From Comamonadaceae bacterium (GTDB taxonomy: Bacteria > Pseudomonadota > Gammaproteobacteria > Burkholderiales > Burkholderiaceae_C), in assembly GCA_947453965.1 (NCBI GenBank), contig CANGIQ010000001.1, forward strand, positions 116,060 to 180,059: a stretch of DNA of 64,000 nt, given 5' to 3'. The notes beneath the pieces were generated by a model. The model was not told where the DNA came from. It did not search any database and saw only the letters and a program-made list of their open reading frames with translations. Of the stretch, positions 1 through 64,000 are shown piece by piece (the stretch's first letter is position 1; each line of letters begins with the position of its first letter). The position numbers were made by a program, and so were the translations under genes.

Positions 1-2
1 TC

Positions 3-1022
3 TTGGCGGCGGGCAACCGGGCCATGGTCAAGATGTCGCACAACTCTGGCCGTTTGGCGGCCTTGTTGATCGAGATGGCGCCGCACTATTTTTCCGAAGA
101 CAAACTGAAGTTCTTCCACGACCCTGGTGACCGTGGGCCCGCGTTTTCGTCCCTCCCGTTTGACCATTTGCTGTTCACAGGGTCGGGCCACACAGGGCGT
201 GCGGTGATGGCCAATGCGGCCAAAAATCTGACCCCTGTCACCTTGGAGTTGGGTGGCAAATCACCGGCCATTGTGGGACCGGATTTTTCGATCCAACAAG
301 CGGCAGAACGCATCCTGTGGGCCAAGCTGTTCAACGCAGGACAAATTTGCACCACCGTGGACTATGTGTTTGTGCCCGAGGGCAGCGTGGATGCCTTTGT
401 GGCCCATTGCCAACGGTTGGTGCAAGAGCGTGTGCCAGACATCAATGGACCCGATGTCACCTCGATCATTGATCAGTCAGCCTACGACCGCTTGATGTTC
501 AGCCTCAACGATGCAGTGCAACAAGGCGCCACCGTGCTGAACTTGTTGCCTGAGCAAACAGCCAACCCCGCGCTGCGCAAAATCGCGCCGCATCTGGTGC
601 TCAATCCCACGTCAGAGATGTTGCTGATGCAACGTGAAATTTTTGGTCCGATTTTGCCGATCAAAACCTACCAACACCCCGACGAGGTGGTGGCGTACAT
701 CAACAGCCAAGACCGTCCCTTGGCGATTTACCCGTTCACCCACGACAGAGATTTGCAAGACTTCTACATCGCGCATGTGATGTCGGGCGGGGTCTCGGTC
801 AACGAAGCCTTGTTGCATGTGGCGCAGCACGACTTGCCCTTTGGTGGGGTGGGTGCAAGTGGTATGGGGCACTACCACGCGCAAGAAGGCTTCAACACCT
901 TTTCTAAATTGCGACCGGTGTTTTACCAAGGCCCGTTTTCAGCCATTCAAATGTTGTTCTTACCGCCGTACAAGGGGCGCGCTTTGACGCTGATGAATTG
1001 GCTCATCAAGCTCAAAGGGTAA
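3..1022 (+). CDS. Aldehyde dehydrogenase, coniferyl-aldehyde-dehydrogenase-like (5' truncated by window edge)
   Basis: ORF open at the window start; ALDH motifs FTGSGHTGRAVM, VTLELGGKSPAIV, FNAGQICTTVDYV; C-term LPFGGVGASGMGHYHAQEGFNTFSKLRPV. Confidence 0.85.
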   Translation: MAAGNRAMVKMSHNSGRLAALLIEMAPHYFSEDKLKFFHDPGDRGPAFSSLPFDHLLFTGSGHTGRAVMANAAKNLTPVTLELGGKSPAIVGPDFSIQQAAERILWAKLFNAGQICTTVDYVFVPEGSVDAFVAHCQRLVQERVPDINGPDVTSIIDQSAYDRLMFSLNDAVQQGATVLNLLPEQTANPALRKIAPHLVLNPTSEMLLMQREIFGPILPIKTYQHPDEVVAYINSQDRPLAIYPFTHDRDLQDFYIAHVMSGGVSVNEALLHVAQHDLPFGGVGASGMGHYHAQEGFNTFSKLRPVFYQGPFSAIQMLFLPPYKGRALTLMNWLIKLKG

Positions 1023-1032
1023 ACTGTGACCC

Positions 1033-1671
1033 ATGTCTGAACTCCTGAACAAACTCCAGTGGCGCTATGCCACCAAAAAAATGAACCCCACATTGGCGGT
1101 TCCCGAAGAAAAAGTCGCACGCATTTTGGAGGCCATCCGTTTGGCCCCCACCTCCAGTGGTCTTCAGCCCTATGAAGTCATCGTGGTGAAAAACAAAGCG
1201 GTGCGCGAGAAAATCAAAGCCGTGGCCTTTGGTCAGCAACAAGTCGAAGATGGCTCACACCTGTTGGTCTTTGCCGCTTGGGACGACTACACCCCCGAGC
1301 GCATCAACATGATGTTTGACCTGACCAATGAAGCGCGTGGCGGCACCAACGAAGGTTGGGAAAACTACCGCAAGATGTTGCTCAACAACTACCCCACACG
1401 CGGTGCCGAAGTGAACTTTCAGCACGCCGCCAAGCAAGCCTACATTGGCCTCGGCGCTGCCGTGATTGCTGCCGCCTTTGAAGAAGTCGACGCCACGCCG
1501 ATGGAAGGTTTTGACCCTAAGGCCGTGGACGAGATCTTGGGTTTGTCTGCACGCGGTTTGCGCAGCGTGCTGATCTTGCCTTTGGGCTACCGCGAGGCCG
1601 ACAAAGACTGGTTGGTGAACCTCAAGAAAGTGCGTCGTCCAAACGCGCAGTTCATCACAGAAGTCAACTGA
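1033..1671 (+). CDS. NAD(P)H-dependent oxidoreductase, nitroreductase family (NfsB-like)
   Basis: Full-length 212 aa ORF; RLAPTSSGLQPYEVIVV and AYIGLGAAVIAAAFEEVDATPMEGFDP are nitroreductase-typical. Confidence 0.85.
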   Translation: MSELLNKLQWRYATKKMNPTLAVPEEKVARILEAIRLAPTSSGLQPYEVIVVKNKAVREKIKAVAFGQQQVEDGSHLLVFAAWDDYTPERINMMFDLTNEARGGTNEGWENYRKMLLNNYPTRGAEVNFQHAAKQAYIGLGAAVIAAAFEEVDATPMEGFDPKAVDEILGLSARGLRSVLILPLGYREADKDWLVNLKKVRRPNAQFITEVN

Positions 1672-1684
1672 TAGCCTGAACCGT

Positions 1685-1727
1685 CAAGCGTCTGCGCACC
1701 TGCGAGTGCTCAGGCGCTTGTTTGTTT
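1685..1727 (+). terminator. Putative rho-independent terminator of the nitroreductase gene
   Basis: CAAGCGTCTG...CAGGCGCTTG inverted repeat (one G-U) followed by TTTGTTT; right arm overlaps the 3' end of the convergent gene. Confidence 0.5.
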
Positions 1728-2861
1728 CAGATCGACCTGCGCGCTTGAAAAATCAGCCACGCCGCTGAGTTGCATGGCGCGGCGCAATTCATCGATCAAG
1801 ATTTCAATCGCCCGGTGTGCGCCTGCTTCGCCGCCCGCACAGGCGCCGAACAGCGCGGCTCGCCCAATGCCCACGGCATTGGCGCCGAGGGCTTTGGCCG
1901 TCAGGGCATCGACGCCGCGTCGCACGCCCGAGTCCATGATCAGCGTGGCGCGCCCTTGTAATGCGGCGTGAATGGCAGGCACGGAGTCGGCCGCCGCGAT
2001 GGCGCCATCGAGCTGGCGCCCGCCGTGGTTGGAGACCCAAATGCCGTCAATCCCCATTTCTGCCATGCGTGCGGCGTCCGCCGTGTGTTGCACGCCTTTG
2101 ACGAGCAGCTTGCCCTTCCACTGGTCGCGCAAGCGGGCCAGGTCTGACCATTGGTAGCTGGCGTTCAGGCTTTGGCCCACGCGTGCAGCGATGGTCAGGC
2201 CCGCGCCTTCTTCGTCCATGAGGTCACGCACGTTTTCAAACTCGGGCAGACCCGCACGCAGCATTTGCCAGGCCCAAGCGGGGTGGGTGAGGCCTTCCCA
2301 AAGGTGCTTGCCTTGGAAGCGCAGGGGAATCGAAATGCCGTTGCGCAAGTCACGCTCACGTTTGCCGCCCACAGGCAGGTCGACGGTGACCACCAAGGCT
2401 TCATAGCCTGCGGCTTGCGCGCGGGCTACCAGCTGGTCGTTGACGCTGGGGTTCTTCAACACATACAGCTGAAACCACAAGCGGCCTTGCACCGCACGCG
2501 CCATGCGCTCAATGCTGGTGGTCGACATGGTGGACAAGGTGTACGCAATGCCGTGCGATGTGGCGGCACGCGCAATCGCAATATCGGCCTCTGGCCAACC
2601 GAGCACGCATGAGCCCATGGGGCTGACCACAAAGGGCGCCGCCCAGGTGTGACCGAAGATGGGCGTGTCGAGTGTGGGTTGGGCCACATCGACCAACACA
2701 CGCGGCACGATGCGGTGGCGTGTGAGCGCATGGCGGTTGTCGGCCAGCGTGCGTTCGTCTTCGGCGCCGCCGTCGATGAATTCAAACACTGAGCGGGGCA
2801 GGCGTCGGCGTGCCATGTCACGCAGATCGTCAATGGAGAGGGCGCGTTCGAGTCGGGTCAT
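1710..2861 (-). CDS. FMN-dependent alpha-hydroxy-acid dehydrogenase/oxidase (mandelate/lactate dehydrogenase family)
   Basis: SIDDLRDMARRRLPRSVFEFIDGGAEDE N-term and WVSNHGGRQLDGA active-site motif; internal ATG at 2861 chosen over the longer ORF because it overlaps the upstream stop (ATGA). Confidence 0.88.
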   Translation of the reverse strand: MTRLERALSIDDLRDMARRRLPRSVFEFIDGGAEDERTLADNRHALTRHRIVPRVLVDVAQPTLDTPIFGHTWAAPFVVSPMGSCVLGWPEADIAIARAATSHGIAYTLSTMSTTSIERMARAVQGRLWFQLYVLKNPSVNDQLVARAQAAGYEALVVTVDLPVGGKRERDLRNGISIPLRFQGKHLWEGLTHPAWAWQMLRAGLPEFENVRDLMDEEGAGLTIAARVGQSLNASYQWSDLARLRDQWKGKLLVKGVQHTADAARMAEMGIDGIWVSNHGGRQLDGAIAAADSVPAIHAALQGRATLIMDSGVRRGVDALTAKALGANAVGIGRAALFGACAGGEAGAHRAIEILIDELRRAMQLSGVADFSSAQVDLKQTSA

Positions 2862-3712
2862 GAGCGCATCGCGTCTGAAGACGGCAAGGTGGTGCCGTGT
2901 TGTTTGAGTGTCACCGCCAGCGTGCTCAAGGCGCGGTAGGCCTGGGCAGCAATGGGGTTCCATTGTTCGACAACTGCAGCTTGCGCATGCACCACGGCGG
3001 TGTCGCCGCGTGCTGCGGGGCCAGTCAAGGCCTGTGCCGGGCCCATGGCCAACAGGTTGTCGGTGGTGCTGGTGAGCAAGGCGCGGTTCAAGGTGTTCAC
3101 CATCTCGGGCGACACGCCCGCGCTGCGCCACGCGTCTTGCGCAATGCCTTGCAACACGCCGGTGAAGTTGCTTGAGAACACCGCCGCAGCGTGGTACAGC
3201 GCTTTGTGTTCGCTGTTGATGTCAAAGCACACGCCGCCAATCGCTGACAAATGCGTACGCAGCCATTCAACCGCCAGTTCAGAACCTTCCAGTGCGCAAG
3301 GTGTGCCCGCAAACTGACGCACCCCTGTTTCAGGTGCAGCAAAGTTCAACACCGGGTGCACGCTGGCGACTTGCCAGCCTTTGGCCTGCAAGGGCGCCAG
3401 GGCTTGTGCGCTTAAAAAACCGCTGCAATGAAACGCGATGGCAGGGGGTGCATCGGGCGCCAAGGTGTCGGCCAATTGCTGGGCCACGTTGGCGATCTGC
3501 GTGTCGGGGACCGAGAGCATCCACACCTCTGCAGCATGCATCTGTGCCAGTTGTGGCACGGCGCTGCCAGCGCCAAGAAAGCGGGCCGCTTGCTCGGCGT
3601 TGGACAGGTTGCGAGAATGAAGGTCTTGCAGCGTGACCTGGTTTTTTTCAAGCAGCAGCCGCGCAATGGTTTGTCCCACGCGGCCGCAGCCGATCACGTT
3701 CAAGCGCTTCAT
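2858..3712 (-). CDS. Rossmann-like / DUF2520 domain protein
   Basis: N-term MKRLNVIGCGRVGQTIARLLLE Rossmann motif; SVHPVLNFA and FSSNFTGVLQGIAQDA pattern of DUF2520 proteins. Confidence 0.75.
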   Translation of the reverse strand: MKRLNVIGCGRVGQTIARLLLEKNQVTLQDLHSRNLSNAEQAARFLGAGSAVPQLAQMHAAEVWMLSVPDTQIANVAQQLADTLAPDAPPAIAFHCSGFLSAQALAPLQAKGWQVASVHPVLNFAAPETGVRQFAGTPCALEGSELAVEWLRTHLSAIGGVCFDINSEHKALYHAAAVFSSNFTGVLQGIAQDAWRSAGVSPEMVNTLNRALLTSTTDNLLAMGPAQALTGPAARGDTAVVHAQAAVVEQWNPIAAQAYRALSTLAVTLKQHGTTLPSSDAMRS

Positions 3713-3730
3713 GTTGGCGTTCCGTCGTCC

Positions 3731-4819
3731 TTAGGCCTTGCGTGTGGCCATGTAGTTGTCGAAGGGCATCTCGCAGAACTGAGACCACATCACTTGCTCG
3801 TCGCGGAACTTAGACCAGGGGGTGTAGATCTTCTTGAACGCAGGGCTCTTTTCAGACAACTCGGCATAGAGCTCAGTGGCGGCTTTGTTGCACATGTTCA
3901 AGACGGGCGTGGGGAAGCGGCGCAATTGCGCACCACCGGCCACCAAGCGGCGCAAAGCCTGTGGGTTGGTCACGTCGTACTTGGCGGTGGACCATTGGTT
4001 GGCTTCTGCGGCGGCCACGCGCAGGGCGGCGGCGTAGTCGGCAGGCAGTGCGGCCATGGCCTTGGGGTTGATGAACAATGACAAGGTTGCCGCGCCCTCC
4101 CACCAGCCGGGGTAGTAATAGAACTTGGCCACTTTGTGCAGGCCCAAGTGCTCGTCATCGGCGGGGCCCACAAACTCGGCTGCATCGAGCACGCCTTTTT
4201 CCAAGGCAGGGTACAAATCGCCCGCCGCCAATTGCTGTGGCACCACACCGAGTTTGGACAAGACCATGCCGGCCAAGCCGCCGACGCGGAACTTCAAGCC
4301 CTTGAGGTCTTCCACAGTTTTGATTTCCTTGCGGTACCAGCCGGCCATTTGTGCACCGGTGTTGCCCACGGGCAGGTGCTGTACGCCATAGTTGGAGAAA
4401 AACTCGTTCATCAGCTCTTGGCCGCCGCCCAAATACATCCAGGCGTTTTGGCCGCGTGCGTTCAGGCCAAAGGGCAGGGCGGTGGCAAAACCAAACGCGG
4501 GATCTTTGCCAATGTAGAAGTAGCTGGCGCTGTGGCCGGCCTCAACCGAGCCGCTTTGCACCGCGTCGAACACTTGCAGCGGTGGCACCAATTCGCCAGC
4601 CGCGTGCATGCTGATTTTGAAACGGTTGTCCGTGAGTTCGGCCACACGCTTACACATGTTGTCGACGGCACCATAAATCGTGTCTAAAGACTTGGGATAG
4701 CTCGACGCCAAGCGCCAACGAATCTCGGGACGGGTCGATTGGGCAATGGCCGGTGCTGCCAATGTCGATGCGATGCCGCCGGCAATGCCTGCGGTGCTGA
4801 CAAATTTTCTGCGTTGCAT
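3731..4819 (-). CDS. TRAP transporter substrate-binding protein (DctP/TakP-like), Tat-type signal
   Basis: MQRRKFVSTAGIAGGIASTLAAPAIAQ leader; AAGELVPPLQVFDAVQSGSVEAGHSASYFYIGKDPAFGFATALPFGL; start refined to ATG at 4819. Confidence 0.88.
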   Translation of the reverse strand: MQRRKFVSTAGIAGGIASTLAAPAIAQSTRPEIRWRLASSYPKSLDTIYGAVDNMCKRVAELTDNRFKISMHAAGELVPPLQVFDAVQSGSVEAGHSASYFYIGKDPAFGFATALPFGLNARGQNAWMYLGGGQELMNEFFSNYGVQHLPVGNTGAQMAGWYRKEIKTVEDLKGLKFRVGGLAGMVLSKLGVVPQQLAAGDLYPALEKGVLDAAEFVGPADDEHLGLHKVAKFYYYPGWWEGAATLSLFINPKAMAALPADYAAALRVAAAEANQWSTAKYDVTNPQALRRLVAGGAQLRRFPTPVLNMCNKAATELYAELSEKSPAFKKIYTPWSKFRDEQVMWSQFCEMPFDNYMATRKA

Positions 4820-4845
4820 GGTGGGTCTCCTGTGGTGAATGAAAG

Positions 4846-5622
4846 TTAAACCTCGGGTGTGGCGTCGAGCATGCGAATGCGTGCTTTCTCCACATGGCTG
4901 CGCATGGCGCGTCGTGCGCCTTCGGCGTCTTGTTGTTTGATCAGTTCGTAAATCGCACGGTGCTCGCCCATGGCGTCTTGGGTGCGCCGCCAGGGCTTGA
5001 GTTGCGCCATGTGTCGCCACAAATTGATGGCGTGGCTGACATCGTATTCGAGCGACTTGAGCACCTGCGCTAGGCGCGGATTGGCACTGGCCTGACCAAT
5101 CGCTTCATGAAAACCAAAATCAAAGTGGTGCGCCACATCGCCCTTGGCCACGGCATCTTCAAAGCCGGTGAGCATGCTTTCCATGCGCTCCAGGTCGGCC
5201 GTGGTGCGTCGCAGCGCGGCGAAGTAGGCGCACTCGGGCTCAATCACCAAGCGCAACTCCAGGCCATGAACCAGGTAACTCATGTCGGAGCCCGTGCTTG
5301 TGGGCGAAGCGGGCACTTTGTGGGTGGCACGCACGTAGGTGCCTGAGCCTTGGATGGACTCGATCAACTGGTCTTTTCGCAGCCGGTCCAGTGCTTGGCG
5401 CACCACCGGGCGCGAGACTTGAAAAAACGCCGCCAATTGGACCTCGGCAGGCAGCCGCGTGTCGGGTGCGAGCTTGCCCGTCATGATGGCGTGGAACAAG
5501 CTCTCGTACACCCGTTCGGCAAAGCGCTCATGGCGCACGGGCTCTAAGCCCAGCTCTTCGGGCGAGCTCAGGCTGACGGTCTCGTCACGCGGGGCAAGAA
5601 GGGCTTTGGCGTCTTTGGGCAT
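4846..5622 (-). CDS. GntR family transcriptional regulator (FadR/FCD subfamily)
   Basis: ESLFHAIMTGKLAPDTRLPAEVQLAAFFQVSRPVVRQALDRL wHTH followed by an FCD-like helical domain. Confidence 0.88.
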   Translation of the reverse strand: MPKDAKALLAPRDETVSLSSPEELGLEPVRHERFAERVYESLFHAIMTGKLAPDTRLPAEVQLAAFFQVSRPVVRQALDRLRKDQLIESIQGSGTYVRATHKVPASPTSTGSDMSYLVHGLELRLVIEPECAYFAALRRTTADLERMESMLTGFEDAVAKGDVAHHFDFGFHEAIGQASANPRLAQVLKSLEYDVSHAINLWRHMAQLKPWRRTQDAMGEHRAIYELIKQQDAEGARRAMRSHVEKARIRMLDATPEV

Positions 5623-5663
5623 GTTGGCATTATCAGCAAAGTTGTTCGCTTGGGTGGCTTAAA

Positions 5664-5707
5664 TGGTAAATTAAATGAACAAATTAAGGGTATCCGTGGT
5701 AAATTAA
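5664..5707. promoter_or_regulatory. Direct repeats TGGTAAATTAA in a divergent intergenic region, candidate regulator sites
   Basis: TGGTAAATTAA at 5664-5674 and 5697-5707 (33 bp apart); further AAATTAA core at 5681. Confidence 0.4.
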
Positions 5708-5790
5708 GGCTGAATTTGGCAGTTTAAGTAAATCCTGTTTACAACTAAAAGCATGCCTCTGGTTTTGTGTTTTCTTCTCTTTCAAGCCTT

Positions 5791-7224
5791 ATGAAACAAC
5801 ATTTCATCAACAACCGCTGGGTGGCGCCTGCCAGCGGCGAGTTCATCCCTGTCATCAACCCCTCGAACGGCCAAACCTTTGACAACTTGGCGCGGGGCAA
5901 TGCGCAAGACATCGATGTGGCTGTGCGCGCCGCACGTGCGGCCTTTGAAGGTCCTTGGGGTCGTTTGACCGCCACCGAGCGTGGTCGCTTGTTGCAAAAG
6001 CTCTCGCAAGCCATGCTCGACCATGCCGAAGAATTGGCCCAGCTGGAATCGCAAGATTGCGGCAAACCGCTCAAACAAGCACGTGCCGATGTGACCGCCA
6101 TTGCGCGTTACTTCGAGTTTTATGCGGGCGCGGCCGACAAGCTCATGGGCGAAACCATTCCCTACCAAAACGGCTACACCGTGCTCACCTTGCGCGAGCC
6201 ACAGGGCGTGACCGGCCACATCGTGCCTTGGAACTATCCGTTGCAAATTTTTGGCCGCAGCGTGGGCGGCTCCTTGGCGGCGGGCAATGCCTGCGTGGTC
6301 AAGCCCGCCGAAGATGCGTGTTTGTCGCTCTTGCGCGTGGCTGAAATTGCGGCCGAGGTGGGCTTTCCTGCGGGTGCCATCAACGTGGTGACGGGCTACG
6401 GCCATGAAGCAGGCGACGCCTTGACGCGCCACCCAGGCATTGACCACATCTCGTTCACCGGCTCCCCCAACATTGGCAAGCTGGTGGTGCAAATTGCGGC
6501 CGAGCACCACACGCCTGTGACCACCGAGCTGGGCGGCAAGTCGCCCCAAGTGGTGTTTGCCGATGCCGACTTGGATGTCTTGGTGCCTGTGGTGGTCAAC
6601 GCCATTGTGCAAAACGCGGGTCAAACCTGTTCGGCAGGCAGCCGCGTGTTGGTGGAGCGCAGCATCTACGAAACCGTGATCGCGCGCCTGACCCAGACGT
6701 TTGAGCAACTGCGTGTCGGCCCTGCCGAGATGGACTTGGATTGCGGCCCCTTGATTCGCCAGACCCAACTGCAACGCGTGAAGGGTTTCTTGGACGAAGC
6801 CCAACGCGACGGTTTGAAAATTGCGGCCCAAGGCCAGCTGGTCAAAGAAGCCTCGTCAGACGGTTTCTATCAAGTGCCCACCTTGATTCGCGATGTGCCA
6901 CCCACGCACCGCCTGGCGCAAGAAGAAGTGTTTGGCCCGGTGGTTGCCATCATGCCGTTTGACGACGAAGCCCACGCGGTCGCGCTGGCCAACGGCACCG
7001 AATTTGGTTTGGTCTCCAGCATTTGGACCCGTGACGGTGCGCGCCAGATGCGCTTGGCGCGTCAGATGCGTTCGGGCCAGGTGTTCATCAACAACTACGG
7101 CGCAGGCGGCGGCATTGAGCTGCCGTTTGGCGGTGTCAAAGCCAGCGGCCATGGCCGCGAAAAAGGTTTTGAGGCTTTGTACAGCTTCACCGTCTTGAAG
7201 ACCATTTCGATCAAACACGATTGA
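5791..7224 (+). CDS. Aldehyde dehydrogenase family protein
   Basis: VTTELGGKSPQVVFADADLDV, NAGQTCSAGSRVLVERSIY, LPFGGVKASGHGREKGFEALYSFTVLKTISI; ATG at 5791 preferred over GTG at 5767. Confidence 0.9.
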   Translation: MKQHFINNRWVAPASGEFIPVINPSNGQTFDNLARGNAQDIDVAVRAARAAFEGPWGRLTATERGRLLQKLSQAMLDHAEELAQLESQDCGKPLKQARADVTAIARYFEFYAGAADKLMGETIPYQNGYTVLTLREPQGVTGHIVPWNYPLQIFGRSVGGSLAAGNACVVKPAEDACLSLLRVAEIAAEVGFPAGAINVVTGYGHEAGDALTRHPGIDHISFTGSPNIGKLVVQIAAEHHTPVTTELGGKSPQVVFADADLDVLVPVVVNAIVQNAGQTCSAGSRVLVERSIYETVIARLTQTFEQLRVGPAEMDLDCGPLIRQTQLQRVKGFLDEAQRDGLKIAAQGQLVKEASSDGFYQVPTLIRDVPPTHRLAQEEVFGPVVAIMPFDDEAHAVALANGTEFGLVSSIWTRDGARQMRLARQMRSGQVFINNYGAGGGIELPFGGVKASGHGREKGFEALYSFTVLKTISIKHD

Positions 7225-7271
7225 GTGCCATTGATCTCGCCTCACACACAGAACACACACGCGGAGCAGCT

Positions 7272-8144
7272 ATGAAAAAAATCGGAATGATCGGCATTGG
7301 CATGATGGGTCACGGCATCGCCACCAACTTGCTCAAGCACGGGCAAGACCTGTCGGTGCTAGAGCATCCTGGCAACCAGCCGCTGGACGCCTTGATCGCC
7401 GCCGGCGCGCACACGTTCAAAACGCCCAAAGACTTGGCCAGCCACTGCGATGTGATCATTTTGTGCGTCACCGGCACGCCGCAAGTCGAAGCCGTGTTGA
7501 CAGGGGACGATGGTGTGTTGCAAGGCCTGCGTGCAGGCACCACCGTCATCGACTGTTCCACAGCCGTGCCTTCGTCGACCGAAAAATTGGCGCAACTCGT
7601 GGTGGCCAAAGGCGGGCTCTTTTTGGATTCACCCATGACGCGCACGCCCAAAGAAGCGGCCGAGGGGCGGCTCAATTTGCTGGTGGGTGGCGATGTGGCG
7701 CTTTTCGAAGCGTGCAAACCCATTCTGTCGTGCTTTGCCGAGAACATCGTGCATGTGGGCCCGATTGGTGCCGGGCACCGCATGAAGCTGTTGCACAACT
7801 ATGTGTCGTTGGGCATGGTCACCTTGTTGGCTGAAGCTGCCGCTTGCGCGCAGCGCTCGGGCGTGCAAGCCCAAACCTTTGTCGATGTGCTCGCCATGGG
7901 CGGTGGCTGGGGTGCGGCGCTGGACCGCTTGAAGCCCTTCTTGGCCAATGGCGATAGCTCGAACTTGCGCTTCAGCATGGCCAATGCGCTCAAAGATATG
8001 AGCTATTACAACGCCATGGCGCAAGACAGCCATGCTGATCACACCGTGGCCGAGGCGGTCAAACGCACCCTGGAGCGTGCTTGCCAGGAAGGTGATCCGC
8101 AAGCCTTGTTGCCCGAGATCATTCCTCTGATCGCTAAGCGCTAA
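7272..8144 (+). CDS. NAD(P)-dependent oxidoreductase, 3-hydroxyisobutyrate dehydrogenase / beta-hydroxyacid dehydrogenase family
   Basis: MKKIGMIGIGMMGHGIATNLLKHG Rossmann motif; FLDSPMTRTPKEAAEGRLNLLVGG and GAGHRMKLLHNYVSLG. Confidence 0.88.
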   Translation: MKKIGMIGIGMMGHGIATNLLKHGQDLSVLEHPGNQPLDALIAAGAHTFKTPKDLASHCDVIILCVTGTPQVEAVLTGDDGVLQGLRAGTTVIDCSTAVPSSTEKLAQLVVAKGGLFLDSPMTRTPKEAAEGRLNLLVGGDVALFEACKPILSCFAENIVHVGPIGAGHRMKLLHNYVSLGMVTLLAEAAACAQRSGVQAQTFVDVLAMGGGWGAALDRLKPFLANGDSSNLRFSMANALKDMSYYNAMAQDSHADHTVAEAVKRTLERACQEGDPQALLPEIIPLIAKR

Positions 8145-8182
8145 TCCCCTTCACCGCGTAATCTTTTGAACAGTGAGCTGCC

Positions 8183-9265
8183 ATGACCTATGACATCGTG
8201 ACCATCGACGGCGACGGCATCGGCCCCGAGGTGAACCAGTCAGCCATTGAGGTGCTGCGCGAAGCCTGTGGGTCTGCGCTGCTCAACTTCATGCCTTTCG
8301 ACGGCGGGGCAGGGCATTATGTGAAGACCGGTCATGTGTTGCCCGACGAGACCTTGAACGCGTGTCGCAACGCGCATGCCATGTTGCATGGCGCAGCGGG
8401 TTTGCCCGGCGTTACCTATGCCGATGGCACCGAGGTGGGCAACGACTTGCATTTGCAGCTGCGCTTCAAGCTCGATTTGTTTGCCAATGTGCGTCCGATT
8501 CGCTTGTACCAAGGGGTGAAGTCCACCTTGGCCGATTGGTCGGCCGGCCAAATTGATTACGTGATCGTGCGTGAAAACACCGAAGGTCTGTACGCCAGCC
8601 GCGGTGCCGGCGTGAACTTGCGCAACGAATTGGTGACCGACACCCTAGTCATGACCCGCCTGGGTGTGGAACGTGTGGCCAAGTTTGCGTTTGACTTGTC
8701 ACGCCGCCGCAACGGCGCACCGCGCGATCACCAACGCCGTGTGACGGTGTGCGACAAAGCCAACATCTTGAAGACCTATGCCTTCTTTCGTGCCGTGTGT
8801 ACCGAAGTCGCGCAGTCGTATGCCGATGTGGAGATTGACTACGCCTATGCCGATGCCATCACGGTCCACATGCTCAAGAAGCCCGACTTTTACGACGTCA
8901 TCGTGGCCGAGAACATGTTTGGCGACATCATTTCTGATTTGGGCGCCGCCACCGTCGGCGGCCTGGGCATGGCCGCCTCGGCCGAGCTGGGTTTGAACCA
9001 TGGCCTGTTCCAAGGCGCCCACGGCTCAGCGCCCGACATTGCAGGCCAAGACGTGGCGAGCCCGATTGCCACCATCTTGTCCGGCGCCTTGATGCTGCGC
9101 TGGTTGGGCGACCGTCACCACGACGCAACCTTGAGCCAAGCCGCAGACCGGGTAGAGAAAGCGGTGGAAGACGTGCTGGCCCATGGCGACGCCGTGCCGC
9201 ACGACCAAGGCGGCCACGCCCGCTGTACCGAAGTGACGCAGGCGGTGTGCCGCCGTTTGCGCTGA
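8183..9265 (+). CDS. Isocitrate/isopropylmalate dehydrogenase family protein
   Basis: TIDGDGIGPEV, YVIVRENTEGLYAS, DAITVHMLKKPDFYDVIVAENMFGDIISDLGA, GSAPDIAGQDVASPIATILSGALML. Confidence 0.9.
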   Translation: MTYDIVTIDGDGIGPEVNQSAIEVLREACGSALLNFMPFDGGAGHYVKTGHVLPDETLNACRNAHAMLHGAAGLPGVTYADGTEVGNDLHLQLRFKLDLFANVRPIRLYQGVKSTLADWSAGQIDYVIVRENTEGLYASRGAGVNLRNELVTDTLVMTRLGVERVAKFAFDLSRRRNGAPRDHQRRVTVCDKANILKTYAFFRAVCTEVAQSYADVEIDYAYADAITVHMLKKPDFYDVIVAENMFGDIISDLGAATVGGLGMAASAELGLNHGLFQGAHGSAPDIAGQDVASPIATILSGALMLRWLGDRHHDATLSQAADRVEKAVEDVLAHGDAVPHDQGGHARCTEVTQAVCRRLR

Positions 9266-9306
9266 ATCTTTGAAAAAGGGGAGATACCTAGTACATCCCC
9301 TAGTGC

Positions 9307-9320
9307 GTTAACTGGTTAAC
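9307..9320. promoter_or_regulatory. GTTAACTGGTTAAC repeat upstream of the apnO-like gene, candidate operator
   Basis: Two GTTAAC palindromes separated by 2 bp in the 95-bp intergenic region. Confidence 0.35.
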
Positions 9321-9360
9321 TCGTCATACCATCACGCCACTATATGAGTGGAGTGTTGGA

Positions 9361-10188
9361 ATGACATCAATTGCATTGTTTGGTGCGGGCGGAAAAATGG
9401 GCGCCCGTTTGTCGAAAAACCTGGTCGGCTCACGCTACCAAGTGCGCCACGTCGAAGTGGGCGAGGTCGGGCGCAAGCGCCTGCAAGACGAGCTGGGCAT
9501 CAGCTGCTGCTCGGTCGAAGACGCCTTGAAAGACGTGGACGTGGTGATCTTGGCGGTGCCCGACACCCTGATTGGCAAGCTCGCGGCCGACATTGCTCCT
9601 CAACTCAAAGCCGGCACCATGGTGATGACCTTGGACGCGGCTGCACCGTTTGCTGGACATTTGCCCAAGCGCCCCGACCTGACCTACTTTGTGGCTCATC
9701 CTTGCCACCCCAGCATCTTCAGCCCCGAAGTGCACACCGCTGGCGCGCCCGATTACTTTGGTGGCGTGACCGCTGCGCAGTCCATCGTCAGCGCCTTGAT
9801 GCAAGGCCCTGAAGAGGCGTTTGATTTGGGCGAAGACATTGCCAAAACCATTTACCAACCCATCTTGCGTTCTTACCGTGTGACGGTAGAGCAAATGGCT
9901 TTGCTCGAACCCGGTTTGTCTGAAACCGTGTGCGCCACCTTGCTCGATGTGATGCGCGAAGCCATGGACGAAGTGGTCTCACGCGGCGTGCCCGCCGAAG
10001 CCGCACGTGACTTCTTGCTGGGTCACATGACCATCTTGTCGGCTGTGATCTTCAAACAGATTCCAGGCCAGTTCTCGGACGCGTGCAACAAAGCCATCAC
10101 CTTTGGCAAGCCACGTTTGATGCGCGATGACTGGAAGAACATCTTCGATCACCAAGAGATCGCCGACAGCATCGAGCGCATCACCTGA
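9361..10188 (+). CDS. apnO: D-apionate oxidoisomerase-like dehydrogenase (Rossmann + phosphogluconate-dehydrogenase C-terminal-type domain)
   Basis: N-term SIALFGAGGKMGARLSKNL; FVAHPCHPSIFSPE; C-term FKQIPGQFSDACNKAITFGKPRLMRDDWKNIFD; located with RLP and DUF1537 kinase genes as in described D-apionate clusters. Confidence 0.7.
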   Translation: MTSIALFGAGGKMGARLSKNLVGSRYQVRHVEVGEVGRKRLQDELGISCCSVEDALKDVDVVILAVPDTLIGKLAADIAPQLKAGTMVMTLDAAAPFAGHLPKRPDLTYFVAHPCHPSIFSPEVHTAGAPDYFGGVTAAQSIVSALMQGPEEAFDLGEDIAKTIYQPILRSYRVTVEQMALLEPGLSETVCATLLDVMREAMDEVVSRGVPAEAARDFLLGHMTILSAVIFKQIPGQFSDACNKAITFGKPRLMRDDWKNIFDHQEIADSIERIT

Positions 10189-10241
10189 TTTTTTCTCGCG
10201 CTTTTCATAACAACGATTTCACGTTCAATCCAGGAGACCTC

Positions 10242-11222
10242 ATGACATTTCAAAAGACAGTGCGTATTGCTTCTATCGCTGGTGCCGCTTTGCTGGCGCT
10301 GGGTTCAGTCAGTGCTCAAACCGTGTTGAAAATTGGTTACACGCCCGCGGCAACCTCGCACTACGGTGTAGGCTCGACCGTGCTGTGCGACGAAATCGAA
10401 AAAGGCACCCAAGGTCGCTACAAATGTCAGCAGTTCCCCAGCGGTTCGCTGGGTGGTGAACGTGAAATGATCGAAGCCGTGCAACTGGGCACGCTCGACA
10501 TCGTGAATACCTCCACTGGCCCCGTGGGCAACTTTGTGCCTGAGGTCAAGATCGTTGACATTCCTTTCTTGTTCCGCGACTACGACCACGCCCGCAAGTA
10601 CTTTGACGGCCCCAATGGCCAAGAGTTGTTGACCAAGTTCCCTGCCAAAGGCTTGGTGGCTTTGGCTTGGACCGAAAACGGCTTCCGCCACATGACCAAC
10701 AGCAAGCGCGCTATCGTCAAACCCGAAGATGCTGCGGGCTTGAAGATGCGCACCATGGAAAACAAGGTTCACATGGAAGGCTACCGCGCTTTTGGCATTC
10801 AACCTACACCGATGGCATTCCCCGAAGTGTTTGGTGCTTTGCAGCAAGGCACGGTCGACGGTCAAGAAAACCCCATTCCTGTGATCTTGGCGTCGAAGTT
10901 CTCGCAAGTGCAAAAACATCTGTCCTTGACTGGCCACGTGTATTCACCGGCCTTGTTCTTGACCTCACCCCGCGTGATGAACAAGCTCAGCGACGCCGAC
11001 AAAAAGGTGTTCTACGAAGCGGCCAAAAAAGCCAACATCGCACAACGCCAAAAGGTCAATGAAGACGAAGCCAACGGCATTGCCCAGTTGGAAAAAGAAG
11101 GCATGACCGTGATTCGTAAAGTCGATGGCGTGGCCTTCCGCGAAGCTTTGCGCGCCACCTATGTGAACTACTCGAAAGAGTTTGGCGCTGACAACATCCG
11201 CAAAATTCAAGAATACAAATAA
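10242..11222 (+). CDS. TRAP transporter substrate-binding protein (DctP family)
   Basis: Signal peptide, FPSGSLGGEREMIEAVQLGTLDIVNTSTGPVGNFVPEVKIVDIPFLFRDYDHA, FGALQQGTVDGQENPIPVI. Confidence 0.9.
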   Translation: MTFQKTVRIASIAGAALLALGSVSAQTVLKIGYTPAATSHYGVGSTVLCDEIEKGTQGRYKCQQFPSGSLGGEREMIEAVQLGTLDIVNTSTGPVGNFVPEVKIVDIPFLFRDYDHARKYFDGPNGQELLTKFPAKGLVALAWTENGFRHMTNSKRAIVKPEDAAGLKMRTMENKVHMEGYRAFGIQPTPMAFPEVFGALQQGTVDGQENPIPVILASKFSQVQKHLSLTGHVYSPALFLTSPRVMNKLSDADKKVFYEAAKKANIAQRQKVNEDEANGIAQLEKEGMTVIRKVDGVAFREALRATYVNYSKEFGADNIRKIQEYK

Positions 11223-11236
11223 AGCGATGCGCCTGC

Positions 11237-11275
11237 AAAAGACGGCTCTCACATCCTGAGGCCGTCTTTTTTATT
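11237..11275 (+). terminator. Rho-independent terminator between TRAP receptor and RLP gene
   Basis: AAAAGACGGC ... GCCGTCTTTTTTATTT: 10-bp perfect stem with T-run. Confidence 0.85.
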
Positions 11276-11290
11276 TCAGAAAGTGTTGAG

Positions 11291-12532
11291 ATGACCGAGA
11301 GAATTTACGCGCGTTACTGGTTGGAAACAGGTGACGACCCCCAGCGTGCCGCCGAGGTGATTGCGGGCGAACAGTCCAGCGGCACCTTTTTGAAGTTGGC
11401 CACCGAGACGCCCGCTTTGAAAGAGCGTTCGGGCGCGCGGGTGGAGTCCTTGCAGGTGATTGAGACCGTGGGCGAGCCCAGCTTGCCCGGTGGCATGAAG
11501 TCCAGCACCTACACGCGTTGTTTGCTCGAGTTGTCCTGGCCCTTGGAAAACCTCGGGCCTTGCCTGCCCACCTTGATGGCCACGGTGGCAGGCAATTTGT
11601 TTGAGCTGGCGCAGGTCTCGGGCCTGCGTTTGCTGGATTTGAAATTACCGCCTGCATTTGCCAAAGCCTATCCAGGCCCAGCCTTTGGCATGGCCGGCAC
11701 ACGCCGCTTGAGCGGTGTGGCCAAGGGTCCGCTGATTGGCACCATCATCAAACCCAGCGTGGGTTTGAGTGTGGCCGAAACAGCCCAACAAGTGCAGCTC
11801 TTGGTCGACGGTGGCATTGACTTCATCAAAGACGATGAATTGCAAGCTGATGGCAGCTACTGTCCGTTCGATCAACGTGTCGAAGCGGTGATGCGTGTGG
11901 TCAACGAGGCCAGACAAAAACTGGGACGCCAAGTGATGGTGGCCTTCAACATCACCGGTGACCTGGACCAAATGAAACGCCGCCACGATTGGGTGCTTGA
12001 AAACCAAGGCACCTGTGTGATGGTGTGTTTGAACTCTATAGGCTTGACCGGCTTGACTGCCTTGCGGCAGCACAGCACCTTGCCTATCCATGCGCACCGG
12101 GCCGGTTGGGGTTATTTGAGCCGCAGCCCCTATGTGGGTTGGGACTTTGCCGCGTGGCAACAAATTTGGCGCCTGGCGGGTGTGGACCATTTGCATGTGA
12201 ATGGCTTGCGCAACAAATTCAGCGAACCCGATGAGGTGGTGATTGCTGCCGCGCGTTCGGTGATCAACCCCTTGTTTGAACACGCCCCTATGCATGCCGT
12301 GCCTGTGTTCAGTTCGGCCCAAACGGGCTTGCAAGCCCATGACACCTATGCCGCGTTGGGCAATGCCGATTTGATTTGCACCGCCGGTGGCGGCATTTTT
12401 GGTCACCCCGATGGCGTGGCTTCTGGCGTGACGGCCTTGCGCCAAGCGTGGGAAGCGGCCGAGGCTGGCATTGACTTGGCCAGCTACGCCAAAGACCGTC
12501 CTGCCTTGCAACGCGCCTTGACCTTTTGGTGA
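11291..12532 (+). CDS. oiaX: RuBisCO-like protein (large-subunit family), 3-oxo-isoapionate-4-phosphate-acting OiaX-like
   Basis: GTIIKPSVGLS, GGIDFIKDDELQ (carbamate-Lys motif), IHAHRAGWGYLSR, HLHVNGLRNKFSE, TAGGGIFGHPDG. Confidence 0.8.
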   Translation: MTERIYARYWLETGDDPQRAAEVIAGEQSSGTFLKLATETPALKERSGARVESLQVIETVGEPSLPGGMKSSTYTRCLLELSWPLENLGPCLPTLMATVAGNLFELAQVSGLRLLDLKLPPAFAKAYPGPAFGMAGTRRLSGVAKGPLIGTIIKPSVGLSVAETAQQVQLLVDGGIDFIKDDELQADGSYCPFDQRVEAVMRVVNEARQKLGRQVMVAFNITGDLDQMKRRHDWVLENQGTCVMVCLNSIGLTGLTALRQHSTLPIHAHRAGWGYLSRSPYVGWDFAAWQQIWRLAGVDHLHVNGLRNKFSEPDEVVIAAARSVINPLFEHAPMHAVPVFSSAQTGLQAHDTYAALGNADLICTAGGGIFGHPDGVASGVTALRQAWEAAEAGIDLASYAKDRPALQRALTFW

Positions 12533-12537
12533 ACTCC

Positions 12538-13923
12538 ATGAGCACTTTTCAAAGCCCAACTCCCGCATGGCCCGAAGGGCTGTTGCTCAGCTATTACGGT
12601 GACGACTTCACCGGCTCCACCGATGTGATGGAAGCCTTCACCGCCGCCGGTGTGCCCACGGTGTTGTTTTTGGATTTGCCGCGCATAGAAGACCTGGCGC
12701 GCTTTGGCCATATGCGATGCATTGGTTTGGCGGGTCAGTCGCGCGGTAAAAGTCCCGAGTGGATGCAGCGCGAACTCCCTGCGGTGTTTGAACGCTTGCA
12801 CGACTTGGGCGCACCCGTCTTGCAATACAAAGTCTGCTCCACCTTTGACTCATCGCCCAGCGTGGGCTCGATTGGGCAGGCGATTGACTTAGGGGTCAAA
12901 ACCTCGGCCTCGACGTGGTCGCCCATGGTGGTGGGCGCGCCACGGCTCAAGCGTTACCAAGTGTTTGGCCATCTGTTTGCAGCGGCCAATGGCGCGGTGC
13001 ACCGCATTGATCGCCATCCCACCATGTCGCGTCATCCCGTCACGCCCATGCAAGAAGGGGATTTGCGCGTGCACTTGGCCGCGCAAACCCAGCGCCGCAT
13101 TGAACTGATTGATTTGGCCGAACTCTCTGAAGGGGCGGGGCAAGCACGTTGCACTGCTTTGCAAGGCGACGACCAGCCCGTGGTGATGATTGATGTGGCC
13201 GACACGGCCAGCCAGATCGAAGCCGGCCGTTTGGTGTGGGAAAACCGTGGCGCGGGTGTGTTCAGTGCCTCATCGTCGGGCTTGCAATACGCCTTGGCCG
13301 CTTATTGGCGCGCCCAGGGTTTGATTCCGGCTACACCGAGTTTGCCCGTGGCCAGTGAGGTGCCGTGCATCGCGGTGGTGAGTGGCAGCTGCTCGCCCAT
13401 GAGTGCAGCGCAAATTCAGTGGGCACGCGCCAATGGTTTTGCCACCGAGCGCTTGGACATTGCCAAGTGTTTGGACCCGCAACACGCCGAGGCAGAAATC
13501 GCCCGCTTGGTGCAGGGTGCCTTGGCGTCGATTGCGCAAAAAATTTCGCCCATCGTGTTTTCTGCTGAAGGACCTGACGATCCGTCAGTCTTGAACTTTG
13601 ATGCCACGGCTGCGGCCGCCAACATGAGCAAGAGCGACGCTGCAGCGCGTGTGGGCCATGTGCTGGCCGAGATCATGCGCCAAGTGCTGGATGGCTCAAA
13701 CATTCGCCGCATTGTGGTTGCTGGCGGTGACAGCTCGGGCGCGGTGGGCAGTCACTTGGGCATTCGTGCCTTGACGGTGGAGGCGGGCATGGCGCCCGGC
13801 GTGCCGTTGTGCCGTGCGTGGTCGGATGACCCGCAACGCGATGGCTTAGAAGTCGCGTTGAAAGGCGGGCAATTGGGTGGGCCGAGTTTTTACGGCCAAG
13901 TGCGTTCCGGCCAATTTGCGTGA
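12538..13923 (+). CDS. oiaK: Four-carbon acid sugar kinase family (DUF1537) protein, OiaK-like
   Basis: LLLSYYGDDFTGSTDVMEAF N-term; C-term VAGGDSSGAVGSHLGIRALTVEAGMAPGVPLCRAWSDD; follows RLP gene directly. Confidence 0.78.
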   Translation: MSTFQSPTPAWPEGLLLSYYGDDFTGSTDVMEAFTAAGVPTVLFLDLPRIEDLARFGHMRCIGLAGQSRGKSPEWMQRELPAVFERLHDLGAPVLQYKVCSTFDSSPSVGSIGQAIDLGVKTSASTWSPMVVGAPRLKRYQVFGHLFAAANGAVHRIDRHPTMSRHPVTPMQEGDLRVHLAAQTQRRIELIDLAELSEGAGQARCTALQGDDQPVVMIDVADTASQIEAGRLVWENRGAGVFSASSSGLQYALAAYWRAQGLIPATPSLPVASEVPCIAVVSGSCSPMSAAQIQWARANGFATERLDIAKCLDPQHAEAEIARLVQGALASIAQKISPIVFSAEGPDDPSVLNFDATAAAANMSKSDAAARVGHVLAEIMRQVLDGSNIRRIVVAGGDSSGAVGSHLGIRALTVEAGMAPGVPLCRAWSDDPQRDGLEVALKGGQLGGPSFYGQVRSGQFA

Positions 13924-13938
13924 TGGTAGATTCATGTC

Positions 13939-14646
13939 ATGACTGCTGAACCCATCCAAAGACGAAAGCTCTACCAGGAAGTTCTGGATCGGCTCATGCA
14001 ACGCATTGAGTCCGGTGAGATTGGTCCTGGCGACCAACTGCCTTCTGAGCGTGAGTTGATGGAGGTCTATGGCGTGGGCCGTGTCGCCGTGCGCGAAGCC
14101 ATGCAAGAGCTGGCGCGCTCAGGCATTGTTGAAATCTCGCATGGCGAGCGGGCCAGGGTGGTGGTGCCCACAGCGCATTTGTTGATCGACCAAATTGCAG
14201 GCGGTGCACGTCATTTGATGCGTATGCAGCCTGAAACGCTGGATCATCTCAAAGAAGCGCGCTTGTTTTTAGAGCTGGGCATGGTCAAGCTGGCGGCTGA
14301 AAAAGCCACGCCTGAGGATGTGGAGCGCTTGCAGGCACGGCAGGCCGATCACCGTGCGTCAATGGTCAATCTTGACCAGTTCATGAAGCAAGACATGTAC
14401 TTTCACCGCGAGATTGCGCGTATCAGCGGTAACCCGATTTTCCCGGCCATTGTGGAAGCGATGTTTGGTTGGGCCAGTGCGTATTACCAATCGATTGTGC
14501 GGGCCCCAGGTGCCGAAGAACTGACTTTGGCAGAGCACCAAAAAATCATCGATGCGATTGCGGCGCACGATGCACCTGCGGCCGTCAAAGCCATGAGCGA
14601 CCACCTGACCCGTGCCAGCGATTTGTACCGACAGGCCAACCTCTAA
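13939..14646 (+). CDS. GntR family transcriptional regulator (FadR/FCD subfamily)
   Basis: LYQEVLDRLMQRIESGEIGPGDQLPSERELMEVYGVGRVAVREAMQEL plus FCD-like domain. Confidence 0.9.
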   Translation: MTAEPIQRRKLYQEVLDRLMQRIESGEIGPGDQLPSERELMEVYGVGRVAVREAMQELARSGIVEISHGERARVVVPTAHLLIDQIAGGARHLMRMQPETLDHLKEARLFLELGMVKLAAEKATPEDVERLQARQADHRASMVNLDQFMKQDMYFHREIARISGNPIFPAIVEAMFGWASAYYQSIVRAPGAEELTLAEHQKIIDAIAAHDAPAAVKAMSDHLTRASDLYRQANL

Positions 14647-14650
14647 GCTT

Positions 14651-14668
14651 GGCTTGCGTCTTCAAGCC
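14651..14668. terminator. Weak hairpin between convergent genes
   Basis: GGCTTG-N6-CAAGCC, no clear T-run. Confidence 0.25.
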
Positions 14669-14672
14669 TGAA

Positions 14673-15644
14673 TCATTCGGCCTTCACATCGGCCGCTTTG
14701 ATCACCTTGCCCCAGCGTTCATATTCCGATTGGATGTAACCAGCAAACTCAGCTGGCGATTTGCTGGGATGCACCGTGGCACCGATGGCCGCAAACTTGT
14801 CTTGCACCTCCTTGGTGTTCAAGCCCTTGGCAATGGCCGCATGCATTTTTTGAAGGATGGCCGGGGGCACACCAGCGGGCGCACCCAAACCAAACCAGGG
14901 TGAGACCACCAAGCCTGGGTAGCCCGACTCTTTGGCTGTCGGCACGTTGGGCAGTTGCGGTGAACGCTTGTCAGACAGAACGGCCAGAGCCTTGATGCGA
15001 TCGGCCTTGAGCTGCGGCAGAGCCACCACCAAAGAGCTTTGAAAATCCAGCAGCGTGGAGCCGCCGATCAAATCTTGAATTTGCTGCGTGGCGCCTTTGT
15101 AGGGCACATGGTTGAGTTGGGTGCCTGATTGCATTTGAAACAACTCTGCGGCCAAGTGCGGCACCGTGGCCACGCCGGGTGTGCCATAGGCGAGCTTCTC
15201 GGGATTGGCTTTGGCATAGCTGGTCAATTCAGCCAAGGTGTTGAACGGTGCGTTGTTGTTGGCCACGATGATGGGCGTCATGGCCACCATATTGCTGATG
15301 GGCGCAAAGTCTTTGAAGGTGTCAAACGGTGCATTGCCCAGATGCGGCGCAATCGACACCGTGATCACCAGCAAGCCAATGGTGTAGCCGTCTGCCGGTG
15401 ATTTAGCCAACACGCTGTGACCCAACACACCGTTGCCGCCCGGGCGGTTTTCCACCACGACGGGTTGTTTGAACTCTTCGCGCAAGATGTTGGCGGCTTC
15501 ACGACCGACCAAGTCGGTGGGGCCACCCGCAGGGAAGGGCACGATCAGCTTGATGGGTTTGTTGGGCCAGTCTTGCACTTGTGCTTGCGAGGCCAGAGGC
15601 GCCAAGCAAAGGCCAATGATCAGGCTGCGTAAAAGTTTGTTCAT
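14673..15644 (-). CDS. Tripartite tricarboxylate transporter (Bug/TctC) substrate-binding protein
   Basis: Signal peptide then WPNKPIKLIVPFPAGGPTDLVGR; VVENRPGGNGVLG; start refined to ATG 15644. Confidence 0.93.
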   Translation of the reverse strand: MNKLLRSLIIGLCLAPLASQAQVQDWPNKPIKLIVPFPAGGPTDLVGREAANILREEFKQPVVVENRPGGNGVLGHSVLAKSPADGYTIGLLVITVSIAPHLGNAPFDTFKDFAPISNMVAMTPIIVANNNAPFNTLAELTSYAKANPEKLAYGTPGVATVPHLAAELFQMQSGTQLNHVPYKGATQQIQDLIGGSTLLDFQSSLVVALPQLKADRIKALAVLSDKRSPQLPNVPTAKESGYPGLVVSPWFGLGAPAGVPPAILQKMHAAIAKGLNTKEVQDKFAAIGATVHPSKSPAEFAGYIQSEYERWGKVIKAADVKAE

Positions 15645-15817
15645 GGTGTGAGTTACCTCAAAAGAAGTGCATGGCCAAAAAGCACAGGGGCGATTTCTGG
15701 ATGGTAGAGGGTGGCGCTTGAATCTCTGTCGTATCTGTGACCTTGGGCCGCACCGCCATCGTGTCCAATCCGTTTGCCAGAAGATACTGACACAACAACC
15801 CACTCCCAAAGGATGAC

Positions 15818-16636
15818 ATGATGCAAATGACTCAGCTGCTCAAACAAGCGATGACATGCCTGATCGTGGCCGGCGCCATGACAACAGCCAGCGCGCAAGA
15901 AAAACCGTTGGTCAAAGCGTGGGGTGCCACAGCACCGAAGTCGGTGGCCTACATTGGGAACAGTTTTTTCTATTTCAACAACGGCATCGTGTCTAACCTC
16001 AGCCCCATGGTGGCCGAGGGCATGAAGGGCCATCCTTACCGCAGCTCGATGATCACCATCAGCGGTTCAGGCTTTGATTGGCATGATGTGGCGTCGTACT
16101 TTCGACCAGACGGCATTGGCAAGTATTCCTTCGATGCACAAAACAATGTGGTGTTTGAAAAGCCAACGGACAAACTGTTCGAAGCGGCTGTCATGATGGA
16201 TTGCAGCCAATGCCCCATTCACCCCACGCTCAAACCTGTGTTCCATGAGTACGCCAAGAAACACAGCGACACCGTGCGCAAATATGGCTCGACACCCGTC
16301 TTCTTCATGTCATGGGCCTACCAAGATAAGCCTGAGATGACACAGCCTTTGGCCGATGCCTACACGGTGGCAGGCAACGCCAACAACGCCTTGGTGATTC
16401 CTGCGGGCTTGGCCTTTGCCTGCTCTGTTGCGATCAAACCCGAACTCAATTTGTACGCGCCTGACAAACGCCACCCCAGCGTGGCTGGTACGTACCTCGC
16501 CGCTGCGACCACCTATGCGGCGTTGTTCAACAAATCCCCCGTGGGCTTGAAGTTTTCGGCGGGTCTGCCACCCGAGATTGCCGCGCACTTGCAACAAGTC
16601 GCGTGGGACACGGTGCAGCAATACCTGAACCGCTAA
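15818..16636 (+). CDS. Secreted SGNH/GDSL-hydrolase-like protein, function unknown
   Basis: Signal peptide; VAYIGNSFFYFNNGI and DKRHPSVAGTYLAA resemble SGNH blocks I and V. Confidence 0.55.
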   Translation: MMQMTQLLKQAMTCLIVAGAMTTASAQEKPLVKAWGATAPKSVAYIGNSFFYFNNGIVSNLSPMVAEGMKGHPYRSSMITISGSGFDWHDVASYFRPDGIGKYSFDAQNNVVFEKPTDKLFEAAVMMDCSQCPIHPTLKPVFHEYAKKHSDTVRKYGSTPVFFMSWAYQDKPEMTQPLADAYTVAGNANNALVIPAGLAFACSVAIKPELNLYAPDKRHPSVAGTYLAAATTYAALFNKSPVGLKFSAGLPPEIAAHLQQVAWDTVQQYLNR

Positions 16637-17553
16637 GCGGCCAACGATGCAGAGGGACTGAACAGCCTGTGAATGACTTGGCGCAGCCAAACATGGGCCT
16701 GGTCTTTTTGAAACCGTTGGTGCCAAAACAAATGCACATCAATGACGGGTGACTTCATGGGTGTGTCCACATAGCGCACTTTGCCGTGTTGGACAAAGAA
16801 GTCGGCCAAGTCTTTGGGCACGGTGGCGATCAGGTTGGAGGTTTCCACAATGGGCAGCAAGCTCATGAAGTGCGACAGCTCCACCACCACCCGGCGCGTG
16901 ATGCCTTTGCTTTGCAAGAACTGCTCAAACACATGTTCGCGCCCATCGGGTTTGACCACCGCATGTAGAGCCTGGTTGAACTGCGCGAGCGTGAGTTTGG
17001 GTCCCACATCGGGGTGGCCTTTGCGAACCAGGCACACATGGGCGCTGGAGATGAGTTTTTGCTGAAAGAAGCCCGCCTTGTGCAAATCAGGAAAGTAGCC
17101 GATTGCCATTTCTGCCATGCCTGACTCTAGGGCTTGGGCCGCCGCCTGTCTGGGCATGGCCAAGGTTTTGAGGTTGATGTGCGGCGCATGCTGTGCCAAC
17201 TCCGTCAGCAGGCGGGGCAAGAAATTGACCTCGGCAATATCGGGTGTGACCAAGGTGAAGGTGCGACTGCTGCTGGCCGGGTCAAAGCTGGTGGGGCGCA
17301 AGATATCGACTTCAATCGTGCGCACCACCTGCCGAACGCTGGGGCTGAGCATTTGCGCCTTGGGCGTGGGCACCATCTCTGCGCCAGAGCGCACAAACAA
17401 GGGATCGTCAAACAAGCCACGCAAGCGTGAGACCGCAGCACTCATCGCGGGCTGGCTCAAGCGCAAGGCTTCGCCCGCCTTGGTGACGTTGCGGTGTTCG
17501 AGCATGGCGTTGAACACCACGAGCAGGTTTAAATCGACAGAACGTATATCCAT
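16633..17553 (-). CDS. LysR family transcriptional regulator
   Basis: DLNLLVVFNAMLEHRNVTKAGEALRLSQPAMSAAVSRLRGLFDDPLFVRS. Confidence 0.93.
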   Translation of the reverse strand: MDIRSVDLNLLVVFNAMLEHRNVTKAGEALRLSQPAMSAAVSRLRGLFDDPLFVRSGAEMVPTPKAQMLSPSVRQVVRTIEVDILRPTSFDPASSSRTFTLVTPDIAEVNFLPRLLTELAQHAPHINLKTLAMPRQAAAQALESGMAEMAIGYFPDLHKAGFFQQKLISSAHVCLVRKGHPDVGPKLTLAQFNQALHAVVKPDGREHVFEQFLQSKGITRRVVVELSHFMSLLPIVETSNLIATVPKDLADFFVQHGKVRYVDTPMKSPVIDVHLFWHQRFQKDQAHVWLRQVIHRLFSPSASLAA

Positions 17554-17676
17554 GGTGTGAATATTATGTATCCATGAAATTGACTAGATGAAGGCGGAGG
17601 TCGTCCTTAGACTCTTTGACTTAAATCAAATCGCCATGCATGCCGATGTGGCTAAAACAACAAGGGAGACAGACAC

Positions 17677-18696
17677 ATGCAAGTTGCCAAGTCTTGCGCT
17701 TGTGGCATTGACGTGCATGCACATGTCATTCCCGGCGAGTTCCCGAAGTACCTGGGTTCTGTGGTGCCCTCAGGCTGGCCGTCCATGGCCCCCGCACACG
17801 AATGCCACCGCCACGTGATGATCGATGGCAAGAACTACCGCACCGTGTCCGACAAATGCTGGACCACCTCGCGCCGCTTGGCTGACTTTGCCGACATGGG
17901 CTTGAGCCTGCAAGCAATTTCACCCATGCCTGAGTTGCTGTCGTATTGGATGGCGCCTGCTGACGGTGCGCAGCTGGTGCGTTTTTTGAACGAGCAAATT
18001 GCCACCATGGTGCATGAGTCAGGCGGTCAATTGGTGGGCATGGGTGCAGTGCCTTTGCAAGACGTGGCCTTGGCGATTGACGAGCTGCGGTACATGAAAA
18101 CTGCGTTGGGGCTGCAAGGGGTAGAGATTGGCAGCAACATCAACGGCGTGGTGATGGGCGACCCCAAGTTCGATCCATTCTTTGAAGCCTGCGTGGCCTT
18201 GGACATGCCCGTGTTTGTGCATGCCTTGCGTCCCACCGGCATGGACCGCTTGCTCGGGCCTGCGCCCTTGCAGCAGGTCTTGGCCTATCCCACCGATGTG
18301 GGCTTGGCAGCAGCCTCGGTGCTCACGGGCAACTTGATGACGCGTTACCCCACACTGCGCTTGGCGTTCAGCCACGGCGGCGGCACCTTGGCCATGTTGT
18401 TGCCACGCTTGCAGCAAGCCATGTCGGTGTTTCCTGCGCTCAAAGACAGCGTGCAGCGTTCACCCACCGAGCAAGCGCGCGAACTCTATTACGACACCTT
18501 GGTGTTTGACACGTCGATGCTGCGTCACTTGGTACACACCTTTGGCGCCTCGCAGCTCATGATCGGCACCGACTACCCCTTCAACTTCCACGACCAGCGG
18601 CCCGTTGCGCGTCTTCAAGACGCCGGGTTGGATGCCGCTGTGTTGGACCAACTCACCCATGCCAATGCCCGCCGGTTTTTGGGCTTGGCCGCTTAA
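17677..18696 (+). CDS. Amidohydrolase family protein (aminocarboxymuconate-semialdehyde-decarboxylase-like)
   Basis: GIDVHAHVIPGEFP metal motif; LRLAFSHGGGTLAMLLPRL; MIGTDYPF. Confidence 0.82.
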   Translation: MQVAKSCACGIDVHAHVIPGEFPKYLGSVVPSGWPSMAPAHECHRHVMIDGKNYRTVSDKCWTTSRRLADFADMGLSLQAISPMPELLSYWMAPADGAQLVRFLNEQIATMVHESGGQLVGMGAVPLQDVALAIDELRYMKTALGLQGVEIGSNINGVVMGDPKFDPFFEACVALDMPVFVHALRPTGMDRLLGPAPLQQVLAYPTDVGLAAASVLTGNLMTRYPTLRLAFSHGGGTLAMLLPRLQQAMSVFPALKDSVQRSPTEQARELYYDTLVFDTSMLRHLVHTFGASQLMIGTDYPFNFHDQRPVARLQDAGLDAAVLDQLTHANARRFLGLAA

Positions 18697-18711
18697 TTGT
18701 TTGGAGACTTC

Positions 18712-19620
18712 ATGACCCATGCTTCTTCTCGCATCAGCGCGCTGCGCAGTGTGGCGCTCCAGGTGCCCGACCTGGCCGCCGCAGAAAGTTTTTACACCAC
18801 CATCTGGCACCTCGATGTGGCGGCAAGGACGGAGCACGCGATTTACTTGCGTGGCACTGGGGCCGACCACCATTTGCTCGCTCTGCATGAAGCCCCAGGT
18901 CCGGCACAAATTCGGCATGTCACCTTGCGGGCCCGTGACGCCTCGGCACTCGATGCAGTGGCACAGGCCGCTGTCAAAGCAGGTGGCCAAGTGCTGCAAG
19001 CCAAAGCGCCGGTGACCGAGCCTGGCGGTGGTGTGGCCGTGACTGTGGCCGATCGGGATGGACGTATTTTTCAAGTGGTGCATGGCGATGCCATGCATGC
19101 GGATGCGCATGAAGCCAAAGACAAACCGCTGCGCTTGGCGCATGCTGTGCTCAACAGCCACCATGTGGAGGACACCCGTGGTTTCATGGAAGAGGTGTTT
19201 GACTTTTCGCTTTCAGACCGCACCCGCATCATGGCCTTCATGCGTTGCAACAACGACCACCACAGCATTGCCTTGGGCGACACAGACAACGATGCGCTCA
19301 ACCACATCGCCTTTTTGATGCCCGACCTGGATTCGGTCATGCGCGGTGCCGGGCGCATGAAAGACGCGGGCTTCGCCACCGAGTGGGGCCCCGGGCGCCA
19401 TGGCCCGGGCGACAACGCGTTCAACTATTTCGTCGGCCCCTTTGACGTGGTGATTGAGTACACCGCCGAGGTCGAGCAAATCGACGACAGCTACCAAGCC
19501 GGCCAACCCAGTGACTGGACATGGCCGCCTGGGCGGGTGGACCAATGGGGTATTTCGGCGCCGCCAAGCGCGCGTCTCAAAGAGGCCCAAAAGGCCGTTG
19601 TGTTTGTTTCTTCTCTCTAA
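18712..19620 (+). CDS. VOC family protein, type I extradiol dioxygenase-like
   Basis: Two-domain VOC protein; LAHAVLNSHHVEDT, NHIAFLMPDLDS and FDVVIEYTAEVEQIDD fit 2-His-1-Glu metal ligands. Confidence 0.78.
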   Translation: MTHASSRISALRSVALQVPDLAAAESFYTTIWHLDVAARTEHAIYLRGTGADHHLLALHEAPGPAQIRHVTLRARDASALDAVAQAAVKAGGQVLQAKAPVTEPGGGVAVTVADRDGRIFQVVHGDAMHADAHEAKDKPLRLAHAVLNSHHVEDTRGFMEEVFDFSLSDRTRIMAFMRCNNDHHSIALGDTDNDALNHIAFLMPDLDSVMRGAGRMKDAGFATEWGPGRHGPGDNAFNYFVGPFDVVIEYTAEVEQIDDSYQAGQPSDWTWPPGRVDQWGISAPPSARLKEAQKAVVFVSSL

Positions 19621-19637
19621 ACTTTTAGGACATCAGC

Positions 19638-20501
19638 ATGCGTTTCACCACCTTCCACCACAACGGCCAAGATCGTTTGGGCCTGATCGACGGCGATCAG
19701 GTGATTGACTTGAACCAGGCCCAGCCGCAAGTCAACGCCGATCTGCGCTTGGCTTTGAAGTCGGGCGTCGACTTGACTGCCGCTGCCAAAGCCGCCCTGG
19801 CGTCAAGCGCTGCGCGTTTGCCCATGGCCAGCTTGCAGCTCGCGCCCATCATGCCCGAGCCCGGCAAGATCATTTGCTTGGGGCTGAACTACTTTGACCA
19901 CGCCAAAGAAGGCGGGCGCGACAAGCCCGAGTACCCCTGGTTCTTCTTGCGTTCGGCGTCGTCATTGCTGGCACCGAATGCCAAGGCGATTCGTCCACGC
20001 GTGTCTGAGCGTTTCGACTACGAAGCTGAGCTGGCCGTGGTGATTGGCAAAACCGTCAAGCACGCCACCATGGACAACGCCTTGGATGCAGTGTTTGGCT
20101 ACAGCTGCTTCAACGACATTTCGGTGCGTGATTACCAAAAGAAAACACCGCAGTGGACGATTGGCAAAAACTTCGACCAAACCGGTGGCTTTGGCCCCGT
20201 CTTGGTGAGTGCCGATGAGTTGCCGCCTGGCGCCACCGACTTGCGCATCCAATCGCGCTTGAACGGTCAAATCATGCAAGACGCCAACACCCGCGACATG
20301 ATTTGGGGTGTGGCCGAAACCATCACCTTGCTCACCGAGTGCCTGACCTTGGAGCCCGGTGACTTGATCATCATGGGCACGCCTGCAGGCGTGGGCCAAG
20401 CGCGTACGCCACCTGTGTGGATGAAGCATGGCGACACGATTGAGATTGAGATCGAACACATCGGCTTGTTGCACAACACGATTCAGGACGAGGCCGCTTG
20501 A
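19638..20501 (+). CDS. Fumarylacetoacetate hydrolase family protein
   Basis: KIICLGLNYFDHAKEGG, YEAELAVVIGKTVKHA, GDLIIMGTPAGVGQARTPPVWMKHGDTIEIEIEHIG. Confidence 0.93.
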   Translation: MRFTTFHHNGQDRLGLIDGDQVIDLNQAQPQVNADLRLALKSGVDLTAAAKAALASSAARLPMASLQLAPIMPEPGKIICLGLNYFDHAKEGGRDKPEYPWFFLRSASSLLAPNAKAIRPRVSERFDYEAELAVVIGKTVKHATMDNALDAVFGYSCFNDISVRDYQKKTPQWTIGKNFDQTGGFGPVLVSADELPPGATDLRIQSRLNGQIMQDANTRDMIWGVAETITLLTECLTLEPGDLIIMGTPAGVGQARTPPVWMKHGDTIEIEIEHIGLLHNTIQDEAA

Positions 20502-20503
20502 CC

Positions 20504-22087
20504 ATGGCGCAGACGCTAGATCGCGACATGTACGACGTCGCCATCGTGGGTTTTGGCCCTACGGGCGCGGTGGCTGCTGGCTTGTTGGGCGCCAAAGGCA
20601 TCCGTACCTTTGTGTGCGACAAGTCGCACGAGGTGTATGACAAGCCGCGTGCCATCGCCTTGGACCACGAGATGTCGCGGCTGTTTCAGCAGATGGGGAT
20701 TGGTAAAAAAATCAAACCCTATTTGGAGCCGTTCACCGATTCGGTGTACTACGGTGTGGACGGTCAGGTCATCAAACGCATGTCCACGGTGGCAGCACCT
20801 TATCCGCTGAGTCACACACCGTCGGTGGTGTTCACCCAACCACCGGTGGAGGGCATTCTGCGCGAGTACGCAGCTTCACACGAGGCCGTGACCATCCAAC
20901 TCGGGCTGAGCTTGACTGCGTTGACGCAAGATGCCGCCCACGCCACGCTGACCTTGCAAGCCGAAGACGGCAGCACCTCCCAAGTCAAGGCACGCTATGT
21001 GATCGGCTGCGATGGCGCGAGCAGCACAGTGCGTGCGCAAGCGGGCATCGCGCTGAATGACTTGGGCTTTGATGAGCCCTGGTTGGTGGTCGATGTGATG
21101 GTCAACGCACAAGGCTTGGCCAAGCTGCCCACCACCAGCGTGCAGTACTGCAACCCCGAACGGCCCTCGACCTATGTGATTGGCCCTGGCATGCACCGAC
21201 GTTGGGAAATTTCGATCAACGAAGGCGAAGACCCGAAAGAATTAGCCACACCCGAAGGCGCATGGCGCTTGTTGGCACCGTGGCTCACGCCTGCCGATGG
21301 CAGCTTATGGCGTCAAGCCAGCTACCGTTTTCATGCGTTGGTGGCCCACACCTGGCGCAACGGTCGCGTCTTTGTGGCGGGCGATGCGGCGCACCAGCAG
21401 CCACCGTTCTTGGGGCAGGGCATGTGCCAGGGCGTGCGCGATGCGGTCAACCTGTGTTGGAAGCTCGACGCTGTGTTGCATCACGGTGCCGCAGACAGTT
21501 TGTTGGATTCTTATGGCGCGGAGCGCAAAGCTCATGTGACGGACCTGACGACACGCATCAAACACATTGGCCACATCATCACCGAGCGTGACGTGGCCAA
21601 AGCCCGCGCGCGTGATGCCCAGTTGTTGGCCGAGTGCGGTGGCGTGGTCAAACCCACGCCACGCCAGGATGTGCAACCTGCTTTGTCGGCAGGTTTGTTG
21701 GCCGCTGCGACGCATCCCGCGCGCGGCACCATCTTTCCGCAGCCTTTGCTGAATTTGCCCAACGGGCAGCAAGCGCGCATGGACGATGTGCTGGGGGCAG
21801 GGTGGCGCGTGATCTTGTCGGCCGATGCGGGGGATGATTTTGCGCAAACCACACAGCAGCAGTCAAAGCACCACTCACAGCACCAACACTTGCCTGCTCT
21901 GACCACGGCCCAGCTTGGCACGCCTAAGTTGAACGAGGCCGAAGGCGTGTTGGCGAACTGGTTTCACAAGCACGGCGTGAAAGCCGCCATTGTTCGCCCC
22001 GATCACTACATCTACGGCGTCAGCGCCTCCGCACACGACCTCGCCAGCCAATTGCATGAATTGGCAAATGGTTTGGCCTTGGCTTGA
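20504..22087 (+). CDS. FAD-dependent aromatic hydroxylase, MhpA-like (3-(3-hydroxyphenyl)propionate hydroxylase family)
   Basis: DVAIVGFGPTGAVAAGLLGAKG, YVIGCDGASSTVRAQAGI, VFVAGDAAHQQPPFLGQGMCQGVRDAVNLCWKL. Confidence 0.88.
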   Translation: MAQTLDRDMYDVAIVGFGPTGAVAAGLLGAKGIRTFVCDKSHEVYDKPRAIALDHEMSRLFQQMGIGKKIKPYLEPFTDSVYYGVDGQVIKRMSTVAAPYPLSHTPSVVFTQPPVEGILREYAASHEAVTIQLGLSLTALTQDAAHATLTLQAEDGSTSQVKARYVIGCDGASSTVRAQAGIALNDLGFDEPWLVVDVMVNAQGLAKLPTTSVQYCNPERPSTYVIGPGMHRRWEISINEGEDPKELATPEGAWRLLAPWLTPADGSLWRQASYRFHALVAHTWRNGRVFVAGDAAHQQPPFLGQGMCQGVRDAVNLCWKLDAVLHHGAADSLLDSYGAERKAHVTDLTTRIKHIGHIITERDVAKARARDAQLLAECGGVVKPTPRQDVQPALSAGLLAAATHPARGTIFPQPLLNLPNGQQARMDDVLGAGWRVILSADAGDDFAQTTQQQSKHHSQHQHLPALTTAQLGTPKLNEAEGVLANWFHKHGVKAAIVRPDHYIYGVSASAHDLASQLHELANGLALA

Positions 22088-22122
22088 TTCACAACAACAC
22101 ACACATTCACTAGGAGACAACC

Positions 22123-23097
22123 ATGGAACGCAGACAATTTTTACAAGCCGGCCTGGCTTCGGCCGCAGTGGGCATGAGCGGCGGGGCTTTGGCTCAAGCT
22201 TGGCCAGGACGCCCCATCAAATGGATCTTGTCGCAGCCTGCGGGTTCGGGCCCTGACATCTTGGCACGCTTCGTCGCCGAGAACGTCAGCCGTCGCCTGG
22301 GCCAACCCATCGTGGTGGACAACCGCCCAGGTGGCCAAAACGTGATTGGCGCGCAAGCGGCCATGCGTTCACCCGCCGACGGCTACACCTTTTATTACGC
22401 CACCACCGCAGCCATGGTGACCAATGTGTTCACCTTCAAGTCCTTGCCTTACGACCCCGACAAAGACTTTGCACCGGTGCGCCTGATTGGCCGCAGCCCC
22501 TTCGTCATTGCGGCGGGTGCAGGCTTTGGCGGGGCGAGCTTGGCAGATGCCATTGCCGCTGCCAAGTCGCAACCCGAGAAGCTGGCCATCGCCACCGAAG
22601 GTCCCAAAACCTTTTCGGGCATGTTGGCGGATTCGTTCGCGGCCATGGCCGGCATCAAGTTCACCCATGTGCCGTACAACAAAGCGCCGGATGCGATTCA
22701 AGATGTGATCGGTGGCCGCGTGGATTTCATTTGCTTGCCCGAAGCCGCCTTGCTCAGCTACATCCGCTCTGGCCAAATCAAAGCCTTGGCCGTGAGCACA
22801 GCGCAACGCACGGCCAATTTGCCCTCCGTGCCCACCTTATCTGAAACCTTCTCCGGTTTTGAGTACACCGGCTGGAATGGTTTGTTTGCCCCCGCTGGCA
22901 CGCCCAAAGACATCGTCGAGCACATGAGCCGTGAACTCGAAGCCACCTTGAAGCAACCCGAGGTGGTGCAGCGTTTGCAAACCCTGGGTTCCTTGGCCGA
23001 GACCAAGATGAGCGTGGCCGAGTTTGAAACTTTCATGCGCAACGAACGCACACGCTGGGCGGGTATTGTCAAAGCGATTGGCATCAAACCCGAGTGA
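22123..23097 (+). CDS. Bug/TctC-type substrate-binding protein
   Basis: MERRQFLQAGLASAAVGMSGGALAQAWPGRPIKWILSQPAGSGPDILAR; VVDNRPGGQNVIGA. Confidence 0.93.
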   Translation: MERRQFLQAGLASAAVGMSGGALAQAWPGRPIKWILSQPAGSGPDILARFVAENVSRRLGQPIVVDNRPGGQNVIGAQAAMRSPADGYTFYYATTAAMVTNVFTFKSLPYDPDKDFAPVRLIGRSPFVIAAGAGFGGASLADAIAAAKSQPEKLAIATEGPKTFSGMLADSFAAMAGIKFTHVPYNKAPDAIQDVIGGRVDFICLPEAALLSYIRSGQIKALAVSTAQRTANLPSVPTLSETFSGFEYTGWNGLFAPAGTPKDIVEHMSRELEATLKQPEVVQRLQTLGSLAETKMSVAEFETFMRNERTRWAGIVKAIGIKPE

Positions 23098-23137
23098 TGG
23101 GTTACGCTCTCGCATCATGTCAACCTGAGAGCATCCC

Positions 23138-23704
23138 TTGAACAAGTGCTTATTGGCCGCACTCGCGGCATGTGCAGTGTCGACGGCCGTGCTGGCCGCC
23201 GATGGCGAGGACTACCAACTCAAGGTCGATGTGACGCAGCAGGGCAATGTGTTTCACACCCAAGCCAGCTTCCATCTGCCCTTGAGCCTGTGTCAGGCCT
23301 ACCGCTACTTGACCGACTATGACGCGGCCAAAAGCATTCCAGGCGTGGTGGCTTCCACGACCACTCGCTTGGACGACAGCAAGGCGCGTGTGGAGCGTGT
23401 GTTGCAAGAACGCATTTTGTTTTTCCCCATCAAGATGCGCATGGTGCTGGAGATGACCGAGCTGCCTCACAAGGGCACTGACTTTGTGCAAGTCAGCGGC
23501 GAAGCCAAGTTTTACAAAGGCGGGTGGCGACTGGAAGAAACCGCGCAAGGCACGGCCTTCAAATACCGGGCCGAGTCAGAACCCGACTCTTTGTTTCCTA
23601 AAGCGGTGATTGAGTACTTCATCAAAAACCGCCTGAACAGCAGTTTTGAAGCCATGGCCAAGGCGGGTGCGCAACGTCGGCAGCAAGTGTGTGCGTTGAA
23701 TTAA
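23138..23704 (+). CDS. SRPBCC/START-like secreted protein
   Basis: Signal peptide; CQAYRYLTDYDAAKSIPGVVAS and later pattern typical of polyketide-cyclase/START fold. Confidence 0.6.
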   Translation: MNKCLLAALAACAVSTAVLAADGEDYQLKVDVTQQGNVFHTQASFHLPLSLCQAYRYLTDYDAAKSIPGVVASTTTRLDDSKARVERVLQERILFFPIKMRMVLEMTELPHKGTDFVQVSGEAKFYKGGWRLEETAQGTAFKYRAESEPDSLFPKAVIEYFIKNRLNSSFEAMAKAGAQRRQQVCALN

Positions 23705-23759
23705 CGCACGGCACAACTACGTGAAGTTGTTATAGCAGTACTGTGCGATATAAATTTCA

Positions 23760-23782
23760 TACAAATTATCTAAATATTTGTA
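23760..23782. promoter_or_regulatory. Inverted repeat TACAAAT-N9-ATTTGTA upstream of the toxin-antitoxin genes, candidate autoregulatory operator
   Basis: 7-bp perfect arms in an AT-rich 90-bp intergenic; TTGTTA-N16-TATAAA promoter-like sequence at 23727-23754. Confidence 0.5.
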
Positions 23783-23792
23783 TAATTTTCCC

Positions 23793-24122
23793 ATGAAGAA
23801 ATTATCCTTCTTGGGTACATCACTGGACGATTTACGGGAGTTTCCTGCGCCAGTGAAAAACGAAACAGGATATCAACTAGATCGCGTACAAAGAGGACTG
23901 GAACCTGATGATTTCAAGCCCATGACCACGATTGGTCAAGGTGTTTGGGAGATTCGCATCAGAGATGAGGCAGGTCAATTTCGTGTGATTTACATCGCAA
24001 AGCTCAAAGATGTTGTGTACGTTTTGCACTGCTTTCAAAAGAAAACACAAAGAACAGCGTTGAAAGATCTTGAAATTTCTAACAAACGATTGCGTGAACT
24101 CCTGCAAGGAATGAAATCATGA
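23793..24122 (+). CDS. Type II toxin, RelE/HigB (phage Gp49-like) family
   Basis: DDFKPMTTIGQGVWEIRIRDEAGQFRVIYIAKLKDVVYVLHCFQKKTQRTA; overlaps downstream HTH gene by 4 bp. Confidence 0.88.
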   Translation: MKKLSFLGTSLDDLREFPAPVKNETGYQLDRVQRGLEPDDFKPMTTIGQGVWEIRIRDEAGQFRVIYIAKLKDVVYVLHCFQKKTQRTALKDLEISNKRLRELLQGMKS

Positions 24123-24469
24123 AACCCACACTGTATGAAAGCGTTTGGGACGCTATTGCTGACACGCCCCAAGAGGCCGCCAGCATGAAAGCACGATCAA
24201 AACTCATGATGGCCTTGAGTGAGGTCATCAGTACACGTAAGTTGCGCCAAAAAGAAGCGGCTGAATTGTTGGGTGTTACCCAACCTCGTATTTCTGATCT
24301 GATGCGGGGCAAGATCCACTTGTTCTCATTGGACATGTTGATGGACATGGCCAGTACTGCTGGCATGTCGCCCGAAGTGACGGTGTCTCAATCGCGCGTT
24401 AAGCGTACCGTTGCCAGTCGAACTGCCATGAATCCACGTCGTCACGCGACTGGCGTGCTTGCAGCCTGA
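24119..24469 (+). CDS. XRE-type HTH antitoxin (HigA-like)
   Basis: LRQKEAAELLGVTQPRISDLMRGKIHLFSLDMLMDMA helix-turn-helix; ATGA overlap with toxin gene. Confidence 0.88.
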   Translation: MKPTLYESVWDAIADTPQEAASMKARSKLMMALSEVISTRKLRQKEAAELLGVTQPRISDLMRGKIHLFSLDMLMDMASTAGMSPEVTVSQSRVKRTVASRTAMNPRRHATGVLAA

Positions 24470-24478
24470 TCTCCATAT

Positions 24479-25660
24479 TTAACGCACCGCGCCGCTGGCG
24501 TACAGCGCATCCACTTCTTCGCTGCTGCGCCCCAGCTCTTGCAAGATGGTCCGGGTGTGTTCGCCCAAGTGGGCGGCGAGCGCGGGTGGGGGCATGTCTG
24601 CGCCAGGGAAAATCGCTGCAGCACGCGGTGAGCGCACGCGGCCTACATCGGGGTAGGTGGTGTCGCTCAAGGTGTGGTTGTGCTGGATTTGAGGGTCTTG
24701 GGCCAAATCTTTCTTGTGGTTGACCTTGCCCACCGGAACACCCGCAGCACCCAGGCGAGCCACCAGATCGTGCACCGACTCTTTGAGCACCAGCGGGTCC
24801 AGAATGTCGCGTAACTCGTTGTGGTGATTGCGTCGCAAGATGATGTTCGCAAAGCGCGGGTCTTCTTTGAGGTCGGGCTTGCCCAGCACGCGGCACATGG
24901 CCATGAACTCGTCGTCTTGCGGCGTGATCATGGCGAACCACCCATCGTGGCATTGCCACAGCCGTTGGCTGGCACCAAACTCGGGCGCCGCAGGTGGCTT
25001 GGCATCCAAAAAGCTGTGGTTGTAAAACGCTTCTGGCCAGAGGAACGACACTGCCGCATCGAGCATGGAGAGCTCAATTTTTTGTCCCTCGCCCGTGGTG
25101 GCGCGGGCATGCAGCGCGGCGCACACGGCTTGCGAGGCGGTCAAGGCCGTGATCTTGTCGCACAACAGGGTTTGCAGCAGTTTGGGCTCGCCCGTGGCCA
25201 CATCAGGATGCGCATCGGCAAAGCCAGACACGGCTTGGATGACCGGGTCGTACACGCGGTAGTTGGCAAACGGACCCGAATGGCCAAAGCCCGAAATGGA
25301 CAGGTACACCAAGCGCGGGTTGTAGGCCTTCACAGCCTCGTAGGAAAAGCCCAAACGCGCCAAAGCACCCGGGCGAAAGTTCTCCACCAACACATCGGCC
25401 TTGGCAATCAAGTCGCGCAAGACGCGTGCGCCTTCGGCTTGCTTGACATCAAGCACGATGGAGCGCTTGCCCCGGTTGATGGCAATGAAGAGCCCGGTCA
25501 AATCGCCCACGGCGGGACCAATCACCCGGGTCAGGTCGCCGCCCTGGGTTTCCACCTTGATGACGTCGGCCCCTTGGTCGGCCAAGATGCCTGCGGCCAT
25601 GGGGCCAGAGACCACGGCCGAGAGGTCAACGACTTTGATGCCTTTGAGAGGTGCTTGCAT
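24479..25660 (-). CDS. CaiB/BaiF-type CoA-transferase family protein
   Basis: LKGIKVVDLSAVVSGPMAAGILADQGADVIKVETQGGDLTR; GKRSIVLDVKQAEGARVLRDLIAKADVLVENFRPGAL. Confidence 0.92.
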   Translation of the reverse strand: MQAPLKGIKVVDLSAVVSGPMAAGILADQGADVIKVETQGGDLTRVIGPAVGDLTGLFIAINRGKRSIVLDVKQAEGARVLRDLIAKADVLVENFRPGALARLGFSYEAVKAYNPRLVYLSISGFGHSGPFANYRVYDPVIQAVSGFADAHPDVATGEPKLLQTLLCDKITALTASQAVCAALHARATTGEGQKIELSMLDAAVSFLWPEAFYNHSFLDAKPPAAPEFGASQRLWQCHDGWFAMITPQDDEFMAMCRVLGKPDLKEDPRFANIILRRNHHNELRDILDPLVLKESVHDLVARLGAAGVPVGKVNHKKDLAQDPQIQHNHTLSDTTYPDVGRVRSPRAAAIFPGADMPPPALAAHLGEHTRTILQELGRSSEEVDALYASGAVR

Positions 25661-25691
25661 GACTGTCTCCTGGTGCATCGCCATGTCACGG

Positions 25692-26831
25692 TCACAGGCC
25701 GCGGGCGATGATTTCTTTCATGATTTCGTTGCTGCCGCCGTAAATACGGGCAATGCGCGCATCGACCCACGCGCTGCCAATACCGCTCTCGACCATATAG
25801 CCTTGGCCACCGTGCATTTGTAAAAACTCGTCCAGCAATTTGTTTTGCATTTCCGATGCATTGAGCTTGGCCATGGCGGCGCGCTCGGCGTTGAGCTGGC
25901 CTTGTAGATGCAATTCCAAACAATGATCGACAAAGACCCGCAGCATGGTGGCCTGTGCTTTGGCTTCGGCCAGGCGAAAACGGGTGTTTTGGTAGGAGAA
26001 CACGCTTTGCCCAAAGGCTTTGCGGTCGCGTGTGTAGGCCAGGGTGCGGTCTAAAAAAGTTTCGATCGAGGCAGCGGCGCGAATGGCAATGATCAAGCGC
26101 TCTTGTGCGAGTTGGTGCATCAAGTAGCCAAAGCCCTTGTTTTCTTCGCCGAGTCGGTTTGTCAGGGGCACCCGAACATCTTGAAAAAACAGCTCGGCCG
26201 TGTCTTGGCCTTTGAGACCAATCTTGCGCATCGGTGAGCTGCGCGAAAAGCCAGGCATGCCGTCTTCCACGCACAGCAGCGACATGCCTTTGGCCGCCAA
26301 TTGCGGATCTGTTTTGGCCACCACGATCACCAAGCCCGCATGGATGCCGTTGGAGATGTAGGTTTTTTGGCCATTGAGCACATAGTGGTCACCCTCCACA
26401 CGGGCATGGGTGCGCACGGCTTTGACGTCGCTGCCCGCGTCGGGCTCGGTCATGGCGATGGCGCCAATCAACTCACCGCTGGCCATGCGTGGCAGCCAGC
26501 GTTGCTGCTGGGCCTCGCTGCCGTAGGCCAAGAGGTAGGGCGCTACCACGTCGGAATGCAAGCTAAAGCCGACACCGGTGGCGTTGACCCGGGCCAGCTC
26601 TTCAATCACCACGGCCGAGTGGCCAAAGTCGCCACCGCCGCCGTAGGGCGGGGGCAGGGTGCAGCACAGCAAACCGGCCTCACCGGCTTTGCGCCAAACC
26701 GATTGGGGCACCAAACCTTGTTCTTCCCATTGCGCATGAAATGGCGCAATTTCGCGCTCGACAAAACGGCGCACCTGAACCCGAAATTGCTCGTGGTCTT
26801 CGCGCAGCACGGTGCGGTGTGGGGCTTGCAT
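25692..26831 (-). CDS. Acyl-CoA dehydrogenase family protein
   Basis: IGAIAMTEPDAGSDVKAVRTHA; YTRDRKAFGQSVFSYQNTRFRLAE; QMHGGQGYMVE; RIYGGSNEIMKEIIARGL. Confidence 0.94.
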   Translation of the reverse strand: MQAPHRTVLREDHEQFRVQVRRFVEREIAPFHAQWEEQGLVPQSVWRKAGEAGLLCCTLPPPYGGGGDFGHSAVVIEELARVNATGVGFSLHSDVVAPYLLAYGSEAQQQRWLPRMASGELIGAIAMTEPDAGSDVKAVRTHARVEGDHYVLNGQKTYISNGIHAGLVIVVAKTDPQLAAKGMSLLCVEDGMPGFSRSSPMRKIGLKGQDTAELFFQDVRVPLTNRLGEENKGFGYLMHQLAQERLIIAIRAAASIETFLDRTLAYTRDRKAFGQSVFSYQNTRFRLAEAKAQATMLRVFVDHCLELHLQGQLNAERAAMAKLNASEMQNKLLDEFLQMHGGQGYMVESGIGSAWVDARIARIYGGSNEIMKEIIARGL

Positions 26832-27841
26832 TAGTTTTGATCCACCTTGATGTTGGCAGCTTTGATGGCGCGGTCAAAGATTTCACCGTCAATCCGTATG
26901 CCTGCGGCCAGCTCTTCGGGCGTGCTGCCTACGGGCTCTTGGCCGAACTCGACCATGCGTGGTTTCAAGTCTTCCGAATGCAAGGCCTTGGCAATGCCAG
27001 CCGAGAGTTTGCGCGTGATTTCTTTCGGTGTGTTGGCCGGGGCCAGCACCTGGAAAAAGCCCACAGGCTCGAAACCCTTGTAACCTTGTTCAAGAAACGT
27101 AGGCACGCTAGGCAGCGCCGCCACCCGCTGGGTACCGCTGATGGCAAGGAGTTTGACTTTGCCCGCCAGCAACAGGGGCCGCACGGTGCCGGTGTCTAAA
27201 AACGCAGCTGTGATCTGGCCACCCAAGAGGTCGGTGACGATGGGCGCTGCACCTCTGAAGGCCACATGGACCAGGTCGAGCTTGGCGCTCATGTTCAAGG
27301 TTTCGCCAAAGATGTGGGCCGAAGTACCTTGCCCAAATGAGCCATAGCTGCATTTGCCCGGGTTCTTGCGCACGTACTGGATGAACTCTTGCAAGTTGTT
27401 GGCTGGGAACTGGGGGGGCACTGTCAAGGCAATGGCCGAGCGGGAGATGATGGACACCGGTTCAAAATCATTCACGATGTCAAACGGCAGTTTGGCGTAC
27501 AGCGATTTGGCGTAAATGATGGAGGAGATCGTCAAGCCAATCGTGTAGCCATCGGGTGGCGACTTGGCCACGGCGGTGATGCCAATCCAGCCTGCTGCGC
27601 CTGGGCGGTTGTCAACCACCACGGGTTGGCCCCAGTACTCGGTGAACTTTTGGCCAATGCTGCGCGCGAAGATGTCGCTGGTGCCACCGGGCGTGAAGGG
27701 CACGATGATTTTGATGGGGCGGCTGGGGAAGTTGGCCTCGTTTTGCGCCCAGCTCTGGGTCGTGGCGAACGGCGTGCTGATGGCCGTGGCCATCAGGCTC
27801 AGTGCATGGCGGCGTTTCACGCCTTTTGAGGTGTCTGGCAT
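26831..27841 (-). CDS. Bug/TctC-type substrate-binding protein
   Basis: FPSRPIKIIVPFTPGGTSDIFARSIG; VVDNRPGAAGWIGI; start refined to ATG 27841. Confidence 0.93.
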   Translation of the reverse strand: MPDTSKGVKRRHALSLMATAISTPFATTQSWAQNEANFPSRPIKIIVPFTPGGTSDIFARSIGQKFTEYWGQPVVVDNRPGAAGWIGITAVAKSPPDGYTIGLTISSIIYAKSLYAKLPFDIVNDFEPVSIISRSAIALTVPPQFPANNLQEFIQYVRKNPGKCSYGSFGQGTSAHIFGETLNMSAKLDLVHVAFRGAAPIVTDLLGGQITAAFLDTGTVRPLLLAGKVKLLAISGTQRVAALPSVPTFLEQGYKGFEPVGFFQVLAPANTPKEITRKLSAGIAKALHSEDLKPRMVEFGQEPVGSTPEELAAGIRIDGEIFDRAIKAANIKVDQN

Positions 27842-28081
27842 GCATGTCTCCTTGTGCAAACTCATGCTGTGTGTGCATGGTGCGGGTGAGGCCGCAGGCT
27901 CACAATGGCAAGAAACTTCATTTTGATTGGCAAAAAAACAGGGGCGCGCTGCATTAGGGAATTCACTAGGAAGTTTCAGAGGACGTACGAAATTGCCAAT
28001 GCTTTTTGATGGTTTCAGCCATTGAGAAGGACGGGCCTTGTTTCTAAGCTGTGACGCATCATGTGAAGGGATGCCACAGCT

Positions 28082-29587
28082 GTGTACTTGACCCAAGGAT
28101 TGCATCGCGCTGTACAGCGCCACCCGCAAGAAATTGCGTTGGTTCATCTCGACGAGCAGGGCGAGCGGCGCTGGACCTTTGCCCAATTGTTCGACGAAGT
28201 CGGCCGTCAAGCGGCAGCCCTGCAAGGGCGCGGCGTACGCGCTGGCGATCGGGTGGCTTTGCTGTCGGGCAACTCGGACGCCTTGATCATGGCCATTCTG
28301 GCCTGTTGGTGGCTGGGGGCGGTGGCTTGCCCTTTGAATATCCGCTGGAACAAAAGCGAGTTGGCCTACGCCTTGAACGACAGCGATGCGGTGCTGCTCT
28401 TGCACCATGCCGATTTGCCGTTCACACCAGAACACACGCCCCATCTGAGCTTTTCCAACTTGGCACACGAAGCCCAGGGCCTGACGCCGTTACCAGACAC
28501 CCGCACCGGCGGCGAACACTTGGCGGCCTTGCTCTATACCGGCGGCACCACAGGCCGCTCCAAAGGCGTGATGCTCAGTCATGCCAATTTTTGGAGCGCC
28601 TCAATGACGCGCGGTGCCGAGCTCAACAACGCGCCCGATTCGGTGTCGTTGTTGGTGGCGCCGCTGTTCCATGTGGCCGGCTTGGGGCGCATGGTAGGAC
28701 AGCTCATTGTGGGTGGCCGTTGGGTCACCATGGCGCAGTTCCGAACCCCTGCGGTGTTGGATGCGATTGCGCGCTTGCACATCCACGACATCATTGTGGT
28801 GCCCAGCATGTTGCAGTCTTTGTTGGATGACCCAGGCTTTGATGCCGCGCAACTGCAGTCACTCAACCGCATTGCCTTTGGCGCGGCGCCCATGCCGCCC
28901 GATTTGCTGGACCGTGCCTTGGCCGCTTGGCCACAGGCCGAGTTTTTCCAGGCCTATGGACTCACAGAAACTGCGGGCGCTGTGTGCATCAACTTGCCTG
29001 CCAACCATTTGCCGCAAGCGCGTGGCCAAGGCCTGCTGACCTCGGTTGGGCGTGCGGGGTTGGGTGCTGAAATCAAAATTGTGGACGAGCAACACCAAGA
29101 AGTGCCGCGCGGTGAGGTGGGCGAAATTGTGGTGCGAGGCCCCATGGTCATGCAGGGTTACTGGAAGCAGCCCGAGGCCACCGCCTTGGCATTTCGCGAC
29201 GGCTGGTTTTGCACCGGCGACGCAGGGCGCATGCGCGAGGACGGTTACCTGTTCATCGTCGATCGCTTGAAAGACATGATCATCTCGGGCGGTGAGAACG
29301 TGTACTGCTCCGAAGTGGAAACCGTCTTGCGCAGCCATCCGCAGGTGGCACAAGCCGCCATCGTGGGGGTGCCCAGCGTGAAATGGGGCGAGGCGGTGCA
29401 TGCGTTTGTGGTGTTGCAGCCAAGCAGCCCAGCGGGTGACGCCTTGAGTGCCGAGCTGAAAGACTTTTGCCAGCAGAGCTTGGCAGGCTACAAATGCCCG
29501 CGCAGCTTCAGCTTTGTGGCCGAACTACCTTTGTCGGCAGCAGGCAAGATTTTGAAAAACGTGTTGCGAGAGCAGGTGCGTGCATGA
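28082..29587 (+). CDS. AMP-binding acyl-CoA synthetase / class I adenylate-forming enzyme (GTG start)
   Basis: ALLYTGGTTGRSKGVMLSHAN, FFQAYGLTETAGAV, GWFCTGDAGRMREDGYLFIVDRLKDMIISGGENVY. Confidence 0.93.
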   Translation: MYLTQGLHRAVQRHPQEIALVHLDEQGERRWTFAQLFDEVGRQAAALQGRGVRAGDRVALLSGNSDALIMAILACWWLGAVACPLNIRWNKSELAYALNDSDAVLLLHHADLPFTPEHTPHLSFSNLAHEAQGLTPLPDTRTGGEHLAALLYTGGTTGRSKGVMLSHANFWSASMTRGAELNNAPDSVSLLVAPLFHVAGLGRMVGQLIVGGRWVTMAQFRTPAVLDAIARLHIHDIIVVPSMLQSLLDDPGFDAAQLQSLNRIAFGAAPMPPDLLDRALAAWPQAEFFQAYGLTETAGAVCINLPANHLPQARGQGLLTSVGRAGLGAEIKIVDEQHQEVPRGEVGEIVVRGPMVMQGYWKQPEATALAFRDGWFCTGDAGRMREDGYLFIVDRLKDMIISGGENVYCSEVETVLRSHPQVAQAAIVGVPSVKWGEAVHAFVVLQPSSPAGDALSAELKDFCQQSLAGYKCPRSFSFVAELPLSAAGKILKNVLREQVRA

Positions 29588-29625
29588 AGCCCGCAAAACT
29601 AAATATCCCCTTGAAGGAGTCACAG

Positions 29626-30615
29626 ATGACTATGCGCATGGTTCAACTCAAACGCCGAATCTTCGCTGCGGGTTTGCTCGCTGTTGCATCGCTGGCTTGG
29701 CACGCGCCCAGCGCCGTGGCGGCCGATGTGTTTCCGTCCAAACCGATTTCGCTCATCTTGCCGTTCCCACCGGGTGGCTCTGTGGACCCTATTTTCCGCA
29801 CCTTTGCCGAAGCCGCCACACGCGAGCTGGGACAACCCGTGGTGTTGATGCACCGCGCGGGCGCGGGGGGCATCACGGGTACGGCAGCACTGGCCACCAT
29901 GGGAGACGCCGATGGGTACACGGTGGCCGTGATGCACAACTCGGTCATCCGTGCGCCCTTGGTGCAAAAGGTGAACTTCGACCCCTTGCGTGACTTCACC
30001 TATGTGGCTGGTTTGTTTGGCCTGGCCACCGGCATCTCGGTGGCCGCTGATGCACCTTGGAAGAACATGCAAGAGCTGTTGGATGACGCCAAAAAGCGCC
30101 CAGGCATGATCAGCTGGGGCAATATTGGCGCCATCAGCATCAACCGAATTTATGCCGAACGTCTGGCCAAGCAGGCGGGAGTGCAATTCAATATGGTGCC
30201 GTTCAAAGGGGGTGGTGAAGCCTTCACCGCCTTGATTGGCCGCCACTTGGATGTGTATGGCGATCCAGGCTTTGGTGGCCAAGTCCAGGGCGGTAAGGTG
30301 AAGTTACTAGCGACCATCACCAGCGAGCGGCTCAAACGTTACCCGCAGGTGCCCACGTTGAAAGAGCTCGGTTATGACTTGGTGATTCAATCGCCCATGG
30401 GCTTGGTGACGCCTAAAAACCTGGACCCCAAAATTGCAGCCCGCCTGAGCGCGGCGTTTCAAAAAGCATCGAACGATCCAGCCTATTTGAACCAACTGCA
30501 ATTGTTTGACATGCAGCCCAACTGGACCAGTGGCGAGGCCTATGCCGCCTACGCCCGTGCCCAGTACGCCCGCGAAGCGGCCATGTTGAACGAAATTGGT
30601 TTCAAACCAGAGTAA
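29626..30615 (+). CDS. Bug/TctC-type substrate-binding protein
   Basis: Signal peptide; VFPSKPISLILPFPPGGSVDPIFRTF; GGAG-containing RBS before ATG 29626. Confidence 0.92.
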   Translation: MTMRMVQLKRRIFAAGLLAVASLAWHAPSAVAADVFPSKPISLILPFPPGGSVDPIFRTFAEAATRELGQPVVLMHRAGAGGITGTAALATMGDADGYTVAVMHNSVIRAPLVQKVNFDPLRDFTYVAGLFGLATGISVAADAPWKNMQELLDDAKKRPGMISWGNIGAISINRIYAERLAKQAGVQFNMVPFKGGGEAFTALIGRHLDVYGDPGFGGQVQGGKVKLLATITSERLKRYPQVPTLKELGYDLVIQSPMGLVTPKNLDPKIAARLSAAFQKASNDPAYLNQLQLFDMQPNWTSGEAYAAYARAQYAREAAMLNEIGFKPE

Positions 30616-30722
30616 CGCCTTGAGCACACGATGCGCCCAAGCGACAGCTGTTTTTTTAGATGTGAAGTAAGGTAGAAATTCTCTGCCCATTGGAGGCCGC
30701 TTTCATCCCGCTGCCTGATGCC

Positions 30723-31793
30723 ATGACCGACACCACACCACCGCGAGACCGGCTCGAAAAGCCCATCCTCGAATATCCGTTTGACAAAGCCCCCGAGGTG
30801 GGCGAGGTGGTGGAGGTGGCGCCTGGCGTGGTGTGGATGCGCATGCCCTTGCCCATTGCCCTGAACCACATCAATGTGTGGGGCATTGAGGACGACAACG
30901 GCTGGGCCATTGTGGACACGGGTATGCAGACCGAGGCCAACCTGAATGCGTGGCGACAAATTTTTGCCAACGCCACCGAACAACGGCCGCTGACCCGTAT
31001 TTTTGTCACCCATATGCATCCTGACCACGTGGGCATTGCGGGCTGGTTGACGCGTAAATTCAAATGCCGTTTGTGGATGACGCGTTTAGAGTACTTGAAT
31101 TGCCGTGTGTTAGCGGCCGACTCGGGCCGCCAAGCGCCCGAAGATGCGTTGGCGTTTTATCACCGCGCGGGCTGGTCAGACGGTGCGATTGAAAACTACC
31201 AAGCGCGCTTTGGTAATTTCGGCAAATACATCCATGCCTTGCCTGAGAGCTACCGCCGCATCAAAGACGGCGAGCAAATTCAAATTGGCCAACACAGCTG
31301 GCGTGTGATTGTGGGCACCGGGCATTCACCCGAACACGCCTGCTTGTACTGCGAAGAGCTCAAGCTCTTGATTTCTGGCGATCAGGTGTTGCCACGCATC
31401 TCGTCCAACGTGTCGGTCCATCCCACGGAACCCGATGCCAACCCGATGCAAGAGTGGCTCGAATCCTTGGCCAAGCTCAAGCGCGAAGTGCCGGACGATG
31501 TGCTGGTGCTGCCTTCGCACAACGAATGTTTCCGTGGCTTGCATGCCCGACTCGATTATTTGGCCGTGGCCCAAGAGCGCACGCTGGAGCGCTTGCGCAA
31601 AACCTTGAAAGAACCGAAGCGGGTGGTCGATGTGTTCACCACCTTGTTTGGTCGCAGCATCGACGAAACCGATGCGGGCTTGCTCAACCTAGCCACGGGC
31701 GAGAGTTTGGCGTGCCTCAATTACCTGATGCACCGCGGCGCGGTGACGCGCACCTTCGATGACGCAGGCGTTGCCATTTACCAAGCAGTTTGA
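30723..31793 (+). CDS. MBL-fold metallo-hydrolase
   Basis: IFVTHMHPDHVGIAGWLTRKF (HxHxDH); VIVGTGHSPEHACLY; ISGDQVLPRIS. Confidence 0.9.
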   Translation: MTDTTPPRDRLEKPILEYPFDKAPEVGEVVEVAPGVVWMRMPLPIALNHINVWGIEDDNGWAIVDTGMQTEANLNAWRQIFANATEQRPLTRIFVTHMHPDHVGIAGWLTRKFKCRLWMTRLEYLNCRVLAADSGRQAPEDALAFYHRAGWSDGAIENYQARFGNFGKYIHALPESYRRIKDGEQIQIGQHSWRVIVGTGHSPEHACLYCEELKLLISGDQVLPRISSNVSVHPTEPDANPMQEWLESLAKLKREVPDDVLVLPSHNECFRGLHARLDYLAVAQERTLERLRKTLKEPKRVVDVFTTLFGRSIDETDAGLLNLATGESLACLNYLMHRGAVTRTFDDAGVAIYQAV

Positions 31794-31832
31794 ACGTTGA
31801 TGTCATCCTCTCCACCACCGACAAGGACTTCT

Positions 31833-32579
31833 ATGCCTCAGGTTCAATCGCAACTCCCTGTGTACAACTTTGAGCACCAAGTTGCCGTGGTTACAGGCGG
31901 GCTGAGCGGCATTGGCGCCGCCATTGCCGCCAGGTTGCAGCAATGCGGTGCGCAGGTGGTGGTGTGGGATCTGAATGCATCGGCCAAGCCTGGCGATGCA
32001 CGCACCATGAAGGTCGATGTCACCAACGAGGCCTCGGTGGCGCAAGCGCTGGCCGACACCGTGTCGCACTTGGGTCGCGTTGACTTTTTGATCAACAGCG
32101 CAGGCTGGGCCGGGCCTACCATGCCCCTGGATGAGTTCACGCTTGAGGTGTGGAACCGGGTGTTGAATGTCAACCTCAATGGGGTGTTCTTGACCTGTCG
32201 TGCGGTCACGCCTGTGATGCGCAGCCAAGGCTTTGGCCGGATTGTGAACATCGCTTCGTTGGCAGGCAAAGAGGGCACACCCAATGCCTCGGCCTACAGT
32301 GCGGCCAAGGCGGGCGTGTTGGCGATGACCAAGTCTTTGGGCAAAGAGCTGGCCACCCACGGCGTGCGTGTGAACGCGATTGCACCGGCGGCGATTGACA
32401 CACCGTTGTTGGCGCAAATGTCGCCCGAGCATGTGCAGATCATGGTCAAAAAAAGCCCGCAGCAGCGTTTGGGAACGGTGTCGGAGGTGAGTGAAATGAC
32501 AATGTGGTTGTGCAGCGATGCCTGCAGTTTTCACTCTGGCGCCGTGTTTGATTTGTCGGGCGGGCGCGCCACCTATTGA
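31833..32579 (+). CDS. SDR family oxidoreductase
   Basis: VAVVTGGLSGIGAAIAARL; VNIASLAGKEGTPNASAYSAAKAGVLAM. Confidence 0.93.
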   Translation: MPQVQSQLPVYNFEHQVAVVTGGLSGIGAAIAARLQQCGAQVVVWDLNASAKPGDARTMKVDVTNEASVAQALADTVSHLGRVDFLINSAGWAGPTMPLDEFTLEVWNRVLNVNLNGVFLTCRAVTPVMRSQGFGRIVNIASLAGKEGTPNASAYSAAKAGVLAMTKSLGKELATHGVRVNAIAPAAIDTPLLAQMSPEHVQIMVKKSPQQRLGTVSEVSEMTMWLCSDACSFHSGAVFDLSGGRATY

Positions 32580-32625
32580 ATGTGTGGATGTTGATGCCTG
32601 TTAATTTTTCAATGAAAGTCTTTGT

Positions 32626-33348
32626 ATGAGTCAATCAACGCGCCGTGTCTTGGTCACGGGTGCCACCAGCGGCATCGGCTATGCCATTGCTCAGGCCTTT
32701 GCAGCAGACGGTGCCACCGTGACCGCCACAGGCGCCACAGCCTCCGAAGTGGCACGTGCCCAAGAGGCATCCACTGCTGCCCATTTGGATTTTCAAATCC
32801 TCGATGTGCGTGATGATGCCGCGGTCAAACAACTGGTCACGGCCATGGGCGCTTTGGATGTGGTGGTCAATTGCGCGGGCATCATCCAACGCCAAGTGGA
32901 ACTGGAGCCCGAAGCCTTTGCGCGCACCATTGACATCAACCTCAACGGCACCATGCGTGTGTGCGCTGCGGCGCGTGAAGGCTTGAAGTCGCGTGGCGGC
33001 TGCATTGTGAACACCGCGTCCATGCTGAGCTTTTTTGGCGGCGGCTTGGTGCCGGGCTACAGCGCCAGCAAAGGCGGAGTGGCGCAGCTGACCAAATCAC
33101 TCGCGATTGCCTATGCCGATGACGGCATTCGCGTCAACGCCGTAGCGCCTGGCTGGATTGCCACACCGCTCACACAAGCTTTGCAAGATGACCCCGCGCG
33201 TGCCGCGCCGATTCTGGCGCGCACGCCCATGAAACGCTGGGGTACGCCTGACGATATTGCGGGCCCCGTGTTGTTTTTGGCCAGCCCCCAAGCGCGCTTT
33301 GTCACAGGCGTTGTGTTGCCTGTGGACGGCGGCTATTTGATTGCTTAG
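32626..33348 (+). CDS. SDR family oxidoreductase
   Basis: [45 protein letters not shown]. Confidence 0.93.
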   Translation: MSQSTRRVLVTGATSGIGYAIAQAFAADGATVTATGATASEVARAQEASTAAHLDFQILDVRDDAAVKQLVTAMGALDVVVNCAGIIQRQVELEPEAFARTIDINLNGTMRVCAAAREGLKSRGGCIVNTASMLSFFGGGLVPGYSASKGGVAQLTKSLAIAYADDGIRVNAVAPGWIATPLTQALQDDPARAAPILARTPMKRWGTPDDIAGPVLFLASPQARFVTGVVLPVDGGYLIA

Positions 33349-33379
33349 ACGATTGCTTAACTCTTCAAGGAAGACATCC

Positions 33380-33874
33380 ATGACACCCATCATTCAACAC
33401 CCCGGCATCAAGGCCGAAATTGCCATTCCTGCTATTCCTGACGACGAGCGCGTGTGGGTGCCGCAAGCGCCCGATGTGTGGTTTCGTCCACTGCTGATGA
33501 ACACTGTTACGGGCAGTTGGTGCAATTTGTTGCGCGTGCGCAAGTCGGGCGTGTTGTCCAGGCACATTCATCCTTCGTGGGTCACAGGCTATGTGATCAA
33601 AGGCGCCTGGCGTTACCTGGAACACGATTGGGTAGCCACCGCAGGTTCGTTTGTGTATGAACCTCCAGGCGAGATTCACACCTTGGTGGTGGACGAGGTG
33701 GTGGGCGAGCCCGAGATGATCACCCAGTTCAACATCCACGGCGCCATGATTTATTTGGACGACAAGGGCCAAACCACAGGCTATGAAGACGTGTTCACCA
33801 AAATCGAGATGTGCCGCAAGCACTACACTGAGGTTGGACTGGGCGCGGACTACATCGACCAGTTCATTCGCTAA
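33380..33874 (+). CDS. Cupin protein, 2,4'-dihydroxyacetophenone dioxygenase-like family
   Basis: VWFRPLLMNTVTGSWCNLLRVRKSGVLSRHIHPSWVTGYVIKGAWRYLEHDWVATAGSFVYEPPGEIHTLVV. Confidence 0.78.
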   Translation: MTPIIQHPGIKAEIAIPAIPDDERVWVPQAPDVWFRPLLMNTVTGSWCNLLRVRKSGVLSRHIHPSWVTGYVIKGAWRYLEHDWVATAGSFVYEPPGEIHTLVVDEVVGEPEMITQFNIHGAMIYLDDKGQTTGYEDVFTKIEMCRKHYTEVGLGADYIDQFIR

Positions 33875-33891
33875 GCAAAGAGACAATTCCC

Positions 33892-34875
33892 ATGCACAAC
33901 ACCCGACGTCAATTTGGCAAAACCCTCTTGGGTGTGGCCGCCGGTCCTTTGGTTTTTTCCTTGCCCAGCCAAGCTGCGGTGTATCCCGAAAAACCCATCA
34001 CCTTCATTTGCCCTTGGCCAGCGGGCGGTACCGCTGACCAAACCATGCGCGCCCTGTGTGCCGCGGCGGGCAAGGAGTTGGGCCAGGCCGTGGTGGTGGA
34101 AAACAAAGTGGGTGCCTCGGGCATGATCGGCTTGAAGGCCATGGCCGCTGCCAAGCCGGATGGCTACACGATCGGTCAAATTCCAATTTCTGTCACCCGT
34201 TTTTCACAACTCGGTTCGGTGGCGATTGATCCGCTCAAGGATTTGACGTACCTGGCACGCACCTCAGGCCAGACCTTTGGCATGGCCACCTTGAGCGGCA
34301 GCCGTTGGAAAACATTGCAGGAGTTGGTGGCTGAAGCCCGTGCCAACCCCGGAAAAATCACCTATGCCCATGCCGGCGTGGGCGGTGCCACGCATGTGGG
34401 CATGGAAGAGTTTGCCTTGGCCGCAGGCATCAAGTTGAACCACATTCCTTTCAAAGGCGGTGCTGACGCATTGCAAGCGGTGTTGGGTGGCCATGTGGAC
34501 GTGTTGGTCGATTCATCGTCTTGGGCGCCTCATGTGGAAGCCGGAAAAATGCGTTTGCTAGCCACCTGGGGCGAGCAGCGCGTGGGCCGCTTCAAAGATG
34601 TGCCCACTTTGAAAGATGCAGGCTTCAATGTGGTGGTCGATGCCCCCAACGGCATTGGCGCCCCCAAGGGTTTGGACGCGGCCGTGGCCACCCGCTTGCG
34701 ACAAGCGTTTCGCGTAGCGGTGGCGAGTGACGAGTTCAAGCAAGCCTGCGACAAAATTGACGCACCGGTGCTTTATTTAGACGGCCCGGACTACGAACGT
34801 TATGTGGCACAGGTCTATAAAAAAGAGACCATGCTGATTGACAAATTGAAACTCAAAGAACTGGTGAAGAACTAA
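33892..34875 (+). CDS. Bug/TctC-type substrate-binding protein
   Basis: VYPEKPITFICPWPAGGTADQTMRAL; VVENKVGASGMIGLKAMA. Confidence 0.92.
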   Translation: MHNTRRQFGKTLLGVAAGPLVFSLPSQAAVYPEKPITFICPWPAGGTADQTMRALCAAAGKELGQAVVVENKVGASGMIGLKAMAAAKPDGYTIGQIPISVTRFSQLGSVAIDPLKDLTYLARTSGQTFGMATLSGSRWKTLQELVAEARANPGKITYAHAGVGGATHVGMEEFALAAGIKLNHIPFKGGADALQAVLGGHVDVLVDSSSWAPHVEAGKMRLLATWGEQRVGRFKDVPTLKDAGFNVVVDAPNGIGAPKGLDAAVATRLRQAFRVAVASDEFKQACDKIDAPVLYLDGPDYERYVAQVYKKETMLIDKLKLKELVKN

Positions 34876-34878
34876 GTT

Positions 34879-36393
34879 ATGCCCTTGATCCGTCTGCACG
34901 CCAACGACAGTGTTTTGATCGCCAAACGACCGCTCGCCCTGGGCGAGCAAGTTGACGCATGGGGTATCAAGGTCAAGGCCCAAGTGCCGGCTGGCCACAA
35001 GATTGCGCTGCGTGCGATTGCGGCAGGTGAAAGGATCCTCAAGTACAACACCGAAATCGGTGTGGCCACGCGCAACATTGCGGCGGGCGAGCATGTGCAT
35101 GGCCACAACTTGGCGCTGGCGGATTTCTACCACGACCCTGCGTTCGGCGCCGACGTGAAGCCTGTAGATGTATTGCCTGCGTCTGAACAAGCACGCTTCA
35201 TGGGTTATGTGCGCCCGGATGGCCGCGTGGGCACACGCAACTTCATTGGTATTTTTTCTTCTGTGAATTGTTCGGCCACGGTGATTCACAAAATTGCGGC
35301 GCATTTCACGCCCGAGCGACTCAAGCCCTATCCCAACATTGATGGGGTGGTGGCGTTTGCGCAAACCACGGGTTGCGGCATGGCGTCGCCCAGCCCACAT
35401 TTCGATTTGCTGCGTCGCACGATTGCAGGCTATGTGCGCCATCCCAACCTGGCGGGTGCCTTGATTGTGGGCTTGGGTTGCGAGCGCAATCAGGTAGCAG
35501 ATTTGGTGGCCTCGCAAGCGTTGCGCCCTAGCGTGTTGATGCAAACCTTGGTCATGCAAGAAGTGGGCGGCACGCGCGTCACGATTGCAGCCGGCATTGC
35601 CGCGGTTGAAAAGATGTTGGCTGCGGCCAATGATGTCAAGCGCGAGCCAGTGTCTGCCAGCCATTTGTCCATCGGCTTGGAGTGCGGTGGCTCCGACGGT
35701 TTTTCGGGCATCACCTGCAACCCTGCATTGGGCGCCGCAATGGATATTCTGGTACGCCACGGTGGCACAGCCATCTTGTCGGAGACGCCCGAGATTCACG
35801 GTGTCGAGCACATGCTCACACGCCGTGCGATCAGCCCCGAAGTCGGGCAAAAACTGCTTGATAAATTAGCTTGGTGGAGCGAGTACACACGCGGCACCAA
35901 TGTGCAGTTCAACGGTGTGGTCGGGCACGGCAACCAGCAGGGCGGGTTGGCCAATATTTTCGAAAAATCTTTGGGCTCGGCCATGAAGGCTGGCTCCACG
36001 CCCTTGCAAGCGTTTTACGAATACGCCGAACCCATCACCCACAAAGGCTTTGTGTTCATGGACTCACCCGGGTATGACCCGGTGGCGGTGACCGGACAAA
36101 TTGCCAGCGGCGCGAATCTGATTTGCTTCACCACGGGACGCGGGTCGATGTTTGGTTCACGTCCTGCGCCGACCATCAAGCTCGCCAGCAACAGCGAGAT
36201 GTATCGTCGTCTTGAAGAAGACATGGACATCAACTGCGGCCGGATTCTCGATGGCGAAGCATCGGTGCAAGAGATGGGGCAGCTGATTTTTGAGCAAATC
36301 CTCCAACACGCTTCAGGTGAACCCACCAAGAGCGAATTGTTGGACTTGGGCGACCACGAGTTTGTGCCTTGGCATTTGGGCGTGGTGAGTTGA
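34879..36393 (+). CDS. UxaA family hydrolase/dehydratase (altronate/galactarate dehydratase-like, SAF + UxaA domains)
   Basis: N-term SAF-like domain; FMGYVRPDGRVGTRNFIGIFSSVNCSATVIHKIAAHF; IGLECGGSDGFSGITCNPALG; CFTTGRGSMFGSRPAPTIKLASNSEMYRRLEEDMDINCG. Confidence 0.9.
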   Translation: MPLIRLHANDSVLIAKRPLALGEQVDAWGIKVKAQVPAGHKIALRAIAAGERILKYNTEIGVATRNIAAGEHVHGHNLALADFYHDPAFGADVKPVDVLPASEQARFMGYVRPDGRVGTRNFIGIFSSVNCSATVIHKIAAHFTPERLKPYPNIDGVVAFAQTTGCGMASPSPHFDLLRRTIAGYVRHPNLAGALIVGLGCERNQVADLVASQALRPSVLMQTLVMQEVGGTRVTIAAGIAAVEKMLAAANDVKREPVSASHLSIGLECGGSDGFSGITCNPALGAAMDILVRHGGTAILSETPEIHGVEHMLTRRAISPEVGQKLLDKLAWWSEYTRGTNVQFNGVVGHGNQQGGLANIFEKSLGSAMKAGSTPLQAFYEYAEPITHKGFVFMDSPGYDPVAVTGQIASGANLICFTTGRGSMFGSRPAPTIKLASNSEMYRRLEEDMDINCGRILDGEASVQEMGQLIFEQILQHASGEPTKSELLDLGDHEFVPWHLGVVS

Positions 36394-36429
36394 AGTCGTT
36401 GTCCATCGAAAACGACAAATCGGAATGAC

Positions 36430-37374
36430 ATGATGAAAACATGGATCGCTGTATTTCTAATCTGCTGTTGCGCATGCGTAGGTGCGCAAGACAAATCGAG
36501 CCAGCGTAACGTTGAAGTCATCCTTCCGTATGCCGCAGGTGGCGGAGTGGATGCCATGGGGCGTGCGTTTGCACGTGAGGCTGCCCAGCTCACGGGACAA
36601 AGCTGGGCGGTTGTTAACCGTGATGGTGGCGCTGGTGTGATTGGCTTCACCGCTTTGTCGCGGGCGCCGGCTGATGGCCATACCTTGGTTTTTTCGCCAG
36701 CGTCGCCCTTGACCAATGCCCCGTTTTTGATGAAAGCCATGCCTTATCGCAATGAGCAGATCGAACCGGTGTGCCAGGTGTTTGAAAACGTGTTCACCAT
36801 TGCTGTGCGTCAAGACTCGCCCATCAAGTCCATGCAAGATCTGGTGGCCCGTGCCAAAGCAGCGCCAGGCACCTTGTCTTACGGGCATGCAGGCAATGGT
36901 TCTGTGCCGCATCTCGGCGTTGCTGCGGTTGAAAAAGCGCTGGGCATTGAATTCAATGCCATCCCGTTTCGTGGCGATGGTGCCTTGCTGCCCCAGCTGA
37001 TGGGCGGGCAATTGGATTTTGCAGCACCTGCGCTGTCGTCGATCAAAGGCAAGGGGCTGCGTGTGTTGGTGGTGCTGTCTGAAAAACGCCATCCGTCCAT
37101 GCCTGAGGTGGCCTCGCTGTCAGAGCTGGGCTACCCGGCCGTGATTCCTGGTTTGAATGGCTTGTATGCACCGGCAGGAACACCTGCGGACACGTTGGCC
37201 AAGTTGCAAAGCCTGTGTCAAAAAGTGCTGGAGACCGAAGGCTTCAAGCAAACCGCTCAGACACTGCAACAAGTGCCGGCCTACTTGAATGCTGAGCAGT
37301 TCAAAGCGCGTATTCAAAGTACGTATCGCCTGCACTCAGATTTGGTGCCGCGTTTGAATCTGGAGAAAAACTGA
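36430..37374 (+). CDS. Bug/TctC-type substrate-binding protein
   Basis: Signal peptide; VEVILPYAAGGGVDAMGRAFAREAAQ; SYGHAGNGSVPHLGVAAVEKALG. Confidence 0.9.
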   Translation: MMKTWIAVFLICCCACVGAQDKSSQRNVEVILPYAAGGGVDAMGRAFAREAAQLTGQSWAVVNRDGGAGVIGFTALSRAPADGHTLVFSPASPLTNAPFLMKAMPYRNEQIEPVCQVFENVFTIAVRQDSPIKSMQDLVARAKAAPGTLSYGHAGNGSVPHLGVAAVEKALGIEFNAIPFRGDGALLPQLMGGQLDFAAPALSSIKGKGLRVLVVLSEKRHPSMPEVASLSELGYPAVIPGLNGLYAPAGTPADTLAKLQSLCQKVLETEGFKQTAQTLQQVPAYLNAEQFKARIQSTYRLHSDLVPRLNLEKN

Positions 37375-37375
37375 C

Positions 37376-37915
37376 ATGAACCTCCCACCCATTCGGCGCG
37401 TGGTCACGGGTGATGATGCGCAGGGCGTGTCGTCGATCGTGGCAGACGGACCTTCTCCTGCTGTGCGTCTGGTGCCCGAGCGTCCTGGGTATCGGGTGAC
37501 GAATTTGTGGTGCACCCAGGCGTCGCCTGCGTCTGTGCATGCCCCCGATCGAATTGCTGAGCACCAAGGTGTAGCGCCACCGCCAGGCGGGACTGTGCTG
37601 CGCATCATCGATTTCCCGCCAGAGCCCAAAGACCCGCAAGTTTTGGAGCAGATGTTGCATGCTACCTTTGGCAGCATGTACCGCGACGCACAGCATGCGC
37701 CCAAACCTGGCGAGCATCCGGGCATGCACCGCACAGCAACGGTCGATTACGCGCTGATGCTAGAAGGCGAGCTGGTGGCCATCATGGACAAAGGGGAAAC
37801 CACCTTGCGTGCGGGTGATGTGTTGATCCAGCGTGGCACCAACCATGCGTGGGCCAATCGATCAGGACAAGCCGCGCGCGTTGCGTTCATTTTGGTGGAT
37901 GGCAAAGCCTCGTAG
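37376..37915 (+). CDS. Cupin-domain protein
   Basis: GMHRTATVDYALMLEGELVAIMDKGETTLRAGDVLIQRGTNHAWANRSGQAARVAFILVDG. Confidence 0.85.
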   Translation: MNLPPIRRVVTGDDAQGVSSIVADGPSPAVRLVPERPGYRVTNLWCTQASPASVHAPDRIAEHQGVAPPPGGTVLRIIDFPPEPKDPQVLEQMLHATFGSMYRDAQHAPKPGEHPGMHRTATVDYALMLEGELVAIMDKGETTLRAGDVLIQRGTNHAWANRSGQAARVAFILVDGKAS

Positions 37916-37922
37916 GGTTTGA

Positions 37923-38342
37923 TCAGCTGATCTTCGCCCAGGCTTCTTTTTTTGTCAGTGTGCGGGCCGCAGCAATGGCTGGCAACTGACTTGCACGCGG
38001 GCGTGATTTGCCCGCCTCCCAGTGGTAAACAGACTGGGCAGAGACGCCAAGCAATTTACCCATTTGTTCGGCCGACATGGCAAATTTTTTGCGCAATGTG
38101 GCGAAGCCACCTGCACGAAAGCGCAGTCCTGTGGCGGACGCTTTGACTTCCAACGCTGGCTTGGGTTGGTTTTTGCTCAGTCTTTTGAGGCTGGTTTCTA
38201 AACTGGCAATGTGGCGTTTCAAAGCCGCAATGTCAGAACGGTACTGCGCCGAAGCTTTTTTAAGTTGCTTGGTTTCTGCGCGCACTTCTTTTTTAGCGAT
38301 GCGTGAAATTTCAGCTTTGAGTTGATCGACAAAAGTAGCCAT
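37923..38342 (-). CDS. Helix-turn-helix (XRE-like) DNA-binding protein with N-terminal coiled coil
   Basis: MSAEQMGKLLGVSAQSVYHWEAGKSRPRASQL; K/R/Q-rich N-terminal helical region. Confidence 0.75.
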   Translation of the reverse strand: MATFVDQLKAEISRIAKKEVRAETKQLKKASAQYRSDIAALKRHIASLETSLKRLSKNQPKPALEVKASATGLRFRAGGFATLRKKFAMSAEQMGKLLGVSAQSVYHWEAGKSRPRASQLPAIAAARTLTKKEAWAKIS

Positions 38343-38400
38343 AAATTGTTTCAGTCTTGTAGGTATTGCAGCATGTTAGCCCTGAATCATCGGGTGTGAT

Positions 38401-38631
38401 TCAACGCAAGGCCAAGCTCAGTTGGTCTAACAACTCAGCCCAATCGGCATCGTTGGCCAATTGTTCTTTGATGAAGTGGCTTTGGCTAGGCGTCCAAAAC
38501 GCAGCATCTTCGATGCGTGTGGACGCGTTCATGGGGCGGTGTGCTTTTAAGAACGATTCGATGGACTTGCGGTCATTGGCCAGTCCGAGTTGTTTGAACA
38601 GTTCAGCCAAGGTGTGATGGGTTATTTCCAT
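38401..38631 (-). CDS. DUF2789 family small protein
   Basis: HTLAELFKQLGLANDRKSIESFLKAHRPMNASTRIEDAAFWTPSQSHFIKEQLANDADWAELLDQL. Confidence 0.75.
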   Translation of the reverse strand: MEITHHTLAELFKQLGLANDRKSIESFLKAHRPMNASTRIEDAAFWTPSQSHFIKEQLANDADWAELLDQLSLALR

Positions 38632-38767
38632 GGTTTGAAACCTTTGAGATGAAGCACAGGGGGAGCAATGCTTGCATATCTTGGGTTGTCTTGTAAAGCG
38701 GATAACCCTTTCAATGAATCCTATCTAGCTTTAAGCGTCATCACGTATCTGAGGGGCTATTTGTTAT

Positions 38768-39751
38768 TTATTCCACGCTTATTTTTTCATCTTTGACAAT
38801 TTTGGCCATGGCGGGAATTTCTTTTTTCATCCACTGTGCCAATTCCTGCGCGCTCATGTGAGAGGGCTCTGCACCCAGTGTGCTCAGGCGTTCTTTGATG
38901 TCTGGCAAAGCTGTGATGCGGATGACTTCGGCATTGACTTTGTCGATGATGGCTTTGGGTGTACCTGCAGGAGCCAACAGACCTTGCCAGCTTCCGGTTA
39001 GAAACCCGGGCAGCGTCTCTGCAACAGTCGGTACATCGGGCAGCTGGGAATTACGCTTGTCACTGGAGACCGCCAACAGTTTGATTTTTCCCGACTTCAC
39101 ATGAGGGTAGGTGGCCACCATGCCGTTGAAGGTGACATCTACTTGGGCGCCAATCAGATCTGTCATGGCTTGTGAGCCCCCTTTATAGGGCACATACCCC
39201 CAGTCAATGCCGCTGCGCTTGGCAAACACCACGCCAGCCAAGTGTGTGGCACTGCCCATGCCAGCGGCTGCGGCAAAGTTGACTTTTCCTTTTTGCGCTT
39301 TGGCATAGGCAATCAATTCAGCCGTGGTGTTCGCCGGTATTTGGCTGCTCACGACCAACAGGTGCGGTGAGTAAGCCACCATGGAGATAGGTGCAAAGTC
39401 ATTCAACACATTGAACGGTAATTTATAGAGCGCCGGGCTGATGACCAAATTGCCAATGTCCATCAATGCGAAGGTGTAGCCATCAGGTGCCGATTTGGCA
39501 ACCACATCCGCACCCAAGTTGCCACTCGAGCCTGGGCGGTTTTCTACCACCACAGGTTGCCCCCAAGCTTCGGTGATCTTCACGCCGATCATGCGCGCCA
39601 GCACATCGGATGTGCCTCCCGCAGGAAAGGGCACCACGATTTTGATGGGTTTATTGGGGTAGTTGGATTGCGCTTGCGCGGGGACTGGCACCAAACCAAA
39701 CAGGCTCAGCAAAGCCGCTGTGATGCGGAGTGTGTGGGGCAAAATTTTCAT
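38768..39751 (-). CDS. Bug/TctC-type substrate-binding protein
   Basis: SNYPNKPIKIVVPFPAGGTSDVLARMIGVKI; VVENRPGSSGNLGADVVAKSAPDGYT. Confidence 0.94.
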   Translation of the reverse strand: MKILPHTLRITAALLSLFGLVPVPAQAQSNYPNKPIKIVVPFPAGGTSDVLARMIGVKITEAWGQPVVVENRPGSSGNLGADVVAKSAPDGYTFALMDIGNLVISPALYKLPFNVLNDFAPISMVAYSPHLLVVSSQIPANTTAELIAYAKAQKGKVNFAAAAGMGSATHLAGVVFAKRSGIDWGYVPYKGGSQAMTDLIGAQVDVTFNGMVATYPHVKSGKIKLLAVSSDKRNSQLPDVPTVAETLPGFLTGSWQGLLAPAGTPKAIIDKVNAEVIRITALPDIKERLSTLGAEPSHMSAQELAQWMKKEIPAMAKIVKDEKISVE

Positions 39752-39764
39752 GCGCTGTTAGAAA

Positions 39765-40877
39765 TTAAGAAAACACAATCATGCCGCGTGCATTGCGACC
39801 TTGCGCCAAGTCTTCAAATGCTTGCGGTGCTTGCTCTAAAGGGTAACGGTGGGTGATGAGTTCGTCCAGCTTTAATTGGCCATTGCGGTAGAGCGACATC
39901 AAGCGCGGAAAGTCTTCGCGCGGGCGGGCTGAGCCGTAGTAGCTGCCTTTGAGGGTTTTTTCTTCCAACGACAGAGTGACTGTTTTGAGTGTGGTGGTGT
40001 CTTGTGTGCTGGCTACGCCCACCGACACGGCGGTGCCGCCTTTGCGTAGCGCACCATAGGCTTGTGCCACCACGCTGCCCAAGCCCACGCATTCAAAGGC
40101 GTAATCGGCGCCGCCACCGGTGAGTTTTTTCAAGGTTTTGACGATGTTGTCATCGTGGCTGGCGTTGAGGGTGTGGGTGGCACCAAACAGGCGAGCCAGT
40201 TCCAATTTGTGGTCCGAGCGATCCACCGCCACGATCATGGCGGCACCAGCGATGGCGCAGCCTTGGATGGCATTGAGTCCAACACCGCCTGCACCAAACA
40301 CCACAGCGATGGACCCTGCCGTGAGTTTGGCCGTGTTGATCACAGCGCCAACGCCTGTCATCACGCCGCAGCTGATGAGTGCGCAGCATTCCATGGAAAT
40401 GTCGGGTTGATCGACTTTGACCAGGTTGTCCATGTGCAGCGTGGCGTACTCAGACATCACGCCGCAGCCGCACAAGACGTTCAACGCTTGGTTGGCCATG
40501 TCAAAGGTGCGCACCGTGCCATCAGGCAGGGTGAACGCGGTGCGGCTGTTTTGATCACACAGCTGGGGGCGGCCCGTGGTGCAGTAGCGGCAGTGTCCGC
40601 ACATGCTGACGAATGAGGTGATCACGCGGTCGCCCACCGCCAAGCCTTTCACACCTTCACCGACCGACACGATGCGACCGGCACCCTCGTGGCCCAGTAC
40701 AACGGGTGGGGGCAGGGGGATCACACCTTTGGCGGTGGACAAATCGCTGTGGCACACGCCACAGGCTTCCATTTTGATCATGACCTCCCCATGGCGCGGG
40801 GCCTCGACCCAAATGTCTTCAACGGTGACGGTACCAGAGTGATCTCGGGCAATAACGGCGCGGGATTTTTGTCGCAT
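39765..40877 (-). CDS. Zinc-dependent alcohol dehydrogenase (MDR family)
   Basis: KMEACGVCHSDLSTAKG; VLGHEGAGRIVSVGEGV; CGHCRYCTTGRPQLC structural Zn motif; VFGAGGVGLNAIQG. Confidence 0.93.
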   Translation of the reverse strand: MRQKSRAVIARDHSGTVTVEDIWVEAPRHGEVMIKMEACGVCHSDLSTAKGVIPLPPPVVLGHEGAGRIVSVGEGVKGLAVGDRVITSFVSMCGHCRYCTTGRPQLCDQNSRTAFTLPDGTVRTFDMANQALNVLCGCGVMSEYATLHMDNLVKVDQPDISMECCALISCGVMTGVGAVINTAKLTAGSIAVVFGAGGVGLNAIQGCAIAGAAMIVAVDRSDHKLELARLFGATHTLNASHDDNIVKTLKKLTGGGADYAFECVGLGSVVAQAYGALRKGGTAVSVGVASTQDTTTLKTVTLSLEEKTLKGSYYGSARPREDFPRLMSLYRNGQLKLDELITHRYPLEQAPQAFEDLAQGRNARGMIVFS

Positions 40878-40931
40878 AAGAGGAGGGAGTGGTTTTTGGC
40901 CAAGCTTAAGTGGCCTAGGTAAGCCAGAAAA

Positions 40932-40947
40932 TCGTCGCAAGCGACGA
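40932..40947. repeat. Perfect inverted repeat TCGTCGCAAGCGACGA in a divergent promoter region
   Basis: 7-bp arms, 2-bp spacer, between divergent genes starting at 40877 (-) and 41011 (+). Confidence 0.6.
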
Positions 40948-41010
40948 ATTGCAGGCAAACTTGCGGTTGAAACAAGATTTCCACCCCGCATCCCCTATGG
41001 AGACCCCCAC

Positions 41011-41838
41011 ATGAACAGTCGTATGAAATTTTTGATCGCTTGCGCCATGGCGCTCAACAGCTTGTGGGCGCAAGCTCAAACCGCACCGGTGAAGGTGCAG
41101 TGGTTGGGGCAAGCAGCTTTCAAAATCACTTCGCCAGCAGGGAAGGTCATCATCACCGATCCGTGGCTCAAGGCCAATCCTTTGACCCCGGTGGAGTTCA
41201 AAACGCTGGAGAATTTGGGCAAAGTCGATGTGTTGTTGGTCACGCATGGCCATTTGGACCATTTCGCCGATGCACCAGCCATTGCCAAGCTCAACCATGT
41301 GCCGATGTATGCGCCGGGTGACATGAATGCTTCGGTCGTGGCATTGGGTATCTTGCCGCCTGAGCTTGCGCCGCGTTTTAACAAATCGGGTGTTGTGGAG
41401 CCTAGCCCAGGTATCCAAGTGACACCCGTGCATGCCGAGCATTCGTCGGTCATCAACTGGAAAAATCCGGCGACCAACAAAGACGAAATTCATGTCGGGG
41501 GTGAACCGGTGGGTTTCATCATTGAGATGGAGGATGGGTTCAAGATTTACCACATGGGTGATACCGGGCTGTTCAGCGACATGAAGTTCATCGCCGATTA
41601 CTACAAGCCAGACTTGGTGTTGATTCCAATTGGCGGCAACTTCACCATGGGTCCGAAAGAAGCCGCCTATGCCGCGAATGAGTTGATGAGAATTCCTAAC
41701 GTCATCGCCATGCACTATGGTGCCAATCCACTGGCAAAAGGCACGTTGGCTCAATTCATGGATTTCATGAAAAGCCCCAGCATCAAAGTGCATCCGCTCA
41801 AACCCGGCGAGACGGCCAGTTTTCAAACGAAAAAATGA
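41011..41838 (+). CDS. Metal-dependent hydrolase, MBL fold (UPF0173-like), with signal peptide
   Basis: Signal peptide; VQWLGQAAFKITSPAGKVIITDPWLKANPLTP; LLVTHGHLDHFADAPAIAK; GDTGLFSDMKFIADYYKPDLVLIPIGGNFTMGP. Confidence 0.9.
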   Translation: MNSRMKFLIACAMALNSLWAQAQTAPVKVQWLGQAAFKITSPAGKVIITDPWLKANPLTPVEFKTLENLGKVDVLLVTHGHLDHFADAPAIAKLNHVPMYAPGDMNASVVALGILPPELAPRFNKSGVVEPSPGIQVTPVHAEHSSVINWKNPATNKDEIHVGGEPVGFIIEMEDGFKIYHMGDTGLFSDMKFIADYYKPDLVLIPIGGNFTMGPKEAAYAANELMRIPNVIAMHYGANPLAKGTLAQFMDFMKSPSIKVHPLKPGETASFQTKK

Positions 41839-41871
41839 TGGTCACCCGCCGTGAATGGTGTGAGAGCTCGC

Positions 41872-42606
41872 TTAAATGGTCATGCCACCGTCAACCGCAT
41901 AAGTTTGCCCTGTCACAAACTGCGCTTCATCACTGGCTAAAAAAACGATCACAGGGGCAATTTCTTCTGCTACCGCGAGACGTCCCATGGGTTGGCGTGC
42001 AATGAAATTTTTGCGGGCCTGAATCGGATCGTCATAAGCATTGATGCGGTCTGCCAAGGATGGCGTGTCAACGGTGCCCGGGGCAATGGCATTGCAACGA
42101 ATGCCCTGGGTCACATAGTCTGCTGCCACGGCCTTGGTCAGACCAATGACGGCCGCTTTGGAGGCCCCATACACAAAGCGGCTGGCCAACCCTTTGATGC
42201 TGCTGGCAATGCTGGCCATGTTGATGATGCTGCCGCGTCCTTGTTTGAGCATCTTGGGCAGGACAGCTTGAATGGCCCAAAACTGTGCGCGGGCGTTGAG
42301 GTTGAATGCCATGTCCCAGTCTGCGTTGCGCGCATCCAAAATCGTTCCGTTGTGGACCACGCCTGCGCAGTTGAACAACACATCGACCACGGGCAATGGC
42401 GCAAAAAATTGCTCAATCTCGTCTTGCTTCATGACATCGAGCAAGGCCGTTTGAATATTGGGAATCCCCGACAAGCTGGCCAGTGCTGCTGGGTTGATGT
42501 CGGTGGCCCAAACCTGCGCGCCTTCTGCAGCCATGGCGAGCGCGGCTGCTCTGCCAATGCCTTGCCCGGCAGCGGTGACGACGACGACTTTGTTGTTTAA
42601 GCGCAT
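41872..42606 (-). CDS. SDR family oxidoreductase
   Basis: VVVVTAAGQGIGRAAALAMAAEG; INMASIASSIKGLASRFVYGASKAAVIGLTKAVA. Confidence 0.93.
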   Translation of the reverse strand: MRLNNKVVVVTAAGQGIGRAAALAMAAEGAQVWATDINPAALASLSGIPNIQTALLDVMKQDEIEQFFAPLPVVDVLFNCAGVVHNGTILDARNADWDMAFNLNARAQFWAIQAVLPKMLKQGRGSIINMASIASSIKGLASRFVYGASKAAVIGLTKAVAADYVTQGIRCNAIAPGTVDTPSLADRINAYDDPIQARKNFIARQPMGRLAVAEEIAPVIVFLASDEAQFVTGQTYAVDGGMTI

Positions 42607-42694
42607 AAGTATCCCGTGGGTGAATCAAGCCTCATAGCTCTGTCGCAGCATTGTCTAAAAAGCGTTGGCAAGCGCACAGGGCGTAAACCCTCAA

Positions 42695-43654
42695 TCACAT
42701 CACAGGTCCCAAAACTTTCAACCACTTGGTGGCCGGTAATGGCCAGCGTGCCTCAATCGCCTGAGCTTGTGATTGCAAGGCGGGTTTGTCAAACAAGCGA
42801 GGCTGACGCCATGCCAACACCACTGTGTTGCCTGCTGCGGTGGGTTTGAAGCACCAGACGCCATCAGCACCAAACGCTGCTGTGATTCTTTTCAGACTTT
42901 CGTCCGTGTTGCAAGCCTGACCAAATAGGTTCACCACCATGCACCCTTCGAGGCGGAGTAAGTCACGACAGTCACGGTAAAAATCTTCGCTGTCGAGCAC
43001 AGGACAAGCGGCCTCTTGGTCGTACAAATCGACTTGGAGTACATCGATGTGCCCATGCCATGTGGCTTGGCGTACGACATCGGCTGCATCCGCCAGCAGC
43101 ACCTGTAATTTGTCATCATCCGCAGGCAGATGGAACCACTGTCTGCATGTGTTGATGACCTGTGGATTCAATTCAACTGCGGTGGTCTGCATGTTCAATT
43201 GCGTGTGGCAAAACTTGGTCAACGACGCGGCACCCAAGCCCAGCTGCATGATGTGTTGATCACACACGCGATCTAAATCAGCCAACAACAACCAAGCCAT
43301 CATGCGCTGTTGGTAGTCGAGATGGATTTCAAAGGGTTTGCTGATCTTCATCGACCCTTGCACGGCAGGGCTTGCAAGATGCAAAAAACGCATGTCACCG
43401 TAGTCGAAAAAATTGACCCCCGGTAAATGGCCTTCACCTGGCGTGGGCTTCTCCATGGCGGGATGTTGCAGCGTAGAAAACGCACGTGTTTGTTTTTTTG
43501 CCAACGACGCGCCAAACCAAATAGCTCCTAAGCAAACTATCAAACCACCCGCAAGATCTAGGGCGGAGAAACCACTTGCCACATCCAGACTGAGCATGCG
43601 CCACAGATCCATTTCCATACTTTCTATTGCGTTGACCGATGGATCTATTATCAA
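42695..43654 (-). CDS. Spermidine-synthase-like methyltransferase-fold protein with N-terminal hydrophobic segment
   Basis: QHIMQLGLGAASLTKFCHTQLNMQTTAVELNPQVINTCRQWFHLPADDDKLQVLLADAADVV; DVLQVDLYD; hydrophobic LDLAGGLIVCLGAIWFGASLA near N-term. Confidence 0.7.
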   Translation of the reverse strand: MIIDPSVNAIESMEMDLWRMLSLDVASGFSALDLAGGLIVCLGAIWFGASLAKKQTRAFSTLQHPAMEKPTPGEGHLPGVNFFDYGDMRFLHLASPAVQGSMKISKPFEIHLDYQQRMMAWLLLADLDRVCDQHIMQLGLGAASLTKFCHTQLNMQTTAVELNPQVINTCRQWFHLPADDDKLQVLLADAADVVRQATWHGHIDVLQVDLYDQEAACPVLDSEDFYRDCRDLLRLEGCMVVNLFGQACNTDESLKRITAAFGADGVWCFKPTAAGNTVVLAWRQPRLFDKPALQSQAQAIEARWPLPATKWLKVLGPVM

Positions 43655-43745
43655 GAGAGATGGTGTGTCGAGGGTAATTCCAAAGAACTAGTTGACTCCT
43701 GCGAGGTGTTCAAGCCCATAGCAAGGGATATCGCGGGGGCGGTCC

Positions 43746-43769
43746 TGTATGCTGATTCGATACCATACA
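43746..43769. repeat. Inverted repeat TGTATG-N12-CATACA upstream of the DHDPS-family gene
   Basis: 6-bp perfect arms, 30 bp upstream of ATG 43799. Confidence 0.4.
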
Positions 43770-43798
43770 TACTTTCTACTGAGAAGTGAGTGTCTAGG

Positions 43799-44740
43799 AT
43801 GCTTGAAGCCGTAGCCTATCAAGACGATATTTCAGGCGTTTGGGTCGATGTGTTGACGCCACTGAAAACTGATTTCAATGTGGATGTGGTGAGGTTATGT
43901 GCGCATGTGCGAAATCTGTCTGCCAAAGGCATGCAACGATTTGCTGTTTTTGGGTATGCAGGCGAGGGCGCTTGTTTTTCTAGCGCCGAAAAACTCAATG
44001 CGCTGACGCATCTCATCCAATCGGGCGTCTCGGCGCAAGATGTGATGTTGGGCGTGAGTTCAACCACCATGGCCGATGCGGTGCAACTGATCCGAAGTGC
44101 GCATGATCTAGGCATTCAGCGCTTCTTGGTCACGCCACCTTTGCATTACCAACCTATTGGGCAAAGCGCCATGTTGGCGTTCTTTCAGCAACTGATTCGA
44201 CAGGTCAATTTGAGCCATTGGCAGCTGTACCTGCATCAGTTGGGTGGTGCTTCGCGGTTGGATGTGCCTGAAGCCACCATCAATGAATTGAAGCGGGAGT
44301 TTCCATTGGTGGTCAGAGGCGTGGTTGATCAAGACATGCATCCGTCACACACGCTCGATTTGATGCGGGCATTCAGGTCGGAGCTGATTGTGATTCCGAC
44401 GCACGAAGCTAACGTGGTGGTGTTAAAACCGACGGTGGTTTTATCTGCGTTTGCAAACTTGATTCCGCTGGTGATCAAGCATCTTTTGTCCCACGACATG
44501 GGGGCGCAAACGACCGTCATCAGTGGCATGAAAGTTCGAAAGCCAGATGACCGGGTGACCGAGTTGATGGCCGCCATCGGCGACCAACCCATGATCGCAT
44601 CGCTGAAACTTTTTCTGTCGATGCACTTTCGTCAAGCCGACTGGGAGCTGGTTCGTCCCCCTCTCATGGGCATCAGCCCCAACGCACACGAGGCCTTGTT
44701 AAAGTCATTCAAAAACTACAACCTGCTTGCAAATGAATAA
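43799..44740 (+). CDS. Dihydrodipicolinate synthase / N-acetylneuraminate lyase family protein (atypical)
   Basis: Family-like pattern: GVWVDVLTPLKTDFNVDV, FGYAGEGACFSSAEKLNAL, RFLVTPPLHYQP, WQLYLHQL; canonical G-I-K-[DE] lysine position reads GVVD. Confidence 0.75.
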   Translation: MLEAVAYQDDISGVWVDVLTPLKTDFNVDVVRLCAHVRNLSAKGMQRFAVFGYAGEGACFSSAEKLNALTHLIQSGVSAQDVMLGVSSTTMADAVQLIRSAHDLGIQRFLVTPPLHYQPIGQSAMLAFFQQLIRQVNLSHWQLYLHQLGGASRLDVPEATINELKREFPLVVRGVVDQDMHPSHTLDLMRAFRSELIVIPTHEANVVVLKPTVVLSAFANLIPLVIKHLLSHDMGAQTTVISGMKVRKPDDRVTELMAAIGDQPMIASLKLFLSMHFRQADWELVRPPLMGISPNAHEALLKSFKNYNLLANE

Positions 44741-44751
44741 ACGGGGATAGC

Positions 44752-44967
44752 ATGGACTTTCAAAACACTTGGTATGTGATTGAGCGGCACAACCGTTACG
44801 AAGCGGTGTCGCATGAGGTGCTGTGTACGTTTGCTGAAGACTCTTACAGCATGCTCCAAAATTTTGAAACCCACCATGAGGCTTTGGTGGAATTGCGTCG
44901 TTTGATTCGCATTGAAATCGACGAAACCCAACAAAAGCTCATGGCTAACACGCCTCCAAAGTTTTAA
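44752..44967 (+). CDS. Small uncharacterised protein (71 aa)
   Basis: ORF 12 bp downstream of the DHDPS-family gene, same strand, GGGGAT upstream of ATG; no family recognised. Confidence 0.5.
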   Translation: MDFQNTWYVIERHNRYEAVSHEVLCTFAEDSYSMLQNFETHHEALVELRRLIRIEIDETQQKLMANTPPKF

Positions 44968-44975
44968 CGGCGTGC

Positions 44976-46193
44976 TTATTCTCGAGGCACCAGAAAGTTA
45001 CCCGCCGAAAATTTGACCGGCGCACAGTTGGGGTCAAAACTCACGCCTGCGGGGTCTAACCCATCTTTGACGCGTTGCAGTTGCAGTTGGAGCAGGCGAC
45101 GCAACTTCACGATCCCAATGTCTGACTGAGCCAAGTGTTCTTCCGAATGGTGAGCAATGGCACCTTGGCTGACCATGGCTTCGTAGTCGCCAGGGAATTG
45201 TTGGTGTTCTTCTTCGGTCAGCTCTTCCCACAATTTGCCGTTCAGGCGCGAGCGCATCTTGACGAGCTCACCTTCTTCTTTGACCCGTCCGACGACATAA
45301 ATCCGAAACGAATGGTCATCGATGGGTAAGACCCATCCCAATGATTCCACCATGCCATAGCGTCCGATGCGCGGACTGGGGATGACGCGCAGCGTGGGTA
45401 AACCGGCTTCGCTGATGCGACGCAAGGTTTGGCCATCGGGCAAGTCGCGCAGCGAGATGGTGCGCACACTGTGTTCTTGGGTGTCCCAGGTCACCTTGGG
45501 CATCACGGCCATTTGTTCGACAAACTGCGTCCCGCTGAAGGACGAATGCAAGATGACCACATGAAAGGGGTCAACCAAATTCTCGTAGTGTTGCAACCAA
45601 TTGCAGGGAATGATTTGCGGACCACCACCGCCAATGCTGTGGTCGTTGACTTCTAAAAACTCGCCTTCTTCCAAAGTTTCTAAACATTCGTAACGGGGCA
45701 GAACAGGTTTTTTCTCGGGTGGCCCCATATAAGCCCAAATCAAGCCATAAAGCTCTTGCACCGGGTACCAAGGCTGCCGTACTTTGTGACGGTGTTCATC
45801 ACTGCCAGGTTCGCAGGGGCGTTCCAAGCAATGACCCTCTGCATCGAACAGCCAGCCGTGGTAGCAGCAACGGATGCCCTTGTCTTCCACCTTGCCGTAA
45901 AACAAGGAGGTGCCGCGGTGTGCGCAGTGTGGATAGACCAAACCTGGACGACCTTTTTTGTCTCTGAACAAAATCAAGTCTTCACCTAACACGCGGACTT
46001 GGCGTGGTGTGTGGTTGGCATCGCTGAGGATGCCAATGGGATGCCAATAGCGACGTAACAGTTCCCCCATGGGGGTGCCACGGCCCACTTGGGTCATTTC
46101 TAAATTGGAGGTGGGTGGAGGCTTGTGATAAGCCGTCCCCGTATCCACATGGATAGGGATGGTGCGTACGGGGGTGGATGGTGATTCGCTCAT
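44976..46193 (-). CDS. Rieske [2Fe-2S] aromatic ring-hydroxylating oxygenase, alpha subunit
   Basis: CAHRGTSLFYGKVEDKGIRCCYHGWLFD (CxH...CxxH) and NLVDPFHVVILHSSFSG mononuclear iron site. Confidence 0.93.
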   Translation of the reverse strand: MSESPSTPVRTIPIHVDTGTAYHKPPPTSNLEMTQVGRGTPMGELLRRYWHPIGILSDANHTPRQVRVLGEDLILFRDKKGRPGLVYPHCAHRGTSLFYGKVEDKGIRCCYHGWLFDAEGHCLERPCEPGSDEHRHKVRQPWYPVQELYGLIWAYMGPPEKKPVLPRYECLETLEEGEFLEVNDHSIGGGGPQIIPCNWLQHYENLVDPFHVVILHSSFSGTQFVEQMAVMPKVTWDTQEHSVRTISLRDLPDGQTLRRISEAGLPTLRVIPSPRIGRYGMVESLGWVLPIDDHSFRIYVVGRVKEEGELVKMRSRLNGKLWEELTEEEHQQFPGDYEAMVSQGAIAHHSEEHLAQSDIGIVKLRRLLQLQLQRVKDGLDPAGVSFDPNCAPVKFSAGNFLVPRE

Positions 46194-46211
46194 GTGATTT
46201 CCTCGGCTCAC

Positions 46212-47177
46212 TTAAATGCCAGCCGCTTTGATCAGTTCAGACACACGGGGATAGTCAGCTTTGAAAACCTCCATGAATTGTTGCGGTGTGTTGCCCAACG
46301 GCTCGAAGCCAAAGCTGATGAGTTTGGCTTGCACCTCTGGCATGGCGGTGATTTCGCGCAGCGCGGTAACCCATGTGTTTTGCAGTTCAGTGGGTAAGTT
46401 CGCCGGTGCGTACATGCCGATCCAGCTGTCTACATCAAAGCCTTTGAAACCTTGCTCCGAGAAAGTGCTGATCTGAGGCATGGTGGAGACACGACGTGTG
46501 CCTGCCACCCCTAGCACCTTCAGTTTTCCGCCTTGCACTTGAGCCCGTGCTGTCGACGGGTTGGCCCAGGCGAAATCGAGCAATTCACCCAACAAATCGT
46601 TGTGTGCCGCCGCTTCTGATTTATAGGCCGCATGGACCAACTGGGTGCCCGACTGTTGTGCGAGCAATTCACCGAACAGATGGGCCGAAGATCCGTTACC
46701 CCAAGTGCCATAACTGAGGCTACCTTTTTTCTTCGCGTATTCAACCAAATCTTTGAGGTTGTTCAGCGGTGCATTCGCACGCACCACCAGCATCGGCCCG
46801 CCGACAGCCAGCATGCTCAACGGGCTAAAGCTTTTGATGGGGTCGTAGGGCAGTTTGGGTTGCAAGATGGCGTTGTTCACATGCGTGAGGGGCAAGGTCA
46901 TCATCACGGTGTAGCCATCGGGCGCTGATTTGGCGACATAGTCGGCTGCAATGATGCCGCTGGCACCAGGTTTAGGGTCCACCACAATGGCTTGTCCCCA
47001 GCGTTGCTGAAGCTTGTCGCCGTAAATTCGGGCCAAGGTGTCAATCGGGCCGCCAGCGGTGCCGAAGGGCACGATCTTGATGGGGCGATTGGGAAAACCT
47101 GTTGCGCCTTGAGCCCATGCAGCAGTGTTGGAAACAGCCCCTAATGCGGCGAGAAGTGTGCGACGTGTCAATGACAT
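46212..47177 (-). CDS. Bug/TctC-type substrate-binding protein
   Basis: MSLTRRTLLAALGAVSNTAAWAQGATGFPNRPIKIVPFGTAGGPIDTLARIYG; KPGASGIIAADYVAKSAPDGYT. Confidence 0.93.
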   Translation of the reverse strand: MSLTRRTLLAALGAVSNTAAWAQGATGFPNRPIKIVPFGTAGGPIDTLARIYGDKLQQRWGQAIVVDPKPGASGIIAADYVAKSAPDGYTVMMTLPLTHVNNAILQPKLPYDPIKSFSPLSMLAVGGPMLVVRANAPLNNLKDLVEYAKKKGSLSYGTWGNGSSAHLFGELLAQQSGTQLVHAAYKSEAAAHNDLLGELLDFAWANPSTARAQVQGGKLKVLGVAGTRRVSTMPQISTFSEQGFKGFDVDSWIGMYAPANLPTELQNTWVTALREITAMPEVQAKLISFGFEPLGNTPQQFMEVFKADYPRVSELIKAAGI

Positions 47178-47268
47178 GCAATAGCCCTGATCGGAAAGTG
47201 GCTCGATTATTTGGGCTTGGCATGTGTTCTCAAGAGTGATAACCCTCAACCGGGCCGAGCATGCGACC

Positions 47269-47312
47269 GAAAAAAGAAAATCCCACGCGAGCCCAAGGCT
47301 TGCGGGGGATTA
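47269..47312 (-). terminator. Putative rho-independent terminator downstream of rpoD
   Basis: Inverted repeat AATCCC..GCGAGCC CAA GGCTTGC..GGGATT; minus-strand T-rich tail (plus-strand GAAAAAAGAAAA). Confidence 0.65.
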
Positions 47313-47328
47313 TGAGAAGTCACCAGGG

Positions 47329-49677
47329 TTACATCGTATCGATGAAACTGCGCAGTTTGTCACTGCGGCTGGGGTGCTTCAACTTGCGCAAAGCCTTGGC
47401 TTCAATTTGACGAATGCGTTCGCGCGTGACGTCAAACTGCTTGCCTACTTCTTCCAAGGTGTGGTCGCTGGTCATCTCGATACCAAAGCGCATGCGCAGC
47501 ACTTTGGCTTCGCGTGGCGTCAGGCCATCCAAGATGTCTTTGACCACATCACGTAAGCCTGCTTGCATCGCAGCTTCGATCGGTGCGGTGTTGACGCTGT
47601 CTTCGATGAAGTCGCCCAAGTGGCTGTCGTCATCATCACCAATCGGTGTTTCCATCGAGATCGGCTCTTTGGCGATCTTCATGATCTTGCGGATCTTGTC
47701 TTCTGGAATTTCCATCTTCTCGGCCAAGACGCTGGCATCTGGCTCGAAACCAAACTCTTGCAAGTGTTGGCGGCTGATGCGGTTCATCTTGTTGATGGTC
47801 TCGATCATGTGCACAGGAATGCGAATCGTGCGCGCTTGATCGGCGATGGAGCGGGTGATCGCTTGGCGAATCCACCAGGTGGCGTAGGTTGAGAACTTGT
47901 AGCCGCGACGGTATTCAAACTTGTCCACGGCCTTCATCAAACCAATGTTGCCTTCTTGGATCAAGTCGAGGAACTGCAAACCACGGTTGGTGTATTTTTT
48001 GGCAATCGAAATGACCAAGCGCAAGTTGGCTTCGATCATTTCTTTCTTGGCATGACGTGAGGCGGCTTCGCCTTGGTTCATGCGCTTGTTGATGTCTTTG
48101 AGTTGCATCAACGGCACCACCACGCGCGACTGCAAGTCGATCAGGTTTTGTTGCAGCTCTTGCACGGGCGGAATGAAGCGGCCCATGGTGGTGGACCAGG
48201 GCTTGCCAGCGGCCGCTTGTTTTTCAACCCACTTCAAGTTCAGCAAATTAGGGGGGAAGTCTTTGACGAAGGTGGCTTGTGGCATGCCGCACTTGTCGAC
48301 AATGATGCGGCGCAGTTCGCGTTCTTTTTTACGCACTTCGTCCACTTGTCCGCGCACCATGTCGCACAGTTTTTCAATGGTTTTAGCGGTGAAGCGAATG
48401 CTCATCAGTTCGGCAGTCAAGGCGCTTTGCGCTTTGAGGTAAGCCGGTGTGCCGTAGCCTTCTTTGTCGTAGGTCTTGCGCAGTTTTTCGAACAAGACGG
48501 CCATGCGGTCGAATCGTTCCAAGGCTTGGTTCTTCAACTCTTCCAATTTCTTGGTCAGTGCTTTGGAGCCACCTTTGCCATCGTCATCGTCTTCTTCGTC
48601 GAATTCGTCGAAGTCTTCTTCGGCCACATAGTCGTCGGCTTCGTTCAAGTTGTTGAAGCCGTCCACCACCGTGGAGATCACCACCTTGTCTTGGCGAATT
48701 TCTTCGGCCATGCCCAAGATGGCGGCAATGGTGGCAGGGGAGCCGCTGATGGCTTCCATCATGTCCATCAAGCCGCCTTCGATGCGCTTGGCGATTTCGA
48801 TTTCACCTTCGCGCGTCAGCAACTCCACGGTACCCATTTCGCGCATGTACATGCGCACGGGGTCGGTGGTGCGGCCGAATTCGCTGTCCACAGTGGACAG
48901 CGCGGCTTCAGCTTCTTCTTCGGCTTCTTCTTCGGTGGCTGCGGTGGGCGCGTTGTTGTTGAGCAGCAGGGTTTCTGCGTCTGGGGTGTGTTCGTACACC
49001 GCGACACCCATGTCGTTCAACATGCTGATCACGACTTCGAGTGTTTCGGCGTCGACCAACTTGTCGGGCAAGTGGTCAGAAATTTCACCGTGCGTCAGAT
49101 AGCCACGTGTCTTACCGAGTTTGATCAGGGTTTTCAGGCGCAAGCGACGCTTTTGCATGTCTTCTTCAGACAGCACGGTTTCGTCCAAACCAAACTCTTT
49201 CATCAAGGCACGTTCTTTGGCCTTGCTGATCTTCATGCGCAGGGGTTTGACCTTTTCTGCGCCGGCTTCTACGACGGGTTCGCCTTCGAGGTCAGCTTCG
49301 ATGTCACCGAGGTCTTCGTCATCGGTGCTGACTTTTTTGCCTTTGGCTTTGCCTGCCTTTTTAGCCGGGGCTTTTTTGGCAGCTGCTTTGGGCGCGTGGG
49401 CCTCGACGGCTGCGACTTTCTTTTTCGGTGCTTCGGCTTTGGCTTTCACCGCTTTGGCGGCGGGTTTGGCAGCAGGCTTGGCTGCAGGTTTGACAGCAGC
49501 TTTGGTCGCAGAGGGCTTTGATTTGGAGGCAGGCACTGGTTTGGCTTTCGTTGCAGGCTTGGCGGCTGGTTTAGCCGCCGATTTGGCAACGGGCTTTGTG
49601 GCTTTCGTAACTGCTTTGGCAGCGGCTTTGGGGGCCGTTTTCGCAACAGGCTTCTTGGACTTGCGGTCAACAGGCAT
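47329..49677 (-). CDS. rpoD: RNA polymerase sigma-70 factor RpoD
   Basis: [92 protein letters not shown]. Confidence 0.98.
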
Positions 49678-49923
49678 GAAAACTCCTAGACATCAAAGAA
49701 ACAAATACACAGCGCCACAAAACCCGGCGCATAGAGAAACAGAAAAAAGGGGAACTCTTACAGGCAAGTTGTATGGGCGAACATTTGGAATGCAATCCTT
49801 GCGGTAATTTGGCGAGTCGTGCGCTTGTGTCACGGTTGGCCGGGCCCGGAGGTGTTGCTGTCGCGCTTGCTGAAGAGAGCGGATTATACCATCAAACCGA
49901 GGCCATCCCATGGCCAAGGCGCA

Positions 49924-51825
49924 TCAATCCTGGCTTTGCGCAGTGCTGGGGCTGTTGAGTTCAAGCTGACGGCGGCGTGTTTGCAGGGCGCGGTAGCGCT
50001 GCAAGGCTGTGGGGTCGTCTTTGGCCGCTTCGATGGCTTCGGTTTCTTGGGCCTTGAGGTTTTCAATCAACATGCGGTTGAGCATGCCGCGCAGTTCTAG
50101 CGCCGCCTCTTGGGCTTGTTCTTCGGGGGAGGCGGCATCCGGCATGGGTTTGCCATCGTCGTCGAGCAAGGGTTTGAAGGCCGTGGCCATGACGCGCAAG
50201 GCCATGTCTTCAAATTCTTGTTCGCGCAAACCCTCGCGCAGCGCGCCCCACGACTGGTTGCCGTGTTCGTGGTGCTGGTGATCGATCCACACAAACAAGG
50301 GGCCGTGGGGAGGCGCCAGATCGCACAACAGGTTGTGGTCTTCGTTGGAGAGTTGTTCCCAAATCTCCATGTTCGACAGCAAGACACGCGCTGCATGGTC
50401 GGCACGTCCTGCGGGAATTTGGCGTGCGCCACGTTTCCAATTTTGCGGTGGCCGTTCACGCGGTTTGAATTTGGAGGATTTTCTGAATTCACCGGTGCGG
50501 GCTGTCGTGCTGGTCGGGGTAGGGGGAATCCACAGGTCTTGCAGCTCGTGGGTGCCCAAGTCGGCTAACTCAGCAATTTCGCTCAGCAATTGGCGCTTGA
50601 GGGCGCCATCGGGCAAGGCCATCCACATCGGCTTGGCATTGCTGGCCATGTGGGCGCGGCCTTCTGCGGTGTGCAAGTCGCAGCCTTCGCGCGCCACTTC
50701 AATCAAAAAGCGGCTCAGGGGCATGGCTTCGGTCACGCAATGGGCAAAACCTTCTTTGCCGAATTCGCGGATGTAGCTGTCGGGGTCGTGCTCGGCGGGT
50801 AAGAACAAAAACTTCACGCTGCGCACATCGGTGGCATAGGGTAGGGCGCCATCGAGCGCCTTGCGGGCGGCACGTCGGCCTGCGCCATCGCCGTCAAAGC
50901 TGAACACCACGCTGTCGGTGAAGCGAAACAACTTTTGCACATGGTCGGGCGTGCAGGCGGTGCCCAGCGTGGCCACCGCGTTGGGAAAACCCAGCTGGGC
51001 CAACGCCACCACGTCCATATAGCCTTCGGTCACCAGCACATAGCCCGCATCGCGCAGGGCGTTGCGGGCTTCAAACAGGCCATACAACTCGCGGCCTTTG
51101 CTGAACACCGGGGTTTCGGGGGAGTTGAGGTATTTGGGCGTGCCTTCACCTAAGACGCGGCCACCAAAGCCAATGCACTCGCCCTTGACGTTGCGGATGG
51201 GAAACATCACGCGGTCGCGGAAGCGGTCGTAGCGTTTTTCTTCTGAGCCGTCTTCTTGGTTCACGATGACCAAGCCGCTTTCAGCTAGTAGGGGGTCTTG
51301 GTAGTCGGGAAACACGCTGGCCAAGCTGCGCCAACCTTCAGGCGCGTAACCCAAACCAAACTGCTTGGCGATTTCGCCGCTCAAGCCCCGGCCCTTGAAG
51401 TAGGCAATGGCTTGGGGCGAGTTGCGTAAATGTTTGCGGTAGGCCTCACCGGCTTTTTCCAGCACATCGGTGAGTGTGGCTTGTTTTTGGCGTTGCTCTG
51501 CGGCGCGCGCGCGGTCTTGGGGCGAGATGTCTTCTTCGGGCACTTGCATGCCGACGTTTTGCGCCAGGTCTTTGACTGCTTCTACAAACGTCATGCCGGC
51601 ATGCTCCATCAAGAAGCCGATGGCGTTGCCGTTTTTACCGCAACCAAAGCAATGGAAAAACTGTTTGGCAGGGCTGACAGAGAACGAGGGAGATTTTTCG
51701 CCGTGGAAGGGACACAGCCCCATGAAGTTGGCGCCGCCCTTTTTGAGCTGCACATAGCGGCCCACCACCTCGACCACGTCAACGCGGGCGAGGAGTTCTT
51801 GGATGAAAGACTGGGGGATGGCCAT
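49924..51825 (-). CDS. dnaG: DNA primase DnaG
   Basis: CPFHGEKSPSFSVSPAKQFFHCFGCGKNGNAIGFLM zinc finger; VTEGYMDVVALAQLGFPNAVATLGTACT Toprim. Confidence 0.98.
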   Translation of the reverse strand: MAIPQSFIQELLARVDVVEVVGRYVQLKKGGANFMGLCPFHGEKSPSFSVSPAKQFFHCFGCGKNGNAIGFLMEHAGMTFVEAVKDLAQNVGMQVPEEDISPQDRARAAEQRQKQATLTDVLEKAGEAYRKHLRNSPQAIAYFKGRGLSGEIAKQFGLGYAPEGWRSLASVFPDYQDPLLAESGLVIVNQEDGSEEKRYDRFRDRVMFPIRNVKGECIGFGGRVLGEGTPKYLNSPETPVFSKGRELYGLFEARNALRDAGYVLVTEGYMDVVALAQLGFPNAVATLGTACTPDHVQKLFRFTDSVVFSFDGDGAGRRAARKALDGALPYATDVRSVKFLFLPAEHDPDSYIREFGKEGFAHCVTEAMPLSRFLIEVAREGCDLHTAEGRAHMASNAKPMWMALPDGALKRQLLSEIAELADLGTHELQDLWIPPTPTSTTARTGEFRKSSKFKPRERPPQNWKRGARQIPAGRADHAARVLLSNMEIWEQLSNEDHNLLCDLAPPHGPLFVWIDHQHHEHGNQSWGALREGLREQEFEDMALRVMATAFKPLLDDDGKPMPDAASPEEQAQEAALELRGMLNRMLIENLKAQETEAIEAAKDDPTALQRYRALQTRRRQLELNSPSTAQSQD

Positions 51826-51832
51826 GGCAGGG

Positions 51833-51867
51833 AAAAACGTGGAGGGTCGATTCTAGGCAGACCCTCC
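51833..51867 (-). terminator. Rho-independent terminator between SDR gene and dnaG
   Basis: Minus strand GGAGGGTC-N11-GACCCTCC-ACGTTTTT: 8-bp perfect stem and T-run. Confidence 0.75.
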
Positions 51868-51889
51868 GGCTTTTCCCGTCGTGACCTGC

Positions 51890-52648
51890 TTATTTCGGTG
51901 CCAAGCGAATGGCGCCGTCCAAGCGGATGACTTCGCCATTGAGCATATCGTTTTCAAAAATATGCAGCGCAAGCTTGGCGTAGTCTTGGGGCGTGCCCAA
52001 ACGAGAAGGGAAGGGCACGCTGGCAGCCAGAGTGTCTTGCACGTCTTGGGGCATGCCAAACATCATGGGGGTGCCAAAGATGCCGGGGGCAATGGTCATG
52101 TTGCGAATGCCGTTGCGGGCCAAGTCGCGGGCAATGGGCAAGGTCATTCCGACCACGCCACCCTTGGAGGCGCTGTAGGCGGCTTGGCCAATTTGACCGT
52201 CGTAAGCCGCTACAGAAGCGGTGGAGATCATCACACCGCGTTCGCCCGTGGCTTCGGGCTCGTTTTTGCTCATGGCTTCAGCGGCCAAGCGGATCATATT
52301 GAAGCTGCCCACCAGGTTGACGGTGATGGTTTTGTTGAACACATCGAGCTTGTGCGCGCCGTGTTTGCCGACAGTTTTTTCTGCGGGGGCGATGCCTGCG
52401 CAGTTCACCAGGCCCATCAATTTGCCCAAGGACACGGCCTTGGCGACCACGGCTTGGCCATCGGCTTCGCTACTGACATCGCATTTGACGAAGGCGCCAC
52501 CAATTTCGCGCGCCACGGCTTCGCCTTTGTCGGCTTGCATATCGGCAATCACCACCTGGCCACCGTGTGCGGCCAAGGCGCGTGCGGTGCCTTCACCCAG
52601 GCCTGATGCGCCGCCGGTGACGATGAAAACTTTGCCTTTGATGTCCAT
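51890..52648 (-). CDS. SDR family 3-hydroxyacyl-CoA dehydrogenase (type II HADH-like)
   Basis: [77 protein letters not shown]. Confidence 0.92.
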
Positions 52649-52773
52649 GAGGGTCTCCTGAAGAATGAAAGTGTGAAAAGGTTGAGTTTACGTTTACGTA
52701 AACGTCAATTATGCGGGATTGCCGCATCCGGGACAATCACTCTTTTTCGGAATTTCCTCAAAGGACGGTTTGG

Positions 52774-53676
52774 ATGATCAGTTGTCGTTGGTTGCTGGGT
52801 GTGAGCGTGGTCTTGGCTTTGGTGGGGTGCGCCACGCAGGCCCCCGTGGCACCTGTGGTGGGTGGGCCAGCCCCAAGCGCTGAAACGCCTGCGCCCAAAC
52901 GTCCGCCCAAATTTGGCCTGGCCTTGGGCGGTGGTGCAGCACGTGGTTTCGCCCACGTAGGGGTGATTCAGGTGTTGGAAGAAGCCGGTCTGAGGCCTGA
53001 CTTGGTGGTGGGCACCTCGGCAGGCAGTGTGGTGGCGGCGCTGTATGCCAGTGGCAAAACCGGGGCGCAGTTGCAGCAAGTGGCCGAGACCATGGAAGAG
53101 GCCACCATCACCGACTGGACCGTGCCCTTGCTGGGTCGCGGCATGATGCGCGGCGACGCCTTGGCGCGTTATGTCAACAGCAAAACCGGCGGCCAGCGGA
53201 TTGAAGATTTCAAAATGCCGCTGGGCATTGTGGCCACCGACTTGCACACCGGCCAGGGTGTGCTGTTTCAGCGTGGCGATGTGGGCACGGCGGTGCGTGC
53301 CTCGAGTTCGGTGCCCTCGGTGTTTGAACCGGTGCGCATCGGTAACCGTGAATTTGTAGACGGGGGTTTGGTCTCGCCCGTGCCCGTGCGCTATGCCCGT
53401 CAAATGGGCGGTGAATACATCCTGGCTGTCGACATCTCCAGCGTGCCTGAAGCCGGCAAAACCGGCGATATGTTTCAAATCTTGATGCAAACCTTCACCA
53501 TCATGGGCAAGAGCATCAACAGCTTTGAGTTGCGCGAGGCTGATTTGGTGGTGCGTCCCAACTTGGGCAATGTAGGTAGTGCCGAGTTCAGCGCCCGTCG
53601 CCGTTCGATCGAAGCAGGGCGCCAGGCCATGTTGCAAGCCCTGCCCAAACTGCGTGCCGCTTTGGCAGCGCAGTGA
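52774..53676 (+). CDS. Patatin-like phospholipase family lipoprotein
   Basis: Lipobox-like VVLALVGCATQ; GLALGGGAARGFAHVGVIQVLEEAGLRPDLVVGTSAGSVVAALYASG (GxSxG); FVDGGLVSPVPV. Confidence 0.93.
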   Translation: MISCRWLLGVSVVLALVGCATQAPVAPVVGGPAPSAETPAPKRPPKFGLALGGGAARGFAHVGVIQVLEEAGLRPDLVVGTSAGSVVAALYASGKTGAQLQQVAETMEEATITDWTVPLLGRGMMRGDALARYVNSKTGGQRIEDFKMPLGIVATDLHTGQGVLFQRGDVGTAVRASSSVPSVFEPVRIGNREFVDGGLVSPVPVRYARQMGGEYILAVDISSVPEAGKTGDMFQILMQTFTIMGKSINSFELREADLVVRPNLGNVGSAEFSARRRSIEAGRQAMLQALPKLRAALAAQ

Positions 53677-53716
53677 TGCAAGCGGCTTGATAAAGGCGAG
53701 CCGATAAACGGGCCAA

Positions 53717-53748
53717 TAAAAAAAGGGCCCGTCTTGCGACGAGCCCTT
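53717..53748 (-). terminator. Rho-independent terminator downstream of phasin gene (possibly bidirectional)
   Basis: AAGGGCCCGTC-TTGC-GACGAGCCCTT stem with one internal mismatch; minus-strand T-run (plus AATAAAAAAA). Confidence 0.75.
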
Positions 53749-53803
53749 GAAGGGATCCTGCACCCGATGGTGACGAAGGACCCGAGGAGACAACTGTTAC
53801 AAA

Positions 53804-54346
53804 TTAACGCTTCTTAGAAGCGGTTTTTGTGGCCTTGACAGCAGTTTCTGTCACGGTTTGGAAGTTGGTTTCAGCGATGTCAGCAGCTTGCTTGACCGCT
53901 TTTTGCACAGATTCCACAGCGTTGTTGCCAGCGCTCACGGCTTGCTTGAAGAAAGCCACAGCAGACTCAGAGCCAGCAGGTGCGTTTTTCAAAGCAGCGT
54001 CGATGTAGTTCACGAAAGCTTGTTGGCCTTCAGCAGCCTTGCCTTCGAAAGCTTTGCTCAGGTCAGCGCCAGTGCTTGAAGCGATGTCATAGATGTGGCG
54101 GCTGTAAGCAGCAGACTTCTCAGCCAAAGGCTGCAACAAACCAGCTTGCAAGGCCAACAGTTCTTGAGCGTCTTTCACGCTCAACACGGCTTTGGCGTGG
54201 TCGGCAGACTCAGTCAATGCAGCGCGTGCAGCAGTCAGGTTCAATTCCACCAATTTCTCAACGCCAGCAAAAGCTTGGTTGGTCAAACCAAACAGGTTGT
54301 TCAGGTTGGCTTTGTTTGTGGCGGCGATTTGTTCAACGTTCAACAT
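53804..54346 (-). CDS. Phasin family protein
   Basis: [67 protein letters not shown]. Confidence 0.93.
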
Positions 54347-54540
54347 AGGGTGCTCCAAAAGTTAAGAGAGAGATTGCAAAAAATGTTGCGATGCAGCATT
54401 GGGATGAAGTTTAGGGTTATCCCGGGGTTTTGCAAGAGGTTTGAGGCCTTTCGGGCTCTGTTTAGAGGCGGCTTTCTAAAACCCGAGGCTTGTCGGTCTT
54501 GGCGACAATGGAGCCTTGATTGATGCGGCTTCCAAGGCTT

Positions 54541-55476
54541 ATGCGCGCTTTTTATTCAGACCAATTTGTACTGCCTTTGCCCGAAGGACACCGTTTTCCC
54601 ATGGCCAAGTACCGCTTGTTGCGGGAACGTTTGGCCCAAGAAGTTCCGGAGATCGAGATGCTGGCCGCCCAACCCGCAACCGATGGCGAGCTGGCCTTGG
54701 TTCACACGCCTGAGTACATTCAGTCGGTGGTGCAGGGCAGTCTGAGCGCGCAAGCGCAGCGCGAGATTGGATTTCCCTGGAGCCCGGCCATGGTCGAGCG
54801 TTCGCGCCGTTCCGCAGGGGCTACCGTGATGGCCGCGCGTGCGGCCCTTTGGGGTGGCGAAGGCTTGGCCGCCAATTTGGCAGGCGGCACCCACCACGCC
54901 TATGCCGACCATGGCAGCGGCTTTTGTGTGTTCAACGATGCGGCCGTCGCTACCCGCTTGATGCAGGCTGAGTGGGGGCGCCGCTATGTGCGGCCTTTGA
55001 AGGTGGCCATTGTTGATTTGGACGTTCACCAAGGCAACGGAACGGCGCGTATTTTTGCCAACGACCCACAGGTGTTCACGCTCTCGCTGCACGGGGCGCG
55101 CAACTTTCCATTTGCCAAAGAAAGCAGCGACCTGGATGTGGAGCTGCCCGACGGCTGTGACGACGATGCTTACCTGGAGGCCCTGGACCAGGCCTTGATC
55201 ACGGTGGAGTCCCGCTTTGACCCTGATCTGGTGATTTATCTGGCAGGTGCCGACCCGCACGAAGGCGACCGGCTGGGGCGGCTCAAACTGAGCTTCGATG
55301 GTTTGGAGGCGCGTGACCGCCGTGTGTTTGACTGGGCATTCACCCGTCGCTTGCCTTTGGCCTTCGCCATGGCTGGGGGTTATGGGACGCACATTGAAGA
55401 CACGGTCCAGGTGCAAGTCAATACCTACCGTGTCGCCCAGGCGTACTGGCGACGCTGGCAAAATCGTGCCCAATGA
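54541..55476 (+). CDS. Histone deacetylase family protein
   Basis: GGTHHAYADHGSGFCVFNDAAVAT; VAIVDLDVHQGNGTARIFANDP; YLAGADPHEGDRLGRL. Confidence 0.94.
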   Translation: MRAFYSDQFVLPLPEGHRFPMAKYRLLRERLAQEVPEIEMLAAQPATDGELALVHTPEYIQSVVQGSLSAQAQREIGFPWSPAMVERSRRSAGATVMAARAALWGGEGLAANLAGGTHHAYADHGSGFCVFNDAAVATRLMQAEWGRRYVRPLKVAIVDLDVHQGNGTARIFANDPQVFTLSLHGARNFPFAKESSDLDVELPDGCDDDAYLEALDQALITVESRFDPDLVIYLAGADPHEGDRLGRLKLSFDGLEARDRRVFDWAFTRRLPLAFAMAGGYGTHIEDTVQVQVNTYRVAQAYWRRWQNRAQ

Positions 55477-55922
55477 CTTCCACGCCCAACCCCCGTCCCC
55501 AAGCCGAACCGCGCAGCGCTTTCAAGGTTTTTCGTCGCATCGACACCCGGTGGATGGACAACGATGTGTACGGTCATGTCAACAATGTGGTCTATTACAG
55601 CTGGTTCGATACCGCGGTGAATGCCCATCTGATTGAGCAGGGCGCGCTGGATATCCATCACGGCCAAAACATCGGCCTGGTGATCGAGACCCAGTGCAAT
55701 TACTTTGCACCCTTGGCGTTTCCGCAAATCATCGAAGCCGGGATTCGTGTGGCCAAGCTGGGCTCGTCCAGCGTGCGCTACGAGGTGGGTTTGTTTGCCC
55801 AAGGGGAAGAAATGTGCGCTGCTCGTGGGCACTTTGTGCATGTGTATGTGGATAAAGAAAACCGTCGGCCTGTCCAGGCCCTGCCTTTGAACTTGAAAAC
55901 TGTCTTGGAGAAATTGGTATGA
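55473..55922 (+). CDS. Acyl-CoA thioesterase (4HBT hotdog family)
   Basis: RRIDTRWMDNDVYGHVNNVVYYSWFDTAVNAHLIE; 4-bp overlap with upstream gene. Confidence 0.9.
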   Translation: MTSTPNPRPQAEPRSAFKVFRRIDTRWMDNDVYGHVNNVVYYSWFDTAVNAHLIEQGALDIHHGQNIGLVIETQCNYFAPLAFPQIIEAGIRVAKLGSSSVRYEVGLFAQGEEMCAARGHFVHVYVDKENRRPVQALPLNLKTVLEKLV

Positions 55923-56629
55923 GCACCCCGCAAAATAACGTTGCCGCTGTAGACCACGTGATGAACTCACGCATGTCGGCCCGCGCCTTCACCCAGCAGC
56001 CCGTGTCACGTGCGTTGATTGAAGAAATTTTGCAGGTTGCCAGCCGTGCCCCTTCGGGCACCAACACCCAACCTTGGAAGGTCTATGTGTTGCAAGGCCC
56101 AAGCCGCGACAGCTTGGTCGAGAAGGTGTGCGCGGCACATGAAGCCATGAGCCACAACCCAGAGCTGGCCAAAAACTACCAAGAGCAATACGACTACTAC
56201 CCTGCGAAGTGGGTCAGCCCCTTCATTGACCGCCGCCGTGAAAACGGTTGGGGCCTGTACGGTTTGCTGGGCATTGGCAAGGGCGACAAAGAAAAAATGC
56301 ACTTGCAACACCAACGCAACTTCAAGTTCTTCGATGCGCCGGTGGGCCTGATGTTCACGGTCGATCCTGTGATGGGCCGTGGCTCCATGTTTGACTACGG
56401 CATGTTTGTGCAAAACATCATGTTGGCCGCGCGTGCGCGTGGCTTGCACACCTGCCCACAGGCGGCATGGAACCACTTTCACAGCATCATCTTGCCGCAC
56501 ATTGGCGCGGGCGAGGGCGAAATGTTGGTGTGCGGCATGGCCCTGGGTTATGCGGACGAGAGCGACAAGGTCAACACCTTTGTCACGCCACGCGTGCCTG
56601 TGAGTGAATTTACCCATTGGGTTGCATAA
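55919..56629 (+). CDS. Nitroreductase family protein
   Basis: MNSRMSARAFTQQPVSRALIEEILQVASRAPSGTNTQPWKVYVLQG; YGMFVQNIMLAARARGLHTCPQAAW. Confidence 0.93.
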   Translation: MSTPQNNVAAVDHVMNSRMSARAFTQQPVSRALIEEILQVASRAPSGTNTQPWKVYVLQGPSRDSLVEKVCAAHEAMSHNPELAKNYQEQYDYYPAKWVSPFIDRRRENGWGLYGLLGIGKGDKEKMHLQHQRNFKFFDAPVGLMFTVDPVMGRGSMFDYGMFVQNIMLAARARGLHTCPQAAWNHFHSIILPHIGAGEGEMLVCGMALGYADESDKVNTFVTPRVPVSEFTHWVA

Positions 56630-56647
56630 CCCGAACGACTGACACAG

Positions 56648-57832
56648 ATGATCATCACGAGCCTGCTCGACACCGATCTTTACAAGTTCACCATGATGCA
56701 GGCGGTGCTGCATCAGTTTCCGAGCGCGCAAGTCTCGTACAAGTTCAAGTGTCGCAACCCAGGCGTGGCCTTGGCGCCTTATGTGCAAGAAATTCGTGAC
56801 GAAATTCGCTCGCTGTGCAGCCTGCATTTTCAAGATGCCGAGCTGAACTGGTTGCGCAGCTTGCGCTTCATCAAGAGCGATTTTGTGGATTTCTTGGGTT
56901 TGTTTCGCCTGAACGAAAAATACATTCAAGTCCAGGCCTTGCCCAATGGCGAGATTGACATCAGCATTCAGGGGCCGTGGCTGCACACCATTCCGTTTGA
57001 GATTCCGGTGCTGGCCATCGTCAATGAGGTGTACTTTCGCAACACGCAAAAAGTGCCCGACTTTGTGGAGGGGCGTCGTCGCCTGGATCAAAAAATCGAA
57101 GCGCTGCACGCCGAGCGTTTGAGCGATTTGAAGATTGCAGACTACGGCACCCGCCGCCGTTTTTCCAAAGCTTGGCATGAAGAGTTGCTGCGTGTGTTGG
57201 CCTCCAAATTGGGTACCGGCACGCATGGCCAATTGGCGGGGACCAGCAATGCCTTGTTTGCCATGAAGCTCGGACTCACGCCCTTGGGCACCATGGCACA
57301 TGAGTATTTGCAGGCCTGCCAAGCGCTGGGCCCGCGTTTGCGCGACAGCCAAGTGTTTGGTTTTGAGACCTGGGCCCGCGAATACCGGGGCGACTTGGGC
57401 ATTGCGCTCAGCGATGTGTACGGCATCGAGCCGTTCTTGCGCGATTTCGACATGTACTTTTGCAAGCTGTTTGATGGCGCGCGCCACGACAGCGGGGACC
57501 CATTCACCTGGGGCGAACGCATGATTGCGCACTACCGCAACAACCGCGTGGACCCCATGACCAAAACGCTGATCTTCAGCGATGGTTTGACGGTGGAGCG
57601 CATCATTGCGCTGTACCAGCAGTTCCGGGGGCGTTGCCAATTGGCCTTTGGCATTGGCACCAACCTGACCAATGACCTCGGCTACGAGCCGCTGCAAATT
57701 GTGATCAAGATGGTGGAGTGCAACGGACAGCCCGTGGCCAAGTTGTCAGATACGCCTTCTAAGAACATGTGTGAAGACCAAAAGTACTTGGCTTATCTGC
57801 GGCAGGTGTTTGACATCGAACAGCCGACATAA
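56648..57832 (+). CDS. pncB: Nicotinate phosphoribosyltransferase
   Basis: [98 protein letters not shown]. Confidence 0.97.
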
Positions 57833-57839
57833 ACAGGCC

Positions 57840-59192
57840 ATGAAATACATCCACATCGGGGTTTTGTTTGCCATCGCTTGGGCGCTCAATGCGGTGGCGC
57901 CTGGGCTGCTGGCGCATTTCAGTGGGTTCGACGGTGTGGACGCTGCATTGGCGGCTTCGCTGTGGTGTGCCGGAATTTTTTTGGTGTTTGGATGGGCGTG
58001 CAGTCGTGCAGCAGAGGGGACCTTGTTTCCTAGCTTCACCCTGCAATTGCTGATCGGCATCGTGCTGCACGATGCCTTGGCGCCTTTGTCGACGGAGCTG
58101 ACGTTATCGGTCGTGGTGTGTACAGCGTTGGCTGCGATCATTTTGAAATCAGGCGGCGATGAGATTGAGCGCCAAGACTTTTTGCGCATCGCGTTCCCCA
58201 CGGTCATGATGGCGATTGGGGGTTACTTGGTGACCTTCTTGGTCATGTTCCCATTGCTGCTCTGGCTGGGACTGGATGGCAAAACGGCGGCCTTGTTGGC
58301 CGCCATCATTGGTTCGACCGACCCCGCCGCCTTGATTCCAACTTTGAAACAGTTGGTGTTCAAAGCACCCTTCAAACGCGTGGCCAATTTATCGGTGGCG
58401 GAGAGTGCTTTGAACGATGCGGTGGGGGCCATCTTCGTGGGCGCAGTGGCGACCATGGTGGTGTCGGGCGCTTCGCTGGATAACTTGACGAGTTTGACCA
58501 CAGGCTTGTTCAGTGGTGACAACCTCTTGCATCTGGGGCAACAATTCTTGTTTGGGATCGTTGCGGGTGTGTTGGGTTGGTGTGGCATGTATGCGTTTGA
58601 GCGTTACAAATCGCGCCGACACGAAGCAAAAACACCCGAAGCGCCTTATGACTTCGCGATGGTGTTGGCCGTCCCTTTGCTCACCTTTGTGTTGGCGCAG
58701 GCCATGCATGGCAATGGGTTTTTGGCCGCCTTCGTGGCTGGGTTGTTGGCCAACTTCAACCATGGCACGCATTACTTTCACGGCTTGTTGCATCATCTTG
58801 AGGTCAAAATTGAGAGCGTGGCCAAACCCACCATCTTCATGATGGTGGGGCCGTTTGTGGCGATGGGCGACTTGATGGACACGGCGTGGTTAGGGTTGTG
58901 CGTGGCCTTGTTGTTCATGGGGGTGGCACGGCCATTGGCGGTGTTGATTTCTTTGGCACCAACGTCGATCAGCCTCAAAGAAAAATTGTTTCTGTGCGCT
59001 GTGCGTGAAACTGGCGTGATTCCCGTCGTGTTGGCTGTGATCACGGTGGCCCAGTTTCCCGATCTGAGCTTGCTCATGCCCTTGACGGCCTGGGTGGTGA
59101 TTTGGACCCTGACCCTGTTGCCCGCCATCACGGCGTGGTGGGCACAACATTTGCAGATGCTTGAACATGCATCAACCTCTATTTCTGATTGA
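57840..59192 (+). CDS. Cation:proton antiporter family protein (Na+/H+ exchanger-like)
   Basis: Multi-TM; AAIIGSTDPAALIPTLKQLVFKAPFKRVANLSVAESALNDAVGAIFVGAV. Confidence 0.85.
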   Translation: MKYIHIGVLFAIAWALNAVAPGLLAHFSGFDGVDAALAASLWCAGIFLVFGWACSRAAEGTLFPSFTLQLLIGIVLHDALAPLSTELTLSVVVCTALAAIILKSGGDEIERQDFLRIAFPTVMMAIGGYLVTFLVMFPLLLWLGLDGKTAALLAAIIGSTDPAALIPTLKQLVFKAPFKRVANLSVAESALNDAVGAIFVGAVATMVVSGASLDNLTSLTTGLFSGDNLLHLGQQFLFGIVAGVLGWCGMYAFERYKSRRHEAKTPEAPYDFAMVLAVPLLTFVLAQAMHGNGFLAAFVAGLLANFNHGTHYFHGLLHHLEVKIESVAKPTIFMMVGPFVAMGDLMDTAWLGLCVALLFMGVARPLAVLISLAPTSISLKEKLFLCAVRETGVIPVVLAVITVAQFPDLSLLMPLTAWVVIWTLTLLPAITAWWAQHLQMLEHASTSISD

Positions 59193-59203
59193 AAGACTGA
59201 TCT

Positions 59204-60178
59204 ATGAAACACAAAATCATCGTCGCTTGCCCTATTTTTGAAGAAGTGCTGGCGCGCTTGCATGAGCACTTTGACGTCACCGACAACCAGGCCAACGAAG
59301 TGTGGACCAAAGCCGAATGGACGCACAAGTTGTCACAGCACACGGCGGCGTTGACCACTGGGGCCGACCCGGTCGATGCCGAGGTGTTGGCTGGCTGCCC
59401 ACAGCTCAAGGCGGTGGCCAATATGGCCGTGGGCTACAACAACTTGGATGTGCCGGCCATGACGGCTCGCGGCATCCAAGCCAGCAACACCCCCGATGTG
59501 TTGACCGAAACCACGGCCGACTTTGGTTTTGCCTTGTTGATGGCCACGGCGCGCCGCATCACGGAGAGCGAACATTTCCTGCGCCGTGGCGAGTGGAAGC
59601 AATGGCGCTACGACATGTTTGCCGGCACCGAGGTGCATGGCAGCACGCTGGGCATTTTGGGCATGGGGCGCATTGGCCAAGGTATTGCACGTCGTGGCGC
59701 GCACGGCTTTGGCATGAAGGTGATTTATCACAACCGTTCACGCTTGAGCCCAGAGGCAGAAAGCGAATGCAAAGCCACCTATGTGAGCAAAGAAGAATTG
59801 CTCAAAACCGCCGACCATGTGGTGTTGGTGGTGCCGTACAGCCCGGCATCTCATCACACGATTGGCGCGGCTGAGCTGGCCCACATGAAACCCACGGCCA
59901 CGCTGATCAACATCGCGCGCGGTGGCATCGTCGATGACGCGGCTTTGGCCGTGGCCTTGCGCGAGCGCCGCATTGCCGCCGCAGGTTTGGATGTGTTCGA
60001 AGGCGAACCCAAGGTCCATCCAGATTTGTTGACCGTGCCCAATGTGGTGCTGACACCGCACATCGCCAGCGCGTCTGTGACCACCCGCATGGCCATGGCG
60101 ACCCTGGCGGCCGACAACTTGATCAGCTACCTGACCCAAGGCAAATCGATCACGCCGCTCAACACCGTAGGCGCATGA
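59204..60178 (+). CDS. D-isomer 2-hydroxyacid dehydrogenase (D-glycerate/hydroxypyruvate/glyoxylate reductase type)
   Basis: VANMAVGYNNLDVPAMTARGIQASNTPDVLTETTADFGFALLMATARRI; STLGILGMGRIGQGIARRG; LINIARGGIVDDAALAVAL. Confidence 0.93.
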   Translation: MKHKIIVACPIFEEVLARLHEHFDVTDNQANEVWTKAEWTHKLSQHTAALTTGADPVDAEVLAGCPQLKAVANMAVGYNNLDVPAMTARGIQASNTPDVLTETTADFGFALLMATARRITESEHFLRRGEWKQWRYDMFAGTEVHGSTLGILGMGRIGQGIARRGAHGFGMKVIYHNRSRLSPEAESECKATYVSKEELLKTADHVVLVVPYSPASHHTIGAAELAHMKPTATLINIARGGIVDDAALAVALRERRIAAAGLDVFEGEPKVHPDLLTVPNVVLTPHIASASVTTRMAMATLAADNLISYLTQGKSITPLNTVGA

Positions 60179-61428
60179 TGGAAGTCTGGATCGCCGCCGG
60201 TGTTGGCGTCTTCAACGCCTTGTTGCTGGTGGTGCTGTTGCGCCGCCCCAGTGGCAGCAACGAGGCCTCCAACTTGGTCTTGCAGCAGAGCCTACAAAGC
60301 ATGCACGAAAAGCTCGAACGCATTGAGCGTGAGCTGCGTACCGAAATTGCCGAATCGTCGCGGGGCGGGCGCCAAGAGTTGACGCAAAACCTGGCGTTGT
60401 TTCAGCAAAGCCAAGTGCAGCAACTCACGCTGATGCAAAAAAGCATTAGCGACACGCTGAATCAACAGCTGCAGCAATTGCAAAAAAGCAATGCGGACAA
60501 GCTGGACGAAATGCGCCGCACAGTGGACGAAAAGCTGCAAACCACCTTGGAAAAACGCTTGTCCGAGAGCTTCAAACAAGTGGCCGAACGTTTGGAGCAA
60601 GTCCACAACGGCCTGGGCCAAATGCAAAAACTGGCCGATGGTGTGGGCAGCTTGCAGCGCGTGCTGACCAACGTCAAAACACGTGGCATGTTTGGTGAGG
60701 TGCAGCTAGAAGCCTTGCTCGAACAAGTGCTGACGATTGAGCAATACGCCAAGCAAGTCGAGACCAAACCCCGCAGCAACCAACGGGTGGACTTTGCCAT
60801 CCGCTTTCCAGGCCGAGGCGGCGCAGATGGCGAACCTGTGTGGCTCCCCATCGATGCCAAGTTTCCGCGCGAAGACTACGAGCGCTTGCTCGACGCGCAA
60901 GACCGTGCCGATGCCATCGCGGCTGAAATTGCCGCCAAGGCATTGGAAACGCGGATTCGCACCGAGGCCAAGAGCATTGCCGAAAGCTACTTGGCGCCGC
61001 CGCACACCACCGACTTTGCGATTTTGTTTTTGCCCACCGAAGGCTTGTACGCCGAGGTGTTGCGCCGCCCCGGTTTGATGGACAGCTTGCAGCGCGACTA
61101 CCGCGTCACGCTGGCAGGCCCCACTACCTTGTTGGCCATGCTCAACAGCTTGCACATGGGTTTTCGCACCCTGGCGTTGGAGCAGCAAGCTTCGGAGGTC
61201 TGGAAAGTGTTGGGCGCCGTCAAAACCGAATTTGAGCGCTACGGCGATTGGGTGGAAAAGGTACGCGAGCAAGTGCAAAAAGCAGCCGACACCTTGGACC
61301 GTGCCGACACGCGCAGCCGCCAAATGCGCCGCGCCTTGAAGAACGTCGAAGCCTTGCCCGAAGGCGAGGCCCAAGCGCTGCTGCCCAAGTTTGACGAGGC
61401 TCTGGACGACACGGACGCCAGCGTGTGA
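60175..61428 (+). CDS. rmuC: DNA recombination protein RmuC
   Basis: Coiled-coil N-term; GSLQRVLTNVKTRGMFGEVQLEALLEQVLTIEQYAKQVETKPRSNQRVDFAIRFPG; FLPTEGLYAEVLRRPGL. Confidence 0.95.
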   Translation: MMEVWIAAGVGVFNALLLVVLLRRPSGSNEASNLVLQQSLQSMHEKLERIERELRTEIAESSRGGRQELTQNLALFQQSQVQQLTLMQKSISDTLNQQLQQLQKSNADKLDEMRRTVDEKLQTTLEKRLSESFKQVAERLEQVHNGLGQMQKLADGVGSLQRVLTNVKTRGMFGEVQLEALLEQVLTIEQYAKQVETKPRSNQRVDFAIRFPGRGGADGEPVWLPIDAKFPREDYERLLDAQDRADAIAAEIAAKALETRIRTEAKSIAESYLAPPHTTDFAILFLPTEGLYAEVLRRPGLMDSLQRDYRVTLAGPTTLLAMLNSLHMGFRTLALEQQASEVWKVLGAVKTEFERYGDWVEKVREQVQKAADTLDRADTRSRQMRRALKNVEALPEGEAQALLPKFDEALDDTDASV

Positions 61429-62576
61429 AACGTGAACTCACCAAGCTGATCGCAGGTCAAGTGTGTTTGCATGCCTGCATGGCGGGCATGCGCATGGCGG
61501 CCCCGTTGATGGCCTTGCGCAGTGGCCAGAGCGAGGCGGCCGTGGGTGTGCTGCTGGCCTTGTTTGCCTTGACCCAAGTGTTTTTGGCCTTGCCCGCAGG
61601 GCGTTACGCCGATGTGCATGGTCTCAAGCGTCCCGTGCTGTGGAGTGTGTTGATGGGCTCGGTGGGCGCGGGCGCAGCGGCCCTGTGGCCGATTTTTCCG
61701 GTGCTGTGCTTCAGTGGGTTGATGACGGGGGGGGCGACAGGCGTCGCCATCATTGCCTTGCAGCGCCATGTGGGCCGTGCGGCACAAGGGGTGGCCCAGA
61801 TGAAGCAGGCCTTCAGTTGGCTGTCGATTGCGCCGGCGTTTTCCAACTTCATCGGACCCTTCACCGCGGGCTTGCTGATTGACCACGCGGGTTTTGAATG
61901 GGCCTATGCCGCCATGGCCGCTTTGCCCCTCGTGGCCTGGCTGTGGATTCGCCAAGCCCACGAATTGCCCAAGGTCATCAAACCTGAAGGGCATGAAAAA
62001 AACAGCGCCTGGGATTTGTTGAACGAGCCCATGTTCCGCCGCTTGCTGTTGGTGAATTGGTTCTTGTCGGCGTGCTGGGACGTGCACACCTTTGTGGTGC
62101 CGATCTTGGGCCACGAGCGTGGCTTGAGTGCTTCGGCCATTGGTTCGATCTTGGGCGGCTTTGCGATTGCCGCTGCGTTCATTCGGTTGATGATGCCTTT
62201 TGTGGCGGCACGTTTGCAGGAGTGGCAAGTCATCACCGGCGCCATGCTCATCACCTCGTGCATGTTGGCGGTGTACCCGTTCACCGACACGGCCTGGTTG
62301 ATGGGGTGTTGCTCGGTGTTGTTGGGTCTGTCCTTGGGCGGGGTCCAACCGATGATCATGAGCACCTTGCACCAGATCACGCCTGAGCACCGGCACGGCG
62401 AAGCCCTGGGTTTGCGCCTGATGGGCATCAACGCGTCGAGCGTGTTGATGCCCATGTTGTTTGGTGCCGCAGGCACCGTGATTGGCATCAGCGGTGTGTT
62501 TTGGTGTGTGTCGGCGATAGTGGGCCTGGGCTCACACAGCGCGTATTCGCTCAGAGTTCATAAAACGCACGAATAA
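61425..62576 (+). CDS. MFS transporter (GTG start)
   Basis: Multiple TM segments; FLALPAGRYADVHGLKRPVLWSVLMGSVGAG MFS loop-like motif; 4-bp overlap with rmuC. Confidence 0.88.
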   Translation: MKRELTKLIAGQVCLHACMAGMRMAAPLMALRSGQSEAAVGVLLALFALTQVFLALPAGRYADVHGLKRPVLWSVLMGSVGAGAAALWPIFPVLCFSGLMTGGATGVAIIALQRHVGRAAQGVAQMKQAFSWLSIAPAFSNFIGPFTAGLLIDHAGFEWAYAAMAALPLVAWLWIRQAHELPKVIKPEGHEKNSAWDLLNEPMFRRLLLVNWFLSACWDVHTFVVPILGHERGLSASAIGSILGGFAIAAAFIRLMMPFVAARLQEWQVITGAMLITSCMLAVYPFTDTAWLMGCCSVLLGLSLGGVQPMIMSTLHQITPEHRHGEALGLRLMGINASSVLMPMLFGAAGTVIGISGVFWCVSAIVGLGSHSAYSLRVHKTHE

Positions 62577-63414
62577 AGTCCCAGGCTTCATCGACGCTGT
62601 CGCAGTATCGGAACAAGTCCACGTCTTCGGGCGAGATCACGCCTTCTTCCACCATCACCTGGATGTTGAACAAACGTTTCCAGTAGCTGCTGCCGAACAA
62701 CACAATCGGCACCGGTTTGGCTTTTTTGCATTGCACCAAGGTGAGTGTTTCAAACAACTCATCCATCGTGCCAAAGCCGCCCGGGAAAGCGATCAAGGCC
62801 TTGGCGCGCATCATGAAGTGCATTTTGCGCAGCGCAAAGTAATGGAATTTGAAGCTCAGACCGGGCGTGATGTAGGGGTTGGGGGTTTGCTCATGGGGCA
62901 GGGCAATGTTCAGGCCCACGCTCATGCCACCGGCTTCGCTGGCTCCGCGATTGGCGGCCTCCATGACACCAGGACCGCCCCCGGTGCAGATGTACATTTT
63001 GTGGCCATTGTGTTGGGTGGCGTTGTACTTGGTGATCAGATGCCCCAAGGCGCGTGCTTGCTCGTAAAAACGCGCGTTGCGCACCAGCGTCTGCGCTTGG
63101 GCAATGGCTTGTTCATTGCCGCTGTCCTTGGCCAAGACCAAGGCCTTGTGCGCATCTTCTTCGCTGCGAAAACGGGCGCTGCCAAACACCACCACGGTGT
63201 GCTCAATGCCCAGCGCCTGTTGCGCAATGTCGGGCTTGAGCATTTCGAGTTGAAAGCGAATGCCCCGTGTTTCGCGGCGCAATAAAAACTCAGGGTCGGC
63301 AAAAGCGAGTCGGTTGGACTCGGGAGACAAGGTGTCACCGGGCAGGTGTTGCGCCTTGAGGGTTTCCCAAGCTTCTGCGATACGTCGGTCGTGAGGGTCA
63401 AGCATTCCATCCAT
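62551..63414 (-). CDS. TIGR00730-type Rossmann-fold protein (LOG/lysine decarboxylase-like)
   Basis: VVVFGSARF; YICTGGGPGVMEAANRGASEAGGMSVGLNIALPHEQTPNPYI; LIAFPGGFGTMDELFETLTLVQ. Confidence 0.95.
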   Translation of the reverse strand: MDGMLDPHDRRIAEAWETLKAQHLPGDTLSPESNRLAFADPEFLLRRETRGIRFQLEMLKPDIAQQALGIEHTVVVFGSARFRSEEDAHKALVLAKDSGNEQAIAQAQTLVRNARFYEQARALGHLITKYNATQHNGHKMYICTGGGPGVMEAANRGASEAGGMSVGLNIALPHEQTPNPYITPGLSFKFHYFALRKMHFMMRAKALIAFPGGFGTMDELFETLTLVQCKKAKPVPIVLFGSSYWKRLFNIQVMVEEGVISPEDVDLFRYCDSVDEAWDFIRAFYEL

Positions 63415-63448
63415 GAGGCGATGTTAACGGCAGGACGGACGCGCCCAT

Positions 63449-63474
63449 GAAAAAAGGCTCCCAAAGGAGCCTCT
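63449..63474 (-). terminator. Rho-independent terminator downstream of efp
   Basis: Minus strand AGGCTCC-TTTG-GGAGCCT-TTTTT hairpin with T-run. Confidence 0.85.
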
Positions 63475-63497
63475 TGATGTGGTCAACCTGGTTAGGT

Positions 63498-64000
63498 TTA
63501 GACGCGCTTGCGGTATTCGCCGGTGCGTGTGTCGATTTCGATTTTGTCGCCTTGGGCCACAAACAAAGGCACAGCCACTTCGAAGCCGGTTGCAATTTTG
63601 GCGGGCTTCAACACTTTGCCGGAGGTATCGCCTTTGACAGCAGGTTCTGTCCAAGTGATTTCGCGGGTCACGTTGGTGGGCAATTCGACCGAGATGGCTT
63701 TCTCGTCGTAGAACACCACTTCGAGTTCCATGCCGTCTTCCAAGTAGTTCAGGGCGTCGCCCATGTTGCTGGCTTCGACTTCGTATTGGTTGAAGTCGGC
63801 GTCCATGCAGACGTACATCGGATCAGCGAAGTAAGAGTAGGTGCACTCTTTCTTGTCCAAGATCACTTGGTCCATTTTGTCGTCGGCCTTGAACACGACT
63901 TCGGTACCGAAGTTGGCGATCAGGCTTTTGAGTTTCATGCGAACGGTCGACGAGCCACGACCACCACGTTGGTATTCGGTGCGAAGGACAACCATGGGGT
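63498..64000 (-). CDS. efp: Elongation factor P (5' end beyond the window)
   Basis: [93 protein letters not shown]. Confidence 0.96.

Follow-up and report, generated by a model that had tools for sequence, protein, structure and literature searches.

A probable D-apionate operon with a putative XacX-type RuBisCO-like protein in a Burkholderiales bacterium

A D-apionate pathway whose RuBisCO-like protein (RLP) is a 3-oxo-isoapionate-4-phosphate transcarboxylase/hydrolase (XacX), of the Xanthobacter type, was reportedly described by Carter et al. in 2018 (cited in PMC6302742). A passage of one review links the RLPs of A. radiobacter K84 and Xanthobacter to the pathway, that of Xanthobacter as a second type, and ties the reaction giving 3-phosphoglycerate and glycolate to the Xanthobacter-type protein (PMC6302742). 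In NCBIfam, OiaX is named 3-oxo-isoapionate-4-phosphate decarboxylase. The assignment of these two activities to the two RLPs, as used here, rests on one sentence of that review, the NCBIfam name for OiaX, and the EC entries.

The window analyzed here, a stretch of 64,000 nucleotides, comes from a 2.95 Mb, 96% complete genome assembly of a freshwater-type Burkholderiales bacterium. It contains a gene set that very likely degrades D-apionate, a plant-derived branched sugar acid. The preliminary description listed five of the genes, as ApnO-like enzyme, TRAP receptor, RLP, DUF1537 kinase and GntR regulator, and in this it was right: all are intact + strand ORFs with the expected domains, in that order and at the positions it gave. 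The gaps between them are small (-7 to 68 bp) and the same order is kept in Limnohabitans and other species, so that the arrangement is far beyond chance. Three same-strand genes immediately upstream (5767, 7221, and 8183) and a divergent GntR gene (4846), all conserved neighbors in Limnohabitans loci, had been omitted. So had a hairpin between receptor and RLP genes and the fact that no TRAP membrane subunits are encoded next to the receptor. In L. parvus II-B4 the set is complete. The features are:

4846..5622, - strand: FCD-type GntR regulator, divergent from the dehydrogenase trio (Pfam GntR and FCD)
5767..7224, + strand: aldehyde dehydrogenase, ALDH (PF00171, 531 bits)
7221..8144, + strand: beta-hydroxyacid dehydrogenase, HIBADH (PF03446 and PF14833); probable start ATG at 7272
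8183..9265, + strand: Iso_dh-family dehydrogenase, isopropylmalate/tartrate dehydrogenase-like (PF00180, 293 bits)
9319..9339, + strand: putative operator of the NanR-like regulator, ACTCGTCATACCATCACGCCA (motif matches before ApnO)
9361..10188, + strand: ApnO-type D-apionate oxidoisomerase (PGDH_C, 240 bits)
10242..11222, + strand: TRAP solute receptor DctP, without adjoining DctQ/DctM (DctP, 295 bits)
11237..11272, + strand: hairpin with U-tract, possible intrinsic terminator or attenuator (sequence and fold)
11291..12532, + strand: RLP, putatively XacX type (RuBisCO_large, 230 bits; clade, residues, neighbors)
12526..13923, + strand: OiaK, 3-oxo-isoapionate kinase, DUF1537 family (NF042436; SBD_N and NBD_C); probable start ATG at 12538
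13939..14646, + strand: NanR-like GntR regulator of the operon (GntR and FCD; NF003011)

From gene content, clades, residues, neighbors, a sequence motif, and absences from the genome, we infer the following reactions, substrate, sharing of TRAP subunits, and operator function. The acid would be captured by the receptor (10242), which, without membrane subunits of its own, would borrow DctQ/DctM from elsewhere, most likely the pair of a tetronate cluster. ApnO (9361) would oxidize and rearrange D-apionate to 3-oxo-isoapionate; OiaK (12526) would phosphorylate this at C4; and the RLP (11291), as a XacX of Xanthobacter type, would cleave 3-oxo-isoapionate-4-phosphate to 3-phosphoglycerate and glycolate. 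Control of the unit would lie with the NanR-like regulator (13939), acting at the operator before ApnO. Taken as a whole, this reading, in which D-apionate enters the cell as the acid and is broken down by an operon with a XacX-type RLP, is likely to be correct. The pathway is known; the variant of it is new.

The RLP had been likened to OiaX, which was credited with yielding 3-phosphoglycerate and glycolate. The products are probably right, but the name should probably be XacX. The protein is the sole RuBisCO-family member in the genome. OiaX is its best NCBIfam match, yet it fails that model (NF042437) at 440.1 bits (E 7e-132) against a cut-off of 700; no curated XacX model matched it. It is 67-70% identical to Xanthobacter RLPs and 43% to true OiaX. 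In the tree it falls with the Xanthobacter RLPs in a clade of 46 rows (SH-aLRT 98), nested in one of 87 rows (SH-aLRT 94) without any OiaX; OiaX forms a separate clade (SH-aLRT 100, branch 1.58). Leaving RuBisCO itself aside, the sole RLP in 14 Xanthobacter genomes belongs to the clade of the window protein. RuBisCO residues H327 and S379 are retained in 84 of 84 rows of the window clade, while OiaX has Q at H327 in 7 of 7 (Q at H325/H327 being its pattern) and G or C, mostly G, at S379. Genes for two isomerases, of the kind that would act on L-erythrulose phosphate, adjoin the RLP gene at five of eight OiaX loci and at none of 106 window-type loci (the window itself being scanned over 64 kb). 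Because of the failed model, the position outside the OiaX clade, the active-site differences, and the absence of isomerase neighbors, the identification as OiaX was rejected, and the RLP is best read as XacX type, a transcarboxylase/hydrolase giving 3-phosphoglycerate and glycolate. The best match, the shared kinase family, and the ApnO gene upstream could also fit a divergent OiaX, decarboxylating 3-oxo-isoapionate-4-phosphate to L-erythrulose-1-phosphate. With score, clade, residues, and neighbors as given, and true OiaX found in only 6 of 399 genomes of the phylum, all of one family, and in 0 of 301 genomes of the window's own family, we consider this quite improbable. Annotation pipelines call the putative transcarboxylase/hydrolase XacX no more than a generic member of the RuBisCO large-subunit family. 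It is easily confused with the decarboxylase OiaX, but the two can be told apart by residues, clade, and neighbors taken together.

The kinase passes the curated OiaK equivalog NF042436 (789.6 bits, cut-off 700), in agreement with the preliminary description, and scores only 185 bits on the OtnK model NF043035 (cut-off 350); the genome's own OtnK scores the reverse, 650 on OtnK and 141 on OiaK. ApnO, a PGDH_C-type protein, shares its family with proteins of D-apiose clusters, in line with its earlier description as ApnO-like. It aligns over 273 residues to structure 5t57 and matched no curated ApnO model; XacX-type and OiaX-type clusters alike contain close orthologs of it. The last gene passes the NanR subfamily NF003011 (305 bits, cut-off 260), refining its earlier label of GntR regulator, and is conserved in most related loci. 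By the groupings on which the preliminary description had asked to be judged, then, the kinase holds and the RLP falls in another apionate RLP group: the D-apionate route survives, and the identity of one enzyme changes.

Compared with the Xanthobacter pathway, the window has the same ApnO, OiaK, and RLP, the last in the same clade and with the same active-site residues, but a TRAP receptor without membrane partners where the Xanthobacter locus L099 has an MFS gene, and it adds the dehydrogenase trio and a second GntR gene. The OiaX pathway of Rhizobium, Agrobacterium, and Salipiger shares ApnO (58-72% identical), the kinase (about 44%), and a NanR-like regulator; the window RLP, by contrast, fails the OiaX model at 43% identity, and the adjacent TIM-family and RpiB-family isomerases are missing. 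Full D-apiose clusters with an RLP of the window clade, in Shinella (L004), Roseibium (L010), Paraburkholderia (L003), and Burkholderia (L081), have ApnO, RLP, kinase, and NanR-like regulator in common with the window. They also carry an ABC sugar transporter, a Gfo/Idh dehydrogenase, and a large putative lactonase, and neither of the latter two has a close match in the window genome. In the first three of these genera, the transporter, Gfo/Idh enzyme, and large uncharacterized protein fit the described D-apiose route.

The usual upstream genes, already noted as missing from the window, were not found in the rest of the genome either. A protein search found no relative of the apionolactonase (ApnL) in the 96% complete assembly, an empty result that is by itself no proof of absence, and for the apiose dehydrogenase (ApsD) only weak relatives, the best 27% identical. 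The failure to find these steps points to uptake of an acid, and D-apionate itself is therefore the probable compound imported. A GlcD-like protein (463 bits, cut at a contig end) is present in the genome, and glycolate could therefore be used. The 2-hydroxyacid dehydrogenase at 59204 singled out in the preliminary description does belong to the glyoxylate-reductase family, but below the cut-off (326 of 455 bits), and no link between it and the cluster was found.

The receptor, already recognized as such, is most similar among solved structures to 4pdd, and its nearest tree rows by path are ApnO-adjacent receptors. It also has an 85% identical paralog in the genome's own L-threonate/tetronate cluster, about 95 kb from the apionate operon, which has its own TRAP system and enzymes (LtnD 460/350, OtnK 650/350, OtnI 357/325, and OtnC 218/250 bits/cut-off). 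There is no DctQ/DctM within the apionate cluster, and all 10 DctM genes of the genome adjoin a different DctP. Receptor relatives occur in D-erythronate, L-threonate, and ApnO clusters alike, and therefore do not show apionate to be the ligand. The nearest solved receptors were reportedly crystallized with D-erythronate. A ligand that co-purifies with a TRAP receptor is not necessarily the native one (PMC11668362). A search of one literature collection found nothing on TRAP transporters and apiose, or on Limnohabitans and apiose. The known D-erythronate/L-threonate TRAP clusters (OtnK/OtnC/OtnI, DenD/LtnD) share the receptor subfamily and the DUF1537 kinase superfamily with the window, but differ from it in the type of kinase and lyase, and the window has an RLP instead of OtnC. 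Degradation of D-erythronate or L-threonate by the window cluster, suggested by receptor and kinase families, is thus very improbable: the kinase scores led to its rejection, and the genome has the separate tetronate cluster.

Upstream of the putative apionate operon, the dehydrogenase trio does not figure in the described apionate route. None of its members is closely assigned: the ALDH is below cut-off in all 25 NCBIfam families shown, the Iso_dh below every equivalog cut-off, and the beta-hydroxyacid dehydrogenase below that of its nearest family, tartronate semialdehyde reductase (TIGR01505, 165 of 340.75 bits); PDB neighbors of two of the enzymes are generic. A role for 7221 as that reductase together with glyoxylate carboligase (Gcl) was found unsupported, since the best Gcl score in the genome, 338 of 711 bits, falls short of the cut-off. 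Neighbor genes of related loci were mapped by tblastn. The ALDH is a recurring neighbor of RLP/TRAP loci, found in 18 of 30 loci with the receptor vs. one of 53 without it; 13 of 19 ALDH loci also have Iso_dh or the tartrate dehydrogenase-type (TTC) protein that replaces it in other genera; and in none of 21 loci does the ALDH/receptor combination occur with ApsD/ApnL. A trio of ALDH, alcohol dehydrogenase, and tartrate/isopropylmalate-dehydrogenase-like enzyme, recurring with the receptor and never with the apiose genes, is new here, and connects a recurrent set of dehydrogenases with acid sugars of plant origin in freshwater and soil bacteria and in halophiles.

These counts could mean that D-apionate is not the core's substrate, or is one of a broader range of sugar acids, and that the trio and tetronate-type receptor connect the ApnO-OiaK-RLP chain, at its entry or its exit, with another branched or C4-C5 acid. 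The D-erythronate reported for the nearest solved receptors would fit, as would two loci, in Rhodoferax and a Burkholderiales bacterium (L093, L101), where ALDH and a short-chain dehydrogenase (SDR) sit inside the ApnO...GntR series, joined in Rhodoferax by TTC. On the other hand, full D-apiose clusters have ApnO, RLP, and kinase of these very families and this clade, the caution about co-purified ligands applies, and independent-pair tests on the tree gave median p values of 0.06-0.25, not robustly below 0.05, with the opposite direction almost never seen; we regard the idea as possible, if doubtful. That the trio is simply an unrelated neighboring unit for tartrate-like catabolism, with 4846 as its own GntR regulator, seems rather unlikely. 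A divergent regulator gene does accompany it in the window and, 68-69% identical and in the same divergent place, in Limnohabitans (L077, L078); the conserved operator between trio and ApnO gives ApnO its own promoter region; the Halomonas trio is on the opposite strand; and sister genome G261 has its HIBADH and ALDH genes at a distance of about 8 kb, with no Iso_dh found. The linkage nonetheless recurs across Burkholderiales, Halomonas, and Jiella with non-orthologous replacement of two members (SDR in place of HIBADH, TTC in place of Iso_dh), and members lie within the operon in Rhodoferax and relatives. The trio is probably a linked second module, oxidizing a related sugar acid. More speculatively, and in our view unlikely as it stands, receptor and trio might oxidize branched or C4 sugar acids by a route not yet described, beside or feeding the RLP apionate route; as an equally tentative example, a tetronate, or D-apionate at its CH2OH, might be oxidized to a tartrate-type diacid, with oxidative decarboxylation to a 2-oxo-tetronate that the genome's OtnI/OtnK/OtnC could process further.

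Two noncoding features complete the putative apionate operon. The hairpin between receptor and RLP genes, which a simple terminator scan did not report, is also present in the sister genome (L169), with another stem sequence. The putative operator, presumably bound by the NanR-like regulator, starts 42 bp before ApnO. In 1.87 Mb searched with the motif TCATACCATnAnnCCA, allowing at most one mismatch, the reversed pattern had no matches and the motif itself 23. Of these, 20 lie no more than 160 bp upstream of ApnO (18 sites) or an operon-heading MFS gene (2 sites). A conserved candidate operator before ApnO is likewise new here; in this genome the site is the only perfect match, giving a testable regulon of one operator.

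The five ORFs of the preliminary description, likened there to the ApnO-OiaK-OiaX D-apionate route, are present as given in the window sequence, and a domain search returned the domains named for them. They belong to a same-strand gene run extending from 5767 to 14646; its intergenic gaps are only -7 to 95 bp, so the run is three genes longer than first described:

4846, divergent from the run, FCD-GntR regulator
5767 (+), aldehyde dehydrogenase (ALDH)
7221 (+), beta-hydroxyacid dehydrogenase (HIBADH)
8183 (+), Iso_dh-family dehydrogenase
9361-10188 (+), ApnO
10242-11222 (+), DctP-type TRAP receptor
11291-12532 (+), RuBisCO-like protein (RLP)
12526-13923 (+), DUF1537 kinase
13939-14646 (+), NanR-like GntR regulator

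The window spans C1:116060-180059 of a 2.95-Mb, 96%-complete assembly whose sole RuBisCO-family protein is the RLP, and the closest named loci are from Limnohabitans and other Comamonadaceae. Adjoining the divergent GntR gene, at 1710-5020 on the reverse strand, are an FMN-dependent hydroxyacid dehydrogenase, a DUF2520 protein, and a second orphan DctP.

The top NCBIfam family for the RLP is OiaX (3-oxo-isoapionate-4-phosphate decarboxylase), yet it scores 440 bits against a cut-off of 700. Of 399 genomes sampled across the phylum, six, all from one family, encode proteins that pass the OiaX cut-off, and a search of 301 genomes from the window's family gave none; annotated examples are on plasmids of Rhizobium, Sinorhizobium, and Salipiger. 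A 65-row tree places the window RLP inside a 37-row clade (99/99) separate from OiaX (100/100, branch 1.32). With Xanthobacter rows added, a 46-row clade (SH-aLRT 98) unites these with the window RLP, and the 87-row clade (94) enclosing both contains no OiaX. RLPs of the window clade occur in four of 14 Xanthobacter genomes, and apart from RuBisCO no other kind of RLP is present in any of the 14. The window RLP groups with Xanthobacter RLPs and not with OiaX, and the earlier OiaX label is not supported. If the passage of PMC6302742 on two RLP types is read as "respectively" and combined with the NCBIfam OiaX name, the window RLP belongs to the second type.

The active sites were aligned to Xanthobacter RuBisCO, with spinach residue numbers assigned by motif. 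K175, K201, D203, E204, H292, H294, R295, H327, K334, and S379 are retained in all 84 window-clade rows. In OiaX the metal and lysine residues are likewise conserved, but Q replaces H325 and H327, and G mostly replaces S379. Thirty positions are fixed differently between the two, among them N102 (RuBisCO N123 by motif), G in OiaX, and E27 (E60), D in OiaX. Retention of more RuBisCO residues in the hydrolysing type would be consistent with its chemistry. In the EC entries, this type goes under the gene name XacX, with 3-phosphoglycerate and glycolate as its products. True OiaX loci also encode TIM-family and RpiB-family isomerases, as would be needed by a decarboxylase forming L-erythrulose-1-phosphate; these are present in 5/8 OiaX loci vs. 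0/106 loci of the other group, with related loci counted repeatedly.

The kinase was correctly identified as OiaK-type, passing that cut-off (789.6 vs. 700 bits) and scoring 185 bits on the 3-oxo-tetronate kinase model (cut-off 350). The genome's true OtnK, ~95 kb away, scores the opposite way (OtnK 650, OiaK 141 bits). The core appears to be an XacX-type member of an already described pathway, most likely with D-apionate as substrate; the pathway first proposed is supported without its OiaX label. Its variant features would be a recurrent dehydrogenase trio and, for acid uptake, a TRAP receptor that is an orphan.

The ~100 loci mapped share a core of ApnO, RLP, kinase, and NanR-like regulator, with ApnO in 72 of the 83 loci of at least 15 kb used for front-end counts. 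Three entry types were distinguished: a D-apiose set (ABC sugar transporter, Gfo/Idh enzyme, and a large protein that matches no Pfam family; 21/83); a TRAP receptor, in many cases accompanied by ALDH, either HIBADH or SDR as alcohol dehydrogenase, and Iso_dh or TTC; and an MFS transporter (15/83). ALDH is found in 18/30 loci with a TRAP receptor vs. 1/53 without (Fisher p 1.8e-9, kinship ignored), and in 0/21 with the D-apiose set (p 0.002, kinship likewise ignored). Tree-based analysis left 6-9 contrasts that were independent; almost all of the informative ones agreed in direction, but sign tests did not reach 0.05 robustly. Halomonas adds D-erythronate dehydrogenase genes to the TRAP unit (these sequences also match the mapped OtnI query region), some Burkholderiales have DenD/OtnI/OtnC adjoining another receptor from this subfamily, and the ApnO-led series of Rhodoferax and relatives includes the ALDH set. 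In the sister genome, ~8 kb separates HIBADH and ALDH from ApnO, and its two loci (L169, L213) yielded no Iso_dh; the trio is undergoing rearrangement within the genus.

DctQ and DctM are missing from the cluster in both the window and the sister genome, whereas in two Limnohabitans loci (L077, L078) they stand between receptor and RLP. The window's genome has 14 DctP and 10 DctM genes, with every DctM near another DctP. A receptor paralogue (85% identical, C1:29.9-30.9 kb) has DctQM alongside, in a cluster outside the window:

C1:25.2-31.9 kb (L209:9185-15904), L-threonate/tetronate cluster: LtnD, DctP, DctQ, DctM, OtnK, OtnC, OtnI

Its DctM is 87% identical to that of Limnohabitans. On the simplest reading, the orphan receptor would share this DctQM pair. 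A hairpin with U-tract in the receptor-RLP gap, kept in the sister genome with a different stem sequence, may set receptor level above enzyme level.

The sequence TCATACCATnAnnCCA (up to one mismatch) occurs 23 times in 1.87 Mb, and its reversed pattern not once in the same 1.87 Mb. Twenty of the sites are within 160 bp upstream, on the same strand, of ApnO (18) or an operon-heading MFS gene (2). For a longer form of the motif, the only perfect site in the window's genome is at 9319-9339. This putative operator has the form of a direct repeat (TCATACCA/TCAnnCCA), somewhat like the repeats in tandem to which NanR of E. coli binds. As it stands between the trio and ApnO, the trio and the ApnO-led genes may be two transcription units. 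In two Rhodobacterales loci (L111:9254 and L115:9254), a TGGTATGACCAGTATACCA-like site precedes the NanR-like gene and is similar to the ApnO operator in reverse complement.

RLPs at L006, L007, L009, L021, L025, L028, L035, L040, L041, L065, and L069 form two more clades, with 44-54% identity to the window RLP. In the annotated plasmid loci L006, L007, and L009 a DUF1537 kinase gene comes after that for the RLP, the kinase being fused to a TRAP permease in L006 and L009, and none of the three showed an ApnO within ~9 kb; these apparently represent unassigned RLP pathways. Elsewhere in the window, consecutive genes for Amidohydrolase_2, VOC-type, FAA hydrolase, and FAD monooxygenase proteins beside a LysR regulator (17677-22087) look like an aromatic ring-cleavage set. 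Five TctC-family receptors lie within ~20 kb (14673-15809, 22123-23097, 26831-28468, 29467-30615, and 33892-34875); the galactarate/altronate dehydratase-family protein immediately behind the last (34879-36393) possibly marks a second acid-sugar unit.
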